Shown here: one piece after another, positions 1 to 48,195 of the stretch
How positions within the stretch are numbered: the stretch's first letter is position 1
How the letters are laid out: each line of letters begins with the position of its first letter
Assembly: GCA_023259115.1 (NCBI GenBank)
Contig: JAHFQW010000012.1
Location: forward strand, 1-48,195
Origin: an archaeon
Lineage (GTDB): Archaea > Nanobdellota > Nanobdellia > Woesearchaeales > GW2011-AR9
Direction of reading: 5' to 3'
DNA length: 48,195 nucleotides
Translations under genes and position numbers: made by a program
The notes under the pieces: model-generated
Database searches by the model: none
The model's input: only the letters and a program-made list of their open reading frames with translations
Told to the model about the DNA's origin: nothing

Positions 1-120
1 GGCTTGCACAATGTCGCATTTAACTTCGGCTCAAAACTCCTCAAACAAGGCCAACAATCCTGGCAGATATATCAAGATTTAATTACTAATATTCTCTCTA
101 TAAATTCTGTCTCAACTTAA
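1..120 (+). CDS. C-terminal end of an unknown protein (partial)
   Basis: Frame 1 is open from the window edge for 39 codons and stops with TAA at 118-120. The visible tail ends in QDLITNILSINSVST. It is too short to assign to a family. It lies about 110 bases upstream of the lipoprotein gene on the same strand, and that gene appears to have its own promoter, so the two need not be one operon. Confidence 0.5.
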   Translation, partial: GLHNVAFNFGSKLLKQGQQSWQIYQDLITNILSINSVST

Positions 121-228
121 ATCTGTGCATTCTTTTTCTTTCACCTCGCCTCATTTTCAAAAAAGAGACTTAACTTAATACGTACCAAAAAAGAAAGCTT
201 TTTAAGTACTAAAACACTCCCTCCTCAC

Positions 229-1128
229 ATGAAAAAAAGTATTGTGATAGTGTTGCTCATGCTCAGTGTACTATTCATTCTCAGCTGTAACACCCCCAAA
301 ATTACCTCCCCTCCCGTATCAGAACCGGTTTCCCCATCCCCTTCACAAACACCCTCTCCCCTCCCTCCCGCGGAAATAAAAGTAACTGAATCCCCTGTGC
401 CATCAGCTCAACCAACACCTCCTCCCGCCACATCTAAACCAACTTCTCAGCCTATCACTAAACCTGCCATCCTCCCTCCCGTTCTCGCACCAGAAAAAAG
501 AACCACTCCTCCTATAACTCTTCCGACCCCAATCATTTCATCTCAAGAAACATTTGACGGCACAGTCATAGACAATTCAAAATATAAAACCCAACTCACC
601 GGTTCAGCCTTCCTCAATCAAGACAATAAAATAAGTATGTCTGGCAATAGCACAAACGGCATCGCCTGGGCTTCACTTTATACTCTCCAAAAATATAACC
701 AAAACACCGATTACAATCTCTCGGTTTACGTCAACCTAACCGGCCCTACCACGATTGGCACCGCCAACGCCGTTGTCGGTTTAGAAACACTTCCCACTTT
801 AATCTCAGGAAAAAATTCCGAACAAGGCTACTGCGAGCTTAGTATTGGTCAATATGACAAAACCCTACGCATGTCGCGCTCCGTTGGTCATCTCATTCAA
901 GACGCCTCCCCCAGTGGTATTCTCAACATCTATTGGAATAAAAAATTAGGCAAACTCACCTGCACATTTAATGATCTTACCATCACTCAATACCAAATCC
1001 CCCTTAATGGAGAATATTACGCCTCTATTCGCGGCGGCATCAATTATCTCTCCAGTGGCGGACTCGAGAGCGCCGGCCTTGGCAGCTTTCAAGTAACATT
1101 TGATAACTTTTCTGTAAAACAAGAATAG
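229..1128 (+). CDS. Secreted lipoprotein with proline-rich linker
   Basis: The N-terminus is a classical lipoprotein signal: KK, a hydrophobic stretch, then a lipobox ending at Cys20 (LFILSC). Residues about 22-105 are very rich in Pro, Ser and Thr and look like an extended, wall-spanning linker. The C-terminal part (about 108-299) is rich in Gly, Asn and beta-strand patterns and is probably a compact beta-sandwich (concanavalin/LamG-like); this fold is inferred, no motif proves it. A TATA-like stretch (agctttttaag, near 197-207) lies upstream, fitting a leaderless transcript. It is likely anchored outside the cell membrane, perhaps binding a polymer. The function is unknown. Confidence 0.7.
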   Translation: MKKSIVIVLLMLSVLFILSCNTPKITSPPVSEPVSPSPSQTPSPLPPAEIKVTESPVPSAQPTPPPATSKPTSQPITKPAILPPVLAPEKRTTPPITLPTPIISSQETFDGTVIDNSKYKTQLTGSAFLNQDNKISMSGNSTNGIAWASLYTLQKYNQNTDYNLSVYVNLTGPTTIGTANAVVGLETLPTLISGKNSEQGYCELSIGQYDKTLRMSRSVGHLIQDASPSGILNIYWNKKLGKLTCTFNDLTITQYQIPLNGEYYASIRGGINYLSSGGLESAGLGSFQVTFDNFSVKQE

Positions 1129-1205
1129 ACACCTTACCTCATTTTCTTCTAATCCACCATTTTCTTGCCATAAACCTATTAAAACAACCTCAATTATCAA
1201 GCATA

Positions 1206-1799
1206 ATGCTCCTCTCCTCTCTTCTTCAAACAGTTGGCTCACAACAAAAAGCCCAAGAAATCTTACTCATTCTCCACAACCAAAAACCACTCCTCCGTCA
1301 AGGCTATTACGAATCGGAACTACCACCCATTCAAGCATTCTGCTCTCAGCACTCTCTCCATCTCGTCAAATCAACATTCAAAGTCCTCTTAGACGACCCA
1401 AATCACTTCACCAACAAAGGCATCAGAATCCCATCCACTGACCCTCGTTCTGGCATGTATTTCATCTACATCGCCAAAGACGAAAAAACCGCCTATCTCG
1501 CCTCCTATCACGAACTCACAAATAACCATCATGACCTAGGATTACTCTTAGGGTATCCTCCTTGTTGTATTGATTTTTTTAGTAATCATTTTAATGAACA
1601 ACACACAAATCTCGAACACCCCCCCGCCAATCCCTGGACCAATCTCACCTTGCGCGAAAAAGACATCTGCCTGCTCTCCCACTTTCCTTGTTCATCTGAT
1701 TGTGAGCAGAGTATTCTTCTCGCACAGAAATATTATGCCACTCTAGAACAAGTTGATCCGACATACGCCAAAGAAATCATCACTCATTTAAACATCTAA
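1206..1799 (+). CDS. DUF483 family protein
   Basis: The 197-residue protein carries the hallmark LGYPPCCIDFF near residue 115 and a later HFPCSSDCEQSILLA segment near 160. This Cys-Cys plus CSSxC arrangement is what I know from the archaeal DUF483 family. The cysteines could bind a metal or an Fe-S cluster, but no activity has been shown for the family as far as I know. The length is normal for a complete member. The 3' end overlaps the convergent end of the 946-residue gene by 12 bases. The start at 1206 follows an A/T-rich stretch without a clear ribosome binding site. Confidence 0.75.
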   Translation: MLLSSLLQTVGSQQKAQEILLILHNQKPLLRQGYYESELPPIQAFCSQHSLHLVKSTFKVLLDDPNHFTNKGIRIPSTDPRSGMYFIYIAKDEKTAYLASYHELTNNHHDLGLLLGYPPCCIDFFSNHFNEQHTNLEHPPANPWTNLTLREKDICLLSHFPCSSDCEQSILLAQKYYATLEQVDPTYAKEIITHLNI

Positions 1800-4628
1800 T
1801 CCCTTCTCTCGCAACTCCTCTAGAGTCCCCGCTCGTTTAAAAATATGTTGAATATTTTCTTTATCATATCCCAACGTAAGTAAATCAAACATCGCTCGTT
1901 GAGCTACTGCAATAATTGACTCGCCAGTTCTCGCCTCAGCATCCACTTCTTCAATAACTCGCCTAACCATCTCTTGATACCGCGCCATTTCACTCGTCAT
2001 TTCTTTTTGTGGAACATCAATTCCCACCAGCTCATCTTCATGAAAATGCGCATACCCTCCCCGGACATAATATTCTCTTTTAATACTCCAATCTACACTC
2101 CAAGAAATATCTTTTTTGTCTTGATATCGTACCACATACGAATTCTTATCTATTATCTCAACCAATGTCACCTCTGACCCCAGAGGAATATTTCGTATGC
2201 GGTCATTGAAATAATCTGTTGAATAATCACTTTTAATATTTTCCCGCACTCTCAACTTCATCCCTTTCACCAGTTGAGGCTCAGCAAATAATCGTTCCAC
2301 CGCAACCATATCTGCCGCATTCGCATGAATAGTTCCAATCGGTTTATTTCTCAAAAGAGAGACATGATAACTACCCCTGTTACACAATTCATCTACCTTC
2401 ACAATAGTTCCGGGGGTATATCTTTCTACCTCTTGCGTAAGCATCGCCACGATTCCCCCCTCAATTTTCCTATCTACAACCTTATACGCTTTTCTGATAC
2501 TATTTTCAATATCTCTTATCCACTCCTCATATTTCTTCTTAGAATTAACACCCAAAGCATCCAACACAATTCCTTCTCTCTCTTTCACTCGCTTTGCAAT
2601 GATATTTACTCTGCTCTGATAATCTTTTCTAATCCTACAAATCGTTAACTTCTCAACAATATCTTCACCCAAATACGTTACATCTCTCAGAACATCTTCA
2701 TGATGCTCTCTCACCACATACGAAATAACTTCCTCCATCACTCCCGCATTTCGTAATTGCGTAACAAACGTTTGCACCACTGCTCGTTCTTGTTCCTCTC
2801 TTACTCTGCCAATCATCTCCGCTTCTCGTACAACTTCCTCAATACCTAGCGTTAATTGGTGTATTCTTCTCCGTCTCTCTTGTTCTAATGCTTTTCCTCT
2901 CATCACTCTAAATGTATCAGGTCTTTTCACAAACTCTAATTCATCAGGCCCATACTCTTTCACCATAGTCTTAGAAAAACGCACCAGATAAGGTCGTTCA
3001 TCTGATTTAATATGTTCAATCACCACTCCTTCTCCTCCTCTCACTAACTTTGAAAACCTACTCCCCTTCTTCAATCTCACTTTACTTCCCACATCATATA
3101 CCAATTCACCTCTCTCCATTGCCTCTGCTAATGGATCAAACACTTTTTCTTCCTTGCTCATCTGAAATACTCCCTCTACATACTGTTTTTCAATTTCCCA
3201 TGTTACAGGTAATTGTTTATCATAATTCCCAGATAAATAATGAAATTCAATATGCCAATATGTTCCAATATCATTTCGCACATATCCCCAACTACCCTCT
3301 GTACTGTAATTATAATGAGACCCATCGATAATCTCTACTTTATCACCCACTTTGATCTCTCTACTCTTATTTATCCCTGGAATAAGTGTCGGTCGTATCA
3401 ATTTCATCTCTAAATCATCCAAGCGTTCCAGAATAGAATACATTTTTCCTTTCTCCATAAAATTTAATTTTTTTCCTTCTAATCTACCTCTACTTCCCAG
3501 AGGCAATCTCTCTAGTGTAACCCCGCATTTATACTCTCGTCCTTCTTTCCCCAACGCCTGAATCGTGATAACCTCATCACCTAACTTAAACTCTCTAAGT
3601 ATATTCACGGCCTCCCAGCCATTCAACACTCGTTCTAATAAACTACTTGTAAATGTGTCATACTCTTTTTGCGAATCCATTCTTGTAGGAAGATCTATAA
3701 TAATCCCTCTCTTTTCTCTCAATTTCTTGCCAATTTCTCTCACCTGCTTCATATAAACATCTGTATTCGTTCCCAATTCTTCTAATACTTTTTTAAAATT
3801 CTGCCGTTGCTCTGCACGTAACTCTCTGGCAGTCATATAGTGCAACACTTCTAATGTCACTCTATCCTCTGGCGTATCTTTCTCAACTAGTAAACTATAA
3901 AGCATCACTTCGTCTGCTCCTCTATCTTTCCTCTTTTTATAATCAAACACTCTCTGTTGCGTCTCTCTATCCTTATTTGTCTCTATAACTGTTGTAAGAG
4001 CGAGTAATTCTTGTATCTCTTCTTTAGTTTGCAGAGTTGGGATATATCTACTTGCAATCTTCAACTCATCTGCAATTAATCCCGCCACCATCAACTCCTC
4101 AGGTTCAAAAGTCAAAAAATGCAAGAACGATTCTTGATACAATAACCCTCCTACTTCTTGCTTCTCTTTGGTCATATCAAATTTTTTTTTGGATTGTGGT
4201 AAGACATCGTTCAAGAATCTCACCTCTTGCCTAAAAAATGTTCTTGCTTTCTCAACCATTTCTTCTAATCCCTCTTCAGAGTCAAAAGCATAGGGATACT
4301 GCAATCTCTTAAACACATTTTTCAAGATAAAATATTTAATAGTAAATGAATCTTCTAGAAATTCTTGTGCATCAATTTTCTCTCTCTCTGTTACCAGAGA
4401 ATAACTCCACAATAATTTCATAAGATCTTCCCCAGGAAAATCACTCCAATCAATATTTACTCCTGTATGGATAATTGACGCAATATGTTTTATCGCATCA
4501 TAGGGTGGTTTGACAATCTCTATCTCTTCTGTCTTTCGTTCTTCTTCTTCCGCTGTATCTAATAATGCTAATAAATCTATTTCTGATTCTAAGTCCAATT
4601 TATCTTTTTCATCATGTGCCATATTCAA
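1788..4628 (-). CDS. Large protein with SH3-like repeats, last gene of the ubiquitin-like operon
   Basis: I do not recognise this 946-residue protein as a whole. It is mostly charged and helical, with several short beta-rich modules that look like SH3/Mib-Herc2-type barrels: about residues 348-415, 426-485 (VGDKVEII ... EGSWGYVRND ... WHIEF), 512-568 and 755-855 (a second block with MKLRVREN ... VVRYQ). Helical segments around 590-640 and 875-925 resemble each other (IEEV ... EAE/EAR ... L ... G), so the protein may be two rounds of helix bundle plus barrels. No transmembrane segment or catalytic motif is visible. Position suggests a role as scaffold, substrate adaptor or E3-like factor for the E1/E2/JAMM genes upstream; this is inference. 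Hairpin element B1 separates it from the E1 gene. Met1 and Met3 are both possible starts. Confidence 0.7.
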   Translation of the reverse strand: MNMAHDEKDKLDLESEIDLLALLDTAEEEERKTEEIEIVKPPYDAIKHIASIIHTGVNIDWSDFPGEDLMKLLWSYSLVTEREKIDAQEFLEDSFTIKYFILKNVFKRLQYPYAFDSEEGLEEMVEKARTFFRQEVRFLNDVLPQSKKKFDMTKEKQEVGGLLYQESFLHFLTFEPEELMVAGLIADELKIASRYIPTLQTKEEIQELLALTTVIETNKDRETQQRVFDYKKRKDRGADEVMLYSLLVEKDTPEDRVTLEVLHYMTARELRAEQRQNFKKVLEELGTNTDVYMKQVREIGKKLREKRGIIIDLPTRMDSQKEYDTFTSSLLERVLNGWEAVNILREFKLGDEVITIQALGKEGREYKCGVTLERLPLGSRGRLEGKKLNFMEKGKMYSILERLDDLEMKLIRPTLIPGINKSREIKVGDKVEIIDGSHYNYSTEGSWGYVRNDIGTYWHIEFHYLSGNYDKQLPVTWEIEKQYVEGVFQMSKEEKVFDPLAEAMERGELVYDVGSKVRLKKGSRFSKLVRGGEGVVIEHIKSDERPYLVRFSKTMVKEYGPDELEFVKRPDTFRVMRGKALEQERRRRIHQLTLGIEEVVREAEMIGRVREEQERAVVQTFVTQLRNAGVMEEVISYVVREHHEDVLRDVTYLGEDIVEKLTICRIRKDYQSRVNIIAKRVKEREGIVLDALGVNSKKKYEEWIRDIENSIRKAYKVVDRKIEGGIVAMLTQEVERYTPGTIVKVDELCNRGSYHVSLLRNKPIGTIHANAADMVAVERLFAEPQLVKGMKLRVRENIKSDYSTDYFNDRIRNIPLGSEVTLVEIIDKNSYVVRYQDKKDISWSVDWSIKREYYVRGGYAHFHEDELVGIDVPQKEMTSEMARYQEMVRRVIEEVDAEARTGESIIAVAQRAMFDLLTLGYDKENIQHIFKRAGTLEELREKGLDV

Positions 4629-4633
4629 TATAT

Positions 4634-4813
4634 TATAGAGGAATTTGAATAAACCCTCTATTCATCAATATAATAGACCGCAGTTTATTTACAAGAAATA
4701 CGAAAACTATCGTATTTCTGTACAGAAAATAAATCGTTTATTTTCTTGTATTAGATAACTGTGTCAAATATTATATATTCTACACCGTTATCTATATTCA
4801 AAGTCATCCTATA
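4634..4813. repeat. Hairpin element B1 with covarying core
   Basis: Outer ends are TATAGAGGAATTTGAATA on the left and the inverted TATTCAAAGTCATCCTATA on the right. Inside are a TACAAG junction, a hairpin GAAATACGA/TCGTATTTC with loop aaacta, a CTGTACA junction, a hairpin GAAAATAAA/TTTATTTTC with loop tcg, and a CTTGTA junction that can pair with TACAAG. The right end supplies the TAG stop codon of the E1 gene. It lies between the last two genes of the operon, so it may end or process the transcript. Confidence 0.75.
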
Positions 4814-6491
4814 TCTCTAAATTCGGTATTCTCTCCTTATGTACATAACAATCACACACCGATCGCAGTGCTGTAAACCCTAATCGCGAATCCAAATCAG
4901 TCGCATATTTAATCGAGCCATTCAATGGGAGGCCGTATCGCTGCCCATCAAAAAGTGTTCCTAGTTCCAATGCCGCAAGCGCCGCTCCAACTTGATTGGT
5001 CATAATAACCGAAGGATCTGGCTGTGCAATACAACTCTGTCTTCGAATAATCTCCTCTTGCCTGCCTCTCTCATAATAATCACTAAATACATGATTCATA
5101 CACGAACTCTTTCCTGGCACATACACTGCCACTTGCGCCGCATCTGGTGAAGACGCCGCACTAATCAACGCAATATCCCTCTCTGTTGCATACGCACTAA
5201 TCAATGCCCGCGCATATAAATTATCCACTAAATCAAAAATCGCATCATACTTTCCTCTTCCGTAAGTATCAATTGAATATGTTCCCTCTTTTCGTTCAAA
5301 TCTCTCAACCAATGCTCTCGTCTTAGCACTAGGATCCATTCTGTGATGTTTTTGTGCAAGCACTCCTGCTTTCTCTTTTCCCACCGCATCATAAAATAAC
5401 ACTTGGCGGTTCAAATTATGACTCTCAATCGTATCATAATCCAAATAATCAACCTCACCGATCCCCATTGTGCTCAACGCTAGTGTCATAATATTCCCTA
5501 ACGCTCCCGCACCAATTACCAGCACTCTCTTATCAGCATATAATTCTCTCTCCTCTTTTTTCTCACTCGGTATATTTTGTGGTACTATCATCTCCCCCAG
5601 ACGTCGAAAAGAAAATCTCTCTCCCTCTACGCCTCGCTTGTAATATAACGCGCGAGGAAATTCCATTCTTGTTGCATCAGTTAAAATAATCTTTTTGACT
5701 TCTTCCGAAATAACTCCCCCCCACAGCAAAGCTAAGAGCGGATGTTGTTCAAAACCAGAAAAATGGGTCATCAAATGATCTACCTCCATTTTCTCTCCTT
5801 GCCATATCATCATCTTTGCATAATTATTGGAAATTCCTGTTGTAATAAAAGGAATTCTTTCAGATCCATATCTATTCTTGGCAAATTCTAACGCCAGCAT
5901 CTTTGATTTAGGATTATTTGTCGTATCAATTATCACCGAACTCTTCTGCAGAAAATCTTGCGCTAATCTTGTTTCTAAATCTACCGGAATACCAATCACT
6001 CTTGTATTTGGGTTAAGCATTTTAAAGCCTCTTTCATACGCCAGAACTCTCTCTTTCCCTGTAAAGCGCATATCCAATACTCGATCTTCTGTTTTCATCT
6101 TACCCGTTCCAATAATGCGCACTTCTCCAACCCCTAATGCCACCAAGGGCAGCGCCGCATAATATGCGCCATAATCTGCCCCAATAATTGTAACAACGGC
6201 GTTCTCTAATTTTATTTGTCCTTCTTCACCCCAAATTTTCTTTTGGCGGTCATAGCGTACCAACTCATTCATTCCCTCAAGCTCAGTATGTTCTACTTCT
6301 GCATGCCCCCTCTCTCCATCTACATGCTCCATCTCTACAAGATCTATCCCTGCATGCTCTACCTCATCTAGCACCGTTGCTGTCTCTTGTTCTTCTACTA
6401 ATTCCCCTATTTTTTCTTTTCTGGGAGGAGGCATAGGTAAACCTATTTTCAAACCTGCATTTTCCAATTCTCCGATTTCTATATCTCCCAT
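4809..6491 (-). CDS. E1-like activating enzyme with two tandem ThiF domains
   Basis: The protein probably adenylates a ubiquitin-like modifier. The first domain (about 79-275) opens with the E1 motif VRYDRQ.IWGEEGQ, but its nucleotide loop is degenerate (GADYGA, 104-109). The second (about 320-515) looks active: GAGALG 327-332, acidic residues D350/D352, HNLNRQ 358-363, GKEK 371-374, and D423-N424 before R428. Candidate catalytic cysteine C487 lies in SCIAQ, followed by PDPSVIMTNQ. C464, C546 and C548 (CDC) could bind zinc. An inactive domain followed by an active one in a single chain is the layout of eukaryotic E1 enzymes; MoeB/ThiF proteins are normally single-domain homodimers. The first 78 residues form an acidic, Pro-containing tail. 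The gene follows the JAMM gene after 129 bases and has only a weak ribosome binding site. Confidence 0.85.
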   Translation of the reverse strand: MGDIEIGELENAGLKIGLPMPPPRKEKIGELVEEQETATVLDEVEHAGIDLVEMEHVDGERGHAEVEHTELEGMNELVRYDRQKKIWGEEGQIKLENAVVTIIGADYGAYYAALPLVALGVGEVRIIGTGKMKTEDRVLDMRFTGKERVLAYERGFKMLNPNTRVIGIPVDLETRLAQDFLQKSSVIIDTTNNPKSKMLALEFAKNRYGSERIPFITTGISNNYAKMMIWQGEKMEVDHLMTHFSGFEQHPLLALLWGGVISEEVKKIILTDATRMEFPRALYYKRGVEGERFSFRRLGEMIVPQNIPSEKKEERELYADKRVLVIGAGALGNIMTLALSTMGIGEVDYLDYDTIESHNLNRQVLFYDAVGKEKAGVLAQKHHRMDPSAKTRALVERFERKEGTYSIDTYGRGKYDAIFDLVDNLYARALISAYATERDIALISAASSPDAAQVAVYVPGKSSCMNHVFSDYYERGRQEEIIRRQSCIAQPDPSVIMTNQVGAALAALELGTLFDGQRYGLPLNGSIKYATDLDSRLGFTALRSVCDCYVHKERIPNLEI

Positions 6492-6620
6492 TTTTCAATT
6501 CTCTGAGTTCCAATTCTCTTCTCTTTATTATAATTTCTCTACTCTCACTTGTTTCTTCACAATCTTAATCCCTCCTGATTTTATTTTTTCGTATTCATAT
6601 TTACTCCTAATCCTATTTCC
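6492..6620 (-). other. Gap between JAMM and E1 genes with a possible micro-ORF
   Basis: This 129-base gap holds a strong GGAGGG ribosome binding site on the minus strand, followed nine bases later by GTG and a ten-codon frame (MKKQVRVEKL) ending in TAATAA. The E1 start has no such site. The small frame may be a remnant, a leader peptide or chance. Confidence 0.3.
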
Positions 6621-8192
6621 TCAGAATTTCGTTCTATCTCTGTGAACCTCATCATATAACTCTGGAATAAATTTTTCCATAGCCTCATTCTGATCATGTG
6701 CTAAAAAATTCCACAGAAAAGATACTTGTATATCCTCTTTATTTCCCTCCAGTGTCTTTCTAATATTCTCTCTCGCTTTTCCCAATATATAATCTTCATT
6801 TCTATCAACTAACGTTGGCACTTCCACCTCTTCTCCATCCGATTCCAGAGGACCTATTTGGTATATTGCTTGTCGTAAACTAATTCCCTGCTGCGATCTC
6901 CCTAATACTCCCAGTAAATCATTCATATATCCTGAGTAAAATACCTCTTGTGAACGATATCTGCTCACATACCCTGCCGCCGCATACACAAAAAGATTTA
7001 CTAATTCTTCTGGTCGTAGACTCGGTTGTTCTTTTTTCACAAATTTATTTGTATGTGACATGAAATAGGAACTATTCGATTTTTGATATTTTTCATATCC
7101 ATCTAACAACGATTGTGAACTAGCCATTTCCCTTCCTGCTTGAAATCCTAACCCATTTGATATGCCCACATCCTCATCTAAATCCCTTTGAAACCATCTC
7201 TTATTTCTCTTGCCATTCCCACTTGGAAATTTCGCCACATATTTGGGTGGAAAAACAATCCTCTCTCGCACTAATTCTTGCATTGCCTGTGTTGTAAACT
7301 CAACATCATCTTCTACATCAACAACTTCCAGTGATATAGTCTGTCGTATAATCGTTTTCTTGCCAATCCCCGTAATGCCTTTCTCCTCTACAATCCCTAT
7401 CTCTGCATAAGGCGTATCTTTTTTTTCATTTACCACAATACTATAGCCAAACCCTCTGATCAGTGGCTCATACGTTTTAAGATCGCACAACTCCACAACT
7501 TCTCGCCACAATCTCTGCACCTCCTCTTCGCTTGCTCTCTTCTTACCAAAACTAAACCCATTTTTTTTCCCAAAGCCATATTGTTCTAATAATTGTTCTA
7601 ATCTTTCTGGATTAGGAATGGTATATTCTAAATACCCATCCACCGTATCTTGACCTGTAATCCTAATCTTTCCCTCTTTCAGCTCCCAGCTAGGTGCACT
7701 CTCCACAATATTAAGAGGTATTCTCTCTCGTTGTTGTGTATTAAGATAGAGGGTATTCAATAACTGCTCAAAATTCTCATTATCTGTTTGAGAATGATTT
7801 GGTTGAAAGTCCGCATGACTATGCAGCCAGCCAATAATATAATAATCTCTGTCTAACTCCTCATTTAATTTTACAACTTCCAAATTTGCTCTTGCATGAT
7901 TCTCACCTGACACTGCCACATAGGCATGACCTGCGTGTGTACCTTTTACCAGCAGTAAATCTCGTACCACATAGCATGGATCATTTTTTTGCGCCAACAG
8001 AAACGAAAACCACTCATTTGCTTTGCCATCAATTGTATGCACCGCTCTACATATCTCATACGCTTTCTCTAACGTATTTCTGGTAATTGGCAATGTTGAA
8101 GGAATAAATACTCTTTCTTGTATTAATTTCTCTTCCCGTTTCATATCCCCTTGTAATAATGCTAATAATTCCTCATCATCTTCGTTCGTCAT
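6621..8192 (-). CDS. JAMM/MPN metalloprotease, predicted deconjugase and precursor protease
   Basis: Residues about 35-195 form a JAB/MPN domain. The zinc motif is complete: E60 in ANEWFSFLL, then H124-x-H126-x7-S134-xx-D137 in WLHSHADFQPNHSQTD. Such enzymes cleave after the C-terminal Gly-Gly of ubiquitin-like proteins, either to mature a precursor or to release it from a target. The remaining about 300 residues are charged and have no motif I recognise; the protein is much longer than a bare MPN domain and so has a specific partner-binding part. Its ATG overlaps the TGA of the E2-like gene (ATGA at 8189-8192), so the two are translationally coupled. The neighbouring small protein has a Gly-Gly followed by six residues, a natural substrate candidate. 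Confidence 0.88.
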   Translation of the reverse strand: MTNEDDEELLALLQGDMKREEKLIQERVFIPSTLPITRNTLEKAYEICRAVHTIDGKANEWFSFLLAQKNDPCYVVRDLLLVKGTHAGHAYVAVSGENHARANLEVVKLNEELDRDYYIIGWLHSHADFQPNHSQTDNENFEQLLNTLYLNTQQRERIPLNIVESAPSWELKEGKIRITGQDTVDGYLEYTIPNPERLEQLLEQYGFGKKNGFSFGKKRASEEEVQRLWREVVELCDLKTYEPLIRGFGYSIVVNEKKDTPYAEIGIVEEKGITGIGKKTIIRQTISLEVVDVEDDVEFTTQAMQELVRERIVFPPKYVAKFPSGNGKRNKRWFQRDLDEDVGISNGLGFQAGREMASSQSLLDGYEKYQKSNSSYFMSHTNKFVKKEQPSLRPEELVNLFVYAAAGYVSRYRSQEVFYSGYMNDLLGVLGRSQQGISLRQAIYQIGPLESDGEEVEVPTLVDRNEDYILGKARENIRKTLEGNKEDIQVSFLWNFLAHDQNEAMEKFIPELYDEVHRDRTKF

Positions 8193-9595
8193 TGCTTTTC
8201 CCCCTGTATCTCTTCTCCCCTCTCCTTACCATCTAAAATCCACTCATTCGTAATTCTATACCCTGCCTCAACTGCCTGTTCACGTGTCAATGTTCCCACT
8301 GTGGTATACGTTTCTTTGAGCGATCGTCCAAAATACATTGCATTCTCATCTCGTGAACCATGTTCATCTAAACTCTTTAAAGTCAACCCGTTGGTAAACG
8401 CATTAATCGCGCTAGATATATGGCGTACAATTCCCTGCGCTGTATTCTCGAAATTTCCCCCACTTAAAATACAAATATGTTCATACCTATTCTTCCAATC
8501 ACGCAGAAAAGGATGCGCCATTTCATCAACAACATATGCTCCTTCATGGTAAACACGTCCATCACTGGCATTTACCCGTACACTCACTCTTGTCGCAGGA
8601 AAAGGATGATATCGTTGTGGTTCTAGTGGATTTTGCATTGCAAATTTGGGCATTTCCCAATAAACATAGAACAATTCACCCTCTCGAATATATCCTAAAT
8701 TTCCATACTCAAAATTCTTTGTATCTGCCAATCTTTCCAACGCTCCTCTTCGTTTCTTCTCATTCGCCGGAATCATCACTCGCTCATCTGTCTCTACATT
8801 CCACTGTGCTAATGCGCTCTGTTTTAACGTATTCAGAAGTAACTGATCATACTTCTCTCCTAAATCACTCGCAGAACAATTATATTCTAATCCATACATT
8901 ATATTTTCAATTGATATGCGTATTTCTCCTTCTTTCTCCTCCTCGTCTATATCCCGTAATCCAAATATCTCTCCTCCCATAACACAAATTGATCCTTGCA
9001 CCAAACGATCCCACAATGTCTTCTCTCCCTGCTCTTTTATAATTCCCTCCGCTCTAATATACGGCTCTTCTCGTATCTCTTGTGTTATACGTTCTAACAC
9101 TTTCTGTCGTAATCGCTCTTTTTCTTGAAATACATTAATCTCCTCAACATCTTCCCCCTCTTTGGAATTTAACTGCAAAACATCCTCAATCACTTCTCTT
9201 CCTGATTTTTTTACCTCTAAATCAACATGAAGTAATTCTCCTAAATCATACGCTGTATCAATCATCAACGGTAACACTTCTAACAATACAAATTCCTGCA
9301 ATCGTAAAATATCTTTTCTACTATCTTTTTGCCTCTCTGATAGAATCTCCGCCTGTAATGCTTCTTGCACATAGTTTTGTGTAAACGTAAACATTTTCCC
9401 TTGATACAACCGTTCTTCTAAATCCTCCATTGCCGCAACCGACATAAACTGGTTCAAATCATATCTTCTTTCTCCCACTTCAACTCTGTTTGACTTCCTA
9501 GAATCATGTTCACTAATGGTATAAATAACCCCTGAATCAATCACAAAAGAAGATAAATTTGCTAAACGTTCAAAAAAATTCGTATGATTTTTCAT
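8189..9595 (-). CDS. E2-like conjugating protein with long N-terminal extension
   Basis: The C-terminal part (about 295-405) follows the E2 (UBC) pattern: strands GYIREGELFYVYWEM, then YHPFPATRVSVRV (compare the E2 YPF.PP.V.F), then HPFLRDWKNRYEHICIL, which matches the E2 HPN...G.ICL core. This makes C375 the predicted catalytic cysteine and H361 the HPN-type histidine. The asparagine of HPN is replaced by Phe, as in several divergent prokaryotic E2 families. A helix rich in Ala and Ile follows. The first about 290 residues are helical and charged and unknown to me. The gene lies between the ubiquitin-like and JAMM genes and overlaps the latter by 4 bases. A GAGGAAT site precedes ATG. The E2 reading is by pattern and needs a structure model. 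Confidence 0.7.
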   Translation of the reverse strand: MKNHTNFFERLANLSSFVIDSGVIYTISEHDSRKSNRVEVGERRYDLNQFMSVAAMEDLEERLYQGKMFTFTQNYVQEALQAEILSERQKDSRKDILRLQEFVLLEVLPLMIDTAYDLGELLHVDLEVKKSGREVIEDVLQLNSKEGEDVEEINVFQEKERLRQKVLERITQEIREEPYIRAEGIIKEQGEKTLWDRLVQGSICVMGGEIFGLRDIDEEEKEGEIRISIENIMYGLEYNCSASDLGEKYDQLLLNTLKQSALAQWNVETDERVMIPANEKKRRGALERLADTKNFEYGNLGYIREGELFYVYWEMPKFAMQNPLEPQRYHPFPATRVSVRVNASDGRVYHEGAYVVDEMAHPFLRDWKNRYEHICILSGGNFENTAQGIVRHISSAINAFTNGLTLKSLDEHGSRDENAMYFGRSLKETYTTVGTLTREQAVEAGYRITNEWILDGKERGEEIQGEKQ

Positions 9596-9743
9596 AGGGC
9601 TTATTCCTCTACCCCGCCTCTCTCATGTCACTTTCTCTCTCACTCTTTCATATTAACTTCTCTCTCTTCTCTTTTTCTCTTCAACCAAAATTCACACTCA
9701 AATCCTCTATTCAATGCATTATTAAAAAAAAATTAAAATAAAT

Positions 9744-10163
9744 CTACTTAAAGTAGTATTCTGCTCCACCCGTTTGTTTGGATGCCACAATCAGATCAAG
9801 ACCCATATAGGTATTCCCTTTCATAGTTTTCTCAGTAAAATATAATAGAGATTTATCTTTACCCAGACGTGCTTCACCATTCACCGTAAGTCCATATCCC
9901 CTCTTCATTTCTCCTTTAATTGTTGCCGCAATTTGTTCTGCTTTGCGCGCTTTTGTCGCTGGACCAAGACCATATTGAATAATCTCATCTAACGATCCTT
10001 GTAAGAATTCTGCTGGCACGTCATATCGTAATGCCCCTTCCGCCGCACTTCCTGGTTTCATTGCCACAATATATCTTAATCCCTCTCGAATCGCAGGCAC
10101 TACTACTTCTGGAAGCACTGCTGCTTTTTCTGCAGGTATTGCCGTTTTATTTTTTTTTGCCAT
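9744..10163 (-). CDS. Candidate ubiquitin-like modifier precursor
   Basis: This 139-residue protein is the first gene of the operon. After a basic, Ala-rich N-terminus (1-25), the order of predicted elements matches a beta-grasp fold: strand (LRYIVAMKPG), strand (ALRYDVP), helix (about 57-86), strand (GYGLTVNGEARL), then strand (YMGLDLIVASK). It then ends TGG-AEYYFK. The Gly132-Gly133 pair lies directly after the last strand, as in ubiquitin, and would become the C-terminus if the last six residues were removed, a job that fits the JAMM enzyme two genes downstream. A TAAGGAGTGA ribosome binding site lies at about 10171-10180. The fold is inferred from pattern; identity to known modifiers is very low. 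Confidence 0.65.
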   Translation of the reverse strand: MAKKNKTAIPAEKAAVLPEVVVPAIREGLRYIVAMKPGSAAEGALRYDVPAEFLQGSLDEIIQYGLGPATKARKAEQIAATIKGEMKRGYGLTVNGEARLGKDKSLLYFTEKTMKGNTYMGLDLIVASKQTGGAEYYFK

Positions 10164-10170
10164 ATTTATT

Positions 10171-10180
10171 TCACTCCTTA
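10171..10180 (-). promoter_or_regulatory. Ribosome binding site of the modifier gene
   Basis: The minus strand reads TAAGGAGTGA seven bases before the ATG at 10163. It is one of the strongest such sites in the window and marks the start of the first operon gene, unlike the leaderless genes elsewhere. Confidence 0.6.
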
Positions 10181-10285
10181 ATATTTCACCTATTAAATAG
10201 ACAAGTATAGTAATTTCACTACTTTATCATAGTCTAATATCCCCTTAAAAACAAGCCTCAATTTATAAACATTTCCTTCCAAAAT

Positions 10286-10619
10286 GTTAATATGAAACCC
10301 TCGCCAAAGGGCCAGCGAACTAGTCTGGTGTCTCGTCAGACAACACCCGGTGCTCCATTCAAATTTATAGTAAATGTGTGAAATAATCAAATATTAATTT
10401 ACACATTTACTTACAAGAAATGTGAAAGCTATCACATTTCTGTACACACAAAATAGGAAAACTATCCTATTTGTGCACAGAAAAAATCGCTGTTTTGTCT
10501 TGTGGAAAATGAGTCATTACTCATTTTCTTGTATTAGTAATGGTGAACTCCCATTCGAAAATTATTCACCATTACTATACATTGATTGGAGCAAGTGAGG
10601 GGGAGGGTTTCATATTAGC
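10286..10619. mobile_element. MITE-like element D1 with terminal inverted repeats and flanking direct repeat
   Basis: The ends are inverted: TAATATGAAACCCTC (10288-10302) and GAGGGTTTCATATTA (10603-10617). An identical 11-base direct repeat, CCTTCCAAAAT, flanks it at 10275-10285 and 10620-10630, as expected for a target-site duplication. No transposase gene is inside. The second inverted pair GCTCCA/TGGAGC closes on a nested A-type hairpin element at 10366-10579. The sequence fills most of the gap between the ubiquitin-like operon and the FAD gene. Confidence 0.75.
10366..10579. repeat. Hairpin element A1 (short form), nested in D1
   Basis: It starts TATAGTAAATGTGTG and ends CATTACTATA. In order it holds hairpins GTAAATGTG/CACATTTAC, GAAATGTGA/TCACATTTC, CACAAAATAGGA/TCCTATTTGTG, ACAAAA-type/TTTTGT and GAAAATGAGT/ACTCATTTTC, with TACAAG and CTTGTA junctions. 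The last outer hairpin GTAATGGTGAA/TTCACCATTAC is short: about 110 bases present in copies A2 and A4 are missing. One stem base differs from the other copies. Confidence 0.8.
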
Positions 10620-10708
10620 CCTTCCAAAATCATCTCCATCCCCCTCCTCAACCTATACGCGGTATACGATTAATAAGAACCACTATAAAGTAGATATTAA
10701 AAAGAAAA

Positions 10709-10718
10709 CTTTATAAAG
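10709..10718 (+). promoter_or_regulatory. TATA box of the FAD oxidoreductase gene
   Basis: CTTTATAAAG ends 25 bases before the ATG at 10743, the spacing of an archaeal TATA box on a leaderless gene. Confidence 0.6.
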
Positions 10719-10742
10719 AAACATCTCAAAAGTATAAAAAAC

Positions 10743-11945
10743 ATGCCTCCTCTCGAAGTTGCCATAATTGGCGCAGGTCCCAGTGGACTTCTAGCTGCTG
10801 ATAAGCTCCTTGGAACCGCCACTTTTGAGAGCAACATCCATTTAATCGAAAAATCACAATCTATTGGGGGAATTCCTTCCCAATATTCTACCGTATCTCC
10901 TAATAGTCCATTTCATGATTTATACTCATTTCTAATGGATTTGCGCGCCGAAGAAATATTCTCTGACCAAGGTAATAAAACCGCAGATAAAATTCTACAA
11001 CAGGCCAAAACAGATCCTTCCTTGGCTCACGTTGCCTCCGCATTTCAGCTCCTCTGGGACGACCTCTTAAGTAAAGCACACAATTCACGATTAGATTTTC
11101 AATATGGCACTACTGCTACCAAAATCATCGAGTTATCTAACGGCCAATATCATGTAGAACTCTTAGAAAATATCTGGGACACATCCACACTCACCGTTGA
11201 CGTTATTATATCCGCCATAGGTGGTGAACTTTCTCAAAATCCCTATAATGGGCTATGTGAATCTGAAATTGATCTTAAAACCGCTCTTGATGCTCATGGT
11301 TCTCTCTTTAAAGAAAAGAAAGTAGTCATTGTTGGAGCATCCCATTCTGCCGCTATTGCCTTCATTAATGCAGTCAATCAAGGAGCTAAACAAATAGAAG
11401 TATGGTATCAAAACAATGCATTTCGTGAACATCGTATCAACGGTAATAACATTAAAGAATACCAATTTAGTGGAATCAACGAACCAACCTTGAGCAGATT
11501 AAAAAAAGCCATGGCCCAATTTTCAGGGAGATACCAATGCAAATCAGTAATTGATCCTCAATTTAACATCCAAACTACAAAAGAAAAATATCAAGAATGG
11601 TGTATCGTTCCAGCTCTGGGATTTAAAAAACCCTCTTTGCCTTTTTATGCACTCAATGGAAAAGTAGGACAACTCGAAAACATCACTCAAGGCGAACATT
11701 TTCTCGATTGCGCCCCAAATTTATGTTATCCAGGAACTAATAATCCCATCCCAAGAATATACGGACTAGGATTAGCCTATCCTTTAGAATACACGCAAAA
11801 CTTCCTGGAAAACACACATGAAATTCCTGGTGCAAAAATAGTGGGAATTTATTTCACAAATGAACTTACAAAATATCTCGTACCCGACATACTACAAAAT
11901 TGGCCAGAGCACTTAATTGAGCAAGAAGATGATGAACTTGATTAA
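10743..11945 (+). CDS. FAD/NAD(P)-dependent oxidoreductase
   Basis: The N-terminus is a Rossmann FAD-binding fold with GAGPSG at residues 10-15 and an acidic strand end (LIEKS), followed by GGIPSQYS. A second Rossmann strand with VVIVGASHSAAIAF at about 195-208 is the likely NAD(P) site; the usual third glycine is replaced (GASHSA). The layout is that of FMO/lysine-hydroxylase or thioredoxin-reductase-like enzymes, but the substrate cannot be read from sequence. There is no CxxC redox pair. A second FAD enzyme of similar type lies 2.8 kb downstream, with a MoxR/VWA pair between them. Confidence 0.75.
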   Translation: MPPLEVAIIGAGPSGLLAADKLLGTATFESNIHLIEKSQSIGGIPSQYSTVSPNSPFHDLYSFLMDLRAEEIFSDQGNKTADKILQQAKTDPSLAHVASAFQLLWDDLLSKAHNSRLDFQYGTTATKIIELSNGQYHVELLENIWDTSTLTVDVIISAIGGELSQNPYNGLCESEIDLKTALDAHGSLFKEKKVVIVGASHSAAIAFINAVNQGAKQIEVWYQNNAFREHRINGNNIKEYQFSGINEPTLSRLKKAMAQFSGRYQCKSVIDPQFNIQTTKEKYQEWCIVPALGFKKPSLPFYALNGKVGQLENITQGEHFLDCAPNLCYPGTNNPIPRIYGLGLAYPLEYTQNFLENTHEIPGAKIVGIYFTNELTKYLVPDILQNWPEHLIEQEDDELD

Positions 11946-11979
11946 TGATAGATGAAATTTATGATAAATTTAATTATGA

Positions 11980-12303
11980 TATAGTAAATGTGTGAAATAA
12001 TCGAATATTAAACCACACATTTACTTACAAGAAATGTGAAAGCTATCACATTTCTGTACACACAAAATAGGAAAACTATCCTATTTGTGCACAGACAAAA
12101 TCGCTGTTTTGTCTTGTGGAAAATGAGTCATTACTCATTTTCTTGTATTAGTAATGGTGAACAAAGCTTTGCTTCAGCAAAGTGTTGCATCAGCAACATT
12201 ACTTGCTGATAAGCAAGTCACAAACGTCAGTGACTTGAGGAACGCTAGTGACTTTATCATGAACGGAGTGACTCGAATTCGAAAATTATTCACCATTACT
12301 ATA
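11980..12303. repeat. Hairpin element A2 (full length)
   Basis: This 324-base copy is nearly identical to A4 (40661-40985). It has the same chain of five hairpins as A1. Its outer right hairpin GTAATGGTGAA/TTCACCATTAC then encloses a further set: CTTTGC/GCAAAG, TGTTGC/GCAACA, ACTTGC/GCAAGT and AAGTCAC/GTGACTT. It lies between the FAD gene and the MoxR gene and ends 25 bases before the MoxR start. Confidence 0.85.
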
Positions 12304-12316
12304 ACTGATAAAACCC

Positions 12317-12321
12317 GGAGG
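12317..12321 (+). promoter_or_regulatory. Ribosome binding site of the MoxR gene
   Basis: GGAGG lies seven bases before the ATG at 12329 and decides the start. An upstream frame starting at 12154 inside the hairpin element is therefore not the gene. Confidence 0.7.
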
Positions 12322-12328
12322 AAATATA

Positions 12329-13207
12329 ATGACTTATACACCATTTAATGGAACTAAAAAATACCAACCAGATGCCCGATTAACAACCATGGTAAATATC
12401 GCCATCGCTCGTGAGCGTCCCCTTCTTATTACCGGTGAAGCAGGAACGGGTAAAACTCAACTCGCCTATGCCATTTCTGAATTTCTAGGATTACCTCTAT
12501 ATAGAGCACAAATGACATCAACCATGGAAGGAGAAGAAATATGTTATACATTTGATTCCGTTCTGCGTTTAACTGATTCACAACTTGTCAGCCATGGCAG
12601 CAGTATCGATGGACGTGTCATTTCTAATCCTTTATGTTATGTAAGATATGGTGCTATGGGCAAAGCATTTTGTGATGAGAAACGCAGTGTAGTTTTAATA
12701 GATGAAATAGATAAAACAGAGAGTACGGTTCAAGATGATTTACTGCGAGTATTAGAATCGTATGAATTTGAGGTTCGTGAAGCCAACACCGTAATCAAAG
12801 CTCATCAGAAACCTATCATTGTAATTACCAGCAACGGTAAGAGAGAATTATCTGATGCTTTTCTGCGAAGATGTTATGCCCATCACATCGATTTTCCCGC
12901 AAAAGAACAACTACACAAAATTGTGCAAATACATTATCCCCAAACCAATCCTCTCATTCAACAACATGCCATAAATATTCTCTACGAATTCCGTTCAATT
13001 GGTTTGGAAAAATCACCTGCAACCTCTGAAATATTAGATTGGATTGGTGCACTCAACGATTTAAACATCATTCCTCCCAGAACAATTCACAATAAAGAAG
13101 AAATCCCCTTAATCGGCCTTCTCTTAAAACGAGGGATGGATTTAGAGAGGGTAACAGAAGGAAACTTCCAAACCCGCCGGAATCGTGATGAGAGGGTAGG
13201 AGTGTAA
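12329..13207 (+). CDS. MoxR-type AAA+ ATPase
   Basis: The 292-residue protein has Walker A GEAGTGKT (36-43), Walker B VVLIDEIDK (121-129), sensor 1 TSN (167-169) and DAFLRRC (176-182) with the arginine finger. These fit the MoxR family of AAA+ chaperones, which act with a von Willebrand factor A partner to insert cofactors or remodel protein complexes. The VWA partner is the next gene, 74 bases downstream. A good ribosome binding site (GGAGG) precedes the ATG. The natural client is unknown; the two FAD enzymes that flank the pair are candidates by position only. Confidence 0.9.
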   Translation: MTYTPFNGTKKYQPDARLTTMVNIAIARERPLLITGEAGTGKTQLAYAISEFLGLPLYRAQMTSTMEGEEICYTFDSVLRLTDSQLVSHGSSIDGRVISNPLCYVRYGAMGKAFCDEKRSVVLIDEIDKTESTVQDDLLRVLESYEFEVREANTVIKAHQKPIIVITSNGKRELSDAFLRRCYAHHIDFPAKEQLHKIVQIHYPQTNPLIQQHAINILYEFRSIGLEKSPATSEILDWIGALNDLNIIPPRTIHNKEEIPLIGLLLKRGMDLERVTEGNFQTRRNRDERVGV

Positions 13208-13225
13208 AATAAAGAATATAGAATA

Positions 13226-13270
13226 AGAAATATAACTTCAGAAATATAAAATTAGAAATATAACTTCAGA
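13226..13270 (+). repeat. Two direct repeats of AGAAATATAACTTCAGA
   Basis: Identical 17-base copies occupy 13226-13242 and 13254-13270 with a 28-base period in the leader of the VWA gene. They may be a regulator site or a slippage product. Confidence 0.6.
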
Positions 13271-13281
13271 TAAGAGATACA

Positions 13282-14709
13282 ATGTACACTTCATTCACCT
13301 ATGCCCTCAGAAAAGAAGAAATATCCGCAACCCCTGCTCATCTTCTTGATTTAATGGAAGGTATAGAGCAAGGACTTGCACCAACTCTGGGCGATCTCTT
13401 TCTTCTTGCCAGAGCCACTTATGTTAAAAAACATCGACAAGAAAAAGCTTTCCAGCGCGCTTTCTTTTCCTATTTTCTCAATATCCCTACTGCTAAAAGT
13501 ATTCCTCTAGAACAGTCCATTGAGCAATCAACACAATTTCAACAATGGGTTCAACAAGCAGAAATACCAGAACATGAACCTAAAGTAAAATATTTTATTA
13601 TGGTTCTCTTTGGTGATCAGCCAATTTCTCTAAAATCATCCCTCCTAAAATCATCAATCCCCAGACCAAATATACCTAATTCCCATTTATCCGATCTAGA
13701 TTCTATTCTAGATGAATTTAAAAAAAGAATGATGCAGGAAAAAATACAACCCCATTTTGATAAAAATTATCAACCGGCAATAAAGCCAAAATCAATTTTG
13801 GAGAGTAACCTCAATGACACGGGGGGATATACCGTCGCAGAAGATCACAAAGCCGAATTGATCGATTACGGTGATATTTCTAATAAAGAATTAGAAGAGA
13901 GATTACGTAAAACACTCCAAGCGCAGCAAGAGAAACATGAAGGAGGTAACCAGTGGATTGGTCAAAAAGGTAATAGTCCATTTGGTCATAATGGCTTTAG
14001 TAGATATGGCATTCGTATTGGTGGCAGCAGTCAAAACCGTGCTGCACGCCATGTAATTGACACTGCAGGAACAAGTTATGGTACAGGTAGAAAAATAAAA
14101 GGCTACGAAGATGGTACTATCCAAGAAACGTTACAGCAACTCAAATTAGTCCGTGTCGTAGAAAATAGTTCATCAACAGTTCTCAATCTTCGAAAAACCA
14201 TCCGCCAGGCAGGAAAAAAAGGCTATGTTCAACTACACTACGAACATCAAAAGAAAGATCAAATGCACGTGATCACCTTCATTGATAGTGGTGGCCGTTC
14301 CATGAATCGCCATGTTGCAAAAGTAGAAGAACTCCTTGCCAAAATGCGTTCAGAATTGAAATCACTTGATACTTATTATTTTCATAATTGTATCTATGAA
14401 CACGTTTTTTCAAATCCTCTACAGCAACACCCTCTCTCATTAGAAACCATCACTTCTCAACCTAAAGAAACTAGAATAATCATTATTGGTGATGCTTCTA
14501 TGGATGAATCTCGAGAAATTAATCTCAATACCCTTGGAAGAGTACAAAAAGCATTTCCTTACACCGCATGGCTCAATCCTGTACCACAAGAGTTATGGGA
14601 TGAAACAGCCAGTATTAAACAGATCAAGACTATATTTGAAATGTTCCCTCTCACGCCTCCCGGATTATCTAAAATGGTAGATTATCTAACACGTGAAATA
14701 AAAAAATAA
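13282..14709 (+). CDS. Von Willebrand factor A domain protein, MoxR partner
   Basis: The C-terminal half (about 325-475) has the order of a VWA domain. The metal site reads FIDSGGRSMNRH (D335, S336, S340), a modified form of the DxSxS MIDAS motif, and a later strand IIIIGDASMDES carries the last acidic residues. The N-terminal half is helical with a Gln/Glu-rich middle. A basic, Gly/Ser-rich segment (about 215-255) looks flexible. This is the CoxE/YehP-like partner commonly encoded beside MoxR ATPases. The extra bases in the MIDAS motif (one residue longer than usual) may weaken metal binding. Confidence 0.75.
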   Translation: MYTSFTYALRKEEISATPAHLLDLMEGIEQGLAPTLGDLFLLARATYVKKHRQEKAFQRAFFSYFLNIPTAKSIPLEQSIEQSTQFQQWVQQAEIPEHEPKVKYFIMVLFGDQPISLKSSLLKSSIPRPNIPNSHLSDLDSILDEFKKRMMQEKIQPHFDKNYQPAIKPKSILESNLNDTGGYTVAEDHKAELIDYGDISNKELEERLRKTLQAQQEKHEGGNQWIGQKGNSPFGHNGFSRYGIRIGGSSQNRAARHVIDTAGTSYGTGRKIKGYEDGTIQETLQQLKLVRVVENSSSTVLNLRKTIRQAGKKGYVQLHYEHQKKDQMHVITFIDSGGRSMNRHVAKVEELLAKMRSELKSLDTYYFHNCIYEHVFSNPLQQHPLSLETITSQPKETRIIIIGDASMDESREINLNTLGRVQKAFPYTAWLNPVPQELWDETASIKQIKTIFEMFPLTPPGLSKMVDYLTREIKK

Positions 14710-14734
14710 ACTCATCTCAAAAATAGAAGACACC

Positions 14735-16345
14735 ATGCCCACTGCCATCTCCCAACTCAAATCTGAACCAACCACCAATCAAACACAAGAATTTCTCAGT
14801 TCCTATCTCTCACAATGCCTGCGCGATAAAAGCTATAGCCCCAAAGATCTTAAAGAATTATTAGATAACCCGCAATTTTCTTCATTTTTTCTCAGCAAAT
14901 CACTGCGTATTACTCCCACCCAGAATCAAGCTCTCCAAACCGCCGTTCATAGCGCCTTCCAAAAAATCACCCAAGAAAAAAATATATCTCCTCCTCTACC
15001 AACATTCATTGAACCCTACTTTGGATCCCCTAATCAAAATGTTCTCATTGACCAAAGTATCGCTCAATCAACCAATGCCAAAGAGGGAGCCAACTATTAT
15101 CTACGTAACATCGATCGTATCGGCGCAACCACTGCTTTTGGCATCTATCCACAAGAACAAAATCTCCCTCTCAAAATATATCAAACCCCTATCGCCATCA
15201 TCGGTACCGGTATAAATGGTGTCATGACCGCTCGTACTTTAATCCAACTAGGCTGGAATCCCGATGTCATAACTCTCTTTGATAAAAGCGGTAAATACGG
15301 TGGTATTTGGAACTTTGATTTTGTCGCAGGTCTTTCCCGCAACAATCCTCGTGATTTATCTTTCTTAGGCCAAACTCTCCCTAGAGCTCCCGGTTCAGGC
15401 GAAGAAATCTCTAATTTTATTCATCAACTCCACACAGAATACTTTCACTTGCTGCCAGAACCCAAACGCGCAATTGTCACACAAATCTCCCCAGGCAACC
15501 TTGAACATAAAATTATCTTTAAAGAAAAAAATAAACAAATAGAACAAACATTTCCCATTATTATCCTCGCCCCAGGCATAGGCAAACCCCTGCCCCTCTC
15601 TAACCCTGAAAAAATGACAACCCTAACACCTCTAACTCAAGCAGGATATCGCTGGCAGCAAGTCATAACTCCAGAAAAAGCCAACGAATATAGAAATAAA
15701 ACTCTCATTTTCATTGGTTTAGGTAATAGCACCGGAGAAATGCTTGTTCAAATTCAACAATGGAACCAACGAGGCTATAACATTGACTATCGTATTCTCA
15801 CCCATTATCCCCAAAAATCTCTTCAATATCCTAACGATATCTTCACTACCAAAAATCAAACCTATCGATTATTTCGAGATATCAAAACACCCAATCTCGT
15901 TGATTATGCTGGTGATCTGCCTGAACTCAATTACGTCTATTTCTCCGCTCTTAAAGAAAAAAAAATAATCTCCGATGTTGTTAATTGGCAACGTAAAGAG
16001 AATACCATTCACCTAATCAACCATCAAGGCAAAACTGAAAAATTAGCTTTTGATCAACTCTTCACTCTCATCGGCTACGGTCATTCTCCTGACGAATTAC
16101 ATCAATTTGGATTAACTCTTAACCCCCAAACAAATTCCGTGCTCTATGACTACGATGGCGAATTTCAGCGTCCAAACCCCCATGGTCTCTCTCGTCTCTA
16201 CAAAGGCTATTTTGGCATAGGACCCATCCTCAATTGTCCCGAAAATCCTAACGCTTTCGTTATCCCCGGCACAATGTACCGCCTCAATGATCTATTATGC
16301 GGCATTGTCTTACGTTCTTACGAATATACTATCGGGAAAAAATGA
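14735..16345 (+). CDS. FAD-dependent monooxygenase-like protein with extra N-terminal domain
   Basis: A Rossmann FAD site (IAIIGTGINGVMTA, starting near residue 152) is followed by KSGKYGGIWNFDF, the GGxW element of flavin-containing monooxygenases. A second dinucleotide site, TLIFIGLGNSTGEM, lies near residue 326. The first about 140 residues are helical and precede the catalytic part; I do not recognise them. The gene follows the VWA gene after 25 bases and probably shares its transcript. It is related in type to the 400-residue FAD protein at 10743, so the four genes may form one redox system; the substrate is unknown. Confidence 0.72.
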   Translation: MPTAISQLKSEPTTNQTQEFLSSYLSQCLRDKSYSPKDLKELLDNPQFSSFFLSKSLRITPTQNQALQTAVHSAFQKITQEKNISPPLPTFIEPYFGSPNQNVLIDQSIAQSTNAKEGANYYLRNIDRIGATTAFGIYPQEQNLPLKIYQTPIAIIGTGINGVMTARTLIQLGWNPDVITLFDKSGKYGGIWNFDFVAGLSRNNPRDLSFLGQTLPRAPGSGEEISNFIHQLHTEYFHLLPEPKRAIVTQISPGNLEHKIIFKEKNKQIEQTFPIIILAPGIGKPLPLSNPEKMTTLTPLTQAGYRWQQVITPEKANEYRNKTLIFIGLGNSTGEMLVQIQQWNQRGYNIDYRILTHYPQKSLQYPNDIFTTKNQTYRLFRDIKTPNLVDYAGDLPELNYVYFSALKEKKIISDVVNWQRKENTIHLINHQGKTEKLAFDQLFTLIGYGHSPDELHQFGLTLNPQTNSVLYDYDGEFQRPNPHGLSRLYKGYFGIGPILNCPENPNAFVIPGTMYRLNDLLCGIVLRSYEYTIGKK

Positions 16346-16412
16346 TAGGCCACTTCGAATAACCCTATTATCTTCTAATTATCATCTAATTCTCTTTCTC
16401 CTCATATCTCTC

Positions 16413-17162
16413 TCATCCTTTCCCAACCATCCATAAACTCTCAAAAAACGCATCAAATGACTTCGCAACCTGCCCAGACAAAATATGAATACACGTAAAC
16501 TCTTCTTCATACGAAAAAATAAATACATGTTCTCCCAAAATCATCATCGCAGATGGACTCACCGTACTCAAACTTCTCACCTGCGTATATTTCATTGACA
16601 TAAATTTTTGCCAATACTCCCCTCGATCACTAAATAACACCCTAGCTTTTTTCCCCAGAGCCATTCGTTGTGTATGCCAATGCAGCCAAAACGTATTAAA
16701 CATTCTCTGCTTCACCGAACGCACTCCCATAATCTTAATCTCCTCCTCGGTCTGCGTAAGTACGTCATACACCATTGGTTTTATCCCTCGCATTCCTTTC
16801 ACTAAAAACACTCCCTCCGGCAATTCTTCCCATCGTTTCATCTCCTCTAGAGAAGGAATAATCTGCGCTAATTGTTTTGCCTGCACACTAATCTGCTCTT
16901 CACGCTCTTTCATATACAACAGTAATGACTTGGGATTCCCTGCATGAAATTGCTTCACCCCATTCTCCACCACCGCTTCAATTAAGCCTTTTTCTATTAA
17001 TTTTTGTAATGTCTCATAGATCTTCCCGCTCGCAATTCCTGCCTCTTCAATAATCTTGCCTGATGTTGATTTGCCTAATCGCAGCAGCGCCAAATACGCT
17101 TTTGCCTCATTTTGCGTCAGTCCCACCTGTACAAGTTCATTTTCATACATAATACACACCAC
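16413..17162 (-). CDS. TrmB family transcriptional regulator
   Basis: The N-terminal winged helix reads GLTQNEAKAYLALLRLG ... AGIASGKIYETLQKLIEKGLI, typical of TrmB. A coiled segment and an effector domain follow. Ser-Gly-Lys-Ile-Tyr marks the recognition helix. The family senses sugars or other metabolites in archaea; the ligand here is unknown. Met5 is an alternative start that would give the more usual MYENELVQVGL beginning. A TATA-like AATATTTAAATATT at about 17178-17191 lies upstream, and the gene is divergent from the unknown gene at 17265, which it may control. Confidence 0.88.
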   Translation of the reverse strand: MVCIMYENELVQVGLTQNEAKAYLALLRLGKSTSGKIIEEAGIASGKIYETLQKLIEKGLIEAVVENGVKQFHAGNPKSLLLYMKEREEQISVQAKQLAQIIPSLEEMKRWEELPEGVFLVKGMRGIKPMVYDVLTQTEEEIKIMGVRSVKQRMFNTFWLHWHTQRMALGKKARVLFSDRGEYWQKFMSMKYTQVRSLSTVSPSAMMILGEHVFIFSYEEEFTCIHILSGQVAKSFDAFFESLWMVGKG

Positions 17163-17264
17163 TACGTGGGATGTAATATTTAAATATTAGTAATAACTTA
17201 ATAGTAGTATAAAAAAACAAAATCAACTGAGTTTCAAAAAATTCAACAAAAAGAGGGCAAAAAC

Positions 17265-17867
17265 ATGACCACATACTTCAAAAGTTTCACACAAGAACAA
17301 CAAGTACCTATGCTGCGCACCTATGACCCCACGACAAGCAGGTATTATTGTTCTCAAACCCTCCCTGAAATCATCAACTCCCAAACCATTACTCCCAATA
17401 CCGTTCATTCCCAACTCCCCAAACGACTCTGCGTATCTCATCTTACGCAAGAATATCAAGGAACCTATCGTTCCCAAGGCCTATTCTTTCAAACCGCGCA
17501 ACCACTAAGCTACGCCGCTCCCTTCGATCTCATGACCCTCACCACTGGAAAATCATTTACCAGTTCCGACTACCTCGACCAGTTTATTTCCGGCCACGAA
17601 CAATTTCGTGTTGAATCTCTGGAACAATTATTTCAACAATTTCCAAACTCCTCTCTTGCCATTGAGGCACTCAATTTGTTTAGAGAACAACATGGCGTAA
17701 CCCCTATTGACCCAAATCGTTTACGCTATAACGAATGTTGCTTTGAACAAGATATCAAAATCACTCCCGTGGCATTAGTTGGCCCAAGTGAGATTTACCG
17801 CCCACTTGCCATCCACTACAATTTGCCGCACTACGAAACCCCTCAAGATCGTCCAATCTTCTTCTAA
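17265..17867 (+). CDS. Unknown 200-residue protein
   Basis: No known motif is visible. The protein is soluble, with many Gln, Tyr and Pro residues and a Cys-Cys pair near 165 (NECCFEQ). It is divergent from the TrmB gene and followed after 41 bases by another unknown gene in the same direction. A TATA-like gtataaaaaa at about 17209-17218 suggests a short leader. Confidence 0.6.
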   Translation: MTTYFKSFTQEQQVPMLRTYDPTTSRYYCSQTLPEIINSQTITPNTVHSQLPKRLCVSHLTQEYQGTYRSQGLFFQTAQPLSYAAPFDLMTLTTGKSFTSSDYLDQFISGHEQFRVESLEQLFQQFPNSSLAIEALNLFREQHGVTPIDPNRLRYNECCFEQDIKITPVALVGPSEIYRPLAIHYNLPHYETPQDRPIFF

Positions 17868-17896
17868 TCAAAAAATAAAGAAGTAAAAAAATAAAA

Positions 17897-17907
17897 GAGG
17901 AAACCTC
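17897..17907 (+). promoter_or_regulatory. Ribosome binding site within a small hairpin
   Basis: GAGG-AAA-CCTC sits directly before the ATG at 17909, so the ribosome binding sequence can pair with the bases at the start codon. The stem is only four base pairs, so an effect on translation is uncertain. Confidence 0.3.
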
Positions 17908-17908
17908 C

Positions 17909-18250
17909 ATGAAGACTCCCCAAGAATTAAGACAAGACGAAATAACAACCCAGAACACAAGTGATAGAATAGAAAAACAAAAACTTGAAACACTCATTGA
18001 ACTATCCTTTGCCCGTGCTGTAGAGCAAAGAGATATAACTTCTCAAGGCGGAACAATGACCCTTAATTTCAATATACTTGGACCAAGAGCACCTACAGAA
18101 GAATACATCTCTCGTAATCCTCACATTGCCCAAGGATATTTCAGAATACATGGTTGGGAATCCATTTATCAACCCTATTATTCTGACACTGCTTATCTAA
18201 ATAACAAATTTACACATGAATACAATCTAAAACCACTTATGCCCCAATAA
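17909..18250 (+). CDS. Unknown 113-residue protein
   Basis: The protein starts with a charged helix (LRQDE ... RIEKQKLETLIELSFARAVEQRD) followed by a beta-rich part ending near FTHEYNLKPLMPQ. No family is recognised. It is close behind the gene at 17265 and may share its transcript. Confidence 0.55.
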   Translation: MKTPQELRQDEITTQNTSDRIEKQKLETLIELSFARAVEQRDITSQGGTMTLNFNILGPRAPTEEYISRNPHIAQGYFRIHGWESIYQPYYSDTAYLNNKFTHEYNLKPLMPQ

Positions 18251-18320
18251 CATTTTTGACATCATTCTTTTTCCTCAACTATCGAAAACTAAATAAACTA
18301 TTGCCTCAATCAACTCCTCC

Positions 18321-18722
18321 ATGGATTCCTGCCTCTTCTGCAAAATCGTCGCAAAAGAAATCCCCTCACATAAAGTCTACGAAGACAGCCATAATTTCGC
18401 ATTTCTCGACATCAAGCCCCACACCAAAGGCCACACCGTTATCATTCCTAAAATCCATGCCGTACGCATCTTTGATCAAAACGACAATCAAAGCCAGAAC
18501 CTCATCCTCACAGTTAAACGCGTCATGGAACTCCTAGATAAAAAGCTCAACCCAGACGGCTTCAACGTTGGCTGGAACCATAACACCGCCGCCGGCCAAG
18601 TCGTCCCCCATCTGCACATCCATATCATGCCTCGTTACATCAACGACGGTGGCGGCAGTATGCATTCTATTATTAAAAATCCTGGACCACATATCGACGA
18701 AGTTGCCAAATTATTAAAATGA
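18321..18722 (+). CDS. HIT family nucleotide hydrolase/transferase
   Basis: The histidine triad reads HLHIH (97-101) within VVPHLHIHIMPRY. The N-terminal CLFCKIV (C4, C7) and the HTKGHTVIIPKIH segment are typical of Hint/PKCI-like HIT proteins, which hydrolyse nucleoside phosphoramidates or dinucleotides. Length (133) is normal. It lies just upstream of tRNA-Met on the same strand. The start chosen gives the conserved MDSCLFCKI beginning. Confidence 0.93.
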   Translation: MDSCLFCKIVAKEIPSHKVYEDSHNFAFLDIKPHTKGHTVIIPKIHAVRIFDQNDNQSQNLILTVKRVMELLDKKLNPDGFNVGWNHNTAAGQVVPHLHIHIMPRYINDGGGSMHSIIKNPGPHIDEVAKLLK

Positions 18723-18819
18723 GTGTAAAGTTAATTTATCTTCTGTCATAAGTCTAACCCTACTTAGTCACTAATTACTTCATTTAGATACCTTTTCTTT
18801 TATTTTTTTTGTAGAAACC

Positions 18820-18830
18820 TTTTTATAAAG
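18820..18830 (+). promoter_or_regulatory. TATA box of tRNA-Met
   Basis: TTTTTATAAAG ends 25 bases before the first base of the tRNA (18855), the standard archaeal spacing. Confidence 0.65.
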
Positions 18831-18854
18831 ACCCCCTTCTTTTTCCTCATAAAT

Positions 18855-18994
18855 GGCGAAGTAGCTTAACCTGGTATAGCGTTACGCTCATATGTCTTGA
18901 GCTATGAGGTTCACACCAATGACTAATAGCGAGTTGGGTTACGTAAAGGTCGGGGGTTCAAATTTCGTACAGAATGAAAGTCCCCCCTTCGCCA
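18855..18994 (+). tRNA. Elongator tRNA-Met (CAT) with two introns
   Basis: The acceptor stem GGCGAAG (18855-18861) pairs with CTTCGCC (18987-18993), with discriminator A. The D arm GCTTAACCTGGTATAGC is standard. The anticodon stem TTACG/CGTAA encloses loop CTCATAA, split after position 37 by an intron of about 48 bases (18893-18940). The T stem GGGGG/CCCCC encloses TTCAAAT, split by about 18 bases (18963-18980, or shifted by one). Removing both gives a 74-base tRNA with every canonical stem. The form (GTAGC..., loop CTCATAA) is the elongator type, not the initiator. No CCA is encoded. Confidence 0.92.
18963..18980 (+). other. T-loop intron of tRNA-Met (position 59/60)
   Basis: An 18-base insertion sits between TTCAAA and T-CCCCC. 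It can form a short TTTC/GAAA helix and ends in TGAAAG, like the T-loop intron of tRNA-Ser downstream. Confidence 0.8.
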
Positions 18995-19009
18995 CTCTTT
19001 TTTTTTACC

Positions 19010-19165
19010 ATGGTCCACACCGCTCAAGAAGGCGATAAATACATTTGTCCCAAATGCCGCTCTTCTCACGTTGACATCTACACCGCTGACAATCAAACAT
19101 ATCAATCCTGTCTCGATTGTGGGTATGAACAGCTCATCAACAACATATTAAAAAACACTAATTAA
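19010..19165 (+). CDS. Small zinc-ribbon protein
   Basis: The 51-residue protein has a four-cysteine zinc ribbon, CPKC at 14-17 and CLDC about 18 residues later. The longer reading frame would start inside the tRNA-Met gene, so the ATG at 19010, 15 bases behind the tRNA end, is the likely start. Such mini-ribbons bind nucleic acid or protein. It has no obvious ribosome binding site and may be transcribed with the tRNA. Confidence 0.7.
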   Translation: MVHTAQEGDKYICPKCRSSHVDIYTADNQTYQSCLDCGYEQLINNILKNTN

Positions 19166-19179
19166 AAAAGCCACATCAA

Positions 19180-19393
19180 TATAGTAAATTGCAGTAATTA
19201 AGTTACATCAAATTAGGCAATTTACTTACAAGAAATGCAAAAACTATCGCATTTCTGTACACACAAAATAGGAAAACTATCCTATTTGTGCACAGACAAA
19301 ATCGCTGTTTTGTCTTGTGGAAAATAAATCGTTATTATTTATTTTCTTGTATTAGATAATTGCGTGTAATGTAACAATAATAACGCAATTATC
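19180..19393. repeat. Hairpin element A3
   Basis: The core is that of A1/A2/A4, but the outer hairpins differ: GTAAATTGC/GCAATTTAC on the left and GATAATTGCGT/ACGCAATTATC on the right, and the first core stem is GAAATGC. The stems differ from other copies in a paired way. A short direct repeat ATCAATA overlaps both ends. It lies between convergent genes and its right end contains the stop codon of the 160-residue gene. Confidence 0.8.
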
Positions 19394-19874
19394 AATAATT
19401 CCCATTAAACGTCTGCCAATGTTCCATCATTTTCGCCATACGCGTCTGAGCCACTTTAATTGTATCCAGAATTAACGCTTTCTCTTCCACTGCTAAAATA
19501 CGATATCCTTTCGTATGTTCTGTCTCTTTCAAAATAACATGCACCGCCGCCTGCAACTGCCGCAACCCCTCCGCTGTAACCTGACTACTCTCTTTCACTT
19601 TTATATTTACAAATGTCGGTATTTGCTCTTGAAATTTCCCCAAAACCCCCTGAATTTGCCCCAGTTCGCTCGCCATCGCCTGCCAGGTTTTAACACCCAC
19701 CTCTCCTCTCTTATGTTCAATCGACGTATGTAATTCCTGCAGAGAAGAACGTAGTGGCTCAAATGCCGGCAGAACTTGCAGTGTCATAACCTCTCTGAGT
19801 GCACTATAATCGGAGATATCCGCATTTGGCGCATTCGTCGTTTTCCCTGTAAATAAACGTGCAAGTAATCCCAT
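19392..19874 (-). CDS. Unknown 160-residue helical protein
   Basis: The protein is mostly helical with regular hydrophobic spacing and probably forms a coiled bundle. No signal peptide or membrane segment is visible. No family is recognised. It starts behind a GAGGAAG site and a TATA-like CTATTTATAG at about 19900. The TGA stop lies at the edge of hairpin element A3. Confidence 0.6.
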   Translation of the reverse strand: MGLLARLFTGKTTNAPNADISDYSALREVMTLQVLPAFEPLRSSLQELHTSIEHKRGEVGVKTWQAMASELGQIQGVLGKFQEQIPTFVNIKVKESSQVTAEGLRQLQAAVHVILKETEHTKGYRILAVEEKALILDTIKVAQTRMAKMMEHWQTFNGNY

Positions 19875-19935
19875 ATCTTCCTCAGGAGCATCGCTTCTAT
19901 AAATAGATTTAGATACTTTAATAGTAAATATCAGA

Positions 19936-19947
19936 AATATTTAAATA
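19936..19947 (+). promoter_or_regulatory. TATA box of tRNA-Ser
   Basis: AATATTTAAATA ends 26 bases before the first base of tRNA-Ser (19973). Confidence 0.6.
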
Positions 19948-19999
19948 ACAGCCACAAGCTTCCCCTCTATAAGCCACGATGGCACAATCCGGTACTGCG

Positions 20000-20018
20000 C
20001 AAATCGAGAAATCGAGCG
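20000..20018 (+). other. Intron of tRNA-Ser at the D-arm/anticodon-arm junction (about 25/26-26/27)
   Basis: Without these 19 bases the D arm, base 26 and the anticodon stem are contiguous. The insert holds a TCGA-gaaa-TCGA hairpin. The boundary may shift by one base because G is present on both sides. Confidence 0.7.
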
Positions 20019-20078
20019 TAAGCCTGGAATAAACAGGAGTACTGAGAGCTTGTTTCCGCAAGGATATCCCGGTTCAAA

Positions 20079-20117
20079 TATTACCATCTGAAACCAAATT
20101 CATATGGGATGTGAAAG
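20079..20117 (+). other. T-loop intron of tRNA-Ser (position 59/60)
   Basis: This 39-base insert lies at the same place in the T loop as that of tRNA-Met and ends in the same TGAAAG. It can pair CATC with GATG. Confidence 0.75.
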
Positions 20118-20139
20118 TCCGGGTCGTGGCGCTCTACTT

Positions 20140-20176
20140 CAAGGAAAGCTCCGCTTTCCTTGGGGTTATTTTTTTA
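20140..20176 (+). terminator. Hairpin and T-run downstream of tRNA-Ser
   Basis: A perfect ten-base-pair stem, CAAGGAAAGC and GCTTTCCTTG with loop TCC, is followed by TTATTTTTTT. It looks like an intrinsic terminator; archaea mainly use the T-run. Confidence 0.6.
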
Positions 20177-20202
20177 TGGCGTTTTAACTAATGTTGAACG
20201 CT

Positions 20203-20215
20203 GGGTCGTGGCGCT
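20203..20215 (+). repeat. Second copy of the tRNA-Ser 3' end
   Basis: GGGTCGTGGCGCT exactly repeats 20121-20133, the end of tRNA-Ser plus two bases, and is again followed by a T-rich run. It may be the trace of an integration or of a duplication. Confidence 0.55.
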
Positions 20216-20252
20216 TTTTATTTTTGTAAATAATACACTTAACCTCCACAAA

Positions 20253-20261
20253 GCTTATAAG
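20253..20261 (+). promoter_or_regulatory. TATA box of the cytochrome b5-like gene
   Basis: GCTTATAAG ends 24 bases before the ATG at 20286. Confidence 0.55.
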
Positions 20262-20285
20262 AGAAAATAAGCCACCCTTCCAGAC

Positions 20286-20783
20286 ATGAACTATAAACCT
20301 CTGCTCTTCATACTCCTCCTCTCAGCACTCATAATCTCAGGCACACTCTTTGCCGGCAGTCGATCAGAAACGTATAACTCCTCTTCTCAAAATACACCCA
20401 CCCAACCGCTCACCACCAACGCTCAAAAAGTCACTCTCTCCGAATTAAACAAACACACTCAACTCACAGATTGCTGGGTCGCCTACAAAAGCAAAGTCTA
20501 TGACATCACAAATTGGCTTCCAAAACATCCCGGGACCGCCCAAGTCATTCTCCCCTACTGTGGCACCGCACAAGAATTTGAACAAGCCTTCACCCAAAAA
20601 CATGGCACCAAAAAAGCTTCACTGCTCATGAAAGTCGGCGTATTTATCGGTGATTTCCAAGACAGAGGAAATCTTCAAGAGAGCAATAATAATCAAGATA
20701 ACAACATCATCATTCAAGATAGTAATACCATTGAAAATAAAAATAATATCCCACTTAAAGAAAAATTAACAAATGACAATTAA
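20286..20783 (+). CDS. Exported cytochrome b5-like heme protein
   Basis: Residues 5-24 are a signal or membrane anchor. Residues about 47-120 form a cytochrome b5 fold with heme ligands H81 (LPKHPGT, in place of HPGG) and H106 (TQKHGT), 25 residues apart as is usual. A polar Asn/Asp-rich tail (135-160) follows. It is probably anchored on the outer face of the cell membrane as an electron carrier. Its 3' end overlaps the DoxX-like gene by 11 bases, so the two are coupled. Confidence 0.82.
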   Translation: MNYKPLLFILLLSALIISGTLFAGSRSETYNSSSQNTPTQPLTTNAQKVTLSELNKHTQLTDCWVAYKSKVYDITNWLPKHPGTAQVILPYCGTAQEFEQAFTQKHGTKKASLLMKVGVFIGDFQDRGNLQESNNNQDNNIIIQDSNTIENKNNIPLKEKLTNDN

Positions 20784-21174
20784 ACCAGAACACGCACAAA
20801 TTGTACTACGTCTATCTCTTGCCGCATTATTCTTATGGTTTGGCATAAATCAACTCTACGCCCCTCAAGCATGGATTGGATTTGTTCCATCTTTTGCAGC
20901 CATTTTTTTATCCGCCAAACTTCTTGTAATTCTCAATGGATCAATGGAAATCATATTAGGATTAATGTTGCTCTGTGGGATATATGTTCGATTTTCCGCC
21001 CTTATTCTCTCCCTACATCTCCTAGGCATTGCCCTCGCCATGGGCTATAATCCCCTTACCATTCGCGATATCGCCCTAAGCCTTGCCACTTTCTCTGTAT
21101 TCTTGTCAGGAAACGACAAATATTGTTATGACTCTAAAAATAGCTCTCAACAGCATAAAACAGAGCCACAATAA
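20773..21174 (+). CDS. DoxX-like integral membrane protein
   Basis: Four hydrophobic segments are visible in 133 residues: about 10-28, 40-58, 60-82 and 88-110. The start LRLSLAALFLWFGINQLYAP and the later GxMEIxLGLMLL pattern match the DoxX family of small membrane proteins, some of which belong to quinone oxidoreductases. Overlap with the cytochrome b5-like gene supports a shared membrane redox function. Confidence 0.75.
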   Translation: MTIKPEHAQIVLRLSLAALFLWFGINQLYAPQAWIGFVPSFAAIFLSAKLLVILNGSMEIILGLMLLCGIYVRFSALILSLHLLGIALAMGYNPLTIRDIALSLATFSVFLSGNDKYCYDSKNSSQQHKTEPQ

Positions 21175-21224
21175 CCCCAAAACCATAAAAAAGTTTAAAA
21201 ATACCCCCTCATTAATGCTCCCTA

Positions 21225-21440
21225 ATGGAAGCTATACCAACTCCTCTTCAAATAGAAAGTCTTCAAATGGAAAGTATTGATGTAGAAATCATACGCAGCA
21301 TTCGTCCTCTTGACTCTTGCTGTCAATCATACCTCACTGCACGCGGTCGTTGCTTCACCTGTCCTGGCATGGCATACGGCAAGAGCGGTGATGACGATGA
21401 TGATGATGATGGTGACGACGACTTTGAGGAAGAAGAATAA
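21225..21440 (+). CDS. Small cysteine-containing protein with acidic tail
   Basis: The 71 residues include CC, a later CFTC pair (RGRCFTCPGM), and a C-terminal run of Asp and Glu. The cysteines could hold a metal. No family is recognised. It follows the DoxX-like gene after about 50 bases. Confidence 0.5.
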   Translation: MEAIPTPLQIESLQMESIDVEIIRSIRPLDSCCQSYLTARGRCFTCPGMAYGKSGDDDDDDDGDDDFEEEE

Positions 21441-21485
21441 ATCGTTCTATACTAAAAGCACTTAATTCTAAATCCCTTTATTTTT

Positions 21486-22313
21486 CTACTCCTGTAACAG
21501 ACTCTTATATTTCGCAACCGTTCGTCGTGCAACTTCCAATTTAAACCGCTCATATAATATTGGAACTAATTCTCGATCTGCCACTCTCCACTTCCCCTCA
21601 TGATATAACTCTCCCTCTTGCTGTAATTGTCGCAACGCATAAACCCCTTGCAATCGGTTTACCATCTGCCCTGGAATCAATTCTTCTGTAAAAATAACTC
21701 TGGTATTAGGCAATTGTACACTCAAATTTGTCACCAACCTTGCCACACTTGAAGCAGAATAATCAATAACTGTTGCAACATCCTCTCGGCTAATTGATTT
21801 TAAATCAAAAGGATTCCCACTTTGTAAATAAGTGTCTTGTTCTTTGCATAAATACTCAACAATACTCAGCTGTTGCGCAACAATCCACTCTCGCTGCCGC
21901 ATAAATCTTTTTGAAAATATCTGATTCACTCGAAGTTTTTCATCCCCTCTTCGCTTAAATTGATCTAACTTCTCTTGCAATCTTTTTTGAATATCAGCAT
22001 TATACCTAACCACATACTCCGATTCTTTCTGAACTACTATCTGGGGCATTTCTAAATACTTTTCCTTCGGTACGCTTCCTCTCACCGATTCACATTGTTG
22101 AGAAAAATCATGTGTTCCAAAATAATTTTTTCGTAATTCTATTGGTCTTGGTTCATTCCACGCCGGATCTTGTGCATCAAATTTTCTCACCGCAACCAAA
22201 CTCTGCTCTAGTAACAGTTCTAATTCTAGAGGCGACAATCCTAACAGAGGATTAGGTAATTTATGAGGCAGTTCCATTTTATGGTCAAGGCCCATTCTTA
22301 TTTTCAGATTCAT
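21486..22313 (-). CDS. Sigma-54 (RpoN)-like protein
   Basis: The C-terminus carries the RpoN box ARRTVAKYK (262-270), the signature of bacterial sigma-54. A helix-turn-helix with the sigma-54 pattern lies at about 174-196 (ISREDVATVIDYSASSVARLVTN). Before it, 136-166 (KRFMRQREWIVAQ ... YLQSG) matches the segment that normally reads R..T...V...IV..Q..FF..G. EYVVRYNADI at 99-108 fits the start of the core-binding domain. Region I, the Gln/Leu-rich part that contacts AAA+ activators, is missing. Sigma-54 needs bacterial RNA polymerase, so in an archaeon it may act as a DNA-binding factor. The start overlaps the stop of the upstream 375-residue gene by 4 bases. Confidence 0.78.
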   Translation of the reverse strand: MNLKIRMGLDHKMELPHKLPNPLLGLSPLELELLLEQSLVAVRKFDAQDPAWNEPRPIELRKNYFGTHDFSQQCESVRGSVPKEKYLEMPQIVVQKESEYVVRYNADIQKRLQEKLDQFKRRGDEKLRVNQIFSKRFMRQREWIVAQQLSIVEYLCKEQDTYLQSGNPFDLKSISREDVATVIDYSASSVARLVTNLSVQLPNTRVIFTEELIPGQMVNRLQGVYALRQLQQEGELYHEGKWRVADRELVPILYERFKLEVARRTVAKYKSLLQE

Positions 22314-23437
22314 GCTCTATGTAACTCCACTTTCGCAAACGGCTCCATTGTAACACTTGTGGGCAAATAGTCCAGCAACGTCTGTTTTGTAATTCCCATT
22401 TGTTCTGCATACTCTCGTTGAACATCAATTGCCCTCTTTATTAAATCAAACGACACCAGTAAATTCTTTGCCTCTCTACCCATCACATCTCTTAAATCAT
22501 CAAAATCTCGCTGACGAACTAACCTATCTGACGTTGAATGTACCATAAAATCAGGATCATAATTAATAATATTCCCCTCTGAAGAATAACCATAATGGAT
22601 CATCTGGCGATCTAACTCCTCAATGAGTCCTAATGCCTGCATCTGTCCAAAAAAATTTCCTAAATCTTCCATCGTGGGGCTTACATCCGCAACCAGTGTG
22701 GAAATATGATGCCGCAAATACCACCATTTATCCTCATTTGCATCAACCGCAAAAGGTTGCGGTGTAAGTCGACCCATCCATCCTTCTTCATTCATCTTCT
22801 CTAATCCCGCCAGTAACTGTGGTTCTGGTAAAAACATCACTCCTGATGGTTTAGATGAAGCTCTGGCTGTTCTCACCGTATTGGTTTCCTCTCTCTTTGA
22901 AGTATTCTTTCTCTCTGTATTACAAGTATCAGTATAAAATTGCCTTGTCACATCCAAATCAAACTTGTTCCCATACGTTCTGCGAACAAACGGCGCCACA
23001 AAACTATTTAGCTCATATCGTCGTGCTTCTCGCAAAACTAAAGAATTTCCTCCTTCCATATTGCGCAGCCAGATAATACTTGGTCTCTTCTTGAGTCCTT
23101 CTGGGTCAAAATTGGTGCGAGGAAAAAGCGCATAATTTCGCAGTGAAGTATCATCAAATGCAATCTGCGCCTCTAATTTAAAATCGGAGCATTTATTTGT
23201 CCACCGTATCCACTTTGTATACTCCTCTTTTAATTCTCTTTCCACTCGAGATCGCGCCTCCATTTTCTCTTTACGTCCATGCGCCGTATAACTCTCAACC
23301 ACTCCCTCAATTAACGAATCTAATCCCGCATACAACACATCAAATGCCTGGCTTGGTCTAATTTCTTCACCTAGATACCTCAACGTCATACCTCGCGGTA
23401 TGGGCAAAGATTTAGGTTGGTATATTCTCGCTGACAT
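22310..23437 (-). CDS. Unknown protein coupled to the sigma-54-like gene
   Basis: No family is recognised in these 375 residues. The protein is charged, rich in Arg, and soluble, with a possible helix-turn-helix near the C-terminus (MGITKQTLLDYLPTS). It contains no Walker motifs, so it is not a sigma-54 activator of the usual AAA+ type. ATGA overlap with the next gene means the two proteins are made together and may form a complex. A TATA-like TTTATAAAG lies just upstream. Confidence 0.6.
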   Translation of the reverse strand: MSARIYQPKSLPIPRGMTLRYLGEEIRPSQAFDVLYAGLDSLIEGVVESYTAHGRKEKMEARSRVERELKEEYTKWIRWTNKCSDFKLEAQIAFDDTSLRNYALFPRTNFDPEGLKKRPSIIWLRNMEGGNSLVLREARRYELNSFVAPFVRRTYGNKFDLDVTRQFYTDTCNTERKNTSKREETNTVRTARASSKPSGVMFLPEPQLLAGLEKMNEEGWMGRLTPQPFAVDANEDKWWYLRHHISTLVADVSPTMEDLGNFFGQMQALGLIEELDRQMIHYGYSSEGNIINYDPDFMVHSTSDRLVRQRDFDDLRDVMGREAKNLLVSFDLIKRAIDVQREYAEQMGITKQTLLDYLPTSVTMEPFAKVELHRA

Positions 23438-23472
23438 ATATCCCTAAAAAGCACCTCTCTTTATAAAAGTTA

Positions 23473-23486
23473 TCACTTAAAAGTGA
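23473..23486. promoter_or_regulatory. Palindrome between divergent promoters
   Basis: TCACTT-AA-AAGTGA lies between the TATA boxes of the 375-residue gene (minus) and the radical SAM gene (plus). It has the size of an operator for a dimeric regulator. Confidence 0.4.
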
Positions 23487-23499
23487 CTTTATAGCAAAT

Positions 23500-23508
23500 C
23501 TTTTAAAG
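23500..23508 (+). promoter_or_regulatory. TATA box of the radical SAM gene
   Basis: CTTTTAAAG ends 23 bases before ATG at 23532. Confidence 0.5.
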
Positions 23509-23531
23509 AAACCCTCATTTAACCACCCTAA

Positions 23532-24743
23532 ATGGCTCAACTGCACTTCGTCACCCTCACCTTCCAGCAAAAAGAAGACCATCTAGTCGTAAGCCTCCTA
23601 ACTCAATTCCAAACAAAAATTCCTCTCAGTGAACTCAATCAAATCGCTCCCTTCCAACTCATCGACCCACATACCCTAGAATTCCAAAAAATATCTCAAG
23701 ACAAAGCCGACATCAAATTTTCACACCTCTTCAACAAATATCTCGATTCCCTCGCAACTAAAATCACCGGCAATAAAGCCACCTACATCCATTCCAACTC
23801 AGGCATTCCTCTCATCGGCAACGTCGCATTTGGTATAGTCTATCGCAACTCCTCCATCATTGAAATTAAAACCAACAACGCCTGCAATTTAGACTGCGTT
23901 TACTGCTCGATTGGCGAAGGTCTCTCCTCCAAAAAAAATGACTTTGTCATTGAAAAAGACTACCTAGTGCAAGAACTGCAAAAACTCCTCGACTTTGTCA
24001 ACGAACCCGTAGAAATTCATATAGGCGTGCAAGGCGAACCTTTTCTCTACGGTGACATGGAACAGCTCATTGCCGATATACAAGCTCTCCCGCAAGTTCA
24101 TACCATCTCTATTGACACCAATGGCACGCTACTCAATAAAGAAAAAATCGATCGCCTCGCCAAAAACACCAAACTCCAGCTCAATCTCTCCCTCGACGCC
24201 ATCGATGAAAAAATCGCAAAAGTTGTTGCCGGAACCAATGCCTATAACATCAACCATGTCAAAGATATTATCGCCTACGCTTCCGAACGTATGCCCGTCA
24301 TCGTCGCTCCCGTCTTCACTCACGGGTATAATGACGCCGAAATGGAGAATATAATCCAATGGATCAAAACTCTCAAAGTGCAGCCCATCCTCGGCATCCA
24401 AAACTTTCTCCACTACAAAACCGGCAGAAATGCCGCCAAAGAAATATCTTGGGAAGAATTTTACGCCAAACTCGATACATGGCAATCTAAATACAATATA
24501 AAACTTCGTTTAGATAAAAACGACTTTCACATCAAAAAAACCAAAGACCTGCCCAAACCATTCCACTGTGGCGATATCATTACCGCAACTATTAAAGCCG
24601 TTGATAGATTTCCCGGCAGTGTCTTAGCTGTAGCTGAGAATCGTAACATCTCCGTTCCAAATTGCGAATACAAAAAAGACAAAAGAATAAAAATAAAAAT
24701 CACCCGTGACAAACATAATATCTTTGTGGGAAGTCTAGTGTGA
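23532..24743 (+). CDS. Radical SAM enzyme
   Basis: The [4Fe-4S] motif is C118-NLD-C122-VY-C125, the CxxxCxxC of radical SAM enzymes. It is followed by the GGEP-like VQGEPFLY and by IDTNGTLL and LSLDA strands of the TIM barrel. A C-terminal segment (about 345-403), ending in KITRDKHNIFVGSLV, looks like a TRAM-type RNA-binding domain; the first about 100 residues are an extra domain. RNA or protein modification is therefore possible, but the exact substrate cannot be read. The length and motifs look complete. Confidence 0.85.
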   Translation: MAQLHFVTLTFQQKEDHLVVSLLTQFQTKIPLSELNQIAPFQLIDPHTLEFQKISQDKADIKFSHLFNKYLDSLATKITGNKATYIHSNSGIPLIGNVAFGIVYRNSSIIEIKTNNACNLDCVYCSIGEGLSSKKNDFVIEKDYLVQELQKLLDFVNEPVEIHIGVQGEPFLYGDMEQLIADIQALPQVHTISIDTNGTLLNKEKIDRLAKNTKLQLNLSLDAIDEKIAKVVAGTNAYNINHVKDIIAYASERMPVIVAPVFTHGYNDAEMENIIQWIKTLKVQPILGIQNFLHYKTGRNAAKEISWEEFYAKLDTWQSKYNIKLRLDKNDFHIKKTKDLPKPFHCGDIITATIKAVDRFPGSVLAVAENRNISVPNCEYKKDKRIKIKITRDKHNIFVGSLV

Positions 24744-24894
24744 TTTTTCATTGAGTTTTATAGGATTAATCAAACCTTTCTATAGAAATCGTCAGTATCA
24801 TTGACACTAAAGTACCCATCATCCTCAAAAAAGTTAAAAATATTTTATGTATCAACTAATAAATCATAAAATCCCTAAAAAATTCTCTACCCAA

Positions 24895-25089
24895 TTATAA
24901 TTTTCGAGCCGCATTAATATGTTTAGTCTGAATATTTTTATATTCTTTTTCCGGAACTAATATCACATATTGATCACTACCCATAATTAATGTTGCTTCA
25001 CATAAACCATCTTTTTTAGTTGGTGCACTCGAAACAACAAGATCACACTTTAGCTTAATCAAATCTTTACTACCCGTCATACCTACCAT
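24895..25089 (-). CDS. Small unknown protein, 64 residues
   Basis: A GAGGTGA ribosome binding site lies five bases before the ATG at 25089, so this start is preferred to an upstream GTG. The product is a small alpha/beta protein (VGMTGSKDLIKLKCDLVV ... YVILVPEKEYKNIQ). No family is recognised. Confidence 0.55.
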   Translation of the reverse strand: MVGMTGSKDLIKLKCDLVVSSAPTKKDGLCEATLIMGSDQYVILVPEKEYKNIQTKHINAARKL

Positions 25090-25098
25090 AACATTCAC

Positions 25099-25393
25099 CT
25101 CATTTAAATATCTAATTTAAATAATCATTCTCTATATATACTTTTCTTTTCTATAAACCATAAAAATCATGTCCTTGCAGAACGGGAAGACAGTATCTCT
25201 CCCTATAACTTCATTAAAAAAATAAGTATCTACCCTTCTTCTCTTTTCTCAACTCTTGAGCCTAGAAACCAAGCATAGTCTCAATAGCAAATAGATTTGG
25301 TCCGACTTTTTCATCAAAAAAGCACCTCACAATTTACCTCTAGTTATTGATACCCTCCCTCTATTTATTAGACAAAATTCATTTACCACAAAA
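25099..25393. other. Non-coding stretch, nothing recognised
   Basis: About 300 A/T-rich bases with no open frame of note, no tRNA signature and no strong hairpin that I can see. Confidence 0.4.
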
Positions 25394-25490
25394 TATAGAG
25401 GACTTTGAATAACCCTATTTTGATCAATTATTCAAAGTACTTCTTAGAGGGATTTGACAAATATTAGATGGTTATTCAAACCCCTCTATA
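25394..25490. repeat. Hairpin element B3 (short form)
   Basis: TATAGAGG opens and CCTCTATA closes it. Inside are the hairpin ACTTTGAATAA/TTATTCAAAGT and a second arm GGGATTTGA... with ...TTCAAACCCC. The inner modules found in B1, B2 and B4 are absent, so this is the minimal form of the family. Confidence 0.8.
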
Positions 25491-25558
25491 CTTTCATTCG
25501 GAGTCTAAATAAATTTCTATTCACTGCTAAATACTAAAAAAGAAAATAAAAAAATAAC

Positions 25559-26425
25559 TTATCGTATATACGATTGCATCATCTCTTTTAACGCTCTTTC
25601 CGCAAACTGTTCTCCTTCTTTGAGCACCATTTCTAATTCTTTGCCATAGCGTTTTGCAATATCTTCAGAGATGTCTTTTGGTGCAAAAGAAGTTTCCTCA
25701 TAATTCGTTTTTTGCGTCTGAATCACCACCTTGTCCACTTCTTCCCAACTCAGTAATTGACCTATCCCTCGAAATGAAATACTCTCCGTAACCCCAATAT
25801 ATCCCGCATCATCTACTTTTTGTGCATCCTCTTTGACATAATGTGTCTTCCAGCGAGAGATTTCAAACGAATTATCTTTCTCTGAATACTTCACTGCTAA
25901 CCCTACTGTACAAGGGGTATATTCTGCCGGTAAATTCACCTCTCGTTGTGCTCTAGGACAAGCATCTACAAAAGAGATATTCTTCACATTATCAACAGTA
26001 ATATTATTATACAGCAAAGGAAGATCCGCTTCAGATATCATAAAATCCCTCGGCGTTGCAACCAGGCCATATTTATCTTGTACCATCGCTTTCAATAGTT
26101 TATGTATCGGCTGATCCATTTTAGGAAACTGTACCGTAATTTCTTGTGGCAATTCTACTACTGCAGGCGTAGATGCAGATCGTATTTCAACTTCCCGAAC
26201 ACGTGCATCACATGTTTTCTGTGCATCTACCTTTACTTTTGCCAATTCATTCTGCGCTTTTAGCAACTCACTCTTCAATTTTGCTTCAAGAGACACTTCT
26301 ACTTCTCTCTTCTCAGCTTCACATTGACTATGTGCCAATTCAGAGGGTATTTCTAAAGCCCTAGAACTACATCCTATCATCACAAAAGGTACAATTGCGT
26401 TTACTAATTTTTGGTATATTTTCAT
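25559..26425 (-). CDS. Lipoprotein with coiled-coil segment
   Basis: The signal peptide ends in a lipobox with Cys19 (VMIGC-SS). Residues about 35-85 are a charged heptad-like coiled coil. The C-terminal part (about 95-288) is an alpha/beta domain with SEADLPLLYNN and DACPRAQ segments. No family is recognised. It is probably fixed to the outside of the membrane. A TGAGGAAT site precedes the start. It diverges from the AbrB-PhoU gene. Confidence 0.65.
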   Translation of the reverse strand: MKIYQKLVNAIVPFVMIGCSSRALEIPSELAHSQCEAEKREVEVSLEAKLKSELLKAQNELAKVKVDAQKTCDARVREVEIRSASTPAVVELPQEITVQFPKMDQPIHKLLKAMVQDKYGLVATPRDFMISEADLPLLYNNITVDNVKNISFVDACPRAQREVNLPAEYTPCTVGLAVKYSEKDNSFEISRWKTHYVKEDAQKVDDAGYIGVTESISFRGIGQLLSWEEVDKVVIQTQKTNYEETSFAPKDISEDIAKRYGKELEMVLKEGEQFAERALKEMMQSYIR

Positions 26426-26482
26426 TTTTTAATATTCCTCATTTGGTTGTAATCTTTATTTGTTTTCAACAACCAGGGTTAG

Positions 26483-26502
26483 TTGTTATTTAAGAGTAAC
26501 AA
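26483..26502. promoter_or_regulatory. Inverted repeat between divergent genes
   Basis: TTGTTA and TAACAA are separated by eight bases, between the lipoprotein gene and the AbrB-PhoU gene. It may be an operator. Confidence 0.3.
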
Positions 26503-26559
26503 TCAATCTTTATTTATATTTTTCTTATATTATTAATATAAATAATATGAATATAGAAA

Positions 26560-26570
26560 GATTTATATAA
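26560..26570 (+). promoter_or_regulatory. TATA box of the AbrB-PhoU gene
   Basis: GATTTATATAA lies 27 bases before ATG at 26598, in the right place for an archaeal core promoter. Confidence 0.65.
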
Positions 26571-26597
26571 TAACGCTTTATCCTCTATCCTGAGAAC

Positions 26598-27521
26598 ATG
26601 AAGCGGAAATTGATAGGCCAGGGAGCAGGGGGGATAACTGTGACCTTGCCTATCAATTGGGTCCGCGAGTTCTCTCTTCAAGCCGGAACCGAAGTAGACC
26701 TCTCTCAAACAGATCAAGGTATCTTGATTTCCGCCGCCAAAATAAAAACCCCCAAAACCCTCACTCTTGATCTACGTGAATATGACTCTCGTATGATTCT
26801 CAATTTTCTCAATCAAGCCTATCGTTTAGGCTACGACACCCTGCAAATCCAATACGCCACTCCCTCACAATACACCGCCATCGCTCAAATCACTCGCAAC
26901 ACTCTTTTAGGATTTGAAATCGTTGAACATAAACCTTCCCACATAACTCTGCAAAACATCGCCGAACCCGATGCCGAAAAATTTGACATAATCCTGCGTA
27001 AAATATTCCTGCAAATCCTTGAACTTGCCAGTCACGTCACCGACGCATTCAAAAATCCCCTCCTCAACCAATCGCTCATCGAAGAATATAAAATCCAAAT
27101 TGACAAACTGACTAATTACAGTCGAAGAACCATCATCAAAACCTCCTCCGGCGGTGATAAATCCGTCTTACTCTACTCTATCCTCTCCCAACTCTCACTA
27201 GTCAGCCACGCCTATTATTATATGTACACCTACTCCCTGAGCAAAAAAAAGAAACTCTCCCCTGAACTTCTCTTCACCCTCACCGGCATCAATCACATGT
27301 TTCGCGAGTACTATGAAGCATTTTATTCACAAGACATAAAACGGCTAGCCCGAATCAGTCAATTCAAAGACGAATTCACAAAACAAAACCTCGAATTATT
27401 TGAAAAATCCACTCCTAACACCGTCATATTCTTAGCTCACATGCGTGAAATCATCCGATCTATTCACATGTGTCTGCCTTTCTCTGTGGGGTATTGGTTG
27501 GGTGAAGGTGAAAAGAAGTAA
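26598..27521 (+). CDS. AbrB/SpoVT domain fused to PhoU-like domain
   Basis: Residues 1-50 are a swapped-hairpin AbrB/SpoVT DNA-binding domain (MKRKLIGQGAGGITVTLP.NWV ... GTEVDL). The rest is a helical bundle of PhoU type (about 110-300). This fusion is common in archaea, where it is usually annotated as a phosphate uptake regulator. No phosphate transporter genes are nearby, so the regulated target is not evident. A clear TATA box precedes it. Confidence 0.85.
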   Translation: MKRKLIGQGAGGITVTLPINWVREFSLQAGTEVDLSQTDQGILISAAKIKTPKTLTLDLREYDSRMILNFLNQAYRLGYDTLQIQYATPSQYTAIAQITRNTLLGFEIVEHKPSHITLQNIAEPDAEKFDIILRKIFLQILELASHVTDAFKNPLLNQSLIEEYKIQIDKLTNYSRRTIIKTSSGGDKSVLLYSILSQLSLVSHAYYYMYTYSLSKKKKLSPELLFTLTGINHMFREYYEAFYSQDIKRLARISQFKDEFTKQNLELFEKSTPNTVIFLAHMREIIRSIHMCLPFSVGYWLGEGEKK

Positions 27522-27555
27522 TAAATTCTAAAAGTACCTATACTCAAAAATAAGT

Positions 27556-28602
27556 TTAACTCCTCTTAACAAGAAACAAACCAACCCCTCTCAGAAATTT
27601 ATACCAATCTTTTTCCTGCCCTTGAATAAATCCTAAATTTTGAGCAACCGCATCATACTTCTGTAATGCCGCATCAAGAGGTAAATGAATCGTTTTGTCA
27701 TAATATGGTTTTGTCCAACTATTGTTGTGAGCACTTCGAATTGCGACATGTGTAAATCCATATGATTGTGCAATTTGTGCTGTGATATCTACTAATAAAT
27801 TTTGCCAACACAACGGCATCAGCCCTCGGGCATGTTTTTCCCCAACAACTGTTCTCTCATCATCAACAACTTTTCGTAGAACACCTTGCAATTGATATAT
27901 TTTTAAAGCATCACCTTCTGGAGTAAAGTTAAATGACACCACTGCTTGCGGCTCATCTTTGTACTTCAAACACACTGCTAAAGGCGCATCTAAATAAATA
28001 TTCACTAGACTCTTATCCTTTAATCCCACATATTCTTCCGCGTATCCTATATCACTTAACTTATCCATAATTTTTCTTGGACGCAGCACTTCCAAACAAT
28101 AATCCTCTCCTCTGTTTGCCGAAATCATAACCCCTACTTTTGCATGGCGTTGTACACATTCTTGCAAATCCAACCTCTCAACTCTCTCTTCTAACCCCAT
28201 GTACACATCATAAAACTTCATAACGCTCTTAAATTCTGTAGTACAAAAATGTGACCACAACACTCTTCTTGATAACTCCAAAGCATTCATATCTTTTTGT
28301 CTGCCAATAACAGCTTCATATAATTCTAATCTTTCATCCATAATACCATAAGATAGCCAAGACCAAATAAGCACATCTTCTCCAAACTCTTTGAGTACAA
28401 TCAGGGGATCCATAAACATCAACAGAGTACATACAGGAAAAGCTTGATTATAAGATTCAAGCAGTTCTACCTCCACACGCCCTATAGGTTCAGAAATAGC
28501 ATTCAATATTCCCTCAAAATTATATCTACGCTCTCTATTCAATTCCCTCAGCCAGTGCGGATGCTCTTTATACAATTCCCCCATACGTGCTAAAAAATCC
28601 AT
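27556..28602 (-). CDS. Unknown protein, third gene of nucleotidyltransferase-kinase operon
   Basis: The N-terminal 170 residues are helical and unknown. The C-terminal part (about 195-345) has strands and a helix ending in IAQSYGFTHVAIRSAHNN, which resembles the C-terminus of the 755-residue protein at 41960 (QYATACGFTHVLMGGHSYN); a GNAT-like fold is possible but not proven. It starts one base behind the kinase-like gene and is therefore cotranscribed with it. Confidence 0.6.
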   Translation of the reverse strand: MDFLARMGELYKEHPHWLRELNRERRYNFEGILNAISEPIGRVEVELLESYNQAFPVCTLLMFMDPLIVLKEFGEDVLIWSWLSYGIMDERLELYEAVIGRQKDMNALELSRRVLWSHFCTTEFKSVMKFYDVYMGLEERVERLDLQECVQRHAKVGVMISANRGEDYCLEVLRPRKIMDKLSDIGYAEEYVGLKDKSLVNIYLDAPLAVCLKYKDEPQAVVSFNFTPEGDALKIYQLQGVLRKVVDDERTVVGEKHARGLMPLCWQNLLVDITAQIAQSYGFTHVAIRSAHNNSWTKPYYDKTIHLPLDAALQKYDAVAQNLGFIQGQEKDWYKFLRGVGLFLVKRS

Positions 28603-28603
28603 T

Positions 28604-29713
28604 CTAAAACATCATCCCTACTCGTTGTCCAAATGTATAATGCGTAATAAACGCATCTATATTACCTAAGAGTTTCCTCTCTTCTGGTTTTGATATAAAC
28701 ACCTCTGAACACTCTCGAAATGCTTGTACACACGACGCCTGATGGTAATCAATCTCATCAAACGCGCTGCGAAATGCTATAACTGTTCCTCTCTTTATTC
28801 CCCCTAACTCTTGTTGTTGCGATTGCAACTCTCTTTTCAAATATTTCGCTTCTTGTGTTCTATACCCTGCCAATAACACCTGCTGATGCACCACACTCAA
28901 AATATACCCCTCACGATATTCTTCCTCCTCATACCCCTCATAACCACACTGTATTGCTCTTTCTTCAATAAATCCATCACGCTTCTCGGCACTATCAAAC
29001 ACCCCTAATATACCATGAAACAAATACAACCCGCTCATGCCCGTCTCATCCATCTGGCGTAGCCCATACTGCAAACTATTAAAATCAAAAGGCATAACTA
29101 TTTTCCCATCAGGTGATGCATTATTTCGCAAGCAATTATCCTGTAACCACGAACCATATTTTGGCAGCAACGTCTCAATCTTTGAACCAATCAACTGCGT
29201 ATACGCCTCTTTAAAACTCTCATCATATACTCCAATTGCATTCATCACCCGATACGCCCAGAAATGCGTATGAATATCTTGCATTGTAATTATTGTATCT
29301 TCCGGTACCCACTGTTTCATTGAACGTAACAATCTCTCCGAATTATACTCCAACAGAAATTGCTGATCAGTAATTGTTAATGTCCCCTGAATAATCTTAT
29401 TTAACTCTGAACGCACGGCAATATTCTGTGTTAAGAATTGTGTAAACTCTTCCCGTTTTTGCATCAATTCTTGCGATGTATGTAACATATTTTCCAGTGA
29501 CGTACCAGCATCTTCTACCATTAAAATCGTAGGATTATCACATCGCAAAACCTCCGGCACTCGTATTCCTAACACCTCTCGTGCTGCCCTATAAATCCGA
29601 AATTCAATATCTGTCAACTCCTCTCGTGGATTCTGTTTCACATACCACATTTTCCCATCTGGTGATTGCGTTTGTCCTAAAATGGTACCCGTTCTTCCTT
29701 GTGGAGATGACAT
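28604..29713 (-). CDS. Kinase-fold (APH/choline-kinase-like) protein
   Basis: The layout follows small-molecule kinases: K26 in WYVKQNP, a helix with E38, hinge ILMVEDAGTSL (63-73), catalytic loop YGSWLQDNCLRN (186-197) with D192 and N197, and metal-binding D210 in MPFDFNS. The usual His before the catalytic Asp is Trp-Leu-Gln, so activity is not certain. It sits three bases behind a nucleotidyltransferase gene; together they may modify a small molecule or act as a toxin-antitoxin-like pair. The target is unknown. Confidence 0.65.
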   Translation of the reverse strand: MSSPQGRTGTILGQTQSPDGKMWYVKQNPREELTDIEFRIYRAAREVLGIRVPEVLRCDNPTILMVEDAGTSLENMLHTSQELMQKREEFTQFLTQNIAVRSELNKIIQGTLTITDQQFLLEYNSERLLRSMKQWVPEDTIITMQDIHTHFWAYRVMNAIGVYDESFKEAYTQLIGSKIETLLPKYGSWLQDNCLRNNASPDGKIVMPFDFNSLQYGLRQMDETGMSGLYLFHGILGVFDSAEKRDGFIEERAIQCGYEGYEEEEYREGYILSVVHQQVLLAGYRTQEAKYLKRELQSQQQELGGIKRGTVIAFRSAFDEIDYHQASCVQAFRECSEVFISKPEERKLLGNIDAFITHYTFGQRVGMMF

Positions 29714-29716
29714 TTC

Positions 29717-30520
29717 TTACTCTTCCTCAACTGATTCATCTCCTCTTAATTCCGCGTGCACTCGTTTAAAAACATCAAACATTTCATATTGTTGCAATTC
29801 CCGTTCATCAAGCGCTCGATACTCACTCCATAATCGTTCTCGTAGCACATCAACTGCAGGCAGCGTAAATCTCTTAAAACGTTCAGAATATACCCCTTGT
29901 GTTAATATCTTTCCTACCTCTCGAGGATCAATACCCATTCTCTTCGCAATTTTTGGAATATCATTGTCAGGTGCTCCTAAATAATCTTGATTGTAATTTT
30001 TTCGTACAACATTCCACTCATATCTTCCATTGTACGCCTGCGCCACTTCCAATGCTGCCAAACGTGCCAATAATAAATTATGATTGCCATACGCCTGATA
30101 ACCAAATAAAGAATTAAAAACACGCGGATGCTGGTCAACTTGATAAATCAAATCTTCTATCTCAATTGTATCATCCCATATTCCTGCCATACCATCCATA
30201 TTCACATCCACTTTCTCGCTCTTGCAAAATGATTTTAATACTTCCCAAATCTTTCCATGGTCTCCATCAAGATGCGTAGGAGAAACAATAATCACATCAA
30301 TATCACTCTCCCTTGAATGATATCCTTTAATACGACTGCCTTTTACAAATAAACCATACACCGAGTTTGGATACGTTTCATCAATCACCCTTCCCGCTCG
30401 ATGTAAAACATCCATCCATTGCCTATTTTGTTGCGCTGCCGCATCATCTAGTCCATCAAGTACAAAATCTTGCATTCTATACTTCTCCGCTAGCCCTCTG
30501 AGCCATTTCATATTATCCAT
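29717..30520 (-). CDS. Pol-beta superfamily nucleotidyltransferase
   Basis: The catalytic site is G61-S62 followed by D73-x-D75 (FVKGSRIKGYHSRESDIDVIIV), with a third acidic residue in VDVNMDG near 105. This is the MNT/pol-beta fold, which transfers nucleotides to proteins, RNA or drugs. A helical C-terminal half follows. It is the first gene of a tight three-gene operon with a kinase-like gene and an unknown. Met4 is an alternative start. Confidence 0.82.
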   Translation of the reverse strand: MDNMKWLRGLAEKYRMQDFVLDGLDDAAAQQNRQWMDVLHRAGRVIDETYPNSVYGLFVKGSRIKGYHSRESDIDVIIVSPTHLDGDHGKIWEVLKSFCKSEKVDVNMDGMAGIWDDTIEIEDLIYQVDQHPRVFNSLFGYQAYGNHNLLLARLAALEVAQAYNGRYEWNVVRKNYNQDYLGAPDNDIPKIAKRMGIDPREVGKILTQGVYSERFKRFTLPAVDVLRERLWSEYRALDERELQQYEMFDVFKRVHAELRGDESVEEE

Positions 30521-30539
30521 ACGCTTCTATAATTGAATC

Positions 30540-30551
30540 CTATTTATAAAC
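30540..30551 (-). promoter_or_regulatory. TATA box of the nucleotidyltransferase operon
   Basis: On the minus strand GTTTATAAATAG lies about 20-31 bases before the start at 30520. Confidence 0.5.
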
Positions 30552-30592
30552 ATTTGGTATAATTGTAACTTTAAAGTGGTAATCAATGGAAA

Positions 30593-30603
30593 GATTTATA
30601 TAC
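30593..30603 (+). promoter_or_regulatory. TATA box of the 30625 gene
   Basis: GATTTATATAC lies 22 bases before ATG at 30625, and together with the box at 30540 makes a divergent promoter pair. Confidence 0.6.
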
Positions 30604-30624
30604 CCCTCATTTTAACAACTTGAA

Positions 30625-30981
30625 ATGCTAGCTAAAAAATTACGAACACATCCACTCAAACCCATACTCGAAGAATTAGTGCGAGCAATTCAAATAGGTA
30701 TAAGTTATCTTGAAGAAGGTGAATATCCCGTCACATTAACGGTTCTTGATGTTGATAAAGTAGATGAAAATCGTCTTCCTTCTCTGTTACGTGACTGTCA
30801 AGTACGCCATGGATCAAATTATACCATTCAACGAGCGTATACCACAAAAGTTATCTTTAATAGTCCACACCTTGCACGTATCACTTCGTATGATTTCATT
30901 TATTATCGTGATGGACAAGAATATGGCATCACTTTTTTACCTCATGAAGGTTTATTTGACATCTTAGGACATAAAGATTAA
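30625..30981 (+). CDS. Unknown 118-residue protein
   Basis: The protein has a helical start and a beta-rich rest (YPVTLTVLDVDK ... KVIFNSPHLARIT). No known family is recognised. It is followed by another unknown gene after 25 bases in the same direction. Confidence 0.55.
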   Translation: MLAKKLRTHPLKPILEELVRAIQIGISYLEEGEYPVTLTVLDVDKVDENRLPSLLRDCQVRHGSNYTIQRAYTTKVIFNSPHLARITSYDFIYYRDGQEYGITFLPHEGLFDILGHKD

Positions 30982-31006
30982 AAAGAAATAACAATAATGT
31001 AAAACC

Positions 31007-31615
31007 ATGGTATTAGAAGACCTATTAAAACCACTACAATATGTAGATGAACAGATTTTGCGCGAATATACAAAGCTCACGCAAGCTTGGGAGAAGAGCG
31101 GAAAAAGTAAATACCTCCTCTCCAATTCGTTCAACATTAGTAGCTTTGCTCTCTTTCTAGGCTCCATGCATTTGTGGGGAGGTTATCATTATATTCCCCC
31201 ACTCGAAGGATTCTTTCATACTCGAAACAGCGTTATAGACAATCGCATAAAACCCTACGGTTCTGATTTTCCCGTAACAAGTACTTCTGTTGCTAAACCC
31301 CAAAATATTCATATCACCATTGATCGCATAACAAGACTTCCTTTTCTCATAACGGCTATGAGTTTGACCGCAACAGGCATCTATCATCTCATGACGGGTA
31401 TAAAATCTCAATCAAACCAACAGGTTCATGAAGGAATATATCTGATAAACCACGGCATTTCATATATAGGCAATGCCTCATCCCAATATGTAAAAGATAC
31501 TAACCCCACACTTCTCAAGAAAGATCCATTGTGGAAAACTGCGTATACTCTATTACAAGAAAAAATAAGAGCAATTCCACAACCTCAACCCACTATCAAT
31601 TACCTAAGTGAATAA
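31007..31615 (+). CDS. Unknown membrane-associated protein
   Basis: Two moderately hydrophobic segments (about 43-62, FNISSFALFLGSMHLWGGYH, and about 110-130, LPFLITAMSLTATGIYHLM) suggest membrane contact. The remainder is polar. It ends two bases before the next gene, so both are probably in one operon. Confidence 0.55.
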   Translation: MVLEDLLKPLQYVDEQILREYTKLTQAWEKSGKSKYLLSNSFNISSFALFLGSMHLWGGYHYIPPLEGFFHTRNSVIDNRIKPYGSDFPVTSTSVAKPQNIHITIDRITRLPFLITAMSLTATGIYHLMTGIKSQSNQQVHEGIYLINHGISYIGNASSQYVKDTNPTLLKKDPLWKTAYTLLQEKIRAIPQPQPTINYLSE

Positions 31616-31617
31616 AC

Positions 31618-32385
31618 ATGGTCACCCAACAACAAAAATCCCAAGCACTGGACTACATCGCCAACCTCATTGAACAAACAAATATCTATCAAATTAAACA
31701 AGCAACAAATCGTTCTCTGCTTGCACAAGAAATATCTTTTGACAAAACAAAAATTGCCATAACAATAGCCAATTTCTACACCCCCATTAACGAATTCCAA
31801 GAACAATACCGCGAAAATCGCCGCAACGGCATCTTCACCGCACCTCTATTATATAAAGACGGTAAAACATCTTTTGTTCGTTTGGTTGATAACTCTACAT
31901 GGCGTGCCGATCAGAGTCTAAAAAAATATTCCGAACAACAAATAAACGAAATGCTTCACTTACGTGGCATCGAAAAAAAAGTGGAACAATTATTTGGTCA
32001 ATCACTCACCTATTACCAACCACCAACTGATCGTTTAGCCCAAGGTCTACGTACATTCACTCTGCACCCCGTTGATCTGGATTATAGCCATATCCCCATC
32101 GCCGATCCGCGCTATGACTTTGTAGAAAATCGTCAAGCTATCGATTACAAATTACCTCTCGACAAAGGCTATCTCACACCCGCCGCCGGATTTGACTATA
32201 ACCCTAACGACCCATTAAAATGCGCCAAACTTACTGCCATGGAACCACTCACTGAGCGAGATTTTGGCCCCAGTATGGCTGACATCCATGCCGAACTTCA
32301 CAAATTGGCTCAACGTGCTTATCCTGATTTAGATCCAGACGAAGCCTACGAAAAATACTGCAATGCCGAAAAAGATAATGAATAA
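31618..32385 (+). CDS. Unknown 255-residue soluble protein
   Basis: The protein is alpha/beta, with many Tyr and Asp residues and an acidic C-terminus (DPDEAYEKY ... EKDNE). It has no motif I recognise. It begins right after the stop codon of the membrane-associated gene. Confidence 0.55.
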   Translation: MVTQQQKSQALDYIANLIEQTNIYQIKQATNRSLLAQEISFDKTKIAITIANFYTPINEFQEQYRENRRNGIFTAPLLYKDGKTSFVRLVDNSTWRADQSLKKYSEQQINEMLHLRGIEKKVEQLFGQSLTYYQPPTDRLAQGLRTFTLHPVDLDYSHIPIADPRYDFVENRQAIDYKLPLDKGYLTPAAGFDYNPNDPLKCAKLTAMEPLTERDFGPSMADIHAELHKLAQRAYPDLDPDEAYEKYCNAEKDNE

Positions 32386-32485
32386 TCACATACCAATTAT
32401 ATCATAAAATTCTCCTCAGTATATGTCGAACTCCAATACATAAAGCTTTTTAAACCATCACCAAAAACATCCTTAACCATTCCCT

Positions 32486-33205
32486 ATGACCATCCAAACC
32501 GAAGTATTGGACCTTGAACAACAGATTTCCCAGCACCAGCAAGAACTCCAAAAAGCACAACAAGGATTGCGCGATCTCAAAGAACTAGTTAAACTTGGCA
32601 CCCTCACTCTCGACACTCCCCTAGACGACTTCGTCTTTGCCTGGCACGAGGGAAATCGAGCATATTGGCATGACTTCTACACCGCTCTTGAGCAGATTTG
32701 TATAGAAGACACCCCCATCATGATTGAACATAGTGGAACAGAAGCGCAATTAGCTTCAACCCGTTGGGGTGGTCCCAATACCTATCGCAGTGCTATGTAC
32801 CTGAATAAACACATTGGCATATTAAAATCAACCCTAGAATATGATCTAAAAAAAGGTCAAATTATCTTTCCTGTCAAAATTTATCTTGTACATAACTCAG
32901 ATCGTTTTCTCCGTGGTATGAGTGATCAAATTCAAGTAGATACCTCTATTCCCGTTTCTGCTGGTTCGTTTAAAAATTATGGTCGGTACATCAATTACCA
33001 TCATGTCGAAGGGGATTTATCATCCATCCCCTCAGATCACAGCATGGAAATTAAATTTGGCAGCAAAGAAGAATATTTAAGACGTAGGGCAACACAACTA
33101 CAAGAATCTCAAGAATCCCCGGAGTATTACTCCTCTTTATTTGAAAAACCTAAACTGCTTGGTCCTTACAACCCAGAAACAAAACAACTCACGTTCTCTC
33201 AATAA
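32486..33205 (+). CDS. Unknown 239-residue protein with N-terminal coiled coil
   Basis: The first 40 residues form a Gln/Leu-rich coiled coil (LEQQISQHQQELQKAQQGLRD). The rest is a mixed domain without known motif. A TATA box (GCTTTTTAAA, 32445-32454) precedes the start, so it has its own promoter. It converges with the broken HEPN gene and the MNT gene on the other strand. Confidence 0.58.
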   Translation: MTIQTEVLDLEQQISQHQQELQKAQQGLRDLKELVKLGTLTLDTPLDDFVFAWHEGNRAYWHDFYTALEQICIEDTPIMIEHSGTEAQLASTRWGGPNTYRSAMYLNKHIGILKSTLEYDLKKGQIIFPVKIYLVHNSDRFLRGMSDQIQVDTSIPVSAGSFKNYGRYINYHHVEGDLSSIPSDHSMEIKFGSKEEYLRRRATQLQESQESPEYYSSLFEKPKLLGPYNPETKQLTFSQ

Positions 33206-33224
33206 ATCTCTTTTTTTGCTTGTT

Positions 33225-33329
33225 CTATTGCTTTTTGGCTTCTTCAAGGTCAGGAGAAATTTTTACCAAACCTCGATGTTTTTGCTGCTGGGCAAGCTCT
33301 TTCTGTGCTTTATCCAAGCACCATTTCAT
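33225..33329 (-). pseudogene. Broken HEPN-like fragment (34 residues)
   Basis: The minus strand reads MKWCLDKAQKELAQQQKHRG followed by LVKISPDLEEAKKQ and a stop. This resembles the N-terminus of HEPN proteins that pair with MNT nucleotidyltransferases in archaea. A normal HEPN domain is over 100 residues and carries an RNase motif that is absent here. The MNT gene lies directly upstream on the same strand, with hairpin element C1 between them. This looks like a decayed toxin half of the pair. Confidence 0.45.
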
Positions 33330-33340
33330 CTTTTTAGTTA

Positions 33341-33436
33341 TATACTAAAAGCACAAAATATTCGTATATTTGTTCGTGCTTTTATATATACAAAGGCACT
33401 AACTATTTTGTACGATTAATTAGTGCCTTTGGTATA
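33341..33436. repeat. Hairpin element C1
   Basis: The 96-base element runs TATAC to GGTATA and holds two hairpins, AAAAGCAC/GTGCTTTT and AAAGGCACTAA/TTAGTGCCTTT. It is nearly identical to the reverse complement of C2 at 44858-44955. It supplies the last codons and stop of the MNT gene. Confidence 0.85.
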
Positions 33437-33995
33437 TTTTGCATTTTATTTCCACCATTTTTTCCGCCCCATGCAAAATTATTCCGGTTTTAAGCACACT
33501 CAAAATAACTTTATCTCTCTTCTTAATATTCCTAATTAAATCTTCGCTGGTTTGTTTCAAAGGATGAATCTTTTTGGTTAATATTTTATTTTTTTCATCT
33601 ATAATCATATTTACCTTAGAATTATTTTTAGGAATGATCAGTAAATCAATATCGCGTGCGGTCTCTTCCGAACGAAGTGTGGAACCAAAAAGTATAACTA
33701 AATCCGTATAAAGATACAATGGCTTAAATTCATCTAACCAGCGTGCTTTATGCCGAGCTTCTTCCATTAAAATGAGCTCTAGTGTCTTTTGAACAAAATC
33801 ATCTTTCAGATTTATCTTATAAAAAATTGCATTTCCTAATCTTTCGCTGCTAAGAAATCCTTGTTGCTCTAATCGTTTGAGTGCTTTATACGTTCCAATG
33901 CGCGTAATATCAATCTGTTTTGAAAGCGTACTCGCATTATACGCTGCTGTGTCTTTGAATAAGATTAATAATATTTTTTTATAAGTTAATTCCAT
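33420..33995 (-). CDS. Winged-helix plus MNT nucleotidyltransferase
   Basis: Residues 1-60 form a winged helix (TRIGTYKALKRLEQQGFLSS). Residues about 95-170 are a minimal nucleotidyltransferase with G104-S105 and D115-x-D117 (LFGSTLRSEETARDIDLLI). In archaea such proteins pair with a HEPN RNase as antitoxin, often by AMPylating it; the HEPN partner here seems broken. The C-terminal residues (KIYQRH) are encoded by hairpin element C1, so the end of the protein was probably changed by that element. Confidence 0.8.
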   Translation of the reverse strand: MELTYKKILLILFKDTAAYNASTLSKQIDITRIGTYKALKRLEQQGFLSSERLGNAIFYKINLKDDFVQKTLELILMEEARHKARWLDEFKPLYLYTDLVILFGSTLRSEETARDIDLLIIPKNNSKVNMIIDEKNKILTKKIHPLKQTSEDLIRNIKKRDKVILSVLKTGIILHGAEKMVEIKCKIYQRH

Positions 33996-34178
33996 GTTAA
34001 CATATGTTAACTCATAGTTACTATATAAATTTTTTGGTCTGATTTAACTGAAAATACGAACCTGCTTGTGTGGAATACATCATACCTAAAATAAAGTCTG
34101 CAGAAAATATTCTCTTTCCCCTCACACTTTCACTTTATTTTCTCGCAGAAAACAAAGAAATAAAACAATAAATTATTC
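33996..34178. other. Intergenic stretch, nothing recognised
   Basis: It holds repeats of GTTAACATATGTTAAC type near 33995-34015, directly upstream of the MNT gene, which could be a self-binding operator for its winged helix. The remainder shows nothing. Confidence 0.35.
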
Positions 34179-35216
34179 TTATTGTGCTGGTCGTACCGCA
34201 TCCGCGTTAATGATTCCATTTAAATCCAAACGTCGAATCGTCGCCCCATTCCCTCCTTGAGCGCCACAAGGTAATACCGTAATGCCCAAAGGGTGGAAGT
34301 TCTCAATGTACGCCATTAAGACCGCTGAATCTCCCCCTCGGCTATTCATCGCTTCTCGCAGCTTCACAATCGCTTCGCCTTCTGCTTTTCGTTGTGCCAG
34401 AGTATATTCAGCTTTTTTCTCATTTTCAACATAAGTAGAGTCTGCTTCTTGTCGTACCCGGCGATCCTCTCCATTTGCTGCCGCTTCTTGTTGATTAGAA
34501 GCACCAACCTGGTCTTGCAAATTCTTTTTCCAAAGCTCTGCTTGCGAATCAATCATCTTCTCCCATTTTTCTTTATCCTTAGCCGCGCCACGAGCCTCAT
34601 CTATTGCTTTTTGATATTCTGGATCATCAAACACATACTCCTGTAAACTAACTTGATCAACCAAAATACAATACTTTGCAAATCTCTTTTTTAGTTCCTC
34701 TGTTGCACCTGTAACCATCTTAAACCGCTTATCTCCCATGTAAAATTCAGAGGAAGACAACTGGCTCAAATAATCTCGCACAATACTGCGCGCCAATGGT
34801 CGCACATATTTTTCTTTTATATCATCTATATCTATTCCTACCGTTTCAATAACTGTTTGTACACATTTTGGTGATTGATCTAATCGCCAGTTCATCACCA
34901 CATCCTGTCCAATATCATTTCCTTCTTTGGTTTTAAACTGTAAATCATCCCTCTCTTTTCTATCTCCTGTCTTTTCACTGCGAGTCATATAAAAATTTTG
35001 CATCGTAATGGGTAATGTATACCAATCCCAGCGTAACGGTGCTAAAAATACTGTTTGTCCTGGTGGAACAATCTCCACTTTCTCACTCCCGCACCAAAAT
35101 TTGCAGTATTGCACCCCATTTTCATTATTCTCTGTACTATGCGGTCTACACCCTGTAACACTTCCCAGTGTAAGAGCTGCCGCAACACTTGCGGCAATGT
35201 ATTTTATATTATTCAT
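34179..35216 (-). CDS. SPFH/Band-7 (prohibitin-like) lipoprotein
   Basis: A lipobox ends at Cys23 (GSVTGC). An SPFH domain follows (about 50-215: VPPGQTVFLAPLRWDW ... VRDYLSQLSSSEFY), then an Ala/Glu/Arg-rich coiled coil (about 215-290), typical of prohibitin/HflC proteins. Such proteins form large membrane-bound rings. The ATG overlaps the stop codon of the other SPFH gene, and GGAGG lies before it, so both are made together. Confidence 0.8.
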   Translation of the reverse strand: MNNIKYIAASVAAALTLGSVTGCRPHSTENNENGVQYCKFWCGSEKVEIVPPGQTVFLAPLRWDWYTLPITMQNFYMTRSEKTGDRKERDDLQFKTKEGNDIGQDVVMNWRLDQSPKCVQTVIETVGIDIDDIKEKYVRPLARSIVRDYLSQLSSSEFYMGDKRFKMVTGATEELKKRFAKYCILVDQVSLQEYVFDDPEYQKAIDEARGAAKDKEKWEKMIDSQAELWKKNLQDQVGASNQQEAAANGEDRRVRQEADSTYVENEKKAEYTLAQRKAEGEAIVKLREAMNSRGGDSAVLMAYIENFHPLGITVLPCGAQGGNGATIRRLDLNGIINADAVRPAQ

Positions 35217-36295
35217 TTTGCACCTCCTCGTGCGGTAAACTTTGAGAGCATTTCCGTTAAGTCTAATGGATTTGCTCCTGCGTCTTTACAACTCTCCACA
35301 TAAATATGTTTTATAGCCGAAGCAGTCGTCTTCGCCATCTGTACACCTAAAATACGTTCCGCTCCCGCTCCTTCATACGCCAAATTAACCTGACGCTGTC
35401 CTTCTGCCTCTGCTTTCTTCACCAACAGCTCCCCCTCTGCATTTTTCGTATTTTGATAATTCTGATATCCTGCCGTGATCGTTTGTACCAATGATTTTGC
35501 TCGCTGTTTTTCCACTTCCACATTTGCTAGTCCTTGCGAATCAATTTTTTTCACTTCTGCCTCTCTTTCCGCCGCTTTTCTCTGCTCGATACGTGTCACG
35601 CCTAATTGCTCTTGCAGCACTGTTGCATGAATTTTAGCTTGATAGCTCTCGGGATAGGAAAATTTTCGTATTAACACATCATCCACATCCATCCCTACAG
35701 GTGTTAATTCTCCACTCAGCATAACTGCCGCCGCTCTTGTCGCATCAATTCGCTTTGTAACAGTAATTAATCCTTCTGCGGGAATCACTCCAATTGTTTT
35801 TAATAAAGCCGGCCCCACTTTTGTTTTGACATATTCTTTATATCCCTCGCCAATGCCCGAATTCTCTCGTACGCGTTGCGCATCCGTAATATGATATATA
35901 ATTGTAATCTCAAATGTATTTTGAAATCCATCTGAAGACGGAATTTTCAACGCTGGTTCATGATCATATCCTGCCACTTTTCCTTCCAAATCCGCTTCCA
36001 TTTTTCTATCATTAAAATCTAACGTAATCTTAGTTGTGGGAAACGTGTGAAATGTAACTCCTGGTGGCGTACAATACATCTCTCCTCCTCTGTAAATATT
36101 TTTCTTATCCAGTCCTTCAGAAAATTTTGACTGCTTAATCCCCACTTCATTTGGTTTAATATAGGTAAATGTACTATCATATCCCATAATAGCTGCTAGT
36201 CCCAGTCCTACCGTAATTCCTGTTCCAATAATTAATTTTCTAAAACCGGAACTGATACTTCCGTAATTCCTATCTCCCAAGTTCATTTTTGCCAT
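35213..36295 (-). CDS. SPFH/Band-7 (prohibitin-like) membrane protein
   Basis: The N-terminal segment (about 17-38) is a membrane anchor, followed by the SPFH start YIKPNEVGIKQ and a long Ala/Glu coiled coil (about 215-290). I chose the ATG at 36295: AAGGAG lies nine bases before it, while the upstream ATG at 36304 touches that site. It resembles HflK/prohibitin. It and its partner at 34179 probably build a hetero-oligomeric ring on the membrane. Confidence 0.82.
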   Translation of the reverse strand: MAKMNLGDRNYGSISSGFRKLIIGTGITVGLGLAAIMGYDSTFTYIKPNEVGIKQSKFSEGLDKKNIYRGGEMYCTPPGVTFHTFPTTKITLDFNDRKMEADLEGKVAGYDHEPALKIPSSDGFQNTFEITIIYHITDAQRVRENSGIGEGYKEYVKTKVGPALLKTIGVIPAEGLITVTKRIDATRAAAVMLSGELTPVGMDVDDVLIRKFSYPESYQAKIHATVLQEQLGVTRIEQRKAAEREAEVKKIDSQGLANVEVEKQRAKSLVQTITAGYQNYQNTKNAEGELLVKKAEAEGQRQVNLAYEGAGAERILGVQMAKTTASAIKHIYVESCKDAGANPLDLTEMLSKFTARGGAK

Positions 36296-36383
36296 AATTC
36301 TCATCTCCTTGATTCATTTAATTTATCTCATTAATTTCATTCATTAATCATTTATTCTGCTATGGGTCAATCACTCATTTTAA

Positions 36384-37598
36384 TTATTCTTTTCTAAATT
36401 TTTCATCACTTATATGAATAGGTAGTTGTAATTTCTTACGTTGAGTGTAATCTGCATATATCTTTTCTAATGGATTATAATTAGGATGCAGCCAATTTGG
36501 TATGTGATATCCCACCGCTCCAAATATCCCTGCCATCAATATATCATCCACAACCCCAAACGGCAGCATTCTCCCCACACTCAAATAGAGCGGACTCAAT
36601 ATCCCCGCTGTTAAAACCGCACTCACGCTTTTCTTCATCAAAAACATATATCCTTTTCCTCTCTTCTCCATTTTATTTTGTTCTGCCGCATAAATTCCAA
36701 ACGTGGGCAAAAATTCATCTCGCACAACTAATTCCACTCCTCTCCATTCGCTCTGCGTTAATCCTGTTACTTTTTGAACCTCTTTTCGTAAATCTACTAA
36801 ATGATCTTCAACTATTGTCTGATAATTGACATATCCCTCTCCCGCCATTCTCGCCATCTCTAATTTTGGAATAACATTCCTCAAAATTCCTTGTATCGTA
36901 AAACTCTGCTCATCTCGATTTTTCATAACCCTCTCCACCATATCTTTTTGCCGATGGATAATCATATCTGCCAAATGTCCAACATCTTCATAATGCACTT
37001 TTTGAAAAAATGGATCAATCACTTTTGCGCCTATCGCTCCCAGAGCAGCCATCACCAGAGGTGTTGAATAAGGCATTCGCAGCGTTGCGAGACCCGGTAG
37101 CGCCGTAAGTGCCGTCACGGCATATCTATTTCCATACACATACCTATAGAGAAATGAACTCTCTGTTGCATTTTTTCGCAACGCTATCTGTTGATATGCC
37201 CTGGATACATCACCACACATCACTTCTTCTAATGTTTTCCAATATTTATCCGCATGGGGGACATCCCCAAATTCACTATCAAATTGCTTCTTCACATTGT
37301 GAAGATATCCTTTAATAATTATATCATAGTTCGGATACACTCTTTCCATTCCCAAATTCAGATAATTCTTTCGCGCAACCTCTAAACGTGGCAATAAATC
37401 AATCATAATCGTATTGAGGGCATATCGTTTATCTCCCTCTAACACATCCTCAATCGAACACGCGCTAAAATCCTTCTCCAACTCTCGCTTCAGTTTAGCC
37501 AATTCCCTTTGTTGTTGTGGCGTCAACGTAGGCACTTCTTGTAAAACCTGTTCCAGTGGTTTTTGCTGTTCCAATATTTGATAGAGATCAGTTGCCAT
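36384..37598 (-). CDS. Unknown membrane protein
   Basis: Two hydrophobic hairpins (about 165-195 and 320-365) lie in an otherwise helical and soluble sequence of 404 residues. The two soluble parts around the hairpins look alike (a helix pair with DIIIKGYLHNVKKQ and TIVEDHLVDLRKEV), so an internal duplication is possible. No family is recognised. A TATA-like box GATATATAAATAAG on the minus strand lies at 37618-37632, about 20 bases before the start. Confidence 0.6.
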   Translation of the reverse strand: MATDLYQILEQQKPLEQVLQEVPTLTPQQQRELAKLKRELEKDFSACSIEDVLEGDKRYALNTIMIDLLPRLEVARKNYLNLGMERVYPNYDIIIKGYLHNVKKQFDSEFGDVPHADKYWKTLEEVMCGDVSRAYQQIALRKNATESSFLYRYVYGNRYAVTALTALPGLATLRMPYSTPLVMAALGAIGAKVIDPFFQKVHYEDVGHLADMIIHRQKDMVERVMKNRDEQSFTIQGILRNVIPKLEMARMAGEGYVNYQTIVEDHLVDLRKEVQKVTGLTQSEWRGVELVVRDEFLPTFGIYAAEQNKMEKRGKGYMFLMKKSVSAVLTAGILSPLYLSVGRMLPFGVVDDILMAGIFGAVGYHIPNWLHPNYNPLEKIYADYTQRKKLQLPIHISDEKFRKE

Positions 37599-37690
37599 TT
37601 AACCACACTACCCCTTAATCTTATTTATATATCTTCCGAATTAATACTCTTCCAAAGTAATAAAGAAGTCCCCTCTATCGCTATTTTGAT

Positions 37691-40648
37691 TCAATTCTCC
37701 TCCATTTTCCTCAGCATAAACACCCTCAACTCCTCTGGCCACTCTCTGGCAATCTTCTCCCGTTGCCCTTTGAGTTCTCCCCACACATCTTGACGCATCG
37801 ACCCTCCCTCAATTAACTTTACCAGTTGTTCTTTAACATAAATAGGCATATCTTTCAAATTCCACACCTGCATTTTCAACTTCTCACGCAACATCTCTTT
37901 CTCCTCCAACTCTTGCACCCGCGTTTTCTCCCAAAACGTGCTATACGAAAACTCTTCCTGCTTCTTCAAAAGCAATTTCTTCCCCTGCTTCAATGCAATC
38001 TTCGCCAACACTTCTTGATGCATCCGCCGCAAAAACTCATGCTTATCCTCAACTTTAATCACATCACTATATCCTTGCGCCACCAACCCAAACGCAAACG
38101 GTGAAGGCAATCCTCGCTCCATCTCCTCAACCACAATCTTATTCTCATTCACTAGATTAATAATCCCTACTGCATGTTCGTAATCCATCACATCCTCTAA
38201 CACTTCCCGTCTCGCCTCTTTCAAAATAGGAAAATCATTGCTAATACGCCTCACCGCATTATACAAAATCTTACTCCCAACTTGCATCCGCCCCACACTT
38301 TTCTTGCGTCCCATATACTCTCGTAAAATCATCAGCGCTCGTCCTGCGCAATGGCGGAATCGTCGCTGCAGCACCTCACTGCTCTCAATTGCCTGCTGCA
38401 TAATCAAACGCACATCCTGCGTTTTCAACAACTCAAACGCTCGCCGGGCATTAAATGTCTTCTCACACGACAGATAAAACCCATTATCATTAATGCCAAT
38501 CTCCACATCTCGATGCTGCGAATGCCCAATAATAAACGCCAGTGCTCGTGACAAACAATCATTCACCCGCCTGCCAAATAACGTATTAAAAATCACATAG
38601 GTTCTCCCTCGATCCACAAACGTCTCAATGGTAATCTTTTTATCAGAGGGAATCTTGCTAAACTGATACTGTTCATCAAAATAAAAATAAATACTCTCCG
38701 CCGCTTTCTCATCCACATACAAATAAGTATGAACAAATGCTATAATTTCCTCTTTTTTCTTGCCCGCACGAAACTTCTCCTCCATCAATCTGCGAAATCG
38801 AGAAATCTCCATTGCCAAATCATATGACAGAGGCAGCATCTCCGAAAACCAACTCGGCACCGTAGGCGGCCTGCTCACAGACGTTGACACCTGTGCCACC
38901 ATCCCTCGTGAAAACTTAAACAAATATACCGACCCTCCGAGCACAAACACATCTCCGGGCCGCAATCGCTCCAAAAACCCCTCATCAATTTTCCCCACAA
39001 TTTGCTCTCCCACTTTCACCGTCACATACGTCTCTTCCGGAATCGTTCCAATATTAGTCATATAAATGACCCGCGCCATCTTCCCTCTCTTACCAATATT
39101 CCCCGTATCTGCATCATACCAAATGCGCGCATACACATGCCTCTCCTCTAAACTCACATATGCTCCTGACAAATATTTGATCAACTCAAAAAAATCATCC
39201 CAGGACAACGTATGATAACAATAACAATTTTGAATAAGATGAAACAACGTATAAATATTAATCACTTCATTAATCGCAAAACCATAAATATGCTGCGCCA
39301 ATACATCTAACGCATTGCGTGGAATATGTACCCTATCAATTTTACGCTCCATCGCCGACTTCAACAGCAGCGCGCACTCCACTAAATCATCTCGATCCAT
39401 CACAATAATACGTGCTTTCACCGTCGAATGAAGCTGGTGTCCTGCTCTTCCTGCCCTCTGAAGGAACCGCGCCACCGACTTTGGTGAACCCAAACACACA
39501 ACCAAATCCACATACCCAATATCAATTCCCAGCTCCAGCGAAGTAGACGACACAACCACCCTCAACTTTCCCTCACGCAACGCTTCTTCCGTTCGAAATC
39601 TATTCTCCTTGCTCAAACTGCCATGATGCGCCGCAATATTCTGCCCCATCTCCCCTCTACTATTCTCACTAATCTCCCCTGTAATATTCTCTTTAATCTT
39701 CTCTCCAATATTGTCTCCCCTCCCCGATGCATACTCTTTGGGATACATCTCTTTGAGTGTATGCACCACCCTCTCTGTTGCTGAACGTGTATTTGTAAAA
39801 ATAACCGTTGTCTTATGCTGCTGCACTAGGGTGTGAATAAGCTCATACATCTTGCCATGCTTAAGCATATAATCTTCCTCCACTAAACTGCGTACAGGAC
39901 TCAGCACCTGCAAATCCATCTCTTTAATGAACTGTACATCCACAATTGAACAATTGCGCTCCTCATCCCCATTATACCCAACCAAATAATGCGCAATCTC
40001 GTCAAGTGGCGCAATCGTTGCCGACAACCCCACGCGCGTCATACCCGCAGACATCCTCTGTAACCGCTCAACACTCAGGTTCAAATGCACTCCGCGCTTA
40101 TTATCCGCCAGCGCATGAATCTCATCAATAATCAGCCACTGCACATCTCTCATCTTCTCCTTAAACTTCAACGAATTCAACACAATCGCGAGTGATTCCG
40201 GCGTTGTAATCAAAATATGCGGTGTATGTTTCAACATCTTTGCTTTCTCGCTTGTTGTCGTATCCCCCGTACGCACCGCCACGCGAATTCCTAATTTTCT
40301 CCCAAGAAGCGCTTCAATTTCTCCCAACGGCTCTTTCAAATTCTTCTCAATATCATTATTCAACGCCTTGAGCGGCGACACATAAATACAATACACCTTA
40401 TCCTCCAGCGCCCTCTTCTCTGACGCATCAATAAGTTCATTTAAAATAGCCAAAAAGCCAGTGAGCGTCTTAGTAGCCCCAGTAGGCGCAGAAATCAGCA
40501 CATTCTTACGTGAATGAATCTCCATCACTCCAAACAACTGCGGCAATGAAAACTCTTTAAACTTTCCAAAAAACCACTTATTCACACAAGGATGTAAAAT
40601 AGCTTTGAGATGCAGCGGTTCATACGGTTGTTCTAATTTGGTAATCAT
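37691..40648 (-). CDS. lhr: Lhr-type superfamily 2 helicase
   Basis: All helicase motifs are visible: motif I APTGATKT (54-61), Ia SPLKALNND, motif II DEIH (175-178), motif III LSAT (about 208), motif V SSTSLELGIDIG, and motif VI QRAGRAGHQ. After the helicase core come a winged helix and the Lhr-specific C-terminal domain, giving 985 residues, typical for archaeal Lhr. Lhr acts in DNA repair and recombination in archaea. Motif I has Thr where the glycine before Lys is normally found. The start lies 13 bases from hairpin element A4. Confidence 0.9.
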   Translation of the reverse strand: MITKLEQPYEPLHLKAILHPCVNKWFFGKFKEFSLPQLFGVMEIHSRKNVLISAPTGATKTLTGFLAILNELIDASEKRALEDKVYCIYVSPLKALNNDIEKNLKEPLGEIEALLGRKLGIRVAVRTGDTTTSEKAKMLKHTPHILITTPESLAIVLNSLKFKEKMRDVQWLIIDEIHALADNKRGVHLNLSVERLQRMSAGMTRVGLSATIAPLDEIAHYLVGYNGDEERNCSIVDVQFIKEMDLQVLSPVRSLVEEDYMLKHGKMYELIHTLVQQHKTTVIFTNTRSATERVVHTLKEMYPKEYASGRGDNIGEKIKENITGEISENSRGEMGQNIAAHHGSLSKENRFRTEEALREGKLRVVVSSTSLELGIDIGYVDLVVCLGSPKSVARFLQRAGRAGHQLHSTVKARIIVMDRDDLVECALLLKSAMERKIDRVHIPRNALDVLAQHIYGFAINEVINIYTLFHLIQNCYCYHTLSWDDFFELIKYLSGAYVSLEERHVYARIWYDADTGNIGKRGKMARVIYMTNIGTIPEETYVTVKVGEQIVGKIDEGFLERLRPGDVFVLGGSVYLFKFSRGMVAQVSTSVSRPPTVPSWFSEMLPLSYDLAMEISRFRRLMEEKFRAGKKKEEIIAFVHTYLYVDEKAAESIYFYFDEQYQFSKIPSDKKITIETFVDRGRTYVIFNTLFGRRVNDCLSRALAFIIGHSQHRDVEIGINDNGFYLSCEKTFNARRAFELLKTQDVRLIMQQAIESSEVLQRRFRHCAGRALMILREYMGRKKSVGRMQVGSKILYNAVRRISNDFPILKEARREVLEDVMDYEHAVGIINLVNENKIVVEEMERGLPSPFAFGLVAQGYSDVIKVEDKHEFLRRMHQEVLAKIALKQGKKLLLKKQEEFSYSTFWEKTRVQELEEKEMLREKLKMQVWNLKDMPIYVKEQLVKLIEGGSMRQDVWGELKGQREKIAREWPEELRVFMLRKMEEN

Positions 40649-40660
40649 AATTGTAAAAAA

Positions 40661-40985
40661 TATAGTAAATGTGTGAAATAATCGAATATTACTCTACACA
40701 TTTACTTACAAGAAATGTGAAAGCTATCACATTTCTGTACACACAAAATAGGAAAACTATCCTATTTGTGCACAGACAAAATCGCTGTTTTGTCTTGTGG
40801 AAAATGAGTAATTACTCCTTTTCTTGTATTAGTAATGGTGAACAAAGCTTTGCTTCAGCAAAGTGTTGCATCAGCAACATTACTTGCTGATAAGCAAGTC
40901 ACGAACGTCAGTGACTTGAGGAACGCTAGTGACTTTATCACGAACCGCAGTGACTCGAATTCGAAAATTATTCGCCATTACTATA
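40661..40985. repeat. Hairpin element A4 (full length)
   Basis: The 325-base sequence matches A2 at 11980-12303 almost base for base, including the inner chain CTTTGC/GCAAAG, TTGC/GCAA and AAGTCAC/GTGACTT. It lies upstream of the Lhr start and contains a frame without good coding signs. Confidence 0.85.
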
Positions 40986-41114
40986 AAATAGATTTAGTGA
41001 ATCACATACCTCATTAGTTAGTTTCGATACTTCTTTAAAAGAATTTGCCAGAATTATTTTATATTCTTAATTTTCTTTTTTTCTGATACTAACCCTAAAG
41101 AATCTAAAAATTAT

Positions 41115-41648
41115 TTAAGCCAATTCCTTCATCAGCATCTTATGCGCTTTATTTATTGCTTGAAATAGCTTCGTATCGCCGCCCATATCCGGATGGTGTT
41201 GCTTTGCCAGCAATTTATATTTTCTATTAATCAACTCTAAATCCATGGAATCTCTCTCCACTCCTAATAAATCTCTCGCCTCTTTACGTTGCTCCTCAAT
41301 ATCACTCTCCTCATGAAAATCATGTTTGAACTCTTCCACACTCTTCGAACCCAAAAGCAGCGCCTGAACTTCCAACTCAATCACTTTACATACCGCGTAT
41401 AAATTCTCCATATACGTTGCTTTTTTATAACTAAAATACAAATGCTGTCCTTGAAAATACCAAGACGTCGATGCCGCAACTTTTCTAATTGTTACTCTCT
41501 CTAGAGGTATAGTTATAGAATCCTCCTGCACACCAATCTTTCCCAAATTCAAAATAATCTCATTTTGTAACTGCAGCGCTCGGCGATAAGACGCATTCTT
41601 CAAATTAAATTCCGCAAATTCATATCCTTTAACTGTCATCATTGCCAT
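41115..41648 (-). CDS. J-domain protein with J domain at the C-terminus
   Basis: HPD (152-154) stands in AKQHHPDMGGD near the end, followed by a helix (FQAINKAHKMLMKEL). J domains call Hsp70 (DnaK) to a client. Most DnaJ proteins have the domain first, but here about 120 unknown residues precede it and probably bind the client. The ATG at 41648 is preferred because GGAGTGA lies five bases before it; the GTG nine bases upstream overlaps that site. Confidence 0.82.
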   Translation of the reverse strand: MAMMTVKGYEFAEFNLKNASYRRALQLQNEIILNLGKIGVQEDSITIPLERVTIRKVAASTSWYFQGQHLYFSYKKATYMENLYAVCKVIELEVQALLLGSKSVEEFKHDFHEESDIEEQRKEARDLLGVERDSMDLELINRKYKLLAKQHHPDMGGDTKLFQAINKAHKMLMKELA

Positions 41649-41774
41649 ATAACTCACTCCTTGTTGTCCTCTTTCGTATTAATCCTATCTTCTGCAAATC
41701 TAATTATTACTACCTATAAGTTATATCAAAAAAGCACTTTATTTATAAATGTTCGTGTTTATCTATTAAAAAAT

Positions 41775-41964
41775 TATAGAGGACTTTGAATAACCCTTAT
41801 TTTGGTCAACATTCAAAGTCTACCAAAAGACCTAATTTATTATAATAATAGTTAGGTCTTTTGTAGATACAACGGACAGAACTATTGATATTATTATTTC
41901 TGTCCGTTGGTATCCTTCTTAGAAGGTTTTGACAAATTAAGATAGGTATTCAAAACCTTCTATA
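41775..41964. repeat. Hairpin element B2
   Basis: Outer ends are TATAGAGGACTTTGAATAACC and ...CAAAACCTTCTATA. Inside are two long hairpins, AAAAGACCTAA/TTAGGTCTTTT and AACGGACAGA/TCTGTCCGTT. The right end carries the stop codon of the 755-residue gene (TAG at 41960-41962). Confidence 0.8.
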
Positions 41965-44227
41965 ATCTCCGCCATATTCCATTGTTTTTTCCCTCAGAAT
42001 TAAGTACATCAGAATAAAAAGGTTCATTCCAGCAATGAATCTTTTCTAAATTAAATTCCACCAGTTCACTTGAACAATTTCGTGCAGGATTATAACTATG
42101 TCCCCCCATAAGTACATGTGTAAAACCACAAGCCGTTGCATATTGTTGAATGAACTGTATGGTTTCATCAATAACCATCTTTCTATTACCATCTTGCTTT
42201 AACCTTTCAGAAAGCTCAATAGAATTTACCAACAAACAAGATTCATGATTTTCATTTCGTCCCGCAAATATCAATGCCATACCCGCTCTATCTTGCTTCG
42301 TATAAATTTCCACAAATTGCGTAGCTCGATCTTTCAGATAAAAAGGTATATAACATCCATTTTCTTCCACCCGCTCTAGTTCTTTACCTTCTCCCCTCTG
42401 AAGATAAGAGATAAAATCTTTAGGAGTCCATACATCTCGCTCAAAATCACCCTGTTCATAAATCCCAATACAACAACCACCATCATTTCCTATATCTACA
42501 TCAATAAAAGGATTCTTTGAAGAAACTTTGACTTGATAAACCTTATTCATTTCACCAGAGATCTCATCAATATGCTCTCCATGCATAAATTTACTCACTA
42601 TTTTAAGATGGTGAATTGCTGCCGCTGCTTGCTGAGATTGTTTTACGTTCTGCTTTTTGGAAAGATATTCTATAGTAACATGACATATTTTCCGTACTAC
42701 TCCATCATCTTCTAATCCTGCAACATATTCAGAAATGAGTTGTTCTGCCACGGGAGAAAACGTTTCATTTCCTTTAAACGCATCAGCTATTTTCTGTTCC
42801 AACCTGTCAGTTCCATGAACAATCCCGGATGTAAAAACATTTTGCATAGTTTGTCGATACAATGAGAGCTGTTCTTGACGTAATTGTTCTCTATTAATGA
42901 TTTTTCCACTAGCAACAATAAATTCTTTTGGTTCTATTCCCTGATAAAAAGTATCCACTTTTACACCTAAATCTCTCAACTCTCTATTCACTCGTATATT
43001 CCCCTCTAATGAATCAACATAATTACTGTTTCCTTGGCAATACGCATCCACTAATTTTCTGAACTCAGATGATTGATTACACAGACGTGCAATTTTCAAC
43101 TTCTTACCCTGATTTTTCACAAATGCATCTAGAAAAGTGTAATGATCTAATTGATTGTCTGTAACTACACCAAACTCCGCCTCATGGACTGCTTTTAGTA
43201 AATCTCGTAAAGTCTGATTGTCACTCAAATAATCAGTATCAATATGGTAACCCTTTGCTTCAATAAACGCTATCGCAGCACCACGGTGTGTACGCAATCG
43301 CTCAAAATCTTGTACTACTTTAGGAAGTCCATTCGTTATTGCTTCTAACCCATGTAACCCATCTTCTCTAAATTTAAAGAGACGCTCACCCGCATACCCA
43401 CATTCTTCAGAATAAACTAAATCAGCAAATTCCCTAACTGTTTCACAATCACCTAACTCCGCAATTAATTTTTTATGTAATTCAAATAGCTCTTTACCCC
43501 AGAATTCTACGGGATTATCTTCATTCAACACTTTCCTTCGAAAAGCATAACTCACAAATGGCCCGCCGCTACAAAAATGAGGGTTTCCATATTTATCACT
43601 AAAATCTTTCTTTAACTCTTCATCCGAGAACACGTCTAATGTAATTGTTTCTTCTCTGGAGAGGATATATTTATGTTCAGCATCGCCAAAATAACGAGCA
43701 GTGAGTGCCGAGCCATCAAATGACTGTCCTTCTAAAAATGTATCCCACACATATTCAAGTAGTGCACTTGCATAAGCAGGATTTAATGTTTTATTTTTCA
43801 AAAATTGATTTGCCCCTTCCACAAATTGAACGTGCGGAACCATAGATATTTTCAAGTCATCGATATTTTTAAACCTCTCCAAAAGTGTGTTGTAAGCTGT
43901 ATTCGTCCAATTCTCAACTCCACCCGAAATTCTCTGTTGGAGATTGTTAGAGTTTATACCTCCAGATCCATTCAAATATTCTTTAATTGGTCCTCCAAAT
44001 GCAACAGCCACTCTTTGTTGTACTTCTCTTACCTTCTTTTGTATTTTTCTTTCATCCGTTTCTTCTCTAAGTTCAGCAATACCTAAAGCCTCAGACAACT
44101 GGGTAGAACTTAAATTTTCAATAGAAACAACTCTTCCTTTATATTTCACAAAGCCTTCTATTTCTAGCACCTCGTGGGGAATGTTATCAACACTGCCAAA
44201 TTTCCTAACCAACATAGAGAGAGACAT
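41960..44227 (-). CDS. Unknown 755-residue protein
   Basis: No family is recognised for the bulk of this charged, mostly helical protein. The C-terminal part (about 585-755) contains strands followed by IQQYATACGFTHVLMGGHSYN and resembles the end of the 348-residue protein at 27556, so both may share a GNAT-like domain. An AAGGAG ribosome binding site precedes the ATG. The stop codon lies in hairpin element B2. Confidence 0.6.
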   Translation of the reverse strand: MSLSMLVRKFGSVDNIPHEVLEIEGFVKYKGRVVSIENLSSTQLSEALGIAELREETDERKIQKKVREVQQRVAVAFGGPIKEYLNGSGGINSNNLQQRISGGVENWTNTAYNTLLERFKNIDDLKISMVPHVQFVEGANQFLKNKTLNPAYASALLEYVWDTFLEGQSFDGSALTARYFGDAEHKYILSREETITLDVFSDEELKKDFSDKYGNPHFCSGGPFVSYAFRRKVLNEDNPVEFWGKELFELHKKLIAELGDCETVREFADLVYSEECGYAGERLFKFREDGLHGLEAITNGLPKVVQDFERLRTHRGAAIAFIEAKGYHIDTDYLSDNQTLRDLLKAVHEAEFGVVTDNQLDHYTFLDAFVKNQGKKLKIARLCNQSSEFRKLVDAYCQGNSNYVDSLEGNIRVNRELRDLGVKVDTFYQGIEPKEFIVASGKIINREQLRQEQLSLYRQTMQNVFTSGIVHGTDRLEQKIADAFKGNETFSPVAEQLISEYVAGLEDDGVVRKICHVTIEYLSKKQNVKQSQQAAAAIHHLKIVSKFMHGEHIDEISGEMNKVYQVKVSSKNPFIDVDIGNDGGCCIGIYEQGDFERDVWTPKDFISYLQRGEGKELERVEENGCYIPFYLKDRATQFVEIYTKQDRAGMALIFAGRNENHESCLLVNSIELSERLKQDGNRKMVIDETIQFIQQYATACGFTHVLMGGHSYNPARNCSSELVEFNLEKIHCWNEPFYSDVLNSEGKNNGIWRRL

Positions 44228-44346
44228 TATTTTAGAACTCCTTTATATCATTTAGGTGTACACACCATTGCTGTATCATAGACTCGTTAAAAGAACGCCC
44301 ATTTATAAATTTTACTATTAATTAGGGACAATAAAAAATTCACAAC

Positions 44347-44356
44347 CTATTTAAAC
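44347..44356 (+). promoter_or_regulatory. TATA box of the YbaK-type gene
   Basis: CTATTTAAAC ends 21 bases before the ATG at 44378. Confidence 0.5.
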
Positions 44357-44377
44357 TCCTCATTCAAATTCTCACTC

Positions 44378-44878
44378 ATGTCCCAAGACGAAATCAATCG
44401 CATAAAAGATTTCTTGCACTCATTAAATCTTCATCCCATTTATTTGGAACATCAAGCCGTCATCACAAGTCAAGATGCCGCCGCCACCAGAGGCTTTGAA
44501 TTAAAACAAGGCATCAAAGCACTTCTCTTCACCAACGAAACAGATTGGGTCATCGTTGACGTTCCCGCAGACAAAAAAGTTGACACCAAAAAAGTCATCC
44601 AACAGCTTGGTTGGTCTAAAAGCAAAATCCGCATGGCCACACCCGAAGAAGTCCTATCTAAAACCGGTTGTGAAATTGGTGCCGTTCCCCCTTTTTGTCA
44701 CAAAGAAACAATCCCTCTACTCGTAGACCTCGATATTTACCAAAATCAGCAAAGCGCATTTAATATTGGATTAAGAACCCACTCCCTCAAAATACCCACC
44801 TCAGAAATGAAACAAGTCTTCACAAAACTCAACGCAATTGAAGGGAGTTTCTCGAAATATACCAAAGGCACTAATTAA
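44378..44878 (+). CDS. YbaK/ProX-type aminoacyl-tRNA deacylase
   Basis: The 166 residues show the family pattern: HQAVITSQDAAATRG, GIKALLF, the VDVPADKKVDTKKV segment, IRMATPEEVLSKTGCEIGAVPPF, and a final IGLRTHSLKIP. Such enzymes clear mischarged aminoacyl-tRNA in trans, commonly Ala- or Cys-tRNA(Pro). Length is normal. The last residues (TKGTN) and the TAA are encoded within hairpin element C2, so the end of the protein has probably been altered by it. Confidence 0.88.
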   Translation: MSQDEINRIKDFLHSLNLHPIYLEHQAVITSQDAAATRGFELKQGIKALLFTNETDWVIVDVPADKKVDTKKVIQQLGWSKSKIRMATPEEVLSKTGCEIGAVPPFCHKETIPLLVDLDIYQNQQSAFNIGLRTHSLKIPTSEMKQVFTKLNAIEGSFSKYTKGTN

Positions 44879-44955
44879 TCGTACAAAATAGTTAGTGCCT
44901 TTGTATATATAAAAGCACGAACAAATATAAACGAATATTTCGTGCTTTTAGTATA
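44858..44955. repeat. Hairpin element C2
   Basis: This is the inverted copy of C1 (33341-33436). The 98 bases again hold the AAAGGCACTAA and AAAAGCACG hairpins. It sits between the convergent ends of the YbaK-type gene and the PIN fragment. It supplies the stop of the first and lies three bases from the stop of the second. Confidence 0.85.
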
Positions 44956-44957
44956 AT

Positions 44958-45230
44958 TCATTCAAAAGGATTTATTACTTTAATTTCTGTGAAAGATTTA
45001 AAATCAGAAATATTCTCAGTATAAATATGTGATATATTTGCTTCCAACATCGTTGCAACAATAAGCGTATCCCCAAAATGTTTCTTTGTTTTTTCAAATA
45101 ACGCCATCGCAGAAATAATCGTCTCTGATGTATAACTCATCACTCTCCATCGAGAAAATAGACAAATATCTCCAACAATCTGAGATGCTTCTGCAATTGT
45201 AAGGGGATTTTTTACTTTTTTCGTACTCAC
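44958..45230 (-). pseudogene. PIN-domain protein lacking its N-terminus
   Basis: The sequence HFGDTLIVATMLEANISHIYT ... DFKSFTEIKVINPF matches the C-terminal half of a PIN RNase (VapC-like), with the conserved Asp in GDTLIVA. The usual N-terminal strand with the first catalytic Asp (LDTNV) is missing, so the toxin is probably inactive. Hairpin element B4 begins 45 bases upstream of the start, which may mark the lost part. No antitoxin gene is visible. Confidence 0.6.
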
Positions 45231-45275
45231 AATAAAAAAATATTTAAATGTTACTATTTTATATTTAGAAATATC

Positions 45276-45528
45276 TATAGAGGACTTTGAATAACCCTAT
45301 TTTCATCAATTATTCAAAGTATACCAAAGGCACTAATTAATTCCAAAAATAGCTAGTGCCTTTGTATATACAAGAAAATAAGAAACAACTTATTTTCTGT
45401 ACAGAGAACAAATCGTTGTTTGTTTTCTTGTACAACAAACATAACTATTTTAATTTAAAATTAGGTTCGTTGGTATACTTCTTAGAGGGGTTTGATTAAC
45501 CATCTAAAATTCTTCAAACCCCTCTATA
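45276..45528. repeat. Hairpin element B4 with inner C-type and A-type modules
   Basis: The ends are TATAGAGGACTTTGAATAACC and CAAACCCCTCTATA. Within are, in order, the hairpin of C elements (AAAGGCACTAA/TAGTGCCTTT), a TACAAG junction, hairpin GAAAATAAG/CTTATTTTC, a CTGTACA junction, hairpin GAACAAA/TTTGTTTTC, and CTTGTA. So one element combines modules of three families. The right end overlaps the last codons of the 84-residue gene. Confidence 0.8.
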
Positions 45529-45768
45529 AACCTTCTTCAACCACCATTTTTTAAAAAATGGCAGCGTAAACGTTGATAAAATAAACCCTATCGTAGGCAC
45601 AACTGCATGTAACCCTGCTCTTGCTACACCAATCGACCACAGAAATATCACTATCACAACATAAGTCATCAACGCAATTAGAATTCTTCGGGTATCACTT
45701 ATTTCCCAAGCTTTATCCGCCTCCACCCTATTATTTCTCTCTTTAATCAGTTCAATATCTTCTTTCAT
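45514..45768 (-). CDS. Small membrane protein with two membrane segments
   Basis: The 84-residue protein has a charged start (KEDIELIKERNNRVEADKAW) and two membrane helices (about 27-46 and 49-70) with a basic end, KKWWLKKVYRGV. The 2TM layout is common in archaea. The longer frame starting at 45870 reads into D2 repeat sequence, so the Met at 45768 is the better start. The last residues are encoded inside element B4. Confidence 0.55.
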   Translation of the reverse strand: MKEDIELIKERNNRVEADKAWEISDTRRILIALMTYVVIVIFLWSIGVARAGLHAVVPTIGFILSTFTLPFFKKWWLKKVYRGV

Positions 45769-45812
45769 ACTACCATCAAAAATGCTAAATATATAATTGT
45801 TTTGTATTAGAG

Positions 45813-45956
45813 GGCTAATATGAAACCATCGCCACAGGGCAAGTGAGCACAAGGAGTGTTCGTGAGACAAGCCGTGCCCTCCCCCTCAAAAAAACATTTC
45901 TTCTTGATACTATTTCATTTTGAGGGAGGGTGCGAACGAGAGGGTTTCATATTACC
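45813..45956. mobile_element. MITE-like element D2 with 9-base target duplication
   Basis: Ends TAATATGAAACC (45816) and GGTTTCATATTA (to 45954) are inverted. GTATTAGAG directly flanks it at 45804-45812 and 45957-45965. Internally GCCCTCCC...CTCAAAA pairs with TTTTGAGGGAGGG. It shares its termini with D1 but is only about 140 bases long and has no open frame. Confidence 0.78.
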
Positions 45957-45976
45957 GTATTAGAGAAAATGGATCG

Positions 45977-46810
45977 CTATTTGAACAGATTTGCTTCTCG
46001 ATGTCGTAACAAATATTCACCATTCTCACTTATTATTAAATTAGTCACCGTATCTAAATAAGTCCTATCAATCCCTGGAAAACCCATGCCCGCATATAAT
46101 TCAATAACTCTATCTCTTAATTGTGGATATTGTAAATCTTCTTTTAATCCTGAATGTCCTGCTCCATACACTAACACCAACCTCGGCTTCCGATTCAGTT
46201 TTTGTTCTAACTCTGGCACAATATACTCCTCTATTTTTCTGGCAGTAATAGCATTGCGCAATTCAAACTGTGGTGTTGGTATTATATGCATTCGTGAAGA
46301 ATTAACTCGTGCCAACCATTCCGGATTATCCCCTGTATGCATTGTATAATATTGATGAAAAGAATGTGATCCCAAATATGCCCCTCCTGCCACTTTTGCC
46401 GTTTGCACTCCCCAAAATTTAAAAAATTCACGTCGAGTCATCTCATACTCTTCTCTAATTTGTTTTCCAATTTTAAGTCCACCATTCAACAATCCATAAA
46501 AACCTAGAAAGTCCGGCAATATCGTTGCCACCTGTTCAAATCCTCTCCCTCCTCTCGTGGTCAGAACATCTACAATATAAATTGGCTTTCCCGTTCTTTG
46601 TATTACTTGAAACAACACTTCTTCATTCTTCTTCAATTGCGATTGCCATAATTTCTCAAACCACTCTTCAGAATGATACCCCTCCAAAACCACCGCATCC
46701 ATCGAATCAAAATAAATTTCTTTAAATATCTCATCATCCAGAGGCATCGTATGCACCGCATAAATCTGCCTATACTCTGCTTTCTCTGTAAAATAATCTA
46801 TACTTGACAT
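45977..46810 (-). CDS. TraB/TIKI-like domain protein
   Basis: The conserved layout of the TraB/GumN/TIKI superfamily is visible: an early VVLEGYHSEEWF segment, the central RNAITARKIEEYIVPEL, and the strand LVLVYGAGHSGLKEDL, the GxxH site of this fold. Members are thought to be metal-dependent proteases or regulators. A Tat-like RREFFKFWG lies in the middle (about 127-136), which is unusual. A TATA box on the minus strand (TTTATAAAG, about 46826-46834) lies 20 bases before the start. Confidence 0.55.
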   Translation of the reverse strand: MSSIDYFTEKAEYRQIYAVHTMPLDDEIFKEIYFDSMDAVVLEGYHSEEWFEKLWQSQLKKNEEVLFQVIQRTGKPIYIVDVLTTRGGRGFEQVATILPDFLGFYGLLNGGLKIGKQIREEYEMTRREFFKFWGVQTAKVAGGAYLGSHSFHQYYTMHTGDNPEWLARVNSSRMHIIPTPQFELRNAITARKIEEYIVPELEQKLNRKPRLVLVYGAGHSGLKEDLQYPQLRDRVIELYAGMGFPGIDRTYLDTVTNLIISENGEYLLRHREANLFK

Positions 46811-46858
46811 AACTTTAAAAAATAAACTTTCTTTATAAATACTACTATAAAATAGTTA

Positions 46859-47563
46859 CTAAAACACCCTCCCCAACAACAGCCCAATCCCATACCCTGC
46901 AAGCGCCGTTATCATCCCAATCAATGCCAATTCTAAACCATTCTTCACCCAGCTGCCAATCGTATACTTCGCTTTAATCGCACCAGTAATAAATAACGCC
47001 AATGTTGATACTATTAACGAAATAATAATCCCCCATTTTACCGAAGTAAAAAAGAACGGCAGCAGCGGAATCGTTGACCCAACTAACGCCGCAATCCCTA
47101 CAATTCCTGCCGATTGATATGGGTTCATCAACAACTCCTCAGACAAATTCAACTCATCTCTCATCATCGTATTGAGCCACAACCTCTTCGATGAGGTAAT
47201 CTTATCTACAATTTGTTTTAATAAATGCCCGCGAAACCCTTTCGTATAATAAATCTGTTCAACCTCTTCTGTCTCTAGTTTGGGCGTCTGTTTAATTTCC
47301 AATTCTTCGCGTGCCAACTCTGCATAATAATACTGATTATATGCTTTGGTAGATGTATACGCCACCGCCGCCATAGAAAGTGATTCCGCCAAATTCGCCG
47401 CAACCCCTGCAATAATAACAACTCTTGCCTCATTTGTCGCCGCCGCAATCGCTAAAACCACTCCTAGCACATTTACCAGCCCATCTTGGCCTCCTAGAAT
47501 CACATCATGAAACGTCGCCCCCAGCGAACTCTTCACATGATACTCCCTATGCCTCTTTTTCAT
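46859..47563 (-). CDS. VIT1/CCC1-type iron or manganese transporter
   Basis: Five hydrophobic segments are visible in 234 residues. The first reads FHDVILGGQDGLVNVLGVVLAI, the D.VIxGxxDGLVxxxG hallmark of the VIT1/CCC1 family. A cytosolic Glu-rich stretch (about 83-130) lies between helices 2 and 3, as in the plant member that binds metal there. It would export or store Fe2+ or Mn2+. The start gives the usual basic leader (MKKRHREYH). Confidence 0.85.
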   Translation of the reverse strand: MKKRHREYHVKSSLGATFHDVILGGQDGLVNVLGVVLAIAAATNEARVVIIAGVAANLAESLSMAAVAYTSTKAYNQYYYAELAREELEIKQTPKLETEEVEQIYYTKGFRGHLLKQIVDKITSSKRLWLNTMMRDELNLSEELLMNPYQSAGIVGIAALVGSTIPLLPFFFTSVKWGIIISLIVSTLALFITGAIKAKYTIGSWVKNGLELALIGMITALAGYGIGLLLGRVF

Positions 47564-47622
47564 AGTCCAGAGAATAAAATAAAAGTATAAAAAGGTATGG
47601 GAAAGAAAGAGGTATTAGAAAC

Positions 47623-48189
47623 CTAATCTTTGCTCAAAACAAACTGATCTGAAATAACACTACCTTTTTCTAACCGTAAACTACTTGGACAATAACAAAC
47701 AACTCTTGAATTATCCAATAAGTTCACACGTGAATGATCAAATTGGCTCAACACTTTCTTATATATTCCATTAAGCGCATTCGCATAAACCGTTTTTTCA
47801 CCTCGTGTCGACACAACTACTTCCAGAGGCAAAAGTGAATAAGGCAGAGTTCTGGGGTTTGAGATATTATATACTTCACCTATAATTTCATCAGATTGAG
47901 GGGAATAATTCATTTGAACCAAAACATTACCCGAATATAAACGAAGTTTTAAATTATCTGAAGGATCAACATTTATATTTCTCCTCATTGATAGTTTACC
48001 TACTATCTCTTCAAACGTTTCAAAATTTCCCGGTCCGTCACTCAAACGATACCAACAATAGAGTTCCAATCTATCCATCGAGGGAAATTTCTCTATTATT
48101 TGAGGGCTATTTTGTAAAATAGAATTATACTCTGCAATTAAATCAGAAAACATCACTGCTGCCTCTCCTTGTACAGGGATAGAAAACAA
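47623..48189 (-). CDS. Unknown protein, possibly cut by the window edge
   Basis: The 188-residue frame reaches within six bases of the window end, so the true start may lie outside. It has a mix of strands and helices (LFSGNVLVQMNY-like patterns, VVCYCPSSLRL near the end) and no family I recognise. Confidence 0.5.
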   Translation of the reverse strand: MFSIPVQGEAAVMFSDLIAEYNSILQNSPQIIEKFPSMDRLELYCWYRLSDGPGNFETFEEIVGKLSMRRNINVDPSDNLKLRLYSGNVLVQMNYSPQSDEIIGEVYNISNPRTLPYSLLPLEVVVSTRGEKTVYANALNGIYKKVLSQFDHSRVNLLDNSRVVCYCPSSLRLEKGSVISDQFVLSKD

Positions 48190-48195
48190 ATTTTG

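Follow-up and report, generated by a model that had tools for sequence, protein, structure and literature searches.

An archaeon with a tiny genome, together with dozens of related genomes, carries a compact gene cluster apparently for making, activating, attaching and removing a ubiquitin-like tag in the manner of human cells. The window, a contig stretch of 48,195 nucleotides, holds five co-directional open reading frames on its minus strand, running from position 10163 down to 1788 and encoding a ubiquitin-like modifier (Ubl), an E2-like protein, a JAMM metalloprotease, an E1 and a large protein with SH3-like modules (Table 1). The ORF list places all five genes in the order, at the coordinates and on the strand given by the initial annotation. 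Very probably, this operon encodes a self-contained, reversible protein-conjugation cascade of the ubiquitin-like type. The gene set and its order, the conserved catalytic residues, the beta-grasp modifier, the MPN protease and the two-half E1 are read directly from sequence or structural model. The searchable literature yielded no description of a ubiquitin-like conjugation system in this archaeal branch.

Table 1. Features of the operon, with their positions in the window and the basis for each assignment
Feature	Position	Strand	Basis
Ubl, modifier precursor, 139 aa	9744..10163	-	ORF, AF2, Foldseek, family alignment
E2-like protein, 468 aa, HPF...IC375IL	8189..9595	-	motif, alignment of 37 homologues, AF2 secondary structure
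UBC-like C-terminal domain of E2-like protein, about aa 275-455 (predicted)	8231-8773	-	motif, predicted secondary structure
C375, putative catalytic Cys of E2-like protein	8471-8473	-	alignment
JAMM/MPN metalloprotease, DUB-like, 523 aa, with C-terminal extension	6621..8192	-	Prok-JAB (weak), PDB profile matches, alignment
MPN domain of JAMM protein, about aa 30-150	7743-8105	-	profile
E1, single-chain tandem adenylating enzyme, 560 aa	4809..6491	-	two ThiF stretches, alignment, PDB profile matches
E1 inactive N-half, about aa 78-275, RYxRQ motif	5667-6260	-	alignment, half-to-half comparison
E1 active C-half, about aa 312-560	4812-5558	-	D351, D353, N359, R362, K374, D420, C487
C487, putative catalytic Cys of E1 C-half	5031-5033	-	alignment
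Large accessory protein, 946 aa, TTG start	1788..4628	-	repeated SH3-like modules
SH3-like module, aa 787-846 of large protein	2091..2270	-	module HMM, iE 4e-14
Second SH3-like module, aa 347-385 of large protein	3474..3590	-	module HMM, iE 4e-7

The modifier precursor consists of a beta-grasp domain (about residues 31-128), Gly132-Gly133 and a six-residue tail, AEYYFK, so that the chain ends ...QTGG-AEYYFK. Its AF2 model (pLDDT 80.7, pTM 0.68) shows a single beta-grasp domain, and the best Foldseek matches in the PDB are Caldiarchaeum ubiquitin, SUMO and ISG15 (probability about 1, E 0.003-0.01), with modest E-values of which the best is 2.6e-3. Model and matches together bear out the fold first proposed for the 139-residue protein; Pfam, NCBIfam and PADLOC returned nothing useful for it. 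The C-terminal Gly-Gly that had been pointed out is present in the window's modifier, but the alignment shows that it is not strictly kept across the family. Nearly all main-copy modifiers instead carry a near-terminal glycine within GG, GA, QG, PG, SG or LG and then end in a short tail; despite this common ending their bodies are only about 18-54% identical between relatives. Second modifier copies have lost or altered the glycine in a few cases (L070, L071), and some relatives have longer modifiers. In Caldiarchaeum, the JAMM protease cleaves the ubiquitin CsUb exactly after Gly-Gly, which takes off nine residues, and it still processes a variant with Ala in place of Gly (PMC6043591), a result that the GA-ending family members fit.

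The E1 contains two ThiF domains (Pfam, E=3e-46), and its profile finds UBA6 and UBA1 as best PDB matches, with the N-half matching APPBP1. The C-half keeps every adenylation residue; the N-half lacks them and is the only half to bear RYxRQ, an asymmetry shared with eukaryotic E1. All 19 diverse E1s compared carry C487, which together with the two ThiF halves upholds the E1-like assignment. The C-half is ThiF/MoeB-like in both Pfam and NCBIfam, its ThiF match runs unbroken (residues 317-516 on profile positions 17-204), and C487 sits at the crossover-loop position, 23 residues past C464, which belongs to a putative zinc site (C464/H467...C546/C548). In UBA5 and ATG7, too, the catalytic cysteine lies in the crossover loop.

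The metal site of the JAMM protein is complete (E60, H124-x-H126-x7-S134-x2-D137), and E60, H124, H126, S134 and D137 are each conserved in 95-100% of 40 aligned, highly divergent homologues. The Pfam match to Prok-JAB is weak, and the profile reaches BRCC36 in the PDB at 5e-8, along with Rpn11 and CSN5; the full EH-HxHx7SxxD site and the MPN assignment of the initial annotation are thereby confirmed. The E2 reading stands at the level of its cysteine, as 97% of 37 aligned homologues keep C375, with P362 kept in 95% and H361 in 81%. The fold of this protein found no such backing: Foldseek of the whole model against PDB and viral libraries gave no significant or interpretable match, and a profile comparison with six human E2s laid HPF..C on HPN..Cys at a score not above column shuffles. 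Pfam, NCBIfam and PADLOC gave nothing useful, Pfam no match at all, and a Prok-E2_B search of bacterial genomes for a reference E2 returned no match, its controls being equally silent. AF2 predicts a helix, strands in hairpins, the HPF..C segment and then helices, and this secondary structure, the motif and the gene context together suggest a UBC fold in the 468-residue protein. Its N-terminal part is large.

Homologues of the large fifth protein lie near the E1 in 16 of 41 loci, and in two relatives (L063 and L066) the E2 carries the same SH3-like module as an N-terminal fusion. No Pfam family scores above its cut-off in this protein, and internal BLAST detects no repeats; these were found with the module HMM. 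The module profile matches nothing in the PDB, so the SH3-like label was given by eye only. The operon encodes no RING-type E3, and Pfam finds neither a RING nor a zinc-ribbon family in the five ORFs. The SH3-like modules are the best candidates for recruiting or scaffolding targets, in what would be an E3-like role.

Among 353 genomes from the order, 47 contain relatives of the E1, and the arrangement Ubl-E2-JAMM-E1(-large protein) is repeated in most of about 40 loci read, all from Woesearchaeota and close kin. The operon is therefore more than a chance assembly, and the conserved neighbourhood sought in other DPANN genomes exists. The genes also co-evolve, with Mantel rho values of 0.73 for E1-E2, 0.68 for E1-JAMM and 0.65 for E2-JAMM (0/2000 permutations). 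The distribution is patchy, with nothing found in the one other genome of the same genus that was searched.

In the cascade that we infer, the JAMM protease would first trim the short tail of the modifier and expose a terminal glycine. The C-half of the E1, aided by the Arg-bearing N-half of the same chain, would then adenylate the modifier and take it up as a thioester on C487, before handing it to C375 of the E2. The E2 would join it to amino groups of target proteins, and the same JAMM could later remove it. Tagged targets may be refolded or degraded; possible agents are the 20S proteasome of the genome and, among some relatives, a ClpX-type unfoldase encoded in the operon.

Such a cascade could serve protein quality control or stress responses, with AAA+ ATPases unfolding the tagged proteins and the 20S proteasome breaking them down, a role we consider plausible at somewhat below even odds. 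The genome encodes 20S proteasome subunits, two relatives (L051 and L082) have a ClpX-type AAA+ gene inside the operon or adjacent to it, and the divergent cluster adjoining this operon contains a MoxR-type AAA gene and a possible VWA gene. By raw tally, housekeeping genes make up most of the neighbours (PGK, NadA, EF-1A, SRP54, RNA polymerase, L10e). The AAA association is nevertheless rare, being limited to those two loci, the MoxR/VWA pair may be a coincidence, and the E1 went undetected in 306 of the 353 genomes, which argues against a core function.

The cascade could also be an archaeal member of the bacterial antiviral Bil family and would then put the Ubl on viral structural proteins. 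The initial annotation knew of no set with this gene content, but its first four genes (Ubl, E2, DUB and E1) are arranged as in BilABCD, and BilD likewise joins an inactive and an active adenylation half in one chain (PMC11354881). In both systems a JAMM DUB would expose the C-terminal glycine of the Ubl, and the patchy distribution, with several divergent copies in some genomes, is often seen in defence genes. Several differences make membership of the Bil family unlikely. An alpha-helical cysteine domain of about 80 residues is inserted in the active half of BilD (PMC11354881), whereas the ThiF match here passes through C487 without a large insert. BilA has two consecutive Ubl domains and the window's modifier one; the E2 here has its large N-terminal part, the SH3-module protein is additional, and neither Ubl nor E2 matches a Pfam family. 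The archaeal loci lie outside defence islands in the raw neighbour tally, where PADLOC found only generic AAA and kinase matches, which were not counted as defence. No homologous Ubl or E2 was found in the bacterial loci read, and a search of viral contigs found no tandem E1, only short ThiF-like segments. Two plasmid E1 matches opened as possible Bil operons proved to be ThiF/MoeB. A MoaD/ThiS-MoeB-like sulfur-carrier or cofactor pathway, in which the E2-like protein would be something else, could account for the ThiF/MoeB-like C-half and its crossover-loop cysteine, but is very improbable given a modifier tail that needs proteolysis, fold matches to ubiquitin, SUMO and ISG15 rather than MoaD/ThiS, the asymmetric tandem E1 with a conserved HP..C protein encoded alongside, the ThiS/SAMP-like gene and ThiF located elsewhere in the genome, and the lack of sulfur-transfer or molybdopterin families among the flanking-gene matches listed.

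Among other conjugation systems, the proposed cascade shares parts with the Caldiarchaeum/Asgard operon (CsUb, E1, E2, RING srfp, CsRpn11), namely a Gly-Gly-plus-tail precursor, an E1, an E2 or E2-like protein and an Rpn11-like JAMM, and CsUb is the top fold match of this modifier. Those operons, however, carry a small RING E3, the E2-like protein of the present operon is not recognisable from sequence, and for C. subterraneum a review describes a Uba3-like E1 that has a catalytic-cysteine domain (PMC11354881), where the present E1 is a tandem of two halves. Eukaryotic UBA1/UBA6 and APPBP1-UBA3 have the same asymmetric inactive/active adenylation pair; the archaeal E1, in contrast, lacks the first and second catalytic-cysteine half domains and the ubiquitin-fold domain and has its cysteine in the crossover loop. 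CBASS Cap2/Cap3 and PRTRC also combine E1, E2 and JAB in one operon, but there is no E2-E1 fusion or CD-NTase here, NCBIfam PRTRC_ThiF scores 27 bits against a cut-off of 145, and no other PRTRC model is among the matches listed. The SAMP/UbaA system likewise pairs an archaeal Ubl with an E1 and a JAMM; that system is not known to include an E2, and the SAMP/ThiS-like gene of this genome is a separate one.

Eukaryotes, Caldiarchaeum and Asgard archaea, and bacteria with Bil and CBASS operons are known to have full E1-E2-DUB-Ubl sets. A set that is widespread among DPANN archaea with small genomes supplies a missing data point on the origin of two-half E1s and E2s; its E1 is asymmetric and single-chain, as are UBA1 and BilD, but has its cysteine placed outside any separate domain. 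Tentatively, these operons may form a separate, undescribed DPANN lineage of complete systems, with SH3-like repeat proteins acting as E3 and tagged proteins being handled by AAA+ unfoldases, which are of the ClpX type in some relatives; this would place a two-half, UBA1-like E1 in archaea outside the Asgard/TACK line. The handful of proteins involved is directly testable in vitro, and unless an earlier report exists, the operon would give a first indication that Woesearchaeota tag proteins in a regulated way.

The minus-strand genes at one end of the window form a real, conserved and complete-looking operon that very probably encodes a ubiquitin-like conjugation system; confidence in the conjugation reading is held down mainly because the E2 fold is unproven. 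ORF calling confirmed that the five ORFs lie exactly where the initial annotation had placed them. The E2-like and JAMM genes overlap by 4 bases and the remaining intergenic gaps span 129-180 bases, so a single transcript is likely. The divergent cluster starts ~580 bases from the Ubl gene, and a common control region is possible. Its FMO-like protein is 42% identical to a 542-aa protein (L050:504-2132) of the relative G324, encoded there immediately downstream of the large protein, and it is a possible extra partner of the Ubl system.

Features of the operon and its surroundings (window coordinates)
Feature	Position	Strand	Description
Ubl gene	9744-10163	minus	promoter-proximal, first of five ORFs
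E2-like gene	8189-9595	minus	second from promoter-proximal end
JAMM gene	6621-8192	minus	third from promoter-proximal end
E1 gene	4809-6491	minus	fourth from promoter-proximal end
Large-protein gene	1788-4628	minus	last, promoter-distal
Divergent cluster	10743-16345	plus	FAD oxidoreductase; 64-aa ORF; MadB-like MoxR AAA ATPase; weak VWA/MadC-like protein; FMO-like protein
FMO-like (flavin-monooxygenase-like) protein	14735-16345	plus	536 aa; 4.6 kb away from operon
SPFH/Band-7-like gene pair	34179-36304	minus	adjacent genes; Pfam check covers 345-aa member only

Structural modeling supports the modifier's identity. The 139-aa Ubl has no Pfam match, and an AlphaFold2 model built from 13 family members adopts a beta-grasp (pLDDT 81, pTM 0.68) whose top PDB matches are nearly all ubiquitin-family structures, including Caldiarchaeum ubiquitin, SUMO1/2, ISG15 and FAT10, with probabilities near 1, TM by target of at most 0.66 and modest E-values of 0.003-0.05. 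The strand expected to bear the tail stops at residue 128; beyond it come ...QTGG and another six residues. Among relatives the ending is GG, GA, QG, PG, SG or LG plus a short tail, and no clear terminal Gly is seen in a few second copies of the modifier (L070 and L071). In the L070, L071 and L072 operons the modifier and the JAMM gene are each present twice, and in some of these the terminal glycine of the second modifier is lost or altered. Since the Caldiarchaeum JAMM, which cleaves CsUb exactly after Gly-Gly, still accepts a substrate whose second Gly is replaced by Ala (PMC6043591), GA-ending modifiers are compatible with processing.

The JAMM profile matches BRCC36 (5e-8), Rpn11 and CSN5, and its five metal/catalytic residues are kept in 95-100% of 40 homologues. 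One relative, L061, encodes two very long JAMM proteins in tandem (583-4794, 1403 aa; 4840-7920, 1026 aa), both extended by low-complexity repeats. The E1 is a single chain with two ThiF domains: the C-half holds all expected adenylation residues and C487, invariant in 19 diverse homologues, while the N-half lacks the DxD and NxNR positions and alone carries RYxRQ. The family profile best matches UBA6 and UBA1 across two stretches, and the N-half of the window's own E1 matches the NEDD8-E1 regulatory subunit. The E1 is therefore an asymmetric pseudo-dimer by sequence, the architecture known from eukaryotic E1 and BilD (PMC11354881).

The 468-aa E2-like protein had no match in a family search. 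Among 37 homologues, C375 (97%), P362 (95%) and H361 (81%) are conserved, and the C-terminal domain is predicted to follow the UBC order of helix, hairpins, HPF-loop, Cys and helices. Neither Foldseek with the whole model nor profile comparison with six human E2s reached significance; the UBC fold is inferred from motif, predicted secondary structure and context. The large protein contains a repeated module (...PLGSxG...V.....W..HPDEL...), also found in neighbouring genes; it has no Pfam or PDB match, and the label "SH3-like" is therefore by eye. The strongest indication that the large protein works with E2 is the fusion of this module to the E2 N-terminus in L063 and L066.

The gene set travels as a unit, given the correlated E1, E2 and JAMM distances (rho 0.65-0.73; 0/2000 permutations as high). 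Ubl-E2-JAMM-E1 dominates across 41 neighbourhoods, often with the large protein next; a few E1s were missed by ORF picking yet present in the order-wide genome search. E1 occurs in 47 of the order's 353 genomes, and the E2 profile matches 35 of 371 sampled phylum-wide, every one of them from that order or its class. Named close relatives from the genome contig scan, all of them MAGs, bear the labels Candidatus Woesearchaeota, Pacearchaeota, Nanoarchaeota or Nanoarchaeia, with single ones labelled just "archaeon" or Euryarchaeota. Occurrence is patchy: G001, the sole other same-genus genome searched, lacks the system, and some genomes hold two or three versions. No homologous Ubl or E2 was found in the bacterial loci searched, nor a tandem E1 in the viral contigs searched.

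The operon shares gene order and E1 architecture with bacterial Bil operons and may work like them. Unlike Bil, it lacks the cysteine domain (~80 residues in BilD, for which the window E1 leaves no space), the double Ubl and the defence-island location, and classification as Bil was rejected on these features. Nor does the operon carry a RING E3, as its Caldiarchaeum and Asgard counterparts do. A literature search found no such system described for Woesearchaeota or other DPANN archaea, though further or unpublished reports are possible.

Because a separate ThiS/SAMP-like gene and ThiF sit on another contig of the same genome (1.57 Mb, 96% complete), the operon is a second, distinct Ubl system. 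This genome also encodes 20S proteasome subunits, and two relatives carry ClpX-type AAA+ unfoldase genes within or beside the Ubl operon (L051:599-2182, L082:6720-7835); a degradation outlet for the putative tagging system is thus thinkable.

Follow-up and report, generated by a model that had tools for sequence, protein, structure and literature searches.

A five-gene operon on the minus strand of a woesearchaeal contig probably encodes a self-contained system by which DPANN archaea conjugate a ubiquitin-like modifier. The window (the whole stretch of DNA analysed, 48,195 nucleotides) corresponds to an entire contig of a 1.57-Mb genome. Read 5' to 3', the genes code for a ubiquitin-like modifier precursor (139 aa), an E2 candidate (468 aa), a JAMM metalloprotease (523 aa), an E1 that joins an inactive and an active adenylation domain in one chain, and a protein of 946 aa. 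Apparently, this is an undescribed DPANN branch of the ubiquitin-like systems, since no published account of such a system was found in the open-access literature, as distinct from subscription papers and bioRxiv preprints. If this assignment is right, a complete ubiquitin-like cascade exists in a large archaeal group outside Asgard, and its E2 family and its modifier are ones that the standard profiles miss. None of the Pfam, PADLOC and NCBIfam scans puts a name to the modifier, the E2 candidate or the 946-aa protein, profile searches of the PDB started from the alignments of these three proteins gave no convincing match, and neither a RING nor any other known E3 turned up among the genes searched.

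The two-domain E1

The E1 gene occupies positions 4809..6491 (560 aa, ATG start), as given in the initial annotation, to which the strand can now be added: it is the minus strand, as for all the coordinates of operon features given below, and the plus-strand frame over the same interval is full of stops. Both halves of the protein match PF00899 (ThiF) above the curated cut-off, the first with 45.4 bits (E 3.7e-12) and the second with 116.1 bits (E 9.1e-34), which places each of them in the ThiF/E1 superfamily and bears out the proposal of two ThiF domains in a single chain.

The first domain, delimited by the profile match and the alignment (residues 76–310; 5562..6266), keeps the motif R79-Y-D-R82-Q..WG..GQ92. 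Its RYDRQ portion (residues 79–83; 6243..6257) contains R82, which is predicted to serve the other half as an arginine finger. The nucleotide loop, which starts at G104, is degenerate both here (GADYGA, residues 104–109; 6165..6182) and throughout the family, so the initial reading of this domain holds beyond the single protein. Among 29 aligned full-length relatives, this half retains R82 together with a few glycines and structural residues, and the family alignment contains no conserved nucleotide-site residue in it comparable to N-x-x-R-Q.

The second domain (residues 317–550; 4842..5543) holds the nucleotide loop GAGALG (residues 327–332; 5496..5513), D351 and D353, the NLNRQ motif (residues 359–363; 5403..5417), K374, D423 and C487, as well as a Cys/His set formed by C464, H467, C546 and C548. 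Both motifs are evident in the sequence and in the alignment of the relatives, where G327, G329, D351, D353, N359, R362, Q363, K374 and D423 are invariant (29 sequences). The predicted catalytic cysteine, C487 (codon at 5031..5033), lies in a short crossover loop and is found in 34 of 35 relatives; R82 is present in 31 of the same 35 and also in the bacterial relatives, and both residues exceed 90% conservation in the 29-sequence alignment. The complete site and the candidate cysteine that had been noticed in this domain are thus family-wide features. Neither the sequence nor the relatives' alignment shows an RYxRQ entry motif belonging to this second half.

The same inactive/active asymmetry is observed in relatives from Pacearchaeota and Nanoarchaeota and from Acetothermia, Chloroflexi and Desulfobacterota bins, and because it recurs in around 30 relatives, it can be regarded as a selected trait of the family. 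In MoeB and UBA1, an arginine from one half completes the nucleotide site of the other. By this logic, the E1 would keep one half as a helper and the other as a catalyst. At the level of the sequence, the arginine motif in one half and the nucleotide site in the other correspond to the arrangement of a pseudo-dimeric E1, which supports the prediction of a single-chain enzyme with one inactive and one active adenylation domain working with the pseudo-dimer logic of UBA1. The protein bears no domain-sized Cys insert, as only 22 residues separate C464 and C487, and none is found family-wide. Nor does it contain a UFD: the chain stops 12 residues past C548, leaving no room for one, and the relatives are similar in length.

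E1 chemistry is likely for this protein, as predicted from its context, because its neighbors are a modifier with a Gly-Gly and a tail, an E2 candidate and a JAMM protease. Alternatively, the E1 and the modifier could form a sulfur-transfer pair of the ThiF/MoeB type, with the other genes being incidental. The best NCBIfam matches to the E1 are indeed ThiF and MoeB, and the crossover loop, the Cys/His set and the lack of a Cys domain resemble these enzymes. However, all the NCBIfam matches fall far under their curated cut-offs, JAMM and E2-like genes accompany the E1 in most loci, and Iyer et al. (PMC1779556) report no JAB in thiamine or molybdopterin operons, all of which makes sulfur transfer highly improbable in comparison with protein conjugation.

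The modifier, the E2 candidate and the JAMM protease

The first gene of the operon (9744..10163) codes for the putative modifier, recognized through its AlphaFold2 model, Foldseek and VIA comparisons and its place in the operon. The protein has no significant sequence match to known families and, in profile–profile comparison, no match to the ubiquitin-like proteins of Chloroflexi. In its AlphaFold2 model (pLDDT 87), a predicted beta-grasp fold is followed by a short flexible end with the C-terminal Gly, the combination that characterizes a ubiquitin-like modifier. The top Foldseek matches are structures of Caldiarchaeum ubiquitin (6fno/6fj7), with a probability of 1.00 and an E-value of only ~5e-3. 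VIA aligns residues 28–133, ending precisely on the second Gly, with Caldiarchaeum ubiquitin, SAMP1, SUMO, ISG15 and MoaD at Z 6–7, values that are middling in themselves, so that the weight is carried by the consistency of the list and by the GG end.

The C-terminus of the precursor consists of SKQTGG followed by AEYYFK. According to the C-terminal ends of the relatives, the di-glycine (residues 132–133; 9765..9770) is the predicted end of the mature modifier, and the JAMM protease is predicted to cut off the six-residue tail (9747..9764), by analogy with Rpn11 from Caldiarchaeum (PMC5654768). With few exceptions, the relatives end in GG, PG, GA, AG or SG and then a short tail, which varies in length and sequence, with retention of the Gly pair, and they occupy the same operon place in most loci. 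A different set of operons from Anaerolineae/Chloroflexi (L144, L145, L146, L152 and L165), holding a single-domain E1, a UQ_con E2 and a JAB-like gene, encodes a conserved ubiquitin-like protein of 88–89 aa (with a YukD match) that ends in TAG.

The E2 candidate (8189..9595) comprises an N-terminal beta/coiled-coil part and a C-terminal UBC-like domain (approximately residues 277–435). It matches no Pfam family, and Foldseek returns nothing under an E-value of 0.001, with E-values over 0.2. On the other hand, almost the entire list of the 50 best VIA matches to its AlphaFold2 model (pLDDT 83) consists of E2 enzymes, at Z-scores of 4.2–5.7, all below 6. In 34 relatives, the only invariant column is C375 (codon at 8471..8473), the predicted catalytic cysteine, present in 34 of 34, with H361 and P362 conserved in more than 90%. 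Such an arrangement, with (I/L)C around a dozen residues past an HP, corresponds to that of E2 enzymes, with the catalytic Cys after the HP motif, although the Asn of the HPN motif is not conserved. A profile–profile comparison with archaeal-type E2s that match UQ_con is not significant, and its single aligned block is exactly the HPx..C region. On the basis of the modelled fold and the motif, the 468-aa protein is likely an E2 (UBC) enzyme.

The first 4 nt of the JAMM/JAB metalloprotease gene (6621..8192) coincide with the end of the E2 gene. The match of the protease to Prok-JAB (E 9.7e-5) is just under the Pfam cut-off, and the metal-binding pattern H-x-H-x(n)-S-x-x-D is found in 39 of 42 relatives, including the protein of the window, where it reads HSHADFQPNHSQTD (residues 124–137; 7782..7823). 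Rpn11 from Caldiarchaeum trims a nine-residue tail from pro-ubiquitin and also acts in deconjugation (PMC5654768); by analogy, both trimming and deconjugation are proposed for this protease.

Downstream of the E1, the fifth gene (1788..4628) encodes the 946-aa protein, which exhibits coiled-coil and beta-barrel-like segments and has relatives located directly after the E1 gene in 11 loci. It belongs to no significant family and gives only weak beta-barrel matches. UBA or Mind-bomb-like SH3 domains were considered but are not claimed for it, the only hit being SH3_15 at an E-value of 0.086 in one member. An adaptor or E3-like role can be guessed for this protein.

Taken in order, the proposed pathway would begin with the JAMM protease, which would trim the six-residue tail off the modifier precursor to expose the Gly-Gly. 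The active half of the E1 would then bind the modifier and ATP, with Arg82 of the inactive half, a residue observed in the sequence, expected to complete the site, so that a single E1 chain would act as a pseudo-dimer with one active center. From Cys487 of the E1, the modifier would be handed to the E2-like protein of 468 aa, at Cys375, and finally to an amine of the substrate. The JAMM protease would also strip the modifier from substrates, and the 946-aa protein may, as a guess, contribute to the recognition of the substrate or the modifier. Less certainly, the tag may feed the proteasome via an Mpa/ARC-type ATPase in at least some members.

Distribution and genetic neighborhood

The order modifier-E2-JAMM-E1 recurs in dozens of loci from Woesearchaeota, Pacearchaeota and Nanoarchaeota, as well as in some bacterial bins. 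Over 41 loci, genes that lie next to each other on the same strand number 26 pairs for modifier and E2, 29 for E2 and JAMM, 29 for JAMM and E1, and 11 for E1 and the 946-aa protein. Relatives of the E1 were found in 44 of the 287 genomes searched from the same order (E 1e-15). The profile of the 468-aa protein is positive in 41 of the 371 genomes of the phylum and negative in most of the listed genomes of the same family, so the distribution is patchy. Contigs from Acetothermia, Desulfobacterota and Chloroflexi bins (L105, L110–L113, L115, L116 and L118) also carry related operons, several of whose modifiers end in PQEGG plus a tail, or at GG. Their presence in bacterial bins reflects either transfer between domains or mis-binning.

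This patchy spread, with few positive genomes in the same family, and the occurrence of relatives in unrelated bacterial bins would also be expected if the operon served in antiphage defense like the bacterial Bil system, tagging viral parts rather than proteins of the cell, a role that is compatible with conjugation. The operon holds the same four functions as BilABCD (PMC11354881), and PADLOC gives weak E1-E2 matches to the active half of the E1. Nevertheless, defense genes are not prominent among the neighbors examined, the E1 without a Cys domain and the single-domain modifier are unlike their Bil counterparts, and the proteasome ATPases found in related operons point elsewhere. Defense is consequently regarded as a possible, though rather unlikely, destination of the conjugation proposed here.

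Several other features accompany these operons. In one subgroup, genes for eukaryotic-type Ser/Thr protein kinases are found a few genes downstream of the E1 (L076:6432-8129, L108:11707-13425 and relatives). In the window, a MoxR-type AAA ATPase gene and, after it, a gene with a weak likeness to VWA/CoxE (12329-14709) are divergent from the operon. The window also contains an intergenic repeat of 135 nt with hairpin-like arms, in four copies 88–99% identical (10405-10539, 12019-12153, 19220-19354 and 40700-40834), a 286-nt form of which is found at 11979 and 40660 (98% identical), together with diverged copies at 4686-4747 and 45365-45426. One copy is located just upstream of the operon, and a diverged one lies between the E1 gene and that of the 946-aa protein.

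A possible link to the proteasome

In four related genomes, the modifier gene is adjoined on the same strand by a gene for a TIGR03689-type ATPase of around 500 aa (L071:13605-15089, L074:10156-11649, L083:14288-15769 and L104:2705-4249), at distances of 5, 13 or 10 nt, or with a 4-nt overlap. The best NCBIfam match of these proteins is TIGR03689, the proteasome ATPase of the Pup system, over nearly the full length and with 377–419 bits, which is below the equivalog cut-off of 504.75. Because an Mpa/ARC-type ATPase gene abuts the modifier gene in these four loci, proteasomal degradation may reasonably be proposed as an outcome of the tagging.

Such ATPases are rare, being found at an E-value of 1e-65 in only 4 of the 371 genomes of the phylum: in two within the ubiquitin-like operon, in one on another contig, and in one (L206) beside Pup-ligase genes. 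The latter locus (L206:7232-11601), from a DPANN genome of the same class, appears to be a Pup locus, with an Mpa/ARC-type ATPase, genes of the Pup-ligase family (one of which is divided between two ORFs) and a protein of 62 aa that, like Pup, ends in TGGQ. No Pup ligase is matched among the operon genes of the window, L206 being the only place where a Pup locus was seen. The genome of the window has two proteasome (PF00227) genes; an Mpa/ARC-type ATPase was found neither beside its operon nor elsewhere in it. The C-terminal end of Mpa is GQYL, and the four linked ATPases are devoid of this end. In addition, ClpX/ClpB-like AAA genes are located near the E1 in L107 and L112.

The broader proposal that DPANN archaea possess their own ubiquitin-proteasome pathway, with an independently invented E1, a new E2 family and an Mpa/ARC-type ATPase that delivers the tag to the 20S proteasome, can therefore be advanced only tentatively. 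If it were true, ubiquitin-like tagging and pupylation would share one unfoldase family, and nature would supply an example in which a folded ubiquitin-like tag is tied to a Pup-type proteasome ATPase, which would open the origin of tag-driven proteolysis to testing.

Origin of the inactive-active layout

The layout of this E1 is the same as that of the eukaryotic ubiquitin activator, but it was probably reached separately. The two halves align mutually over 207 columns in a profile–profile comparison (probability 99.8, 16% identity), and from this extent the protein can be interpreted as the product of an internal duplication that took in the ThiF domain in its entirety. A recent local duplication, which the initial annotation had named as an observation that would speak against its reading, is rejected, because the first and second halves group apart from each other throughout the family, with a mutual identity of only ~16%.

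The initial annotation left open whether the fusion was independent or a relative of the eukaryotic ancestor, and proposed trees of each half. In the trees obtained with IQ-TREE, every inactive half sampled falls in a single clade (100/96), and the halves from eukaryotes join the single-domain E1s (96/88), under a thin sampling of eukaryotic rows that comprised two UBA1-type E1s, UBA7 and SAE2 as segments, with BilD left out. When the long rows are removed, both halves of the E1 family fall together on the same side of a weakly supported branch (68/70). The best trees thus locate the duplication inside the E1 family.

The contrary scenario, in which a single inactive-active duplication preceded the split of this family from UBA1 and made the E1 a true relative of the eukaryotic enzymes, draws on the profile of the full E1 family, which matches UBA1 in both halves and in the right order (E 3e-40). 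The active half is also nearest to SAE2 (124 bits), UBA1 (112) and UBA3 (109) among solved structures, by a small margin over MoeB (104), and single-group AU tests of its union with the eukaryotic halves give p-values of 0.34 and 0.22 under a mixture model and so do not reject it. However, when the shared duplication is imposed jointly, the constraint costs 14.5 lnL units (p-AU 0.042, LG+F+G4), and the free trees put the eukaryotic halves with the single-domain E1s. The inactive half, moreover, scores higher with ThiF/MoeB (90 bits) than with the eukaryotic inactive halves (NAE1, 62; SAE1, 58; UBA1-type chains, around 40–52 per stretch), and the hosts are DPANN rather than Asgard archaea, the Helarchaeota E1 of the same set being single-domain. 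A duplication shared with UBA1 is thus disfavored by these comparisons and quite improbable, and the evidence lends no support to a kinship of the E1 with the eukaryotic ancestor.

Most likely, the inactive-active fusion arose inside the family by duplication of a MoeB/ThiF-like domain, in parallel to UBA1 and BilD. The description of this layout as eukaryotic is correct insofar as the UBA1-like fusion is real, but the layout is no mark of eukaryotes, because the bacterial BilD also has it (PMC11354881). If the separate origin is true, the inactive-active architecture of E1 arose at least twice and is a solution that evolution can repeat, not a signature of eukaryotes, which would make it unusable by itself for tracing the origin of eukaryotes.

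Comparison with known systems

A close counterpart in gene content is the bacterial BilABCD system, composed of a Ubl, an E2, a JAB and an E1, where BilD holds an inactive and then an active adenylation domain in one chain (PMC11354881). The same four-gene set is present here, with the E2 recognized by fold and motif only. Nevertheless, BilD contains a helical Cys domain of 80 aa and BilA two Ubl domains (PMC11354881), whereas in the E1 described here a short loop bears the cysteine, and a single ubiquitin-like domain makes up the fold of the modifier. Likewise, the CEHH (Cys-Glu-His-His) motif of BilB is not conserved in the E2 candidate, where H361 and P362 are found upstream of C375.

Mobile and patchy E1/E2/JAB gene sets are also represented by Cap2 of CBASS and by the bacterial operons of types 6a–6e (Iyer et al. 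2006, PMC1779556). The E1 of these systems is typically fused to an E2 or JAB, and a modifier-E2-JAMM-E1 layout with a two-domain E1 is not among the operons described in the passages considered; in profile searches, only the active half of the E1 from the DPANN operon resembles them.

The operons from Caldiarchaeum and Asgard archaea share with this one an archaeal modifier precursor, an E1, an E2 and a JAMM protease, and the modifier model matches Caldiarchaeum ubiquitin best. However, the Helarchaeota E1 consists of one ThiF domain and is accompanied by an E2 that Pfam recognizes as UQ_con, unlike the E2 candidate described here, which matches no Pfam family, and no RING protein was found here among the genes searched.

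MoeB, ThiF and UBA5 hold, like this E1, their Cys on a short crossover loop and no separate Cys domain. Enzymes of this type are homodimers of an active domain, whereas here one copy of the domain is dead and fused to the other. With UBA1, NAE1-UBA3 and SAE1-SAE2, the E1 shares the arginine of the inactive half, the whole nucleotide site of the active half and, as predicted, one active center per pseudo-dimer. Contrary to the eukaryotic UBA1, it has neither FCCH/SCCH Cys domains nor a UFD, and in the best trees its halves are separate from those of the eukaryotic enzymes.

Finally, the likeness to the Pup-proteasome system resides in the four relatives where the modifier gene abuts a TIGR03689 (Mpa/ARC) ATPase gene. 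Unlike in that system, the operons encode no Pup or Pup ligase, and the tag is, by prediction, a folded ubiquitin-like protein served by an E1 and a candidate E2.

Follow-up and report, generated by a model that had tools for sequence, protein, structure and literature searches.

The window, by which we mean the whole 48,195-nt stretch of DNA analysed, is contig 24 of a Woesearchaeon genome of 1.57 Mb (54 contigs, 96% complete), an assembly that was probably derived from a metagenome. Positions 18855–18994 on the forward strand form a complete elongator tRNA-Met(CAU) once 18893–18940 and 18963–18980 are spliced out, and the span scored 62 bits (E = 3.5e-13) against a tRNA model made from this genome's own tRNAs, its own spliced form included. 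The first-pass annotation had placed a tRNA-Met with an extra T-loop intron here, and it had the span exactly right; the introns lie at 37/38 and 59/60. Exon 1 (18855–18892, positions 1–37) carries the anticodon at 18889–18891 and is followed by a 48-nt intron at 37/38 (18893–18940), exon 2 (18941–18962, positions 38–59) contains T54-T55-C56-A57 at 18957–18960, and exon 3 (18981–18994) supplies positions 60–73. Between A59 and T60 sits the 18-nt T-loop intron TTTCGTACAGAATGAAAG (18963–18980), made up of T, a helix TTC/GAA, TGAA and AG; its TGAA pairs with TTCA, and a complete hBHBh' motif could be fitted.

The neighbouring gene (19973–20131, forward strand) encodes tRNA-Ser with anticodon GGA and is interrupted by three introns, the removal of which leaves an 84-mer that folds as a class II cloverleaf. 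Exon 1 (19973–20002) is followed by a 19-nt intron in the 5' anticodon stem (20003–20021), placed at about 29/30 from the mature fold and by comparison with the tRNA-Ser(GGA) of a relative (L287), its register being ambiguous owing to a repeated AA. Exon 2 (20022–20029) holds the anticodon at 20026–20028, and a 17-nt intron at 37/38 (20030–20046) separates it from exon 3 (20047–20078, positions 38–59). The T-loop intron at 59/60 is 39 nt long (20079–20117) and ends in TGAA, which pairs with TTCA, and AG; exon 4 (20118–20131) completes the gene with positions 60–73. The 3' end of the gene (GGGTCGTGGCGCT, 20121–20133) recurs 82 bp downstream at 20203–20215 and resembles the trace of an insertion at a tRNA end. 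No tRNA was reported in the window by ARAGORN, also with long introns allowed, or by Rfam at the gathering cut-off.

Other loci in the window include a region on the reverse strand (4809–9595), possibly a ubiquitin-like conjugation cluster, in which an E1-like ThiF protein (4809–6491) that matches defence E1-E2 models stands beside a JAB-like protein (6621–8192) and an unnamed protein. On the forward strand, at 12329–14709, a MoxR-like AAA ATPase is followed by a 475-aa protein without assignment.

T-loop introns in the genome and its relatives

Only seven genes in the whole genome exceeded the cut-off of the Rfam tRNA model. Using searches only, which combined a model from the genome's own tRNAs, a T-loop pattern and a splice solver, we collected at least 38 tRNA genes and one more that is truncated at a contig end (L196). 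The standard model misses most tRNA genes of this genome (7 versus about 39 found), hence the numbers of tRNA genes listed for archaea of this kind are probably too low.

Introns at 59/60, 18–67 nt in length, were present in 24 of the 36 tRNA genes that the solver resolved automatically. Anticodon-loop introns occurred in 26 of the 36, and introns of the D arm or 5' anticodon stem in 13, a class that may include both locations because the solver labels any extra length between positions 12 and 23 as D-arm (in tRNA-Ser(GGA) it truly lies in the anticodon stem). Three solved genes had no intron, nine had one, 18 had two and six had three. Two genes were read by hand, tRNA-Asn(GUU), with an intron at about 53/54 and none at 59/60, and an Arg-CCU-like gene. 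The pattern GGTTCRA-N12-42-GANNRTCC matched 24 times in this genome compared with once for the reversed control. Applied to the 48 further genomes from its family, the T-loop-intron pattern gave 324 matches compared with 75 for the control. The first-pass annotation had proposed from the two window genes that T-loop introns are a genome-wide habit, and comparison with the other tRNA genes bears this out.

Partial copies of tRNA 5' ends (L070/L182 and L181, C11 near 30100 and C8 near 5700; L193, C47 near 145100) stand directly upstream of intact Leu-UAG, Leu-CAA and Gly-CCC genes. A second tRNA with a CCA (Trp-like) anticodon (L002, C25:29623–29693) is intron-less; the tRNA-Trp that bears an intron stands some 400 bp away on the opposite strand.

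Pairing between the intron end and the T loop

The T-loop introns of tRNA-Met and tRNA-Ser(GGA) indeed share their site, between A59 and T60, and their final TGAAAG, and are dissimilar outside these last six nucleotides (z = −1.0). Six of the 24 T-loop introns in the genome end in TGAAAG, and the other ends vary, partly with base 57. With the intron motif YGAA set against T54-T55-C56-R57, 86 of 96 central-helix pairs were formed in the 24 introns, compared with 42.6 ± 4.6 in shuffled introns. Furthermore, the intron partner was C in seven of ten genes with G57 and in none of 14 with A57 (Fisher P = 0.00035), so that pairing and covariation both place an exon–intron helix of about 4 bp beside the predicted cut sites. 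The fit varies in strictness, as 9 of the 24 introns form only two or three of the four central pairs and the inner helix is irregular or lacking in many. The strict hBHBh' motif with two 3-nt bulges is fitted by tRNA-Met; elsewhere one more base must be allowed for, or the central helix is only 3 bp long.

This pairing also accounts for the common ending, from which, together with the common site, the first-pass annotation had suggested a genome-wide habit and perhaps a mobile intron. As the intron end pairs with a T loop that is nearly invariant, T-loop introns tend to end in approximately YGAANG and have similar ends even when they are unrelated, hence TGAAAG is a constraint rather than a signature of descent. 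As with other bulge-helix-bulge (BHB) tRNA introns, removal of the inserts leaves a complete tRNA. We are confident that the T-loop inserts are archaeal BHB tRNA introns at 59/60, a noncanonical site already on record, with fast turnover and with some of them copied across isotypes. Their position, distribution, covarying pairing, identity across isotypes and empty sites are direct observations; how and by which enzyme they are spliced, and by what route they are copied, we infer. The T stem (49–53/61–65) would serve as the outer helix, and T54-T55-C56-R57 would form the central helix with the four intron bases (YGAA) that lie two bases before the 3' cut. The 5' bulge would consist of A58, A59 and the first intron base, and the 3' bulge of the last two intron bases and base 60 (AG/T60). 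In both bulges the cut made by the single EndA would fall between the second and third base, and the exons would then be joined by a tRNA ligase.

Family A and the probable copying of introns across isotypes

Within the genome, four T-loop introns, those in Arg-UCG, Val-UAC, Ser-UGA and Ser-GCU, form a related group (z up to 9.8). Among 353 genomes of the order, a pattern built from these four matched in 14, and it gave no match in the control. The family they define, here called family A, is 44 nt long (consensus TATTGGCGCCCGAAGCGACAATGCTTCGAACGCCAGTGAGAATG) and folds as a two-part hairpin backed by covariation; Rfam returned only chance matches to it, all below and none near the cut-off. A model of family A gave 47 matches in 26 of the 353 genomes, covering 13 families, with one extra copy outside the order but within the class (G490). 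T loops hold 46 of the 47 copies, in tRNAs for 14 amino acids with 25 anticodons in 25 genomes. The 47th copy (G252) lies in an anticodon loop, as does a further weak match (G024), and the pairing strand of the G252 copy reads ACAA instead of AGAA, in keeping with what its new loop, TTGG, calls for. One weak match (G369) has no recognisable tRNA around it. In another genome (G292:C74 near 1100, L240/L249), an intact intron-less tRNA-Ser(GGA) is apparently nested in another, interrupted tRNA-Ser copy, and it is the outer copy that has a family A intron.

Compared across isotypes, members of family A are about 75% alike. Their similarity does not follow the anticodon (P = 0.63); between tRNAs for different amino acids it is greater inside one genome (permutation test, P = 0.016, moderate). 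In G331, the 46-nt family A introns of tRNA-Gln(CUG) and tRNA-Ser(CGA) are identical, yet the 20 bases upstream agree, apart from GTTC, only here and there, the 14 downstream are poorly alike, and base 57 and the T stem differ. In this pair, the single one examined in detail, the exon flanks were not transferred and copying appears precise to the intron boundaries.

Signs of copying are not confined to family A. In the sister species of the same genus (G001), one intron is common to tRNA-Thr(CGU) and an elongator tRNA-Met-like gene (z = 22), the latter assigned manually on the basis of its exons and the loop CTCATA, the solver having misread its anticodon. In family A as in this Met/Thr pair, tRNAs of different isotypes have like introns at a common site. 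The earlier suggestion that the introns were perhaps spread by a mobile intron is supported for family A and for the Met/Thr pair of the sister species, and is not supported for the two T-loop introns in the window, which are unrelated to each other and outside family A. The T-loop introns of Ala-GGC (C54:2607) and Glu-UUC (C49:4982) in G000 share TAGTTGACG and further blocks (z = 4.9), an intron in G066 resembles them, and these may be a further copied family.

Introns matched by anticodon between our genome and the sister species (n = 13) align only in Gly-UCC and Ser-UGA, and the other 11 are wholly different within one genus. The T-loop sites of Lys-UUU, Ala-UGC and Val-CAC are empty in the sister species. 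As few introns align, sites stand empty and introns are shared across isotypes, gain, loss and copying appear frequent.

At 18–88 nt the introns leave no room for a protein and contain no endonuclease reading frame, which excludes an intron-encoded homing endonuclease, and the precise copy boundaries argue against long conversion tracts. An excised intron might be inserted at the RNA level and then enter the genome by recombination, or DNA conversion might act with very short tracts. Ordinary gene conversion between tRNA genes, which would call for no special property of the intron, is possible though on balance doubtful. It would accord with the T-loop motif GTTCRA that tRNA genes have in common and with introns shared by Ser paralogues with similar arms, but it sits poorly with the G331 pair, identical in the intron and different in flanks, base 57 and T stem, and with the two family A matches in anticodon loops, one of which has an altered pairing strand. 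Insertion at the RNA level by the splicing enzymes acting in reverse would be an attractive alternative. More tentatively still, family A may be a minimal mobile RNA element without a gene of its own, entering T loops in this way and with its fold maintained by selection so that a host protein can recognise it.

A search of IMG/VR for one family A pattern gave no exact match in viruses. No reverse transcriptase was found in the family A carriers G000, G001, G026, G022 and G307, and one is present in G015 and G012, both without a family A match. A reverse transcriptase was thus set aside as a needed partner of family A, its presence showing no clear association.

Splicing endonuclease and comparison with known introns

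The genome yielded one gene for a tRNA-splicing endonuclease (C38:15187–15705). Searches with PF01974 and with the protein itself as query, at E up to 10, returned no second gene and no second or fused subunit of a two-subunit or epsilon2 system in this 96% complete genome, and nearly all of 29 relatives searched likewise show one gene. The nearest named relatives of this endonuclease are from Candidatus Woesearchaeota. The 173-aa core aligns over its full length with the EndA alpha subunit of M. jannaschii (1a79), without a large insertion, and scores best against N. equitans chain 3iey_A; the protein is closest to ordinary archaeal alpha subunits and differs from them in having additional charged residues N-terminally in its open frame.

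Reviews associate noncanonical introns mostly with endonucleases of the two-subunit or epsilon2 type (PMC4033280, PMC12397907, PMC4090602), and alpha4/alpha2 enzymes are said to cut only canonical BHB motifs (PMC4033280). This association would favour a second or dedicated endonuclease for T-loop introns, as the first-pass annotation had also raised, but with only one ordinary-looking gene found here, and one in nearly all relatives, no dedicated enzyme is indicated and we regard it as improbable. A second subunit, if there is one, may be very divergent or lie in the missing 4% of the genome. Either the T-loop motifs would be canonical enough for an ordinary enzyme or the genome's own EndA would be broader in specificity.

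Two accounts of where the introns come from have very little probability. In one, a single mobile intron gave rise to the T-loop introns of both window tRNAs. This would agree with their common site and last six bases and with the copying across isotypes that does happen in the lineage, but the two introns are unlike beyond those bases, an ending found in 6 of 24 introns follows from the T loop, and neither matches the family A model. Just as remote is the idea that all T-loop introns are ancient, inherited vertically with each tRNA and lost in places: the Gly-UCC and Ser-UGA introns common to both species of the genus and the Val-UAC intron of family A in two genera are in line with it, but not the likeness of family A across isotypes regardless of anticodon, the identical introns in Gln and Ser tRNAs, or the 11 of 13 introns that are entirely different within the genus.

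The BHB introns described here are largely in agreement with the noncanonical ones, including those at 59/60, reported from Crenarchaeota and Nanoarchaeota (PMC4090602), with a short 59/60 intron, pairing at the junction and often more introns per gene. They differ in occurring in Woesearchaeota, in 24 of the 36 solved genes, and beside a single alpha-type endonuclease gene found. We found no report of T-loop introns or of tRNA-intron transposition for Woesearchaeota in the literature searched, most subscription journals being outside it. Transposition of tRNA introns in Thermoproteales, a 2010 study of which is partly described in two later articles (PMC4090602, PMC4033280), appears from those accounts to be similar in its like introns across isotypes, rapid gain and up to three introns per gene. 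As far as the same accounts go, our case differs in the lineage, in the covariation-supported fold of family A, its range over 13 families and its restriction mainly to one site, and in the identical cross-isotype pair and the few copies that have shifted to anticodon loops. Archaeal group I introns also occur in Woesearchaeota, in rRNA, and are catalytic and several hundred bases long (PMC6125680), unlike T-loop introns of 18–88 nt, which have no Rfam group I match; Rfam gave no match at all in the window at the gathering cut-off, and no group I match at E ≤ 5 in four loci.

Introns at 59/60 and the transposition of tRNA introns were already known. This genome appears to depart from the link that the literature draws between the type of endonuclease and noncanonical introns (PMC4033280, PMC12397907). 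How tRNA introns move has been called unknown (PMC4090602), and family A, with its identical copy pair, provides a concrete test case for such movement.

Follow-up and report, generated by a model that had tools for sequence, protein, structure and literature searches.

A tRNA-Ser(GGA) gene with three introns was identified at positions 19973-20131 on the plus strand of the window, the whole 48,195-nt stretch of DNA that was analysed. The class II precursor comprises 159 nt and gives an 84-nt tRNA-Ser(GGA) after removal of 19, 17 and 39 bases. With a probability of roughly 0.7, this is a working gene from which the introns would be removed by EndA and whose exons would be joined by RtcB, with the motif of intron 1 completed by intron 2 and with ordered splicing. 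Comparison at the level of sequence establishes the exon structure, the three intron sites (29/30, 37/38 and 59/60) and the helices around the cuts. The gene comprises the following parts:

19938..19947, plus strand: TATA-like box TATTTAAATA, read from the sequence, 26-35 nt upstream of tRNA-Ser(GGA)
19973..20002, plus strand: exon 1, tRNA positions 1-29
20003..20021, plus strand: intron 1, 19 nt, at 29/30, with the hairpin UCGA-GAAA-UCGA
20022..20029, plus strand: exon 2, 8 nt, with the anticodon GGA inside
20030..20046, plus strand: intron 2, 17 nt, at 37/38, a site common to relatives
20047..20078, plus strand: exon 3 (38-59), with the 3' strand of the anticodon stem, the variable arm, the 5' strand of the T stem and TTCAAA
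20079..20117, plus strand: intron 3, 39 nt, at 59/60 in the T loop
20118..20131, plus strand: exon 4 (60-73)

The box TATTTAAATA is the putative promoter of the gene. ARAGORN called Ser(gga) only on the form with all three cuts; the precursor and every two-cut version returned nothing. No ARAGORN match was obtained on the window, and Rfam detected no tRNA in it. The spliced 84-nt Ser(GGA) was identical at 75 of 84 positions to the intron-free gene L049 of genome G026, and the same exons were read in intron-free Ser(GGA) genes of the window's family, such as L049 and L051 (G006). Spliced alignment of an intron-free relative's tRNA to 318 chunks of the window scored 105.9 and 83.3 at the Ser(GGA) gene and at most 21.2 elsewhere. 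The precursor fold reached -55.7 kcal/mol (z -4.15), which none of 200 shuffles equalled. The original prediction of a class II tRNA that is complete only once 19, 17 and 39 bases are removed was borne out by ARAGORN and the intron-free relatives, with the same lengths. Its intron sites at 37/38 and in the T loop, here 59/60, also agreed with these relatives.

Introns 1 and 3 both showed a regular bulge-helix-bulge (BHB) motif with a 4-bp central helix and 3-nt bulges. In intron 3, UUCA (54-57; 20073-20076) pairs with UGAA (20112-20115), the bulges are AA/U and AG/U, and the T stem forms the outer helix. Among 31 T-loop introns of this genome and its relatives, counted after merging identical pairs and with the doubtful parses L083 and L280 kept, the central helix held 3.48 of 4 pairs on average and was complete in 19. 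When it was slid by 1-3 bases, the mean was at most 2.39 of 4 pairs. A57 stood opposite U in 20 of 26 introns and G57 opposite C in three of five.

The central helix of intron 1 is formed by 19997-20000 and 20016-20019 as GCGC:GCGU, with the bulges AA/A and AA/G, and its outer helix arises through intron 2 only. No variation occurs in GCGC:GCGU; the search pattern itself prescribed GCGC, GCGT and most of the bulge letters. The inner hairpin, left free by the pattern, showed changes on both sides at three of its four pairs across 15 genomes. Intron 1 had been placed near position 26 in the original prediction. It was moved to 29/30 because this cut yields the spliced sequence CTGCGCAAGCC with mature C27, as in intron-free relatives, and a symmetric GCGC:GCGU helix with 3-nt bulges. 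The 3' end of the tRNA was found a second time downstream:

20203..20215, plus strand: second copy of the tRNA 3' end, GGGTCGTGGCGCT, an exact 13-nt repeat of 20121-20133

Three alternative readings bear on this gene structure. Judged from sequence alone, the 19-nt cut of intron 1 can slide, and both versions give a foldable stem, which would allow a site at 25/26 or 26/27. This is very unlikely, as only the 29/30 cut produces C27 of the intron-free relatives and, in 15 of 15 genomes, a symmetric helix of 4 bp with a pair of 3-nt bulges, whose letters were largely fixed by the pattern. At the other end of the gene, the 105.9 alignment and one other were joined to the copy at 20203-20215, 82 nt downstream, and not to 20118-20131. 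The latter was kept as exon 4 because only this end pairs at every position with the T stem of the gene (CCCGG:CCGGG). The copy at 20203 might still be the 3' exon in use, with a longer intron 3 enclosing the local 3' end, so that alternative 3' exons would exist. It was preferred by the spliced aligner with a relative's tRNA as query, UGAA precedes it, and downstream copies recur at 9 of 67 Ser loci with none upstream. However, the local exon pairs with the T stem free of G-U and has the full 59/60 motif, and the first 200 nt downstream in the congener hold no such copy; the longer intron 3 is improbable. That the locus is a decaying pseudogene with insertions is scarcely credible, although all standard finders tried miss it. 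Every stem of the spliced Ser(GGA) pairs, the inserts occupy known intron positions and carry splice motifs, and the congener (G001) keeps the same exons, identical at 76 of 84 positions to the intron-free gene of G026. Another intact tRNA-Ser(GGA) had been named in the original prediction as the mark of a pseudogene. None was seen among the matches listed for the 96%-complete genome, where both listed matches sit in the gene described here and a third was weak, so 19973-20131 is probably no pseudogene. A group I intron was rejected separately, with no Rfam match at gathering score, none among three at E<=10, and lengths of 17-39 nt that are too short.

The recurring 3'-end copies repeat the last 12 nt of the tRNA 40-170 nt downstream; a reversed control gave 0. 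The set of 67 Ser loci excluded L112 (identical to L073), the non-Ser L110 and L113, and L072, for which the window itself was used. A partly overlapping set showed downstream copies at 6 of 42 loci. Besides the window, copies were seen at L062, L064, L065, L078, L084, L093, L100, L107, L333 and L363, and they seem to come after a hairpin. The whole T arm was repeated in L064, L093 and L100, and L333 held an exact 99-bp unit twice. These copies may be partial duplications, footprints of integration by an integrase, intron births or alternative 3' exons.

The structure of intron 2 was related to both the D-loop and the anticodon loop. In the minimum free energy (MFE) fold, intron 2 uses AGUACUG to pair with D-loop positions 17a-23, and this helix stacks on GCGC:GCGU of intron 1; the 5' splice site of intron 2 lies inside the loop of a hairpin. 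The elements concerned are:

19990..19996, plus strand: helix P_a, D-loop strand (17a-23, CGGUACU), from the MFE fold and comparative tests
20038..20044, plus strand: helix P_a, intron 2 strand (AGUACUG), 2 nt before the 3' splice site
20023..20037, plus strand: hairpin P_c, CCUG (20023-20026) paired with CAGG (20034-20037), from the MFE fold

Helix P_a has 7 bp, with a shuffle p of 0.002 for the window's intron 2. The 352 genomes of the order were searched with two patterns that left intron 2 free, one for intron 2 without intron 1 and one for both. Matches were obtained in 39 genomes with intron 2 but not intron 1 and in 15 with both; the reversed patterns gave no match in the 352 genomes. 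G004, an intronless gene matched through its variable arm, was dropped from all 37/38 counts, which reduced the 39 to 38. Intron 2 was counted as antisense if it could form a helix of 6 bp or more with the D-loop of its genome, no further than 5 nt from the 3' splice site. The antisense was found in 14 of the 15 genomes that carry both introns, compared with 8 of the 38 that lack intron 1 (Fisher P 1.6e-6). The difference held inside the window's family (8 of 8 with both introns versus 6 of 20 with intron 2 alone, P 0.0019) and outside it (6 of 7 versus 2 of 18, P 0.0010). The Fisher and permutation tests treat genomes as independent. The genome's own D-loop was matched in 22 of 44 cases, compared with a mean of 17.8 when D-loops were shuffled among genomes (P 5e-5), and in 14 versus 11.4 of 28 within the family (P 0.006). 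At a threshold of at least 7 bp, this permutation was not significant (P 0.12 overall, 0.52 within the family). Nine genomes without loci entered the other counts with an unknown D-loop letter 17a and were left out of the n=44 tests. Reversed, complemented and reverse-complemented D-loops were matched in 1, 0 and 2 of 44, compared with the 22 real ones.

Covariation pointed in the same direction. Intron 2 followed D-loop letter 22 as C-G, as T-A in G028, G228 and G229 and as G-C in G194. When the blocks of the 15 genomes were joined, pairing was seen in 95.6% of cells. The covariation value for outer helix, central helix and hairpin together was 0.334, compared with 0.168 for shuffled (0 of 500) and at most 0.074 for slid alignments. 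Where both introns occur, the predicted fold of the segment kept the outer helix in 14 of 15 genomes, versus 7 of 38 where intron 2 stands alone. Among the matched genomes of genus 24, genus 30 and family 83, those without intron 1 (G024, G197, G332) were also without the antisense; in genus 21, G021 lacks intron 1 and still has the antisense. Intron 1 was present without antisense in G040, so the antisense is not strictly required. In the eight genomes with antisense but no intron 1, it would be a relic or have another use.

The canonical helix at 32-35 reached at least three of four pairs in 39 of 53 introns at 37/38, with a shuffled mean of 9.8. In the window gene, 32-35 formed two of four pairs with intron positions -6 to -3 in strict register, a state with two canonical pairs that occurred in 2 of 22 antisense introns. 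A regular motif with 4 bp and 3-nt bulges was not found for intron 2 of the window gene; since relaxed motifs are known, this lowers the claim of a regular motif only. In canonical register, the CCA that ends the antisense can also pair with anticodon loop positions 33-35. The canonical motif already wants CC or CCA and accounts for the fixed spacing to the splice site, which leaves the stretch opposite 20-23 as the only part that argues for the D-loop by itself. This stretch was complementary in 14 of 15 versus 12 of 38 genomes (P 4.6e-5) and fitted the own D-loop better than permuted ones (P 0.0043), with 26 matches versus 4.9 when the rest of the intron was shuffled; the association and permutation tests are thus weaker here than for the whole antisense.

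From these pairings, we infer that the precursor is cleaved in order and then ligated. EndA would cut intron 3 from the regular BHB on the T stem. The intron 2 stretch would pair with D-loop 17a-23 and supply the outer helix of the BHB of intron 1, so that intron 1 should leave before intron 2 and would be cut first, with intron 2 still in place. The same stretch would then release the D-loop; in most relatives it could form the canonical 37/38 motif by pairing with 33-35. Intron 2 would be cut after this re-pairing, the cloverleaf could then form, and the exons would be joined by RtcB. UGG or CGG in the D-loop and UGG in the anticodon loop share letters, so one stretch is able to form both pairings. 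Both are supported and they are mutually exclusive, and the presence of one intron 2 stretch in both motifs suggests a switch that orders splicing. With two of four canonical pairs, the gene described here is the one in which the switch's second step is weakest. A version in which the D-loop pairing replaces the canonical helix in this type of intron 2 was dropped in favour of the switch, as most relatives have the canonical helix. That the introns are interdependent, with intron 2 as a built-in guide for intron 1 and the splicing order written in a bistable RNA, is proposed tentatively, at slightly below even odds.

The introns may alternatively be real but recognised each on its own, with the antisense as a by-product of the need for CCA, the shared UGG and joint inheritance. 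The canonical 32-35 pairing in 39 of 53 introns would fit this, as would the comparison of related genomes as if independent, the eight genomes with antisense but no intron 1 and the one with intron 1 but no antisense. On the other hand, complementarity extends beyond CCA to the stretch opposite 20-23 and follows D-loop letter 22, the association stands inside and outside the family, and G024, G197 and G332 lack both intron 1 and antisense, although G021 keeps the latter. This by-product reading is rather doubtful but far from negligible.

The splicing machinery was searched in the same genome (1.57 Mb, 54 contigs, 96% complete, 0.59% contamination). One PF01974 match at E<=10 was found, an alpha-type EndA with one catalytic unit and about 216 aa from its likely start, charged N-terminal tail included. 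It carries the motifs VYDRG, DHA and HSTKK with Tyr, His and Lys in place, which we take to be the catalytic residues. Its closest PDB chains were Nanoarchaeum equitans 3iey_A (5e-42), presumably NEQ205, and 1a79 (8e-35), presumably the M. jannaschii EndA. The relatives of EndA in named records, for which the best 80 of 467 were kept (71-87% identity), were almost all Candidatus Woesearchaeota/Nanoarchaeota, so the host is a woesearchaeon (DPANN). EndA matches were present in 58 of 60 genomes and single in 57; in G018 they were two overlapping pieces. A profile search of the 96%-complete genome found no second structural EndA subunit; the known beta chain 3iey_B matches this EndA too, by sequence alone (3e-14). 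None or one of the nine extra residues of 3p1z_B was present in this EndA and 29 aligned relatives; we take 3p1z to be the A. pernix enzyme and these residues to be the Crenarchaea-specific loop tied to broad specificity. Most of the 30 family members aligned (L038 not parsed) have kept a lysine found in the short loop GKVELSL. The epsilon2 type was not seen, as judged by length and unit number (216 aa, one unit). RtcB was present in the genome. The broad-range endonuclease of the original prediction follows only in part: intron 2 alone is irregular, intron 3 has a regular BHB, intron 1 has one with the help of intron 2, and the single alpha-type EndA is without the presumed Crenarchaea-type loop.

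Introns were frequent in the tRNAs of this genome. The Rfam tRNA model gave 16 matches at E<=1, of which 7 were over the cut-off. With stricter filters, Rfam counts in 60 genomes were 6-29 in the family (37 genomes, this one included) and 11-41 in the rest of the order (23 genomes). In a sample biased by motif and library, at least 19 distinct tRNAs (score >=0.31) were recognised, 18 with an intron of at least 10 nt, 13 with at least two introns and four with three: Ser-GGA, Ala-TGC, a Val and the uncertain L269. For this tally, the results of a T-arm motif search (126 matches, 67 in the reversed control; 100 listed) and short stretches were compared, by an aligner that tolerates introns, with 47 mature tRNAs from relatives plus three Ser genes. 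The cut-off of 0.31 was chosen after the list had been seen, and 72 of the 100 stretches scored below 0.25. The duplicates L210, L211, L009 and L224 and the weak L016, L245, L004, L007 and L280 (score <0.31) were omitted. L002 and L004 looked intronless by Rfam length and yet fitted every library tRNA poorly. The tRNA-Ala(TGC) gene L262 (G000:C40:31285-31755) lies directly downstream of the 16S rRNA gene and has introns in the D, anticodon and T loops.

Relatives were alike. Their Ser-GGA genes had three introns in G034 (L087) and G054 (L097). In the congener G001 (L079:441-670), tRNA-Ser(GGA) had four introns of 22, 25, 77 and 22 nt at 29/30, 37/38, 53/54 and 59/60, with the six-base exon TTCAAA between the last two. 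Its 53/54 intron showed UCCC:GGGA with the bulges GG/A and AA/U and a 10-bp inner helix. Three introns had been considered unexpected in a DPANN-like genome. A class II Ser(GGA) with three introns was indeed found in a woesearchaeon, but it is no lone oddity, as two or three introns also occur in other tRNAs of this genome, relatives are alike and the congener has four.

Several further observations were made. The 53/54 introns of G001 (L079:552-628, 77 nt) and G031 (L069, 90 nt) share the ends AAACTTT and AAGTTGGGAAA and therefore look homologous. In G018 (L070, L082, L083), a near-identical T-loop intron of 75-76 nt was present in two Ser tRNAs and seems to begin in a third, as if copied between tRNA genes. 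Within the window, the archaeal protein encoded at 21486-22313 on the minus strand matched the sigma-54 DNA-binding domain (PF04552, 1.8e-9), a family known from bacteria. Adjoining genes at 4809-8192, also on the minus strand, showed ThiF (E1-like) and weak JAB domains, presumably as in clusters for ubiquitin-like conjugation or for defence.

Earlier work already describes tRNAs with three introns, introns at these positions, the successive removal of close introns, and heavy intron loads in Thermoproteales and Asgard archaea. In the accessible parts of two sources, Thermoproteales have up to three small BHB introns per tRNA at sites including 29/30, 37/38 and 59/60, with three each in tRNA-Glu of Pyrobaculum calidifontis and tRNA-Pro of P. 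islandicum (PMC4390854, PMC4090602). The present case differs in its DPANN host, single alpha-type EndA, four-intron congener and the helix shared by introns 1 and 2. Non-canonical introns are described from Nanoarchaeota in the available portion of PMC4090602, and the successive removal forced on close introns in that of PMC8450103. The Asgard archaea Atabeyarchaeia and Freyarchaeia, of another phylum, are likewise intron-heavy, with introns in 92-95% of tRNA genes, several in more than half and often non-canonical; the accessible part of this source leaves intron-to-intron pairing unmentioned (PMC11291895). In the alga Cyanidioschyzon merolae, tRNA-Ile(UAU) has introns in the D, anticodon and T arms, and the anticodon intron is thought to leave last, after the D-arm intron, according to the part available (PMC9602550). 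This resembles the three introns here and the later exit proposed for intron 2 relative to intron 1, but the organism is eukaryotic and its endonuclease heteromeric. Among enzymes, the N. equitans EndA (3iey_A) is the closest solved relative; N. equitans also has the partner NEQ261 (3iey_B), whereas no second EndA gene was found in the woesearchaeal genome. The epsilon2 EndA of ARMAN-2 (PDB 4fz2, 9w2k), also DPANN, is an enzyme for relaxed introns, but it consists of three fused units (395 aa) and has a special loop, compared with about 216 aa and one unit here; its broad range is described in the accessible part of PMC12397907. In openly licensed full texts, as far as accessible, such an intron load was not found for Woesearchaeota, the literature match concerning group I introns. 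Neither four introns in one archaeal tRNA nor an intron that donates a strand or outer helix to the motif of another was found in openly licensed full texts.

The four introns of the congener exceed the archaeal maximum of three per tRNA stated in the available portion of PMC8450103. Since intron-rich genes escape tRNA finders, the tRNA content of DPANN genomes may be underestimated. According to the accessible part of a review, relaxed motifs are removed efficiently only by (alpha beta)2 and epsilon2 enzymes (PMC6379350). One alpha-type EndA gene together with intron-laden tRNAs across the order would either break this broad-specificity rule or mean that the RNA adapts to a strict enzyme. If the proposed switch is true, a one-gene EndA could clear many introns with no need for relaxed specificity.
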